Shown here: piece by piece, positions 1-21,597 of the stretch
Position numbering within the stretch: the stretch's first letter is position 1
Layout of the letters: each line of letters begins with the position of its first letter
Virus record (IMG/VR): IMGVR_UViG_3300044984_000431
Location: 1 to 21,597 of that record
DNA: 21,597 nucleotides
Reading direction: 5' to 3' (one strand)
Source of the DNA: a virus
Notes under the pieces: model-generated
What the model was told of the DNA's origin: nothing
What the model saw: the letters and a program-made list of their open reading frames with translations, nothing else
Databases searched by the model: none
Made by a program: the position numbers and the translations under genes

Positions 1-232
1 TCAACGGCTTGAGAAGATTGTCTATGTCTCTTTTTCTTTTGTCTGGTCTTTGTATTGAGTAGTGAATTTCATAAGCACCTTTGATCGGATGCCCCTTATC
101 CTTTTGTGTTTTGATCAACCAAGTGTTTTCGAGAAGGTATTGCCGATATTCTGCTGATTTTATCACTCCACGATTATGAACCGCTCGATATAAACGATTC
201 GCAGATGGTGGATAGTAAACCCAAAATTTCAT
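1..232 (-). CDS. rusA: RusA-like Holliday junction resolvase (partial, C-terminus off the left edge)
   Basis: RusA-family enzymes are dimeric, metal-dependent nucleases that cut Holliday junctions and branched replication or recombination DNA. The visible 77 codons start MKFWVYYPPSANRLYR and contain IQRPDKRKRDIDNLLKPL. These match the family's N-terminal PxxNxxY-type segment and its RPDxRxRDxDN motif, which carries catalytic Asp residues. The reading frame is open to base 1, so roughly the last third of a normal ~120-aa protein is missing. The ATG is preceded by AGGTGA at a good distance. It lies downstream of two HTH genes and directly after a hairpin terminator, so its expression may depend on readthrough or a separate promoter. 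A resolvase fits with the ERF annealing protein on the other arm. Confidence 0.85.
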   Translation of the reverse strand, partial: MKFWVYYPPSANRLYRAVHNRGVIKSAEYRQYLLENTWLIKTQKDKGHPIKGAYEIHYSIQRPDKRKRDIDNLLKPL

Positions 233-243
233 TAATCACCTGA

Positions 244-280
244 TAAAAAGTGCCACTAAGCGTACAGACCTAGTGGCACT
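244..280 (-). terminator. Rho-independent-type terminator between the HTH gene and rusA
   Basis: A perfect 10-bp inverted repeat (AGTGCCACTA at 249-258, TAGTGGCACT at 271-280) encloses a 12-nt loop. Read on the minus strand the stem is followed by TTTTT (the last stem base plus four), the layout of an intrinsic terminator. It sits just after the stop codon of the 299-538 HTH gene and before the RusA start, so it either ends the two-gene regulator operon or attenuates readthrough into rusA. Confidence 0.7.
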
Positions 281-298
281 CATCCTTGGGAGGAACGA

Positions 299-538
299 TT
301 AGATAACACCACGATTGCGATGCTCACGCAACATGATTTGCATCAAATCTTCAGCCGTAAGTTCAAAGCCAAGTTCTCCGGCAATCTTTATGACTGCTTT
401 CCAATGCTTTGGCATGATGCGACCAGTGACCGCCCACTGCGAAACCGCACCTTGTGTTAATCCAATTTTCTTAGCAACAGCCGTTTGGCTTCCGAGATGC
501 TGGATAAGTTCGCGAACAGATTTAATTTCAATTTTCAT
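299..538 (-). CDS. Cro/YdaS-like helix-turn-helix DNA-binding protein
   Basis: A 79-aa protein probably acting as a phage transcriptional regulator. Residues about 9-40 form a helix-turn-helix: RELIQHLGSQTAVAKKIGL is followed by TQGAVSQWAVTG, the classic AVAxxxGxxxxAVSxW pattern of Cro and YdaS-type proteins. The rest (IMPKHWKAVIKIAGELGFEL) resembles the usual helix that follows such a domain. Its ATG overlaps the stop of the upstream winged-helix gene (ATGA), so the two are translationally coupled and share a promoter near 912-940. No protease or dimerisation domain of a CI-type repressor is present, so a Cro-like or antitoxin-like role is more likely. The target DNA is not shown; the palindrome at 919-940 is a natural candidate. 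Confidence 0.75.
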   Translation of the reverse strand: MKIEIKSVRELIQHLGSQTAVAKKIGLTQGAVSQWAVTGRIMPKHWKAVIKIAGELGFELTAEDLMQIMLREHRNRGVI

Positions 539-879
539 CGTACAAAGTCCTTATGAATAAACACGGTATGAAAGCAGTTATTGCCTCGCTCTGGATATCT
601 TACTGTCCGATTTGTCATCGCAATTAAATGCAAATCTTCGAGCCGCGATCTAACACTCCGATAGGTGCTTGTCTGACAATCGAACTGTCTGCTTAGATCA
701 ATGTCTGTAAAGCCTTGATAGCCCATATCATAAGCGTATTCGAGAACTTCGATTGCCTTCTCAGTCAGCTTAGGATGAACAGATAAAGCTGCCTCGATTG
801 AGCTCTTCTTAGCTTGGTGAGGAAACATTACTCTTTGTTGAATATCCATTACGTTTTGAAGTGCATCTGTAAATTTCAC
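535..879 (-). CDS. Winged-helix-like DNA-binding protein
   Basis: A 114-aa protein starting at GTG 879, chosen because AGGAGA lies 5 nt upstream. Residues about 36-95 look like a winged helix: KLTEKAIEVLEYAY, then a recognition-helix segment DIDLSRQFDCQTSTYRSVRSRLEDLHLI, then a short beta wing with TVRYPERGNN. The pattern is like small phage proteins that read 'helix, SxxxR, LxxLxLI', common among regulators and replication-associated proteins. It is the first gene of the leftward operon from the divergent control region and overlaps the downstream HTH gene by 4 nt. It could be a regulator of the divergent promoters or a replication accessory protein; the sequence does not decide this. Confidence 0.65.
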   Translation of the reverse strand: MKFTDALQNVMDIQQRVMFPHQAKKSSIEAALSVHPKLTEKAIEVLEYAYDMGYQGFTDIDLSRQFDCQTSTYRSVRSRLEDLHLIAMTNRTVRYPERGNNCFHTVFIHKDFVR

Positions 880-911
880 CGCTATCTCCTGTTTTTTTGT
901 TGCAGTAATTT

Positions 912-940
912 TTTCTACTTTACAAATCTTTTTTTGTAAA
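912..940 (-). promoter_or_regulatory. Leftward promoter candidate for the winged-helix/HTH operon
   Basis: Because the palindrome is symmetric, the minus strand also reads TTTACA (940-935), a 17-nt spacer and TAGAAA (917-912), a 4/6 match to the -10 box. It points toward the GTG at 879. It is weaker than the rightward promoter and is proposed from spacing and position only. Confidence 0.35.
919..940. promoter_or_regulatory. Candidate operator palindrome in the divergent control region
   Basis: TTTACAAA (919-926) and TTTGTAAA (933-940) form a perfect 8-bp inverted repeat with a 6-nt spacer. It sits midway between the two divergent genes, and each arm supplies the -35 element of one promoter candidate. 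Binding of a dimeric HTH protein here would block both directions. The regulator is inferred, not shown. Confidence 0.55.
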
Positions 941-947
941 CTAATAT
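919..947 (+). promoter_or_regulatory. Rightward sigma70-type promoter for the ERF operon
   Basis: TTTACA (919-924) and TAATAT (942-947) are separated by exactly 17 nt, matching the consensus -35/-10 spacing with 5/6 and 4/6 matches. Transcription would begin near 954, about 20 nt before the ATG at 976. Confidence 0.5.
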
Positions 948-975
948 TTTTTAGTCAATAAAAGAAAGGTTCAAA

Positions 976-1158
976 ATGGTCACATACAGAGACTTACAAA
1001 TTGCATTGAATGACTTAATAAACGCAGTGGCATTCGATAAGCTGACAAATTCAGAATTATCAGAAACAGCTTTGGTAAAAAAATTAATAAGTGCGTTAAA
1101 AACTTTACATGAGTCAACAACGGAGGAAGAAAATGACAGACAAAAACAAACTCATTGA
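976..1158 (+). CDS. Small hypothetical protein, first gene of the rightward operon
   Basis: A 60-aa protein that I do not recognise. It begins MVTYRDLQIALNDLINA after an AAAGG ribosome binding site and is predicted to be mostly helical, with two helices (about 5-20 and 25-46) and a charged tail TTEEENDRQKQTH. It is the first gene after the rightward promoter and overlaps the start of the ERF gene by 26 nt. The ribosome binding site of ERF therefore lies inside its coding sequence, suggesting translational coupling. No catalytic motif, Cys/His cluster or membrane segment is visible. Position suggests an immediate-early role, but function is unknown. Confidence 0.6.
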   Translation: MVTYRDLQIALNDLINAVAFDKLTNSELSETALVKKLISALKTLHESTTEEENDRQKQTH

Positions 1159-1759
1159 GGCGTTATACCTCGTACAGAGTTCACTGACGGGAGTCGTGCG
1201 TGATTCGAGTAATCCGCATTACAAGAATCGATATGCAAGCCTTGAGGCTGTTATTGATACGCTGCGTCCTGCTCTACAGGCAAATGGTCTAGTCGTTACT
1301 CAAGCACCGGGCAGAATCACTCCTGAAGGTTGCATCGAGATCACGACCACGATCTGGCATATTAGTGGGCTATCAATCGTCAATCATCTTCATGTTCCAC
1401 TTAGCAAGAGAGATGCTCAAGGTGCAGGATCAGCAATCACTTACGGATGCAGATACTCATTGATGGCTATGTTCTGCATTCCACCGGTTGATGATGATGG
1501 CGAGGCTTCTGTAGAACGGAACTTTCCAAAGTCTCAGACGCAATCGACAAAATCATCTAACTCGCTAAAGAAAGATCAGCCAAATCGGTGGTCTGAAGTT
1601 GAAGCAGCTATCCGAGCAACTCAAACTAAGGATCAACTCAAGGAGTACAAGAAGTCTATCGTTGAAGAAGTCTCTACATGGCCTTTGGCTTGGCGAGATG
1701 CTTTGACTGAGCAATACGAGGTACAACTTGATAGCTTCATGCTTAAAGGTGATTTCTAA
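1133..1759 (+). CDS. erf: ERF-family single-strand annealing recombinase
   Basis: ERF proteins (the P22 Erf superfamily) bind single-stranded DNA and anneal complementary strands during phage recombination and genome circularisation. The first ~130 residues of this 208-aa protein carry the family signature: LYLVQSSLTGVVRDSSNPHY, NRYASLEAVIDTLRPALQANGLVV, a strand with EITTTIWH, and DAQGAGSAITYGCRYSLMAMF followed by PPVDDDGE. The C-terminal ~70 residues are polar and charged (QTQSTKSSNSLKKDQP), as expected for a variable tail. The ATG at 1133 is preferred over an in-frame ATG at 1109 because GGAGG lies 6 nt upstream. It overlaps the next gene by one base (TAATG). With a RusA resolvase on the opposite arm it suggests a phage-encoded recombination module. 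Confidence 0.9.
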   Translation: MTDKNKLIEALYLVQSSLTGVVRDSSNPHYKNRYASLEAVIDTLRPALQANGLVVTQAPGRITPEGCIEITTTIWHISGLSIVNHLHVPLSKRDAQGAGSAITYGCRYSLMAMFCIPPVDDDGEASVERNFPKSQTQSTKSSNSLKKDQPNRWSEVEAAIRATQTKDQLKEYKKSIVEEVSTWPLAWRDALTEQYEVQLDSFMLKGDF

Positions 1760-2076
1760 TGTCTGATAAGCCTTTATCGGAGCAATACCGTCTGGTTGCA
1801 AAGGAGTGGGTTGACGCCCACTCTGCTGCATCTCTGATGGAAGAAACCAAGTCTCATACGGTAGCCTATCGTATGTCTTTACTAGGCAATGAAGTGCCAG
1901 TTGGACGCCGAGAAATGGAAGTTAAAGCATCTCTTGAATACCGTGATTATGTTCGAGAGATGGTTGCACTGCGTAAACAGGCTGATCTGCTAAAGGTGAA
2001 ACTGGAGTGGGTTAGGATGAGGTTCCAAGAGTGGAACTCGGCTGAAGCCAGCAAACGAGCGGAAATGAAATTATGA
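1759..2076 (+). CDS. Conserved phage protein, helical, ERF companion
   Basis: A 105-aa, almost wholly helical protein. It begins MSDKPLSEQYRLVAKEWVD and ends with a heptad-like stretch, YVREMVALRKQADLLKVKLEWVRMRFQEWNS..., typical of a coiled coil. I recognise the pattern 'KEWVDxxxAAxxxEExK ... KxxLLKVKLEWxRMxFxEWxSxEAxxRAEMxL' as a protein often found next to annealing or replication genes in alphaproteobacterial phages. That is from memory and no function is established. The ATG overlaps the ERF stop (TAATG), and its own end overlaps the methyltransferase start by 4 nt. Expression is therefore coupled to both, and an accessory role in recombination or replication is an inference from position. 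Confidence 0.7.
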   Translation: MSDKPLSEQYRLVAKEWVDAHSAASLMEETKSHTVAYRMSLLGNEVPVGRREMEVKASLEYRDYVREMVALRKQADLLKVKLEWVRMRFQEWNSAEASKRAEMKL

Positions 2077-2651
2077 AAAGACAACACACAATGGCTGACA
2101 GGGGAGATGATCTTTATGAGACTCATCCTGTCGCAATTAACGCATTTCTCAAGCATCACGCAGATCAAATACCTCAAACTGTTTGGGAGTGCTGTGCTGG
2201 CAGAGGTGCGATCACTAGGTGCATAAACGCAACTGGTCGCAATGTTATATCGACAGATTTGAACGCCCATGAAGGTGCAGATAAAGGAATTGAAACGGGC
2301 AGAGATTTCTTGATGGAGTATATGCCTCTTGCAGATATGATCGTTACCAATCCACCATATAAACTCGCTAATAAGTTTATCAGGCATTCGCTATCTCTTG
2401 GATGCGTGTTTGCTGGGTTAATGCCTTTGTCATATCTGTCTGGAGCAAATCGTCACGACATCTTGCGGCATTGCAAAATGGTGTATGCTTTTATTGAAAG
2501 GCTCCCAATGATGCACCGAGAAGGATGGGACGGCCCTCGTAACGAATCGTCTGCAATCCCGTTTGCTTGGTTTGTTTTTGACGTTGATCATCGTAGCGAT
2601 ATTATACCTGTTAAAAGGATTTCTTATCGTGACTCGTCGATCAATCAGTAA
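2073..2651 (+). CDS. Phage DNA N6-adenine methyltransferase-like protein (NPPY)
   Basis: A 192-aa class I SAM-dependent methyltransferase, probably acting on adenine in DNA. DLYETHP (14-19) precedes motif I, VWECCAGRGAI (37-47), which binds SAM. An acidic STDLN (60-64) follows, and the catalytic motif IV VTNPPY ends at residue 96. The downstream RLPMMHREGWDGPRNESSAIPFAWFVFD block is the usual C-terminus of this family in phages. There is no separate target-recognition domain and no restriction endonuclease next to it, so it looks like an orphan phage enzyme used to protect viral DNA or mark it. An ATGA overlap couples it to the upstream gene; a second in-frame ATG at 2091 is possible. The recognition sequence cannot be read from the protein. 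Confidence 0.85.
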   Translation: MKRQHTMADRGDDLYETHPVAINAFLKHHADQIPQTVWECCAGRGAITRCINATGRNVISTDLNAHEGADKGIETGRDFLMEYMPLADMIVTNPPYKLANKFIRHSLSLGCVFAGLMPLSYLSGANRHDILRHCKMVYAFIERLPMMHREGWDGPRNESSAIPFAWFVFDVDHRSDIIPVKRISYRDSSINQ

Positions 2652-3006
2652 AAAAGAACGGATGGAGTTGTTCAATGACCGCAAAGGCATCTGCCATATC
2701 TGTGGCGATAAAATCTACGCTGGGCAAGATTGGGAAGTGGAACACATTATTCCAATGGCCCTCGGTGGAGATGACCGAGGTAAGAACCTCGATTTGGCTC
2801 ACATCGAATGCCATCGCGGCAAAACCAAAACAGATGTTGGACGCATCGCTAAAGCTAAACGGCAAGCCGCTCGTCACGTTGGAAAGAAGGTATCGCGAAA
2901 CCCTTTGCCTTGTGGTAAAGGATCGAAAATGAAGAAGAAGCTATCAGGAGAAGTTGTCCTTCGTGGCGAAAAGACAAGAACACCTTCGACAGATGGCTTG
3001 GGCTGA
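2629..3006 (+). CDS. HNH endonuclease
   Basis: A 125-aa HNH nuclease; the fold makes metal-dependent nicks or breaks in DNA. The core is GICHICGDKI (CxxC at residues 22 and 25), WEVEHIIPMALGG (EH at 38-39, catalytic His), KNLDLAH (Asn 53, His 58) and ECHRGKTKTD. This is the full zinc-supported beta-beta-alpha HNH signature. The C-terminus is basic (KAKRQAARHVGKKVSRN), suiting DNA binding. GTG 2629 is chosen because AAGGAT lies upstream and the longer in-frame reading from 2563 would add a segment that only shadows the methyltransferase. It overlaps the methyltransferase by 23 nt. It is not next to a terminase, so packaging nicking is less likely than recombination/repair or a homing role. Confidence 0.85.
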   Translation: MTRRSISKKERMELFNDRKGICHICGDKIYAGQDWEVEHIIPMALGGDDRGKNLDLAHIECHRGKTKTDVGRIAKAKRQAARHVGKKVSRNPLPCGKGSKMKKKLSGEVVLRGEKTRTPSTDGLG

Positions 3007-3322
3007 ATATCTTAAAATTCGGTCAGCGACTCGCGTTGCTGAAAATCTTGGAATTCCACCGACAACAGTTAGGTCTTGGATAAGAGATTATAAACAAATG
3101 AATAATGAACTGCCGCCGACACTACGATATCAAAATGAAATGACATGGCGTGAACAAACAGAAAGGATTAGAAAAGAATCAACAAGCGACATTCATGTAA
3201 ACCATTATGGAAAGCCACCAGCAGGGCGATCTGCCCTAGATCAAAAACAGAAAGAACAATCAAATGACGAACGCCAAACAAATCCTTTCAACATCAATCG
3301 ATACTATCGGAAGCCGTGCTGA
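2963..3322 (+). CDS. Helix-turn-helix protein
   Basis: A ~119-aa protein with one clear motif: YLKIRSATRVAENLGIPPTTVRSWIRDYK, a transposase/sigma-like HTH in which ATRVAENLG is helix 2 and TTVRSWI the recognition helix. The remaining two thirds are polar, rich in Glu, Arg, Asn and Gln, with no domain I recognise. The start is uncertain: TTG 2954 is too close to AGGAG (2946-2950), GTG 2963 is slightly far, and ATG 2993 lacks an SD. It overlaps the HNH gene at its 5' end and the next gene by 59 nt at its 3' end, so its disordered C-terminus may partly reflect dual coding. It may be a small regulator or a DNA-binding partner for the adjacent nuclease. Confidence 0.6.
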   Translation: MAKRQEHLRQMAWAEYLKIRSATRVAENLGIPPTTVRSWIRDYKQMNNELPPTLRYQNEMTWREQTERIRKESTSDIHVNHYGKPPAGRSALDQKQKEQSNDERQTNPFNINRYYRKPC

Positions 3323-3638
3323 AGAATATGGCGATGCCTCGCAATCCTTCTCCAGAGCCTCCACAATCGCCTCGACAATGTTAGATAAGACAATCACAGC
3401 CTATGATGTCAGTATCGTCCTGATGGCTGTTAAAATGGCTAGGATTGCACAGAACAAGACTCACATGGATTCTTATGTCGATCTTGCGGCATATACAGCA
3501 TTTGCGGCACAGTTCTCAAATGCAAAGGCAACAGAGGCTGTCGAGGCTCATCGATTGCAGATTACATCGTTGAAATTAACAGACGAAATGACAAGCCAGA
3601 TTGATGAGCAAGTTGCTAATCTGGTTAAAAGAAAGTGA
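3264..3638 (+). CDS. DUF6378-like protein
   Basis: A 124-aa soluble, helical protein. It shows the pattern of a phage family I associate with DUF6378: RAEEYGDASQSFSRASTIA near the N-terminus, VSIVLMAVKMARIAQNK, then HMDSYVDLAAYTAFA. The conserved 'YG', 'VxxxMxxxKxAR', 'N' and 'DSYVDLAAY' elements resemble all-alpha NTP-pyrophosphohydrolase-like proteins, but the acidic metal-binding set of that superfamily is only partly visible. A nucleotide-pool enzyme is therefore a guess. The C-terminal ~35 residues are a helix absent from the core pattern. The ATG lies within the upstream HTH gene, and its stop overlaps a GTG-started mini-gene (GTGA). Confidence 0.7.
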   Translation: MTNAKQILSTSIDTIGSRAEEYGDASQSFSRASTIASTMLDKTITAYDVSIVLMAVKMARIAQNKTHMDSYVDLAAYTAFAAQFSNAKATEAVEAHRLQITSLKLTDEMTSQIDEQVANLVKRK

Positions 3639-3721
3639 TTGATCCGATCAATGTGTTCACACCGATAGTGGCTTTAATTATCGGTGTAGCACTAGCAATA
3701 ATGATTAATTCTATGAGGTAG
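3635..3721 (+). CDS. 28-aa single-TM peptide
   Basis: A short open frame starting at GTG 3635, overlapping the stop of the previous gene (GTGA) and ending 4 nt before the next ATG. The peptide MIDPINVFTPIVALIIGVAL continues AIMINSMR: a short polar start, about 19 hydrophobic residues and one terminal Arg, as in a single transmembrane helix. The exact fit between neighbours and the membrane-like composition support it, as do four similar mini-genes in the array downstream. The SD is weak. Function is unknown. Confidence 0.5.
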   Translation: MIDPINVFTPIVALIIGVALAIMINSMR

Positions 3722-3725
3722 AAAA

Positions 3726-3992
3726 ATGACAGACATCGTAGACCGACTGCGAACTGTTGACATCAGTTGGAGTCAAGAAGGCGAGTGGTGTGCCGAGGCA
3801 GCCGACGAGATCATCAAGCTACGGGAAGATAAAAAATTTGGATTTGAATTGATGGATACATTTATAAAAGAAATCAATCGGCTGAAGCAAGTGCTACGCT
3901 TGATTGCCAATATGGAAAGCGACCCTGAGTTTGGTGTTCTACCTATAGCGACAGTACAGAAAATAGCACAAGACGCATTGGAGAAAGAGTGA
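3726..3992 (+). CDS. Array cassette protein 1 (MTDIVDRLR family)
   Basis: First full-length member of the small-gene array, 88 aa. It begins MTDIVDRLRTVDISW, followed by CAEAADEIIKLRED and EINRLKQVLRLIANM, and ends QKIAQDALEKE. The N-terminal 'DIVxRLR', the 'ADEIxxLR' heptad and the 'AL(K)EKE' tail recur in later members. Helical content is high and coiled-coil assembly is plausible. Proteins of the form 'DIVERLR...ADEIERLR' are, to my memory, scattered widely in phages with no known function. The SD for it is ATGAGG in the previous mini-gene. Its stop TGA overlaps the ATG of the next mini-gene. Confidence 0.8.
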   Translation: MTDIVDRLRTVDISWSQEGEWCAEAADEIIKLREDKKFGFELMDTFIKEINRLKQVLRLIANMESDPEFGVLPIATVQKIAQDALEKE

Positions 3993-4072
3993 TGACAGTA
4001 AGTGAATTCATAGCAGTAATTTTTTTAGGTATTTTTCCGTTGCTGCTTGCCTTTGTAATAGGGAAAGAGTGA
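3992..4072 (+). CDS. 26-aa single-TM peptide in the array
   Basis: A mini-gene between two array junctions: its ATG overlaps the TGA of cassette 1 and its TGA overlaps the ATG of the next gene. The peptide starts MTVSEFIAVIFLGIFPLLLA and ends FVIGKE, giving an acidic N-terminus, about 18 hydrophobic residues and the array-type tail GKE, where the DNA carries the SD for the next gene. It is below the usual length cut-off but fits exactly and has its own GGAG SD. A membrane peptide of unknown function. Confidence 0.6.
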   Translation: MTVSEFIAVIFLGIFPLLLAFVIGKE

Positions 4073-4392
4073 TGGATATCGTTGAACCCAGCACAGATTG
4101 GATCAAGTTTGATGCAGAAACTGATGAAGTACCGTTTCTGCATATGCACGATTTGATCGAGGTTAACTACAAGAACGGTTATCAGTCTCCGCCAGTGCCA
4201 GCTTGGTCAGTTGACTTCGACGGTTCACGCTATCCCGTGACTGCTTACCGTGTGGTCAAAAAGGCGGACGTCAACGAGATCGAGCGGTTGCGGGGAGCGT
4301 TAGCGTTAGTCGTGACTTATCACGAGGGGTTTACTTTGACGATTGAAGAAGTTGTTGCAGCCGCCCGCGCTGCACTGAAGGAGGAAGAGTGA
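4072..4392 (+). CDS. Array cassette protein 2 (MDIVEP..., with EIERLR box)
   Basis: A 106-aa array member. The first residues MDIVEPSTDW resemble the MDIVERL start of its paralogues. The middle (EVNYKNGYQSPPVPAWSVDFDGSRYPVTAYRVVKK) is unique to this gene and looks beta-rich. The last third returns to the family pattern with VNEIERLRGALALVV and EEVVAAARAALKEEE. The DNA of the EIERLR box (4274-4295) is nearly identical to the boxes at about 4913 and 5489. This arrangement, conserved ends with a foreign centre, suggests a new module inserted between common borders. ATG 4072 is used (SD spacing about 8); GTG 4069 is in frame. Confidence 0.75.
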   Translation: MDIVEPSTDWIKFDAETDEVPFLHMHDLIEVNYKNGYQSPPVPAWSVDFDGSRYPVTAYRVVKKADVNEIERLRGALALVVTYHEGFTLTIEEVVAAARAALKEEE

Positions 4393-4817
4393 TGATTGAA
4401 CACAGAAACGAAAAAGGCGAACTGCATCGCGTAGATGGACCTGCTATTGAGGACGAAGATGGCTATCAAGTGTGGTATTTAAACGGCAAACGACACCGCG
4501 TAGATGGTCCCGCGATTGAGTACGGAAATGGCTATCGTGAGTGGTGGGTAGACGGCAAACGACATCGCACCGATGGTCCTGCGTTTGATCAGGCAAACGG
4601 CTATCAAGAGTGGTGGGTAGAAGGTGAGTTTATCAAGTGCGCACAATCGGGAGAGAGGAAGCAAAAGCGTGAAATGACGAACCTCAAAGAAGCCGCCGCT
4701 AAGTACAAAGAGTTGCGAGAAGCCACAACTGACCTGCTTAAAGCGATTGATGGGCTATTCCCCACAGACGGCCCTGTCAAGGCTAGGGTTCGTGCTGCGT
4801 TGAAGGAGAGCGAGTGA
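4392..4817 (+). CDS. HRxDGPA-repeat protein with array-type C-terminus
   Basis: A 141-aa protein built from two parts. Residues about 9-79 contain three copies of HR(V/T)DGPA and three of GYxxWW/Y(x)xG, in a 23-residue repeat. I know this MORN-like 'WYxNGxxHRxDGPA' pattern from assorted phage and large-virus proteins of unknown role, expected to form a beta-hairpin stack. Residues about 95-141 (MTNLKEAAAKYKELREA... ARVRAALKESE) are helical and end like the other cassettes. An internal ATG at 4674 preceded by a purine-rich tract could produce the 47-aa C-terminal part alone, so this may be a fusion of a repeat gene with a cassette gene. Confidence 0.75.
   Translation: MIEHRNEKGELHRVDGPAIEDEDGYQVWYLNGKRHRVDGPAIEYGNGYREWWVDGKRHRTDGPAFDQANGYQEWWVEGEFIKCAQSGERKQKREMTNLKEAAAKYKELREATTDLLKAIDGLFPTDGPVKARVRAALKESE
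4416..4628 (+). repeat. 69-bp in-frame tandem repeat within the HRxDGPA protein gene
   Basis: Full units lie at 4461-4529 and 4530-4598, preceded by a partial unit (4416-4460) and followed by another (4599-4628). Each begins GGCTAT and includes GACGGCAAACGACA-like and GATGGTCC(T/C)GC blocks. The strong DNA similarity points to recent duplication, so copy number may vary among relatives. Confidence 0.8.
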
Positions 4818-5050
4818 TGGCTGAAGATATCATAATAACACTGAAGCGGAGCAACGACTTGCTGATGACGTTTGGCAACGATTATTCTGATGTGTTTTTA
4901 CCCGCGATTGATGAGATCGAGCGGTTGCGAACGGTAGCTGTTAAACGTGGATTGTGGAAAGAAGCACCGTGTTGTGTCTGCGGATATAACGGCCCTAATT
5001 ATTTCCAACCATCAGTCCATAAATGTGCCGCGATAGAGGAGAATGAGTGA
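4817..5050 (+). CDS. Array cassette protein with EIERLR box and Cys-rich tail
   Basis: A 77-aa array member. The N-terminal half is helical (MAEDIIITLKRSNDLLMTF) and leads to AIDEIERLRTVAVKRG, the family box. The C-terminal half is different: APCCVCGYNGPNYFQPSVHKC. The CxxC and HxC pairs 15-18 residues apart could bind one zinc ion, as in small zinc ribbons or knuckles. I recognise no named domain. It starts at the TGATGG junction and ends IEENE, a variant of the KEKE tail whose DNA still provides GAGGAG as the SD for the next gene. Confidence 0.7.
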   Translation: MAEDIIITLKRSNDLLMTFGNDYSDVFLPAIDEIERLRTVAVKRGLWKEAPCCVCGYNGPNYFQPSVHKCAAIEENE

Positions 5051-5283
5051 TGGATATCATTGAACGGTTAGACGCAGCGATAAAAACGGAAGACTTTTGG
5101 ATCGGTGATCAAAGAGAAGATAATATCTTGAAAGATTCCAAAAAGATTATTGAGCAGTTGCGGGAAGTATTAGGAATGTGGTTGCGCTATAGCAAATCTG
5201 ATTATGATGACCACGCACAGATGATTATTGATTGGTCTCAAGCAGAGGCCGCCACAAAGTCCGCACTGAAGGAGAAAGAGTGA
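5050..5283 (+). CDS. Array cassette protein (MDIIERLD...)
   Basis: A 77-aa helical protein with the array layout: MDIIERLDAAIKTEDFW at the start, a central box degenerate at the protein level (KIIEQLREVLGMWLRY instead of EIERLR), an acidic DYDDHAQ stretch and the tail QAEAATKSALKEKE. Its 5' end repeats the DNA GATATCATTGAACGGTTA seen in slightly different form at 4072 and 5618. It is translationally coupled on both sides by TGATG overlaps. There is no catalytic motif, and the role is unknown; a homo- or hetero-oligomeric coiled coil with sister proteins is possible. Confidence 0.75.
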   Translation: MDIIERLDAAIKTEDFWIGDQREDNILKDSKKIIEQLREVLGMWLRYSKSDYDDHAQMIIDWSQAEAATKSALKEKE

Positions 5284-5618
5284 TGGATTACGACATGGAT
5301 ATACACCACAACCCAGACGCTCAAGCGTGGGCTAAGTTTTTTATTGAGACAACAGATGTTATGGATCGCGCTGCGTTCCGTGATGAAGGATACATGATTG
5401 CGTGGTTTTCTAATGCGATGATGGCTATGCACGATCATTTATATAAGACCGAGATTGTGCGGTTGCGGAATGATGCCGCCAACGAGATCGAGCGGTTGCG
5501 GACAAATCAGAGCATCATCATTGCATCGTTCCGCATTAACATGATGCGGCTTTGCCCAGAATACTCGCATGAGGAATTTGATAAAGATATCGCTGCTATG
5601 TTGAAGGAGAAAGAGTGA
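5283..5618 (+). CDS. Array cassette protein with two consecutive xxRLRN/EIERLR boxes
   Basis: A 111-aa array member. The front half (MDYDMDIHHNPDAQAWAKFF ... GYMIAWFSNAMMAMHDHLY) is unrelated to its neighbours. It is followed by a doubled box, KTEIVRLRNDAANEIERLRTN, in which the DNA GAGATTGTGCGGTTGCGG is echoed 36 nt later by GAGATCGAGCGGTTGCGG. The tail EEFDKDIAAMLKEKE ends in the exact junction repeat. The doubled box looks like a local duplication and supports exchange at this sequence. The start is the ATG at 5283; an in-frame upstream extension to 5232 only shadows the previous gene's end. Confidence 0.7.
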   Translation: MDYDMDIHHNPDAQAWAKFFIETTDVMDRAAFRDEGYMIAWFSNAMMAMHDHLYKTEIVRLRNDAANEIERLRTNQSIIIASFRINMMRLCPEYSHEEFDKDIAAMLKEKE

Positions 5619-5887
5619 TGGATATCGTTGAACGGCTGAGAAGCCATTGGGGCGGCGAGAGAATGGCTGACGTATCAATAGATGTCGCTGATGCCGCCGA
5701 CGAGATTGAGCGACTGAGGATTAAGAAGAAAGTAGCCGTTGAGTGGATTAAGGAACTAATGGATTTCCTTGAGTTTATTTACAACCACCCGGAATTTTCG
5801 GATAGTTTGAAGGCATATGAATGGATCATGTTTCAGATTGAAATGATCATGGCTAAATATAACGAACCAGTAGGTGAGGAGCGGTGA
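5618..5887 (+). CDS. Array cassette protein (MDIVERLR...ADEIERLR)
   Basis: An 89-aa protein, the most canonical member of the array: MDIVERLRSHWGGERM, then VADAADEIERLRIKKKVAVEWI, then two helices (LMDFLEFIYNHPEF and WIMFQIEMIMAKYN). It matches cassette 1 best in order of motifs. Unlike most, it ends NEPVGEER rather than KEKE, although its DNA (GGTGAGGAGCGGTGATGG) still gives an SD and the TGATG overlap. The hydrophobic C-terminal helix could pack against a partner or membrane surface. Function unknown. Confidence 0.75.
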   Translation: MDIVERLRSHWGGERMADVSIDVADAADEIERLRIKKKVAVEWIKELMDFLEFIYNHPEFSDSLKAYEWIMFQIEMIMAKYNEPVGEER

Positions 5888-6183
5888 TGGACGCCATTGA
5901 GACGGAAAAAATTGTTACAACGGCTGAGATGTTTGAAATCGTCGGCAATGAATTAAAAGAAAAAAATGCCGAGATAGAGCGGTTGCGGTTAGCTAATTCA
6001 GACCTACAGATGCACTACGATTATGCCAGAACTGAATGCGATAAGCTGGAGGCTGAGGTAAAAAGACTGCGTGGATCGTTGTCTTTTATCTCAATGTTGA
6101 CACCGCTTAGTGGTCAATCATGGGAGAGCCACGCAAGGTTTATTAACGCATATGCTCTTGATGAATTAAAGGAGAAAGAGTGA
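5887..6183 (+). CDS. Array cassette protein, strongly coiled-coil
   Basis: A 98-aa member with the longest coiled coil of the set. MDAIETEKIVTTAEMFEIVG is followed by an almost continuous heptad region, roughly residues 20-65 (ELKEKNAEIERLRLANSDLQ, then YARTECDKLEAEVKRLRG). After that come a short hydrophobic FISMLTPLSG and a tail ALDELKEKE that encodes the exact junction repeat. Note the internal ELKEKNAEIERLR: tail and box elements lie side by side, as if two cassette ends had joined. Likely a dimeric or trimeric coiled-coil protein; function unknown. Confidence 0.75.
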   Translation: MDAIETEKIVTTAEMFEIVGNELKEKNAEIERLRLANSDLQMHYDYARTECDKLEAEVKRLRGSLSFISMLTPLSGQSWESHARFINAYALDELKEKE

Positions 6184-6287
6184 TGGACAACATTGAGATA
6201 GCTGCTGCCCTACTTATGATACTGGCTGCGTTGGTAATTGAAGCACTTATGTCGCACATTGACGACCTTGAGTCGGAGAAAGAGTGA
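6183..6287 (+). CDS. 34-aa single-TM peptide in the array
   Basis: A mini-gene with ATG at 6183 overlapping the previous TGA and preceded by AAGGAG 8 nt upstream. The peptide starts MDNIEIAAALLMILAALVIE and ends with the acidic SHIDDLESEKE, giving an N-terminal acidic patch, one hydrophobic helix and an acidic C-terminus that encodes the next SD. It keeps the array's MD(N)I start. The SD, precise overlaps and membrane-helix composition argue that it is translated. Confidence 0.65.
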   Translation: MDNIEIAAALLMILAALVIEALMSHIDDLESEKE

Positions 6288-6379
6288 TGATGGATTTGTT
6301 GTTTTATATTGGGACAGCAGTCATTTGCATCTCGCCTCTACTACTTGGGATTATGATAACTCGTAAGGAGAAAGAGTGA
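6287..6379 (+). CDS. 30-aa single-TM peptide in the array
   Basis: A mini-gene starting ATGATGGAT at 6287 (or 6290) just after the junction SD GGAGAAAGA. It encodes MMDLLFYIGTAVICISPLLL followed by GIMITRKEKE. Twenty-odd hydrophobic residues are followed by a basic/acidic TRKEKE tail, which also encodes the next exact junction repeat (6365-6382). It is probably a small inner-membrane protein of unknown function. Confidence 0.65.
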   Translation: MMDLLFYIGTAVICISPLLLGIMITRKEKE

Positions 6380-6459
6380 TGGATGAAATTTGGTTTTGGA
6401 TGGCAAATTTTATTTTGGCTTGTTGGTTTGGTTTACGGTTTGGCTTCTGGGAAAAATAA
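6379..6459 (+). CDS. 26-aa aromatic-rich TM peptide in the array
   Basis: Starts at the TGATGG junction (ATG 6379, AAGGAG 8 nt upstream) and ends at TAA 6459. MDEIWFWMANFILACWFGLR is followed by FGFWEK, with an acidic start and an unusually high Trp/Phe content. A second frame offset by one base, ATG 6383 reading MKFGFGWQILFWLVGLVYG, is also open and hydrophobic and continues in frame into the next gene at 6482. I prefer 6379 because it keeps the array's start signal and spacing, but either or both frames could be used. Confidence 0.45.
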   Translation: MDEIWFWMANFILACWFGLRFGFWEK

Positions 6460-6481
6460 AAAAATTAAAGGAGAAAGAGTG

Positions 6482-6619
6482 ATGGCAACAAAGAAGAAAG
6501 GCATCCTCACATCTGCACCGCAGTGGTGGGATCATCTGAAAGACTGGAAGAAAGTATTCTGGAGCGCAGAGCGCAAGGCCGCCAAAAGAGAAATTAAAAA
6601 GGAACTTCGTAATGGGTGA
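6482..6619 (+). CDS. Small basic hypothetical protein (PQWWDHLK...)
   Basis: A 45-aa protein beginning MATKKKGILTSAPQWWDHLK and continuing DWKKVFWSAERKAAKREIKK. It is strongly basic, with Lys/Arg spread through a helical C-terminus, and has aromatic residues at WW, W and FW. Short 'WW.HL...K..FW..ERKA.K' proteins occur in other marine phages, from memory only; function unknown. It is the last gene started by the exact junction repeat (6468-6485), and its end overlaps the next ATG by 8 nt. The ATG at 6482 is favoured over the longer in-frame reading from 6383 because the junction SD precedes it. Confidence 0.65.
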   Translation: MATKKKGILTSAPQWWDHLKDWKKVFWSAERKAAKREIKKELRNG

Positions 6620-6905
6620 CGCAATGATCGAAATTGAAGAACTGGATTTGTTTAACAATCTGGTCGAAACAGACGTTATTATCGAGAATGTCAAAGCGTA
6701 TATCGTGTTTGACCGAGAAGAAGAATCTTTGTGGTATCTGTCGGCTGTCCAATGGGACGGCAATACTCTCGAATGGGATCAAGCACGGGAATTAAAATCA
6801 TCTGAAATGAGCAAAATGATCTGGGAAAGTGTCCTGCTGGCTATCAACGACAAAGCCTCCGAGATAGCAGAGGATCACTTCCTAGATGAGGTGCATGATT
6901 ACTGA
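6612..6905 (+). CDS. Acidic hypothetical protein, last gene of the rightward operon
   Basis: A 97-aa strongly acidic protein that I do not recognise. It begins MGDAMIEIEELDLFNNLVET, passes through a beta-like VKAYIVFDREEESLWYLSAVQWDGNTLEW and ends in an acidic helix with EIAEDHFLDEVHDY. AAGGA lies 8 nt before the ATG. It does not share the EIERLR box or KEKE tail, so it marks the end of the array. Small acidic early phage proteins sometimes mimic DNA or bind host enzymes, but nothing here shows that. Its 3' end overlaps the endolysin gene on the other strand by 7 bp. Confidence 0.7.
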   Translation: MGDAMIEIEELDLFNNLVETDVIIENVKAYIVFDREEESLWYLSAVQWDGNTLEWDQARELKSSEMSKMIWESVLLAINDKASEIAEDHFLDEVHDY

Positions 6906-7411
6906 GCCATCTTCAACGCAGTTTCTTCAGTCTCTTTGACTCGACGGCCCCAACCTTTGCCAAAAGTATCCCAAGTCGGTAGAGCCTGGAGAAACGCTAA
7001 ACGCTTCTCGCAAATAGCAACGATCAATTCTTTTGGATCAGCTTCTGCTACAAGTTTCATGGTTGCTGGCCCGATAGCACCGTCAGGATTAGCACCGACA
7101 ACGCTTTGTAGAAACTTGCTGGCACGACCAGTACCGCTGTTAATAGCAAGATCGAATACAGCAAAATCTGCACCTCTCGGTATTTCATCGCCTTTGACCT
7201 TGTCCCAATAGCGTGATTTATAAAGCGGAGCGACATCAGCAACCGTTAATGCTTTGATGTCATCTTTAGTCACCTCATGACCAACCCATTCCTCCCAGAC
7301 CTTTTTAGTGCATCCGAGGTTGGTAGCACCGCCGGGGTCTTTTGGATGATCGACATAGCCACCTTCATGTTTCAAAACATGAGCCAATGATTCTTCAAAA
7401 TTGTCTTTCAT
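6899..7411 (-). CDS. Endolysin: GH108 N-acetylmuramidase with C-terminal peptidoglycan-binding region
   Basis: A 170-aa lysozyme-like endolysin that cleaves the glycan strands of peptidoglycan at the end of infection. The GH108 signature is clear: LAHVLKHEGGYVDHPKDPGG at about 9-28 with the catalytic Glu16 in HEGGY, followed by ATNLGCTKKVW. DFAVFDLAINSGTGRASKFLQ (about 82-102) and ANPDGAIGPAT are the PG_binding_3-type part that completes the family. Length is normal. It has no signal peptide, so it needs the holin encoded just upstream to reach the wall. AAGGAG lies 6 nt before ATG 7411. It is the last gene of the late operon. Confidence 0.95.
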   Translation of the reverse strand: MKDNFEESLAHVLKHEGGYVDHPKDPGGATNLGCTKKVWEEWVGHEVTKDDIKALTVADVAPLYKSRYWDKVKGDEIPRGADFAVFDLAINSGTGRASKFLQSVVGANPDGAIGPATMKLVAEADPKELIVAICEKRLAFLQALPTWDTFGKGWGRRVKETEETALKMAQ

Positions 7412-7414
7412 AGA

Positions 7415-7942
7415 TCACTCCTTTGGCGTTGAGTTATAAATCATGGAATCTTTTTTCTGGCTTCCCGATGACGAGCCAAAATAAAATGCCATCACGCCTG
7501 TCCACCCAGCCGACAGAGTGCCGAGCAACATGAGCAAGACTTCCGAGCCGTTCATTGGCAAGCCGCTCATCAAGACAAAAGCTATAATGCCAAAATAGCC
7601 CAGCGTTACGCTCACCGCCAATGCCCTCGGTATCCAATCTTTCGTTTCAGTCTGCATAGACCGAGCCGACTTCCGATCATCGACCGCAAGAGCCTCCAGA
7701 TCAATGTCTAACGATTTCATCTGAACTTTGAAATCAGCATCAATCTTTTTCAGAACTGACAACTGCTCAGGACTAGCATTGCTCATAGCAGCCTTCAGAT
7801 CATCCTCAGAGCCATTCTCGTTGCCGAGCAGTGCCTGAGATAGTGCCTTGGTCGCCATCCCTGCTAGTGGCCCTCCTAGAGCCGTTGCGATGCTAGGTGC
7901 AACTGAGCCGATTAATGGCCCGAACACTTTAAGAAGTTCCAT
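7415..7942 (-). CDS. GTA-type three-TM holin (GTA_holin_3TM-like)
   Basis: A 175-aa membrane protein of the kind that forms lesions releasing the endolysin. The N-terminal GPLIGSVAPSIATALGGPLA forms one hydrophobic region. A charged helical middle (QLSVLKKIDADFKVQMKSLD, with DDRKSARS) is typical of the family found in gene-transfer-agent and alphaproteobacterial phage lysis regions. Two further TM segments follow (ALAVSVTLGYFGIIAFVLMS and LLMLLGTLSAGWTGVMAFYF). AGGAGG lies 5 nt before the ATG. It sits directly upstream of the endolysin with a 3-nt gap, as expected for a holin-lysin pair, and overlaps the previous small membrane gene by 14 nt. Confidence 0.85.
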   Translation of the reverse strand: MELLKVFGPLIGSVAPSIATALGGPLAGMATKALSQALLGNENGSEDDLKAAMSNASPEQLSVLKKIDADFKVQMKSLDIDLEALAVDDRKSARSMQTETKDWIPRALAVSVTLGYFGIIAFVLMSGLPMNGSEVLLMLLGTLSAGWTGVMAFYFGSSSGSQKKDSMIYNSTPKE

Positions 7943-8183
7943 CTTTGCCTCCTGTTGATTTGCTGCCGAGCATAATACCAGACAGCGTACCTGTTAGAAA
8001 TGTTGCGATTGGTGCGATCAATTTGAAAAACTCTTGGTCGTTTGGAGCCTGTCCGTCGATGGGTTGCACCACAAAGATCAAACTGTATAGCACGGCGAAA
8101 ACAGTCCCTGTCAGTGTCAGGCATAAGCTGATGCCGATAATGAACTGTAGCAGAGCGTGAAGTTCATCTTCTTTAATTCTCAT
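7929..8183 (-). CDS. Two-TM lysis-cassette protein (holin/antiholin or spanin-like)
   Basis: An 84-aa membrane protein starting MRIKEDELHALLQFIIGISL. ATG 8183 is chosen over an upstream in-frame ATG at 8201 because it makes an exact ATGA overlap with the upstream lipoprotein stop. Two hydrophobic spans are visible (about 9-37, LQFIIGISLCLTLTGTVFAV, and about 55-72, IAPIATFLTGTLSGIML), joined by a polar loop with QPIDGQAPND. The tail is short and charged. I recall similar proteins in marine cyanophages and other environmental phages next to lysis genes, with no proven role. Holin, antiholin or inner-membrane spanin component are the realistic options. Confidence 0.7.
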   Translation of the reverse strand: MRIKEDELHALLQFIIGISLCLTLTGTVFAVLYSLIFVVQPIDGQAPNDQEFFKLIAPIATFLTGTLSGIMLGSKSTGGKDGTS

Positions 8184-8362
8184 CTTGCAACCGATCCACA
8201 TGGATTTTGTTTCAAAGTATCAGCAGTACACGTTCCTGATGCTGTGCAGATCGGAGGATTGCATTCAGCACTGTCCCAGTTCGCAGGGTCTTGGCATGGG
8301 TATCTATACCGATCCTCGCACCCAGTTAAGACAATCATCAAGGTTATGATTAGATATTTCAT
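8180..8362 (-). CDS. Small Cys-rich lipoprotein (outer-membrane spanin candidate)
   Basis: A 60-aa lipoprotein. MKYLIITLMIVLTGC has a short basic start, a hydrophobic core and lipobox L12-T13-G14-C15, so signal peptidase II should leave a 46-residue acylated protein. The mature part has five further Cys (PCQDP, AEC, PPIC, GTC, NPC), suggesting periplasmic disulfides, and no obvious coiled coil. ATG 8362 is preferred because it overlaps the upstream stop as ATGA; the longer frame starting at 8431 would place the signal peptide internally. The position between membrane proteins and the endolysin is that of an Rz1-like outer-membrane spanin, but the Cys-rich sequence is unusual for Rz1, so the role is inferred. 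Confidence 0.75.
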   Translation of the reverse strand: MKYLIITLMIVLTGCEDRYRYPCQDPANWDSAECNPPICTASGTCTADTLKQNPCGSVAR

Positions 8363-8832
8363 TTGCTTGTAAACAGAACCATGCCGATACCAACACAAGC
8401 GGCAAATAATATAACCGCACCGATTAGCCAAGCACCCATGATAAGGTCTTTCCTGTTTTCTTCAGCCTCTTTCATGGCAATAGCAGCCTGACGAGCAGCT
8501 TCTTTCCTCATTTCTGTTACTTCTTTTTGGATGCTCGTCCACGCTGCGATTCCGTACGCACCTACGAATAAATTTCGAGTGTCTAATTGAAGCTGTTGAG
8601 CCTTAGCCTTTAGAGTGTAAAGTTTGATTGCCTCTGCCTCAAACTCAGCTTGGCTCTGAAAAAGCCGTTTATTCCTTTTGCCGCTGGTTAGTTGAGTTAT
8701 CTGGGCAATACGACCGAATAGCGATCCGACTTTTTCGGCAACATCCATCATCTCATGGCCAGAATCAACCGCACCTTTGATGCCGTTGTATAAAGCAGTC
8801 GCCCCGGCGATTAAGGTGAATGGATCGAGCAT
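8359..8832 (-). CDS. Membrane-anchored helical lysis-region protein
   Basis: A 157-aa protein starting MLDPFTLIAGATALYNGIKG and ending in one TM helix (about 130-154, WLIGAVILFAACVGIGMVLF). Between them lies a long charged helical region that includes AEFEAEAIKLYTLKAKAQQL and VTEMRKEAARQAAIAMKEAE, likely coiled-coil. The N-terminal 'MLDPFT...AxxAxxxIKxAV' pattern is familiar from marine phage genomes, without known function. A cytoplasmic or periplasmic coiled coil with a C-terminal anchor could be an inner-membrane spanin-like subunit or a virion-associated protein. Its stop overlaps the lipoprotein start and it begins immediately after the 67-aa gene. Confidence 0.7.
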   Translation of the reverse strand: MLDPFTLIAGATALYNGIKGAVDSGHEMMDVAEKVGSLFGRIAQITQLTSGKRNKRLFQSQAEFEAEAIKLYTLKAKAQQLQLDTRNLFVGAYGIAAWTSIQKEVTEMRKEAARQAAIAMKEAEENRKDLIMGAWLIGAVILFAACVGIGMVLFTSK

Positions 8833-9036
8833 TTATCTATCAAACATTCTGTAGACCCCATCGACAACAAAACCGAGAACCGTTCCGATGATCAGCAACA
8901 CGGCCCCAGCACCTTTCCATCGATTAACGGAGTTCGATATCGTTTTAATGTCAGCTTTCAATTCAGCCATATCGGCATGGAGCCGCTCAACATTAGCTTC
9001 CAAGCGACCGATCTGCTGGTTCAAATCATCCGACAT
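8833..9036 (-). CDS. Short coiled-coil plus TM protein (XhlA-like layout)
   Basis: A 67-aa protein with a clear two-part design: residues about 5-38 form a heptad coiled coil (LNQQIGRLEANVERLHADMA, then ELKADIKTISNSVN), and about 42-60 form one TM helix (GAGAVLLIIGTVLGFVVDG), followed by VYRMFDR. This resembles haemolysin XhlA-type and DUF1515-like proteins of phage lysis regions. It is the first gene of the lysis cassette in transcription order, ending directly before the ATG of the next gene. It may assist the holin or act as a membrane-tethered spanin-like factor. Confidence 0.7.
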   Translation of the reverse strand: MSDDLNQQIGRLEANVERLHADMAELKADIKTISNSVNRWKGAGAVLLIIGTVLGFVVDGVYRMFDR

Positions 9037-9046
9037 TCTAGTTCCC

Positions 9047-9763
9047 TCAATCGTTAATTAATAATGCGTTGATGTAAACCGTAAATTCGTTTTGCGATGA
9101 AGATGATTTTGCTTCAACAGAAAAATCGGTTTTCTCAGGAATTCTGAATGGAACTTGTAGATCGAACACAAGATTGCCAGTGACAAATGTTGTTTCAAAA
9201 AAATAATATGTTGGCCCGTTAAAGAATTTCTCTTTGATCCTTAAAGTCCCGTATTTATTTGATCCAACAGTGCCAGATGTCATTGTAAATTTTGTAATGT
9301 AAAAACTGTACCCTGCTGGTACGGTATAAACCGTGCTTTGCTGAAATCCATAAATCGCTTCAATAAAGCAATATTGAATACCATTATTTGTTAATGTGAT
9401 ATTTCCTGCATTATTGCCATTAGTAATTCGTGAATCGTTAATTCGGAGAAACTGATTAACCGTCACTACTGGCGTTAGACCATTAAGAGTTATCGTTTCA
9501 ACCAATGGCTTATAATCAGCATCCAGACCTTCAATGCGAACTCCCATTGTGTCTAATGCTGATGTGGATACCACGCTGATATTTACTGCCGCAGTCGGGA
9601 ATACATAGACTCCACCGCCATCGTTGAAGATGGTTTCAAAAGCAGTGCCGACTGTACGGTTGAACCCGACTAGATGAACTGGTGTCATGTCAGGATGAAT
9701 ACCGCGAGCAGCATCCAACCCGATGTTTCGACTAGATGTCAGATTAATTCGTTGAACAGCCAT
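9047..9763 (-). CDS. Predicted virion structural protein (beta-rich tail appendage)
   Basis: A 238-aa protein starting MAVQRINLTSSRNIGLDAAR, predicted to be all-beta with many Thr/Asn/Val-rich strands (VVSTSALDTMGVRIEGLDAD, YYFFETTFVTGNLVFDLQVP). Cys is almost absent and there is no signal peptide. Its place between tail appendage genes and the lysis cassette suggests a tail-fibre or receptor-binding accessory protein, and I recall similar sequences as uncharacterised structural proteins of marine phages. Its start codon lies 5 nt after an AGAGGA ribosome binding site that is buried in an 11-bp hairpin (9764-9806), so translation may be controlled. Confidence 0.65.
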   Translation of the reverse strand: MAVQRINLTSSRNIGLDAARGIHPDMTPVHLVGFNRTVGTAFETIFNDGGGVYVFPTAAVNISVVSTSALDTMGVRIEGLDADYKPLVETITLNGLTPVVTVNQFLRINDSRITNGNNAGNITLTNNGIQYCFIEAIYGFQQSTVYTVPAGYSFYITKFTMTSGTVGSNKYGTLRIKEKFFNGPTYYFFETTFVTGNLVFDLQVPFRIPEKTDFSVEAKSSSSQNEFTVYINALLIND

Positions 9764-9806
9764 GATGATCCTCTAGTCAATGTTCTACACCGAAAAGAGG
9801 ATCGTC
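9764..9806 (-). promoter_or_regulatory. Hairpin sequestering the ribosome binding site of the 9047-9763 gene
   Basis: GATGATCCTCT (9764-9774) and AGAGGATCGTC (9796-9806) pair over 11 positions, with one G-U when read as minus-strand RNA, around a 21-nt loop. The 3' arm in the transcript includes the SD AGAGGA and ends right before the ATG. No U-run follows it on the minus strand, so a regulatory hairpin fits better than a terminator. Confidence 0.5.
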
Positions 9807-9816
9807 AAAAGACAGA

Positions 9817-10242
9817 TTATTCGCCCCAATTTTGAGAACCAACAGCAGTGATTAAAATTAAAACATCTGCTGCGTCAGCAATAGCTGTTTCCAGTCTGGC
9901 ACATTCAGACACAACAGATGCACGAGATGTTGCAATCGCAGCAGGAACATCAATAGACCGTTCCATCTTACGAACAATCATCCAGTCTGTCTGAGCAAGG
10001 AGTTTGCCTGCTGTGTCTTTGATCTGGCTGATCCAATAAGCCTTTAAACCGTCCAAGTCTTTTGGATTGTCTAAGCCCCAATAGAACCTGTCGTCGTATG
10101 GCTCAGGATCGGCAACCTCTGTAATACCGATAGCAGAGCGATCTTTAGATGAAGCAAGACGCAACCAGTTGTTTGGATACTGAATGCCGTTATGGGTAAA
10201 CCCAATGTCTAGCGGCAGCGACCGATTGTCTAACATGAACAT
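9817..10242 (-). CDS. Tail-fibre-assembly-like phage protein
   Basis: A 141-aa protein of a type common at the end of tail-fibre clusters. It begins MFMLDNRSLPLDIGFTHNGI and carries QYPNNWLRLASSKDRSAIGI followed by TEVADPEPYDDRFYWGLDNP, then an all-helical C-terminus (LLAQTDWMIVRKMERSIDVP, then AAIATSRASVVSECARLETA). The Trp-Leu-Arg/'IGITEV' front half and 'QTDWMxxRxxE' middle match phage fibre assembly proteins of the DUF4376 sort, from memory. These either chaperone fibre trimerisation or sit at the fibre tip. Its SD GAGGT lies in the 3' end of the endonuclease gene, so expression is coupled to it. Confidence 0.65.
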   Translation of the reverse strand: MFMLDNRSLPLDIGFTHNGIQYPNNWLRLASSKDRSAIGITEVADPEPYDDRFYWGLDNPKDLDGLKAYWISQIKDTAGKLLAQTDWMIVRKMERSIDVPAAIATSRASVVSECARLETAIADAADVLILITAVGSQNWGE

Positions 10243-10246
10243 AATT

Positions 10247-10756
10247 TTACCTCGCTAAATATGAAATTGCTTTGAGCATCAAATTGGGACTATCTTTTAA
10301 CAGACCCAATGCACGATTACAGGCATCACAAAGTAATCCTCTAACTCTGCCAGTTGAATGGCAATGGTCAATGTTTAATCTCTTTTTGTGATTATCAGGT
10401 GGAGATGAATTACATATTGCACATACACCATTTTGCCTATCTAGCATCTTGTTGTATTCTGCAAAATCTAACCCGTAATTTCTTTTCATGTGCAATTCAA
10501 GGTCATATTCTTTTGTTTGGCTACGACCATGTTTGTATGATGGAGAATGTTTACCTTTACGAAATTGCAAACAACCGCATGATTGAGTTCTGCCAGTTGC
10601 CATTTGGCTAAACCCAACTATCTTTTCAGTTCCACAATCGCACATAACTCGATATTTAAAACTGCCGTTTCCTGTGCGTGATTCAGTCTTTTCCAATAGC
10701 GTAAGCATCGCTATCTTTGTGCCTGATTGATCTTGATGAAAACGTCCTTGTGGCAT
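10247..10756 (-). CDS. Endonuclease VII-like HNH nuclease, probable free-standing homing endonuclease
   Basis: A 169-aa nuclease. The C-terminal half matches recombination endonuclease VII: YGLDFAEYNKMLDRQNGVCA with CAIC, NIDHCHSTGRVRGLLCDACN with the DHCH and CDxC motifs, and RALGLLKDSPNLMLKAISYL. The N-terminal half has a DNA-binding Cys module, YRVMCDCGTEKIVGFSQMAT followed by RTQSCGCLQ, which I know from HNH homing endonucleases. The two parts together, and its placement between two appendage genes, indicate a mobile free-standing endonuclease rather than a structural gene. ATG 10756 (SD GAGGA, about 5 nt) is preferred over TTG 10768, which overlaps the fibre gene stop. Confidence 0.85.
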   Translation of the reverse strand: MPQGRFHQDQSGTKIAMLTLLEKTESRTGNGSFKYRVMCDCGTEKIVGFSQMATGRTQSCGCLQFRKGKHSPSYKHGRSQTKEYDLELHMKRNYGLDFAEYNKMLDRQNGVCAICNSSPPDNHKKRLNIDHCHSTGRVRGLLCDACNRALGLLKDSPNLMLKAISYLAR

Positions 10757-10764
10757 AGTATTCC

Positions 10765-13098
10765 TCAACGACCGAGAGCAAATTTAAAAGGCACTTCGGC
10801 AAATGCCATGTAGATGTATGCACCGCCGCTGGCATTACTATCCACTCCAGTGCTTCTTAATTTGAAACCATTAGATAGAAAGTCGCTTGGGTGGCTAGTA
10901 TCTTCGGCATTTGTTAGATTTGGATAAAGAGCGGCTGCTGGTTGATTAAATGTTGAACGTGATGAATCATAGATAATCCAATTACCCGTTGAATTCGTTC
11001 GCTTATACATAACAAACCGTGGCCTAAATCCGGTAAACACAAACGGCCCATCAGCCGAGCCGTTGCCTGTGTAGGAGCCGAATGCCGAGTATCCTGCTAC
11101 TGCGGAAAAGCAGTAGGCGACGTGTTGACCGCCACCTGTAGTTTGGTTCGTATCCATTGAAGAACCAGTACCAACCGAGAATACTGTGGAAGATGGCGTA
11201 GCCGTAAATCCTTGGGTATCCGCAGAAATAGCATTGGTTGAATTTAAAATAAGTTGTTGGTTTGCCCCTACCGACACATGGTAAACGGCCCATGAAGTAG
11301 TAGCTTGTCTATTTTTAATAATAATCATGCTGGGTGCAACACCCAATCCATGACCAATCGTTGCCGCTGCACCCGTACCCGTATAAGTAACAATGCTGAA
11401 ACCAGCCGTAGGATTGGCCCTTACTTGTGCTGAGATTGAGCCACTAGTGTTGGTTACAGTTGAGCCGCCAGCGTTCCATTGCCAAGCAACTAAAGTAACC
11501 GCATTACCGTTCCATTGTGAATCTGTGCCAACAGAAAATCCGTTGCTATTAAAAGATGTCATTCTGTTGCCAGCAGTTTGTTCTGCCGAAGTAGAATCAG
11601 AAGTAACATATTTGTCGTATCCACGAACAGAATCAACTAATTGACTATTAGTTGCCGCACTACGAGCCTTTGCCCATATCCAGTCAGGCTGAAACGTCGT
11701 GCCAATAGTGTTGTTTGTTCCATTAGAAATAGTTTGGCTTGTGCCATTACCCGTATAGGTCGTAGCAGCCATATAACTAGCACCATTCTTGATTGTCGCA
11801 TCAGGAAGGTTCTGTGTATTGAGTGCCTTGAACCCAGATGGTGGCGTGTAGGAGAAGGGGCGTTGACCAAAGTTTGCATTAACCGTGACTGCTCCAGCAG
11901 ATGCAAAATCTGGGGTGTAAGAACCAGCAACAATCGTCTTTGTGCCTTGTGATGTGTTGTTCTTGTAGAAGGTGATCTGAAGGTTATCCAAATCAAGAGC
12001 CACGCCAATTACATCGCTAGTGGTAAATGTTGCTCCATAGGCGACACCAGATGTCGCTGTGTAAAATTGACCATTTGAACCGTAATAATGGTAACCCTGC
12101 GAAATTGAACTTGCTGATGGAACGGCTGTGCCCAAAATAATTCCCGGCGCGGCAGATGCCCCGCTTTGAGTTTGCTCCCAATACCACTTGCCACTTGACT
12201 GAGCAAATGATGCTGGTTGTTCACCTCCAGCAACAGCCCAAGTTACATTCAAGTTCCCACTTGCGACTGTTGATGTTGATGGTTTTTTAAGCGGATTCAG
12301 CACCGCATAATTCCCTCGACCAGTGCTGCCATCAGGAAATGGTGTTGGGGTATCAATCATGGAATCGTACGTCACACCAGCAGTTACGCTGATATTGTTT
12401 GGCGTCCAGTTATTGCCGTTGCCCGAATAATCTTTGCCAATGGTTGCGGCTGTCGATGCAGAGTTATCGCTGAAGTTCAGATAAAAACCGTTTGTCCCGT
12501 ATGTGCCTGTGTATTTCTTTGGCTTCCATACGCCAGTGATCGCGTCATACTCTCCAAAGCTAGATGGAGTTAACGCTTGTCCATCGACAAAGTTGATTTC
12601 TGTAAGGTAGCCGTCATAGTAATTACTAGAAAAACCACCTAGCGAACCTATGTAGCCAACTGTGCCAGATGCGTTCCAATAAGAAGTTGTCAAGTTATTT
12701 GTGGTAGAATTTGTTGTGACTACGCCGTTAACATAAACTTGCAGTGCAGAACCAGAACCATTTGCTCTAACAACAATGTGATACCAAGCGGAAGGGTCAC
12801 GAAAAACTGCATTTGTGGTAATAAAAGTTGTAGATGCGTCTGAAATTTGAAATGTATTAGTTGTAGCAAACAAAAACTCAAGTCGATTAGCTGTACCCGC
12901 AGAAAACACATCAACTTGCGTTCCAAGAGTACCCCGTTTAGTCCAAAAAGATAATGTCCATGTGTTTTGACTTGTTGGTGTGCCAAACGTCCTATTAAAA
13001 TAAGCTGTCGCAGATGATCTAAACCGCACGGAACGGCTGATCTGGTATCCCGATACACTACCTAGCATTAGATTGTTGATTTCGACAGGAACTGCCAT
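10765..13098 (-). CDS. Large tail appendage/adhesin with LamG-like, SPRY-like and DUF7483-like domains
   Basis: A 777-aa beta-rich protein, probably a receptor- or glycan-binding tail appendage. Residues about 20-190 look like a LamG/concanavalin jelly roll (TWTLSFWTKRGTLG, WYHIVVRANGSGSALQVYVN, GYIGSLGGFSSNYYDGYLTE, INFVDGQALTPSSFGEY). Residues about 300-425 look SPRY-like (SGKWYWEQTQSG, VIGVALDLDNLQITFYKNNT). About 560 to the end match a phage C-terminal pattern I associate with DUF7483 (GHGLGVAPSMIIIKNRQ, HVAYCFSAVAGYSAFGSYTG, GFRPRFVMYKRTNSTGNWII, AYIYMAFAEVPFKFALGR). No chaperone-cleavage or peptidase site is seen. It lies downstream of the tail tip gene and upstream of a fibre-assembly-like gene. 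Confidence 0.8.
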   Translation of the reverse strand: MAVPVEINNLMLGSVSGYQISRSVRFRSSATAYFNRTFGTPTSQNTWTLSFWTKRGTLGTQVDVFSAGTANRLEFLFATTNTFQISDASTTFITTNAVFRDPSAWYHIVVRANGSGSALQVYVNGVVTTNSTTNNLTTSYWNASGTVGYIGSLGGFSSNYYDGYLTEINFVDGQALTPSSFGEYDAITGVWKPKKYTGTYGTNGFYLNFSDNSASTAATIGKDYSGNGNNWTPNNISVTAGVTYDSMIDTPTPFPDGSTGRGNYAVLNPLKKPSTSTVASGNLNVTWAVAGGEQPASFAQSSGKWYWEQTQSGASAAPGIILGTAVPSASSISQGYHYYGSNGQFYTATSGVAYGATFTTSDVIGVALDLDNLQITFYKNNTSQGTKTIVAGSYTPDFASAGAVTVNANFGQRPFSYTPPSGFKALNTQNLPDATIKNGASYMAATTYTGNGTSQTISNGTNNTIGTTFQPDWIWAKARSAATNSQLVDSVRGYDKYVTSDSTSAEQTAGNRMTSFNSNGFSVGTDSQWNGNAVTLVAWQWNAGGSTVTNTSGSISAQVRANPTAGFSIVTYTGTGAAATIGHGLGVAPSMIIIKNRQATTSWAVYHVSVGANQQLILNSTNAISADTQGFTATPSSTVFSVGTGSSMDTNQTTGGGQHVAYCFSAVAGYSAFGSYTGNGSADGPFVFTGFRPRFVMYKRTNSTGNWIIYDSSRSTFNQPAAALYPNLTNAEDTSHPSDFLSNGFKLRSTGVDSNASGGAYIYMAFAEVPFKFALGR

Positions 13099-13101
13099 GG
13101 A

Positions 13102-13740
13102 TTATCCGATGTTGGTTATAAGTTGCGAGGCAATCGAGGTTGATGTTCTTACCGTGTAAACCAAAACATCAATCGCATTAGCAGTCGTTGTTAATGTTGG
13201 AGCAGTTGAACTTGGGAAATCCCAAAAAGATGAATACGCTAATGTTCTTGAACCAGTCGCATCCTGAGTGATAAAAATTACACCAGATTGCCCGGCAGTT
13301 AAATTCGTCGGATTGCCGAGAGTTCTGCTGCCGCCAAGAGTGACTGAAAAATTATTACCAACCGACATATCAACCGCAATCGTCGTAGCGTCTGTCAACG
13401 TATCAATCGCCATGTAAGCATTGGCTGTTGCAGATATCGCTCCAGAGAATGTGTTAGTTGCAGAGAATGTATTTGTTCCAGCAAGGGATGCAGAACTTTC
13501 AACACTCGTAACAACATTAGTCGATTGATTCAGTGTTAGGATGCTGATCCAAGCGGAGTTTGCTTCATTCCTGATTTTAAGAATGTTATTAGCGTCATCG
13601 TACCAAAGCTGATTAGCAAAAGTTGTTGATGGTGCAGTCGATCCAGAAGAGGTACTAGCCAAGGCTTGCAATGCAGAATTGATATCTGATCTTGTTGCTG
13701 GGAAGCCTTGATTGGCAATTGTCATATCATTTTGCGACAT
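13102..13740 (-). CDS. Tail-fibre-like structural protein
   Basis: A 212-aa protein beginning MSQNDMTIANQGFPATRSDI and followed by NSALQALASTSSGSTAPSTT, with ANQLWYDDANNILKIRNEAN (about 43-62). This opening, in which a short helix precedes a 'xxPSTxxAxQxWxDxxxxxLKIRNxA' beta hairpin, is a hallmark of fibre or collar-type proteins in marine phages that bind the tail by their N-terminus. The rest is Thr/Ser/Ala-rich beta sequence ending ITNIG, with a repeated TNTFSATNTFSGA stretch. It overlaps the stop of the tail tip gene (TGATG), showing tight coupling. It is likely a short fibre or connector between tail tip and the large appendage. Confidence 0.75.
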   Translation of the reverse strand: MSQNDMTIANQGFPATRSDINSALQALASTSSGSTAPSTTFANQLWYDDANNILKIRNEANSAWISILTLNQSTNVVTSVESSASLAGTNTFSATNTFSGAISATANAYMAIDTLTDATTIAVDMSVGNNFSVTLGGSRTLGNPTNLTAGQSGVIFITQDATGSRTLAYSSFWDFPSSTAPTLTTTANAIDVLVYTVRTSTSIASQLITNIG

Positions 13741-16646
13741 CAGATGACCTTTCCGTATCCTTTGGCTACATAATCAAAAGTTCGACTTATAGCAACATTC
13801 GCAGAATTTCTGAAAACGATAGTGAATCCAGTTTCTGATTTTGCAGTTATAACATAATAATCGCCCGACGCCAGATTTTGTGCTGCAACACCAATCCCAG
13901 ATAATCCTTTGAATGCCTGAGAGAATGTCACAACATATGAGCCAGCCCCTGAAACTAAATCTAAATCTGAAATAACACGATCAGGCATATCTACAGAAAC
14001 TGCAAGATCAGTAATGCTCGGAGTTGAAGCACCATACAAAGATGTCAAATGTGCTCGATATTTGAACGCTCTTGCCGAATAATCTCCAACAACAAACGAT
14101 CTAAAATCAGACCAAACAGGAGATGCCGACGGATCATCATCCGTTGTAGCAATTTCTAAATTGACACTGGTATCATCAAAAGCAGTTGCAGTTCCGTCAA
14201 AAAGACCTTCTCGATCATCAAAATCACCTGCCCCAGAATCGAACAGATCAACATAATCAATTCGGATATTGTTGAAATTAGCCGTCACTCTGCTGGTGTA
14301 TTTATCTCCGAGATCAACATAGGTTGAAAAATCATAATAGCCAGATGTTGCGATGGTATTTAGACCACTATCAAAAAGACCAGCGGCATCATCAAAATTA
14401 CCTGAAACACTGTCAAAATTAGTCGATGTGTCTAACTGGATAAATGAAGTTCCATCTTCAGTAATTTTTACAACATTTGTTTTTGATCCTGAAAATGCAG
14501 GATTCTCTGTCAATGTTATAATTGCATTCAAATCTTCAACGTCAGTGATGTTTGTTTGCAAAATAATTTCAGCAGGATTCGCCGAAACAAAATTCAACTT
14601 ATCAACCGCTTTTACAAAGTACGTTCCAGTTTTAGATGGAACAATAACCGAATTAGCTGGTCGTGAAACCTTATCAACAAGATCAACAGCATTTTGATAT
14701 GTCGCCCCAGTTGTCGCTTGTGAATATCGAACTTTGTAATGAGACAAATCAAGATCAGTAACTGGCGTCCAAGTCAGGATAGATGAGCCACCGATTGAAT
14801 TAATCGAAAGATCAGTAACATCGCTTGGAACAGCAGTTTTGCCAACAATCTGATAGATAGCTTCAGAATAAGCAGATACCACCCCAAGAGATGAGATTGC
14901 TCTTGATCTCACATTGTATGAAGTTCCATCTTCCACCTTCAGGACTTCAAATTTAGTTCCTGAAGATTTCCCTGCACTCGTATATATCGAGTCAGTTGTT
15001 TTCTTAAAATCAACCTCATGTTCAGTTATGAATTGGTTATTGCTCGTCAAATTTATCAACATGACAGTAATCACGTCTTGATTGATTGCTCTCAATTCAT
15101 CGCTGATTGTCATTACAGGTGCATCAATCAACGAGTAATTAGGCAAAGAGGTGTTATCTAATTCGATCGCTGTTTCTTCAGCACTCCAATCATAGACAGA
15201 TGAACTTGTTTCCTGAAGCATCAGATCAACACCGTAGATCGGAGCGTCATTACTGCCTTCAACTGCAAATTGATAATTCATAATCTCGAATGGTTTTGAG
15301 ACGAACCCATATCGAGTATTAGTCAACATAATGACATCGCCAACTTCAATTCTGAATGCAGTCAATTTGCATTTCAGATTTAAGCTGATCTGCTGCCGTT
15401 GACGATACAAAGCTATCTTTGCAATCCGCTGTGCCATAGGTGATGAGATCGTAAATGGTAGAACCAAATCCAATGCACTTTCAACATTATTATCATCAGC
15501 CTTGAACACAGATGACACTATCGGTGGAAAATCCGTTGCTTGCCAGTTCTGATCTGGAGAAACGAAAACACCTTTCACATAATTAAAATTATCCCGCCTT
15601 GAGTGCTTAGTCGTGACATCAATCGGGCCACGCATATCATCATCAGTGATTGTAATCGTCGGACTAGAATATGCCGCAACTTTCATATTCCAGATGCCAG
15701 ACGAATAGAAAATTGTTCCTGCACACGATGTAAGCAAGTTTTCAAGAATGTTTTTTGGAGATGCGTCAGTTAAAACAACACCATGCGTCTCGTAACGGTT
15801 CTCAGTCCCACCAGCCGCTAGTGTAACATCTTCATCGCAGATGTTCGCAGCAGCCGAGAAGCTAGTCATATTCACTTCAGACGCAGATGCACCAAGGCCA
15901 TATGTAGAGTTCTGTAAATAATCTAACAAACACAATGCAGTGTTTGACGAAAATGCAGTTGTTGTTGTTCTAGGATCATAAACTTTTTTACCCTTGATCA
16001 CCGTCTTAATTACTGGACGACCATTCGGAAAAGCATTTTGATCGAACTTCAACCGAACGTAGAAATAAGCGATGCCTGATAATGTATGGTTCACAGTCCA
16101 AAGACCATTTGACTCGGCAATCAATGTTGCATCAGCCGCTTGGTTCGTTGCTCCGAGATGAGTTATGATTCTGGCTTTATTAGCGAACTTACTTGGAGCC
16201 GTGACATTGCCACTTCCATCAAGTGTCAGCAATTCATCATCAAAATAAAATTCATCGAAAGATTCAATCTCATGCCCAGCAACAGGCACAATCATATGCA
16301 GATACTGATTTGAATTTGTAGTTTCAGCATAAATAATCGGCCCAGTAGTTTGTACCCGACCATAAACAATGTTTCGAACTGCTAAATTATCTGGGAAGTT
16401 TTCTTCTCTACCTTGGATGCCATCCATACTCGACATTTTAGGTTTCGGCATTAGTGCGTTAGATGCAAGAGCCAATCCTGCTGTGATAATTAATCGTCCA
16501 GCAAACGATCCAAGAAATGCAACCGTTGATGCACCTGCTCCAAAATAACTTGCCGCAGAAATAATTAATGAAACAGGATCAGCAGCCGCTGGTTGAGCAA
16601 ATACAAGTGTTGTTAGAAATGTTGATGCAAGAAGGAATTTCCTCAT
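13740..16646 (-). CDS. Tail tip/central hub protein (J-like) with FnIII domain and signal-peptide-like N-terminus
   Basis: A 968-aa tail tip protein that nucleates the tail and contacts the host. After residue 80, NLAVRNIVYGRVQTTGPIIY begins the J-like hub core, seen again in ARIITHLG, NGRPVIKTVIKGKKVYDPRT and ALCLLDYLQNSTYGLGASAS. About 600-700 is a fibronectin type III domain (VPSDVTDLSINSIGGSSILT ... YKVRYSQA). About 742-760 and 803-826 hold a repeated FDSxxGxFDDxxGLFD motif, and the C-terminus AFKGLSGIGVAAQNLASGDY...RTFDYVAKGYG is a pattern I know from marine phages. Oddly, residues 1-22 (MRKFLLASTFLTTLVFAQPA with AAADP) form a near-perfect Sec signal peptide, followed by more hydrophobic segments to residue 65. 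The start codon follows the DUF6950-like gene directly. Confidence 0.85.
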   Translation of the reverse strand: MRKFLLASTFLTTLVFAQPAAADPVSLIISAASYFGAGASTVAFLGSFAGRLIITAGLALASNALMPKPKMSSMDGIQGREENFPDNLAVRNIVYGRVQTTGPIIYAETTNSNQYLHMIVPVAGHEIESFDEFYFDDELLTLDGSGNVTAPSKFANKARIITHLGATNQAADATLIAESNGLWTVNHTLSGIAYFYVRLKFDQNAFPNGRPVIKTVIKGKKVYDPRTTTTAFSSNTALCLLDYLQNSTYGLGASASEVNMTSFSAAANICDEDVTLAAGGTENRYETHGVVLTDASPKNILENLLTSCAGTIFYSSGIWNMKVAAYSSPTITITDDDMRGPIDVTTKHSRRDNFNYVKGVFVSPDQNWQATDFPPIVSSVFKADDNNVESALDLVLPFTISSPMAQRIAKIALYRQRQQISLNLKCKLTAFRIEVGDVIMLTNTRYGFVSKPFEIMNYQFAVEGSNDAPIYGVDLMLQETSSSVYDWSAEETAIELDNTSLPNYSLIDAPVMTISDELRAINQDVITVMLINLTSNNQFITEHEVDFKKTTDSIYTSAGKSSGTKFEVLKVEDGTSYNVRSRAISSLGVVSAYSEAIYQIVGKTAVPSDVTDLSINSIGGSSILTWTPVTDLDLSHYKVRYSQATTGATYQNAVDLVDKVSRPANSVIVPSKTGTYFVKAVDKLNFVSANPAEIILQTNITDVEDLNAIITLTENPAFSGSKTNVVKITEDGTSFIQLDTSTNFDSVSGNFDDAAGLFDSGLNTIATSGYYDFSTYVDLGDKYTSRVTANFNNIRIDYVDLFDSGAGDFDDREGLFDGTATAFDDTSVNLEIATTDDDPSASPVWSDFRSFVVGDYSARAFKYRAHLTSLYGASTPSITDLAVSVDMPDRVISDLDLVSGAGSYVVTFSQAFKGLSGIGVAAQNLASGDYYVITAKSETGFTIVFRNSANVAISRTFDYVAKGYGKVI

Positions 16647-17108
16647 TCAAACCCTCCAAGCAATCCTTGCTTGTGTGAAACTGACAAAAACTAAACCGCT
16701 GATCGATACACAAGCGATCTTGTCTCCAATACATACTCCAAGAGACGCTCCAACGCCATCAATCTGATCAATGATATTTCCTTCCACAAGAGCAATATCA
16801 CCACGCCTGATTAAGTTAGGATTGATCCTTGTTAAAAATTGATCAACGCTCTCAGCTAGATCAGTTGTTTTGCAGATTTTCTTTAGTGCTTTTAATGCAG
16901 ATTTTGCATCCGAATATTCATATTTTACAAAACATTCAAATCCGTATTGTACGTTGAACGCTCCATTTGCAAACGAAACACAATCAAAAGAACTCCATTC
17001 AAACGGACGATTAATATTCGTTTGAATGTAATTATCTAACAATCTTTCCCAGTGAGGTAGCTTATTTACGGCCCCAGAGAATTTGTTTTGTTTGGAGATC
17101 GTTGACAA
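16647..17108 (-). CDS. DUF6950/NlpC-P60-like tail protein
   Basis: A ~153-aa protein in the position of the tail cysteine peptidase found in many phage tail clusters. The motif FEWSSFDCVSFANGAFNVQY holds the expected Cys after 'W..FDC', and IRRGDIALVEG with ASLGVCIGDKIACVSISGLV and ARIAWRV matches the C-terminal pattern of DUF6950. The only His in the frame is in PHWERLL, before the Cys, so the usual peptidase Cys-His arrangement seems absent and the protein may be structural. Start: TTG 17108 has AAGGGG 7 nt upstream. ATG 17126 is in frame but lacks an SD; either start overlaps the previous gene. Confidence 0.75.
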   Translation of the reverse strand: MSTISKQNKFSGAVNKLPHWERLLDNYIQTNINRPFEWSSFDCVSFANGAFNVQYGFECFVKYEYSDAKSALKALKKICKTTDLAESVDQFLTRINPNLIRRGDIALVEGNIIDQIDGVGASLGVCIGDKIACVSISGLVFVSFTQARIAWRV

Positions 17109-17610
17109 AATCAAACCCCTTATCATTTGGAAATGTGCGTTTCTGATCCTCAGATGTATATCTTGAGGTTCTAGCTCTTTCTAAATCAATCAGCCGCGAT
17201 TCAACTGTTAAAGATATTGTGAGTTGTTCACCAGTATCATTGATCGACATCTGATCAATTAAGCCTGAAAAAGTCTTAATTGCATCATCAACAATGCCGC
17301 TTAATGCAAAATATAAATTACAAGTTCGATTTTGATATTTCTCAGTCAAAGCAAGTGAAATTGCCTGAGCCGATATACCAGATAATGAAATCGTAATGCC
17401 TCTTGCAGCAATATCGGCTGTTTCTTCAATGCTAGAAATGCCGAGCAACATTCCAACGCCTGTATAAGTGTTGCCATCATAAGTAAGGTTATCGAGTCCG
17501 CTCCACAACCTGACAGAGCCTGTATCGAATAACAATTCAACTAGCGTCAACGGCTGAACAGTTGAAGCCTGTAGACCAGTTGCAAAACTAGCTGAAATTG
17601 ATCTCGTCAT
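17062..17610 (-). CDS. Minor tail protein (baseplate/hub type)
   Basis: A 182-aa beta-rich tail protein beginning MTRSISASFATGLQASTVQP. It contains LVELLFDTGSVRLWSGLDNL, TYDGNTYTGVGMLLGISSIE, ARGITISLSGISAQAISLAL, FSGLIDQMSINDTGEQLTIS and a C-terminal LERARTSRYTSEDQKRTFPN. The pattern 'L..L.fdtg..r.wsG...l...g..y.g.G.ll.is.ie' is that of DUF2163-like/hub-domain proteins that sit between the distal tail protein and the tail tip in siphophages. Its order (distal tail protein, this gene, DUF6950-like, J-like) is the standard tail-tip operon order of gene transfer agents and related phages. It overlaps the upstream gene by ATGA. Confidence 0.75.
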   Translation of the reverse strand: MTRSISASFATGLQASTVQPLTLVELLFDTGSVRLWSGLDNLTYDGNTYTGVGMLLGISSIEETADIAARGITISLSGISAQAISLALTEKYQNRTCNLYFALSGIVDDAIKTFSGLIDQMSINDTGEQLTISLTVESRLIDLERARTSRYTSEDQKRTFPNDKGFDFVNDLQTKQILWGRK

Positions 17611-18236
17611 AGTGATTCAACCGCTGCAAAAGCTAGACCGTAAAAAGAAGCAGTATCAATAGAAAAGCTGCTTTCAGGAGTTGTTAAGCGAAACAACCCT
17701 TTTGCAGATGAGACAACCACTGTGCTGTTATCGGCTGGTGATGATCTTAGTGCTGGCCAAATATCAACGCTTACTTCCCCAGAACCATTTGAATTTGCAT
17801 CAGCAAGAACCTTATAAAGTTGTGATGTCGCCGCCGATCCTAATTGTATGTAATCTCCTGCCTTCAGATAGCCAGTTGCACTATTCGGAGCACCATCAAT
17901 ATTTAAGGTGTTTCCAGTTTGAGATGCACCGTTGACTAACGGAGTGCCGGGCGTTGTAGCAGCCGATCCTCTAGCAGTTGCACCGATTGGATCACCAAGA
18001 AGAAAAGTTCCATATTGACCGTAAAGCGAAATCAAAAAACTAATCCAAGTTTCTGCATTTGCTCTTTGCATTGGAGGCAGTGTGATAGTTGCTTCCCATC
18101 GAGAACCCTGATGCTGAAGAATTTGTTGTTTAAACGTAAACGGAGAACTGGTTACAGCGACAGAATTTCGAGCAGTCAATGTAATCTGAGCAATGCCTGT
18201 AACTGTCGGTAATGCTAGAGGATATGTTATTGCCAT
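17607..18236 (-). CDS. Distal tail protein-like
   Basis: A 209-aa protein directly after the tape measure, the place of a distal tail (Dit-like) protein that joins the tail tube to the tip. It opens MAITYPLALPTVTGIAQITL and has RWEATITLPPMQRANAETWI followed by SFLISLYGQYGTFLLGDP, the 'w.a.v.lpp......a....fl..l.G....f.l.dp' pattern of DUF2460/minor tail proteins. The middle (NSATGYLKAGDYIQLGSAAT, LYKVLADANSNGSGEVSVDI) is a small beta-domain insertion, ending with the DIWPALRS and FRLTTPE elements. The strands suggest a beta-barrel ring. Subfamily assignment is uncertain, but a tail-tube-end role is well supported by position. Confidence 0.75.
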   Translation of the reverse strand: MAITYPLALPTVTGIAQITLTARNSVAVTSSPFTFKQQILQHQGSRWEATITLPPMQRANAETWISFLISLYGQYGTFLLGDPIGATARGSAATTPGTPLVNGASQTGNTLNIDGAPNSATGYLKAGDYIQLGSAATSQLYKVLADANSNGSGEVSVDIWPALRSSPADNSTVVVSSAKGLFRLTTPESSFSIDTASFYGLAFAAVESL

Positions 18237-18239
18237 GTT

Positions 18240-20309
18240 TTATCCCCCGAACGCATTTGCAAACTGACCGCCTCGACGTTTCGTATCAAGGATAGCATTC
18301 TTAGCGGCATTCGAGATTTGCGGCAACAACTGCTGAATCTCAGCACGAACGGTCTGCTGAACCCCTGTAGAGATATTGATTGTCTGATTGATAGTCACGC
18401 CATCTGAGCCGCCACCAAGTCTATTATTTGGCACGATGGAACCACTGCTTCCAGACATGAACAGTTCTGGCCCCTTCTCTCCGACGATGTATTGCCTATT
18501 AGCGGAGACTGGGCCACCATTTGCCCTTAGACCGCCTAAAGCACCGCCAGCTATTGTTGTACGGCTTCCAATGCCACCACCAAGTCCTAATAAAGACAAG
18601 AAATTAAACCCGCCTCCACCACCTGTGAACATACCCTTCAAAAGGTTTTGGTAAACCATCATAGAGATCATTTCTTTGATCATTGTTTGAATCAAATCTC
18701 TAAAATCCATTTTGCCACTGACAACAAACTCTGCAATCGCATCCGCTGATTTGCGACCGAACCCTTCAAATGCTTGTTGCAGTTCTTTCATTTGATCATC
18801 TACTGGAGCCAAATCTTCAGCCATTTTTTTGATATTAGCACCTGCACCAGATGCCTTTTCAGCAAATTGATCTAATCCTGTATATGTAGCAACATTCTGA
18901 GCATCAAATGCCTTTTCCGTCCCACTTAACATTTTAAGTCGGTTATCTAAAAGATAAGTATTATATGCCGCACTAGCAGTCGCATCATCAAATGCTTTCA
19001 TTGAGCCACTAGCAAAACTAGGTGGTGAAGCTATATATGGGTATCCACCAGTAGGAGATGGCCCAGTTCCCGGCGGTTGATAATTTTGCGACCCAGCAGC
19101 AAGCAATGCTTGAATTTGCGCTGTTGCTCCAGCGGCTTGAGTAATTATTTTACTCAAAAGATCAACAATCTGATAATTTAATTTGCCATTAAGTGCCTCT
19201 TGAATGCTGAGTTTTAATTGAACAAAATCTTCAGATGTTTGAGGCGTTTTTTGAAACTCGGCAAATAATTCTCTAACTTTTGCAATTTCTGAAGGTGAAA
19301 TAATTTCAACTTTATTTTGACCCTTTGCAAAAGATTTATATGTTGGGGCTTCAAGGGTGCTAACAAGGTCATTTAACACCTGATTAAAACCTTCAAGTTC
19401 TTTTGCTTGCTCTCTAATACCTTCAGCAGCTTTAAGTGACCCTAATAATTCTGGGTCAATAGGCTTAACAGCTATTCCTGTGCCAGACTGCGCTCGTAAC
19501 ATTTTTTCCTGATCAGCAACTTTTTGCATTGCTGATACGGCTTGCTGTGTCCCAAAAACAAAATCTTGAATTGATGCAACGCTTGTTTGAAAAAAGTTTG
19601 ATATAGCTATTCCATAATCTTCAAACGTCGATCTGGTTTGAGAAAATCTTTCTTCAATTTTTGCACTAGCATTCAAAATTGCAGGAACTATTTTATCAGC
19701 AGTTAATTGACCTTCAGCACCAAGTTTTTTCAATTCTCCGACACTAACTCCAAAAGCATCAGCAATCGCACGGGCAACCTCTGGTGCGTTCTCACGCAAC
19801 GATCTTAATTCGTCGCCCTGCAATACGCCAGATGCCAAGGCTTGTGTAAACTGTGTTACTGCCGACTGCGCTTCAAGAGCGGTTTTACCAGATGATTTGA
19901 ACGCCTTTGAAAGTGTTTCTGTAATTTTAGCAACGTCACTTTGAGACGTTCCAAGTGTCTCAGTAGAAAATGCAATACGAGCGTAAAGATTTCCAACTTC
20001 TGCTAATGATGATCTTGAACGAGATGCTATATCAACAATTTTTTGTTGAGCGATTGCAGTTTGCCCAGAAGTAAGCCCAGCAGACTTGAGGCGATTTGTC
20101 ATCATCGTCCAAGAATCAGCGTATTCACGGACGGCCCCGATTGCCTCGCCGAGGCTGCTAGCAGCGAGCAACCCAAGACTACCTTTTACAACTCCTTGAA
20201 AGGTAGAAAACATTTTTGATGTATTTGAGATATTTCTTTGCAATGCTGCAAATGCCGCACCAGTGCTGTCGGAGGCTTTAAGGTCAATTTTGAGAACTTC
20301 ACTTGCCAC
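18240..20309 (-). CDS. Tail tape measure protein
   Basis: A 689-aa protein that sets tail length and passes DNA or itself into the cell. Residues about 60-215 match the tape-measure N-terminal domain: SWTMMTNRLKSAGLTSGQTA, VGNLYARIAFSTETLGTSQS, SGVLQGDELRSLRENAPEVA and a following PAILNAS. The C-terminal third matches lambda-type tape measures (GFGRKSADAIAEFVVSGKMD, FRDLIQTMIKEMISMMVYQN, GGPVSANRQYIVGEKGPELF, then NNRLGGGSDGVTINQTINIS). By the ~0.15 nm per residue rule the tail would be about 100 nm long, shorter than lambda. It starts with GTG at 20309, inside the end of the frameshifted chaperone product, so its synthesis is coupled to the chaperone. Confidence 0.95.
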   Translation of the reverse strand: MASEVLKIDLKASDSTGAAFAALQRNISNTSKMFSTFQGVVKGSLGLLAASSLGEAIGAVREYADSWTMMTNRLKSAGLTSGQTAIAQQKIVDIASRSRSSLAEVGNLYARIAFSTETLGTSQSDVAKITETLSKAFKSSGKTALEAQSAVTQFTQALASGVLQGDELRSLRENAPEVARAIADAFGVSVGELKKLGAEGQLTADKIVPAILNASAKIEERFSQTRSTFEDYGIAISNFFQTSVASIQDFVFGTQQAVSAMQKVADQEKMLRAQSGTGIAVKPIDPELLGSLKAAEGIREQAKELEGFNQVLNDLVSTLEAPTYKSFAKGQNKVEIISPSEIAKVRELFAEFQKTPQTSEDFVQLKLSIQEALNGKLNYQIVDLLSKIITQAAGATAQIQALLAAGSQNYQPPGTGPSPTGGYPYIASPPSFASGSMKAFDDATASAAYNTYLLDNRLKMLSGTEKAFDAQNVATYTGLDQFAEKASGAGANIKKMAEDLAPVDDQMKELQQAFEGFGRKSADAIAEFVVSGKMDFRDLIQTMIKEMISMMVYQNLLKGMFTGGGGGFNFLSLLGLGGGIGSRTTIAGGALGGLRANGGPVSANRQYIVGEKGPELFMSGSSGSIVPNNRLGGGSDGVTINQTINISTGVQQTVRAEIQQLLPQISNAAKNAILDTKRRGGQFANAFGG

Positions 20310-20783
20310 TTTTTGACCTTTCCGACAGATACTCTAAGTATGCAATCCATTCGTGAAACTCAGAGACAGACATTTCCTCTATCTCTGAAATTGTCTTGTG
20401 CAGCCGATCAGCAAGAGCAATGATGCAAAATCTCTCGTTGTCGGCTTTTAGTTTTTTAAGTGATCATCAACCGACGGCTCAGTCAGTATCAGATTAGCCA
20501 CCCGCCCAATGACTTCAGGGTCAGCCGCATTCATCAAGTCGCGCTTATGCTCCAAAGTGAATATTGCATCGCCCTTTTCGTCCCGGCACTTCAAGATAAG
20601 AACATCTACTAAAACCCCGATGTCAGCATCTTTTGACGTATTGAAGAGCCTTTTTTTCTCGGCAAGCGTCATTGGTTTTGCATAAACCATCAAAGATTTA
20701 CCTTCGTCACCCCATTCAGGAACTTCGATAACTTTGATTTCCTTTGCAGAAAAATGCGCTTTAGCCCGATCAATAACACTCAT
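20299..20783 (-). CDS. Tail assembly chaperone, -1 frameshift fusion product (G-T type)
   Basis: The 161-aa product expected from a -1 slip at A-AAA-AAC (20457-20451). The zero-frame 111-aa protein ends DDHLKN*. After the slip, reading continues CTA AAA GCC GAC as LKADNERFCIIALADRLHKT followed by ISEIEEMSVSEFHEWIAYLE and ends ERSKSGK* at 20299. The extension's 'MSVSEFHEWIAY' is the typical T-domain signature of phage G-T chaperones, and the open -1 frame ends 11 nt inside the tape measure gene. In lambda, G and G-T coat the tape measure before tube assembly; the same role is expected here. I found no separate ribosome binding site for the extension, which argues for frameshifting. Confidence 0.85.
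20448..20783 (-). CDS. Tail assembly chaperone, zero-frame product (G type)
   Basis: A 111-aa protein between the tail-tube genes and the tape measure. It starts MSVIDRAKAHFSAKEIKVIE with VPEWGDEGKSLMVYAKPMTL, then TLAEKKRLFNTSKDADIGVL, then VLILKCRDEKGDAIF, and ends PEVIGRVANLILTEPSVDD followed by HLKN. The 'v.v.eWG......v.pmtl.er......' opening is a common chaperone pattern in siphophages. It is the major product of a pair; the minor, longer product comes from the -1 frameshift at its last codons. It should act in the cytoplasm, holding the tape measure ready for tube polymerisation, and should not be part of the finished virion. Confidence 0.9.
   Translation of the reverse strand: MSVIDRAKAHFSAKEIKVIEVPEWGDEGKSLMVYAKPMTLAEKKRLFNTSKDADIGVLVDVLILKCRDEKGDAIFTLEHKRDLMNAADPEVIGRVANLILTEPSVDDHLKN
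20451..20457 (-). promoter_or_regulatory. Programmed -1 ribosomal frameshift site A-AAA-AAC
   Basis: Minus-strand codons read CAC TTA AAA AAC TAA. The heptamer A AAA AAC is a canonical X-XXY-YYZ slippery sequence sitting immediately before the zero-frame stop. A -1 slip opens a frame with a T-domain signature running to 20299. Position, motif and downstream open frame all agree. Confidence 0.85.
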
Positions 20784-20792
20784 TTTTATTCC

Positions 20793-21182
20793 TTATGCTA
20801 ATGTTGATTCTGTAAGCGTGCCTGTACCTTGGAACGAGAATGTGGCTTCGACCATTCCGTCAAATGCAGCAGAGCGTTCGATACTAGTGACTAAAACCGT
20901 TCCAGTGTAATATTTATCCGTTGATGCGTTGCCTTCTGGATAAAGATTCAAAGTGACACTTGCACCAGCCGTCAATGCCGATTGTGCTGATTCTGTTTCG
21001 TCCCAGAAACAAACAACCGAACCCGTCCAGCTTTTCATACCAGTTTTGAATGTGCGGTATGAATCGCCCATGATCGAATCCTCAATCGTGTCTCCCGTTT
21101 CCGTGAGTGTGTACGACCGAGTTTCTGCCATTGTAAATGTGCCGATCTTAACGACACCTTCAGAACCTGAATGATTTGCCAT
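20793..21182 (-). CDS. Tail tube protein, second tandem copy
   Basis: A 129-aa tail tube-type protein that is a paralogue of the 130-aa gene next to it. Both start MANHxGSEGV, share an unbroken 22-residue block beginning TLTETGDTIEDSIMGD, share GMKSWTGSVV and WDET, and share ERSAAFDGMVEAT followed by FSFQGTG (here) or YSFQGTG. The regular alternation of strands fits the beta-barrel of siphophage tail tubes, which stack as hexamers. The copies differ most in the central part (residues about 64-95) and in a Cys at SVVC here. It lies directly before the chaperone gene, the expected place for the major tail protein. Confidence 0.85.
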   Translation of the reverse strand: MANHSGSEGVVKIGTFTMAETRSYTLTETGDTIEDSIMGDSYRTFKTGMKSWTGSVVCFWDETESAQSALTAGASVTLNLYPEGNASTDKYYTGTVLVTSIERSAAFDGMVEATFSFQGTGTLTESTLA

Positions 21183-21194
21183 GTTGAATTATCC

Positions 21195-21587
21195 TTATGC
21201 CGCAGTGCCAGTCGTCAAAGCACCAGTGCCTTGGAACGAATATGTCGCCTCAACCATGCCATCGAACGCGGCTGACCGTTCAACGCTCGTTACAAGAGCC
21301 GAGCCATAGTAGTATATGTCTCCAGCAGTTGCACCTTCAGCATAGAACTTGATGGTGATGCTTGAGCCAATGGTAAAAGTTCCCTGACCAGTTGTATCAG
21401 TCTCATCCCAATATGCGACGACAGAACCAGTCCAACTTTTCATGCCAGCCTTAAAAGTGCGATAAGAATCGCCCATGATGCTGTCTTCGATGGTGTCGCC
21501 TGTCTCTGTAAGCGTCCATGAACGTACTTCTGCAACCGCATTAGTTCCGCTGTGAATGACGCCTTCGCTGCCTGTATGGTTAGCCAT
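21195..21587 (-). CDS. Tail tube protein, first tandem copy
   Basis: A 130-aa tail tube-type protein, first of two tandem paralogues, read from ATG 21587, only 10 bases from the window edge, so its ribosome binding site is barely visible. It starts MANHTGSEGVIHSGTNAVAE and carries the shared block (TLTETGDTIEDSIMGD), SWTGSVVAYWDET and VERSAAFDGMVEATYSFQGT. Its middle GTFTIGSSITIKFYAEGATA differs from its partner. One copy may form the tube and the other a ring at the tube's end or a minor tube subunit. Which is the major protein cannot be told from sequence. Confidence 0.85.
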   Translation of the reverse strand: MANHTGSEGVIHSGTNAVAEVRSWTLTETGDTIEDSIMGDSYRTFKAGMKSWTGSVVAYWDETDTTGQGTFTIGSSITIKFYAEGATAGDIYYYGSALVTSVERSAAFDGMVEATYSFQGTGALTTGTAA

Positions 21588-21597
21588 TTAGTTTTCT

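Follow-up and report, generated by a model that had tools for sequence, protein, structure and literature searches.

A virus genome fragment carries, at a fixed position, a variable array of small accessory genes, which is probably remodelled by recombination at two families of short repeats, one at the gene borders (joint J) and the other inside the genes (joint M). The window, meaning the whole stretch of DNA analysed, has 21,597 nt (IMG/VR record IMGVR_UViG_3300044984_000431, positions 1 to 21,597) and is an incomplete contig, and the related loci are all uncultivated contigs. As seen by comparison of these contigs, the arrays vary within conserved flanks, breakpoints cluster at J and M, M is conserved at the DNA level, single fusion and gain or loss events can be recognized and modules are shared.

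Organization of the locus

Besides the array, the window encodes the following proteins, including the two genes that flank it.

1133..1759, + strand: ERF-family single-strand annealing protein (Rad52-like recombinase; Pfam PF04404, E=1.8e-23, 83.6 bits against a cut-off of 25)
2563..3006, + strand: HNH endonuclease, 5' of the array (Pfam PF01844, E=2e-9)
3264..3638, + strand: DUF6378 gene, conserved upstream flank (Pfam PF19905, E=2.1e-19), position kept in relatives
6612..6905, + strand: downstream flank gene, conserved, no assigned function, position kept in relatives with 59-100% amino acid identity

For comparison, 18 arrays were picked by their flanking genes, without reference to J or M (flank-selected relatives). 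The typical unit is composed of an N-module, M and a C-module, and the genes of the window's array are as follows.

3726..3992, +: gene 1, N-module TVDISWSQEGEWCAEAADEI and C-module; this N-module lies near the head in 17 of 18 arrays
3992..4072, +: gene 2, short hydrophobic protein without M
4072..4392, +: gene 3, N, M and C
4392..4817, +: gene 4, three tandem 23-residue repeats and a C-module with an ALKESE end
4817..5050, +: gene 5, N (RSNDLLMTFGNDYSDVFLPAID), M and a Cys-containing C; N-module found with 7 different C partners
5050..5283, +: gene 6, N, M-like IIEQLR and C
5283..5618, +: gene 7, N, two M and C
5618..5887, +: gene 8, N, M and C
5887..6183, +: gene 9, N, M and C (LANSDLQMHYDYARTECDKL...); AF2 model with M within a single helix, residues 2-71
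6183..6287, +: gene 10, short hydrophobic protein
6287..6379, +: gene 11, short hydrophobic protein, recurrent across many arrays
6379..6459, +: gene 12, short hydrophobic protein
6482..6619, +: gene 13 (MATKKKGILTSAPQWWDHLKDW...), terminal gene in 6 of the 18 flank-selected arrays

The array proteins tested gave no Pfam family above cut-off and no match to a known protein family, every match in a PHROGs search had E>0.01, no array module matched the PADLOC models of known anti-phage defence, and a structure search with one unit returned no significant match. Most phage 'dark matter' consists of small early genes outside known families; many such genes here are products of a parts list of about 70 N-halves and 80 C-halves with a predictable seam, which is why family databases miss them, and a route to their annotation follows.

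The joint at gene borders

The copies of J in the window are listed below.

3978..3995, +: J, 3 mismatches
4058..4075, +: J, 3 mismatches
4378..4395, +: J, 2 mismatches
4803..4820, +: J, 2 mismatches
5036..5053, +: J, 2 mismatches
5269..5286, +: J, exact
5604..5621, +: J, exact
5873..5890, +: J, weak copy GAGGAGCGGTGATGG; breakpoints at 5876, 5884 and 5897
6169..6186, +: J, exact
6273..6290, +: J, 3 mismatches
6365..6382, +: J, exact
6468..6485, +: J, exact

The recurrent border with fused SD, stop and start reported in the preliminary description was recovered at 12 borders, with the 18-mer AAGGAGAAAGAGTGATGG exact at five of them (window positions 5269, 5604, 6169, 6365 and 6468). Eleven copies, each on the + strand, differ from the 18-mer by at most 3 mismatches, compared to a mean of 0.03 and a maximum of 1 in shuffled sequences, while the twelfth and weaker copy occupies the border preceding the gene start at 5887. 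J comprises the SD, the last codons, TGA and the next ATG, often extending into the codons for MDI[V/I]ER. At 11 of the 12 borders, the preceding gene terminates at the TGA of J, with which the following ATG overlaps (TGATG); the exception is the last border (start 6482), whose preceding ORF already ends at 6459. This sequence arrangement suggests translational coupling across J.

J goes beyond a plain SD. The six bases from the SD to TGATG hold 7.2 bits in the arrays versus 1.1 bits at TGATG overlaps of similar contigs at distances above 3 kb, and AAAGAG within 1 mismatch occurs at 72% of array borders versus 0% of those distant overlaps, the array set being partly composed of contigs selected by the 18-mer, with the flank-selected arrays leading to the same consensus. 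Exact identity through the start codon reaches 19-29 nt between genes of the same array, compared to 0-7 nt among core genes. This speaks against a junction due purely to selection for a strong SD with no homology beyond it, the reading that had been named as fatal to the cassette proposal. In IMG/VR, AAGGAGAAAGAGTGATGG is present in at least 120 stretches and the reversed 18-mer gave zero matches; J is a one-directional direct repeat, with no inverted repeat.

A second joint inside the genes

Many genes contain M, an internal stretch of 18-23 nt that codes for (D)EIERLR and is located mid-way along a predicted long α-helix, which is a single helix in both AF2 models. Its copies, with the breakpoints near them, are given below.

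3807..3824, +: M, EIIKLR; breakpoints 3813, 3828
3870..3887, +: M-like, EINRLK; breakpoint 3895
4276..4293, +: M, EIERLR; breakpoint 4285
4913..4930, +: M, EIERLR; breakpoint 4927
5146..5163, +: M-like, IIEQLR, outside the site list of the breakpoint test; breakpoint 5161
5451..5468, +: M-like, EIVRLR; breakpoint 5472
5484..5501, +: M, EIERLR; breakpoint 5483
5702..5719, +: M, EIERLR; breakpoints 5693, 5727
5971..5988, +: M, EIERLR; breakpoints 5967, 5978, 5984, 5987
6055..6072, +: M-like, EVKRLR; breakpoints 6071, 6081

MDI[V/I]ER, EIERLR and ALKEKE had been described as end motifs around unrelated middles; the first and the last do stand at the start and the end of the proteins, but EIERLR is found mid-gene as a second joint, and the 'middles' are therefore better seen as two independent halves. 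M is conserved at synonymous positions, that is, at the DNA level: comparing EIERLR with the rest of the same genes, Glu is encoded by GAG in 93% versus 42%, Arg by CGG in 77% versus 26% and Leu by TTG in 77% versus 32%, a bias that remains with one unit taken per N-C combination. Exact-match runs at M within one array have medians of 4-7 nt, the best being 22 nt.

Variation between relatives and breakpoints

In the flank-selected relatives, the DUF6378 gene on the 5' side and the same 3' gene are kept, while the intervening array measures 514 to 3048 bp and holds 2 to 13 genes, with differing units. Among phages with a 3' flank (0.8-1.2 kb) of 88-96% identity, the portion of the window's array that is shared at 85% identity or more amounts to just 6-27%. 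As unit content varies between conserved flanks, a fixed collinear gene set, which would have spoken against exchangeable cassettes, is not what these phages have. Searching the 18-mer in viral metagenomes and aligning syntenic arrays, as had been advised, revealed that units are gained and lost, the breakpoints falling at the junction. The cassette proposal is borne out by these relatives as regards gain, loss and swapping at J, but not in taking the whole gene as the exchange unit, since half-genes are also exchanged at the EIERLR joint.

Regarding the breakpoints, of 598 collapsed interior HSP ends, 247 are at most 20 nt from J, against an expectation of 102, and 172 are equally close to M, against 69, and none of 2000 circular shifts matched the observed count for either joint, although the breakpoints come from related contigs and are hence incompletely independent. 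Single events can also be followed. The neighbouring genes N1C1 (4128-4349) and N2C2 (4349-4732) of contig L100 correspond to an N1C2 gene, fused in frame at M, in L208 and L105. L179 and L183 are 99.2% identical over 2118 nt as far as J, where a gene of about 180 nt is absent, within a common GAGTGATGGATAT; L053 and L157 differ by one additional gene, with flanks of 99.6% and 96.9%.

The best surviving alternative, although unlikely, is illegitimate recombination at any site followed by selection, where survivors keep genes and helices intact and the breakpoints would therefore be seen at gene borders and a domain linker, J being simply a good translation start and M reflecting the need of the helix for EIERLR. 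The SD present in J and the position of M within a helix are in agreement with it, as are the approximately 30% of breakpoints distant from both joints and a deletion of about 64 nt that disrupts the reading frame in L186 compared to L181, at neither J nor M, which indicate that other recombination is also at work. However, selection on the protein leaves the synonymous conservation of M unexplained, conservation of the spacer between SD and ATG in J goes well past that of ordinary TGATG borders, and the breakpoints fall within the shared J and M patches. The array is also a natural system for testing the drivers of phage mosaicism at base resolution, short homology versus illegitimate joining plus selection.

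Combination of N- and C-halves

Among the units, 67 N types and 78 C types are seen in 122 combinations, and the pairings join 71 nodes by 84 edges into one network, with one N-module having 12 C partners. In 16 triples, each half of a chimeric gene is 93-100% identical in nucleotides to a different gene, and modules of at least 93% identity are common to 233 contig pairs without flank similarity. Judging from these sequences, the N- and C-halves are swapped independently of each other.

Tandem duplication and divergence from one ancestral gene, with differential loss and no swapping, would account for the start, centre and end motifs common to the units; nevertheless, it is very improbable, because near-identical halves adjoin unrelated ones and modules are common to otherwise dissimilar contigs, patterns that divergence with loss cannot produce, and as the whole story it is refuted by the 16 chimeric triples. 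No more credible is the joining of similar modules from co-occurring phages by the assembler: the related loci come from uncultivated contigs and shared modules of 100-600 bp could mislead assembly, but three other assemblies (L043, 13,064 bp; L125, 7279 bp; L155, 5030 bp) contain all or part of the window's array with an identity of 99.99-100%, and purifying selection acts on the modules as complete reading frames (dN/dS = 0.21 for N-halves and C-halves alike). An integron-like site-specific recombinase dedicated to J can practically be set aside, for although the cassettes are head-to-tail, share their border and often keep the same head gene, J is a direct repeat and not an attC-like inverted repeat, M, unrelated to it, is a second joint that lies within genes, and the scanned proteins of the window, itself an incomplete contig, include no integrase.

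Proposed mode of remodelling

In the favoured reading of exchange at both joints, recombination between two J copies would add, remove or replace whole genes, the newcomer receiving its SD and stop-start overlap, while recombination between two M copies would join any N-half with any C-half. Because all M copies are read in one frame, the latter fusion would be in frame at any deletion length, as in L100, where M and M lie 275 nt apart, a length not divisible by 3. The exchange may take place while the phage replicates or during co-infection, by short-homology annealing through its ERF protein. This protein is a candidate driver of array shuffling; among 121 array contigs, many of them short fragments, 22 encode a relative of it. 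The HNH endonuclease is a possible source of breaks. Mosaic exchange at short or diverged homology was described for Rad52-like annealing proteins of phages, among them the Erf of D3, with a minimal segment of 23-27 bp for Red-beta (De Paepe et al. 2014, PMC3945230); the M runs are below this minimum, so exchange would need to be relaxed and rare. The products may be host-takeover or counter-defence proteins, whose diversity would be held by selection.

More tentatively, the locus could be dedicated to combinatorial protein diversification, J doubling as a translation-coupling signal and M coding for a helix linker, both kept at the nucleotide level since an annealing recombinase would thereby assemble novel proteins from two in-frame parts and change the gene order of the operon with expression intact.

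Relation to known systems

No DNA match to the window or array was found in 50,697 phage records, nor any protein match at E≤0.1 for three array proteins. In 257 Gb of cellular genomes, the 18-mer appeared 28 times, always as a single copy, with a second J in 0 and the tested EIERLR motif in 0, so the search yielded no host prophage. Judged by the tail protein, the Roseobacter phages CRP-831 and CRP-811 are the closest named relatives (46% amino acid identity), and their small-gene regions have no comparable repeated border.

In the ninR region of lambdoid phages, small genes follow one another with overlapping stops and starts, the composition is mosaic between phages, and homology is located at the borders (boundary sequences); to our knowledge, this concerns gene borders only, without combinatorial N/C halves. 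The mobile regulatory cassettes of T4 (Arbiol et al. 2010) reportedly carry an intergenic promoter and stem-loop at module borders; according to that account, the present array differs, as its genes overlap by one base at TGATG and leave no intergenic space.

The preliminary statement that no system of this kind had been described was too strong, as the start repeats of cluster K mycobacteriophages (PMC3203893) and the T4-like signals (PMC4177764) precede it. The former (SAS/ESAS) are short conserved SD-containing repeats, reiterated at the starts of genes of different families as in the array, and possible recombination targets (PMC3203893). However, the SAS is the 13-bp GGGATAGGAGCCC rather than AAGGAGAAAGAGTGATGG, is distributed genome-wide, with its gene usually >50 bp from the neighbour, and is sometimes accompanied by inverted repeats (PMC3203893), whereas J is fused with stop and start, located in one compact array and complemented by an in-gene joint. 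For T4-type phages, 'semilegitimate' recombination at small conserved regulatory signals between genes was similarly proposed for the gain of foreign genes in variable regions; in the parts of that work considered here, the signals are intergenic promoters, translation starts or terminators, with no in-gene coding joint described (PMC4177764). Ea22 of lambda and Stx phages, an early-region accessory protein, has a variable N-terminal region, a central coiled coil and a separate C-terminal domain, and its blocks also vary between phages, but it is a single gene with no reiterated DNA joint reported (PMC8614690). Border conservation as a recombination site is a known idea, and its two-joint combinatorial form appears new. 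The array shares with mosaicism by homologous recombination its exchanged blocks with short flanking DNA homology and a phage-encoded annealing recombinase, whose role in exchange is putative; relaxed recombination is a general mechanism (De Paepe et al. 2014), while the array would be a dedicated one, with reiterated joints.

Border element and variability of the array

The array of small genes is enclosed by two conserved genes in this 21.6-kb uncultivated virus record:
3264-3638, DUF6378 gene, upstream flank of the array
6612-6905, gene of unknown function, downstream flank of the array

Thirteen small genes lie between them, and the recurring element claimed in the preliminary description (J), in which the SD, the last codons, the stop TGA and the next ATG are joined, is indeed present at the 12 borders, its 18-mer being exact at five. 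Copies of the 18-mer with ≤3 mismatches number 11 in the window, all on the + strand, against 0.03 expected, and the upstream stop overlaps the next start as TGATG at all but one of the 12 borders. The six bases between the SD and TGATG carry 7.2 bits in arrays, compared to 1.1 bits at ordinary TGATG borders in contigs of the same kind, all >3 kb away from the nearest J. In IMG/VR, the 18-mer occurs in at least 120 stretches and its reversed form does not occur, while ≥2 copies of J are seen in 84 of 121 oriented contigs. The 257 Gb of cellular genomes searched contain the 18-mer 28 times, each time as a single copy.

Relatives were gathered through the two flanking genes in order to avoid motif-based selection, resulting in 18 distinct arrays spanning 514 to 3048 bp and 2 to 13 genes. 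Where the downstream 0.8-1.2 kb is 88-96% identical to the window, just 6-27% of the window array is matched at ≥85%. As size and content vary between relatives with the same flanks, the gene content is neither fixed nor collinear, in agreement with the cassette system first proposed, where units are gained, lost or swapped. Assembly chimeras could also be a source of array variants; however, the window array, whole or in part, was found again in three other assemblies at 99.99-100% identity. Horizontal sharing is seen in 233 contig pairs, each with ≥3 kb of flanking DNA to either side of the array: they have a module in common (≥90 nt, ≥93%), yet their flanks have no DNA similarity.

A second joint within the genes

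Local alignments between arrays also stop mid-gene, at the sequence coding for (D)EIERLR (M), e.g., GAGATCGAGCGGTTGCGG, which separates an N-half from a C-half. In the flank-selected set, 247 of 598 collapsed interior alignment ends lie ≤20 nt from a start (102 expected) and 172 lie ≤20 nt from M (69 expected), neither count being matched by any of 2000 circular shifts. Regarding codon usage, GAG encodes 93% of the Glu at M, CGG 77% of the Arg and TTG 77% of the Leu, compared to 42%, 26% and 32%, respectively, for these residues elsewhere in the same genes, and the bias persists with one count per N-C combination. AlphaFold places M inside one continuous helix in gene 1 (residues 15-61, pTM 0.42) and gene 9 (residues 2-71, pTM 0.47), models relied on for secondary structure only, given these scores. 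The codon constraint can be explained by a DNA joint, including shared descent of the M patch itself, but not by helix function, which can demand the EIERLR residues only.

When split at M, the units fall into 67 N types and 78 C types, found in 122 combinations, and the pairing network connects 71 types as one through 84 edges, the N type VLNFMGPW being paired with 12 C types. A gene with the TVDISWSQE N-module occupies position 1-3 in 17 of the 18 arrays. Sixteen genes are chimeric, having an N-half ≥93% DNA-identical to one gene and a C-half ≥93% identical to another, with the remaining halves in different clusters; in the related contig L017, the C-half of one is 100% identical to that of window gene 4817-5050 and its N-half 95% identical to contig L021. 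A possible third joint, EV..LRGSL, lies at 6055-6072 and in relatives, after the LANSDLQMHYDYA module; the C-halves themselves would be split in two there.

Single rearrangement events

In contig L100, the genes N1-M-C1 (4128-4349) and N2-M-C2 (4349-4732) adjoin, while L208 and L105 carry one gene, N1-M-C2, instead, with the switch point within M; L208 is 90% identical to L100 across the preceding 3.2 kb. The M-to-M distance in the L100 pair is 275 nt, no multiple of three, and the fusion is in frame because all copies of M share one reading frame. Regarding J, contigs L179 and L183 are 99.2% identical for 2118 nt as far as one copy, where a gene of ~180 nt, both ends of which share GAGTGATGGATAT, is present in L179 and missing from L183. 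Downstream of it, identity falls to 91%, so the event was not a simple deletion but an exchange that involved a third source. L053 has one extra whole gene relative to L157, between sides 99.6% and 96.9% identical. The joints are not used by every event, as an out-of-frame deletion of ~64 nt away from both distinguishes L186 from L181.

The window gene 4392-4817 has three tandem 23-residue (69-nt) repeats, HR.DGPA.......GY..WW..GK, and its blastn alignments with L017 and L088/L080 come in several registers, which suggests that phages differ in the number of repeats.

Possible mechanism and known parallels

Exact identity between genes of one array runs up to 19-29 nt through J (0-7 nt at core starts) and up to 22 nt through M. 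The window phage encodes an ERF protein, and Rad52-like phage recombinases, including Erf of phage D3, act on short or diverged homology; for Red-beta, the minimal segment is reported to be 23-27 bp (PMC3945230). Considering these features together, the simplest account would be that copies of J or M anneal with one another during replication or co-infection; the HNH endonuclease encoded upstream of the array could supply breaks.

Like J, the SAS elements of cluster K mycobacteriophages are reiterated, SD-containing repeats, for which a role in recombination was suggested (PMC3203893). For T4-like phages, conserved regulatory signals have been proposed as sites of "semilegitimate" recombination (PMC4177764). 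Ea22 of lambda combines a coiled coil with a variable N-terminal region and a separate C-terminal domain (PMC8614690). In the open-licence literature on these parallels, no account was found of a second, coding joint yielding chimeric proteins across an array, which may have been described elsewhere.

Array proteins

The pooled dN/dS is 0.21 for N- and C-halves, with values <1 in all 16 C clusters and in all but two of the 20 N clusters, indicating that both are under purifying selection. Neither Pfam nor PADLOC gave a family for the array proteins tested, and no PHROG match was significant. Judging solely by where they are encoded, how small they are and how much they vary, the products may be host-takeover or counter-defence proteins. 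Some units are short hydrophobic proteins lacking M; those of 26-34 residues (3992-4072, 6183-6287, 6287-6379 and 6379-6459) recur whole across many arrays, mostly toward the 3' end.

Phage type and host

A P22 Cro-like regulator (299-538, minus strand; Pfam 1.5e-9), divergent from the ERF operon, hints that the phage is, or once was, temperate; the proteins scanned in the window's partial genome include no integrase. The tail protein at 13740-16646 (minus strand) shares 46% identity over 98% with Roseobacter phages CRP-831 and CRP-811 and 32-36% with Pelagibacter phages, which points to an alphaproteobacterium as the probable host. Two adjoining, clearly similar tail-tube-like proteins, MANH[ST]GSEGV..., at 20793-21182 and 21195-21587 (minus strand) represent a structural gene that has been duplicated in tandem. 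Recombination endonuclease VII (10247-10768, minus strand; Pfam 7.9e-25) is encoded between tail genes, and the DNA around it is poorly conserved in relatives.
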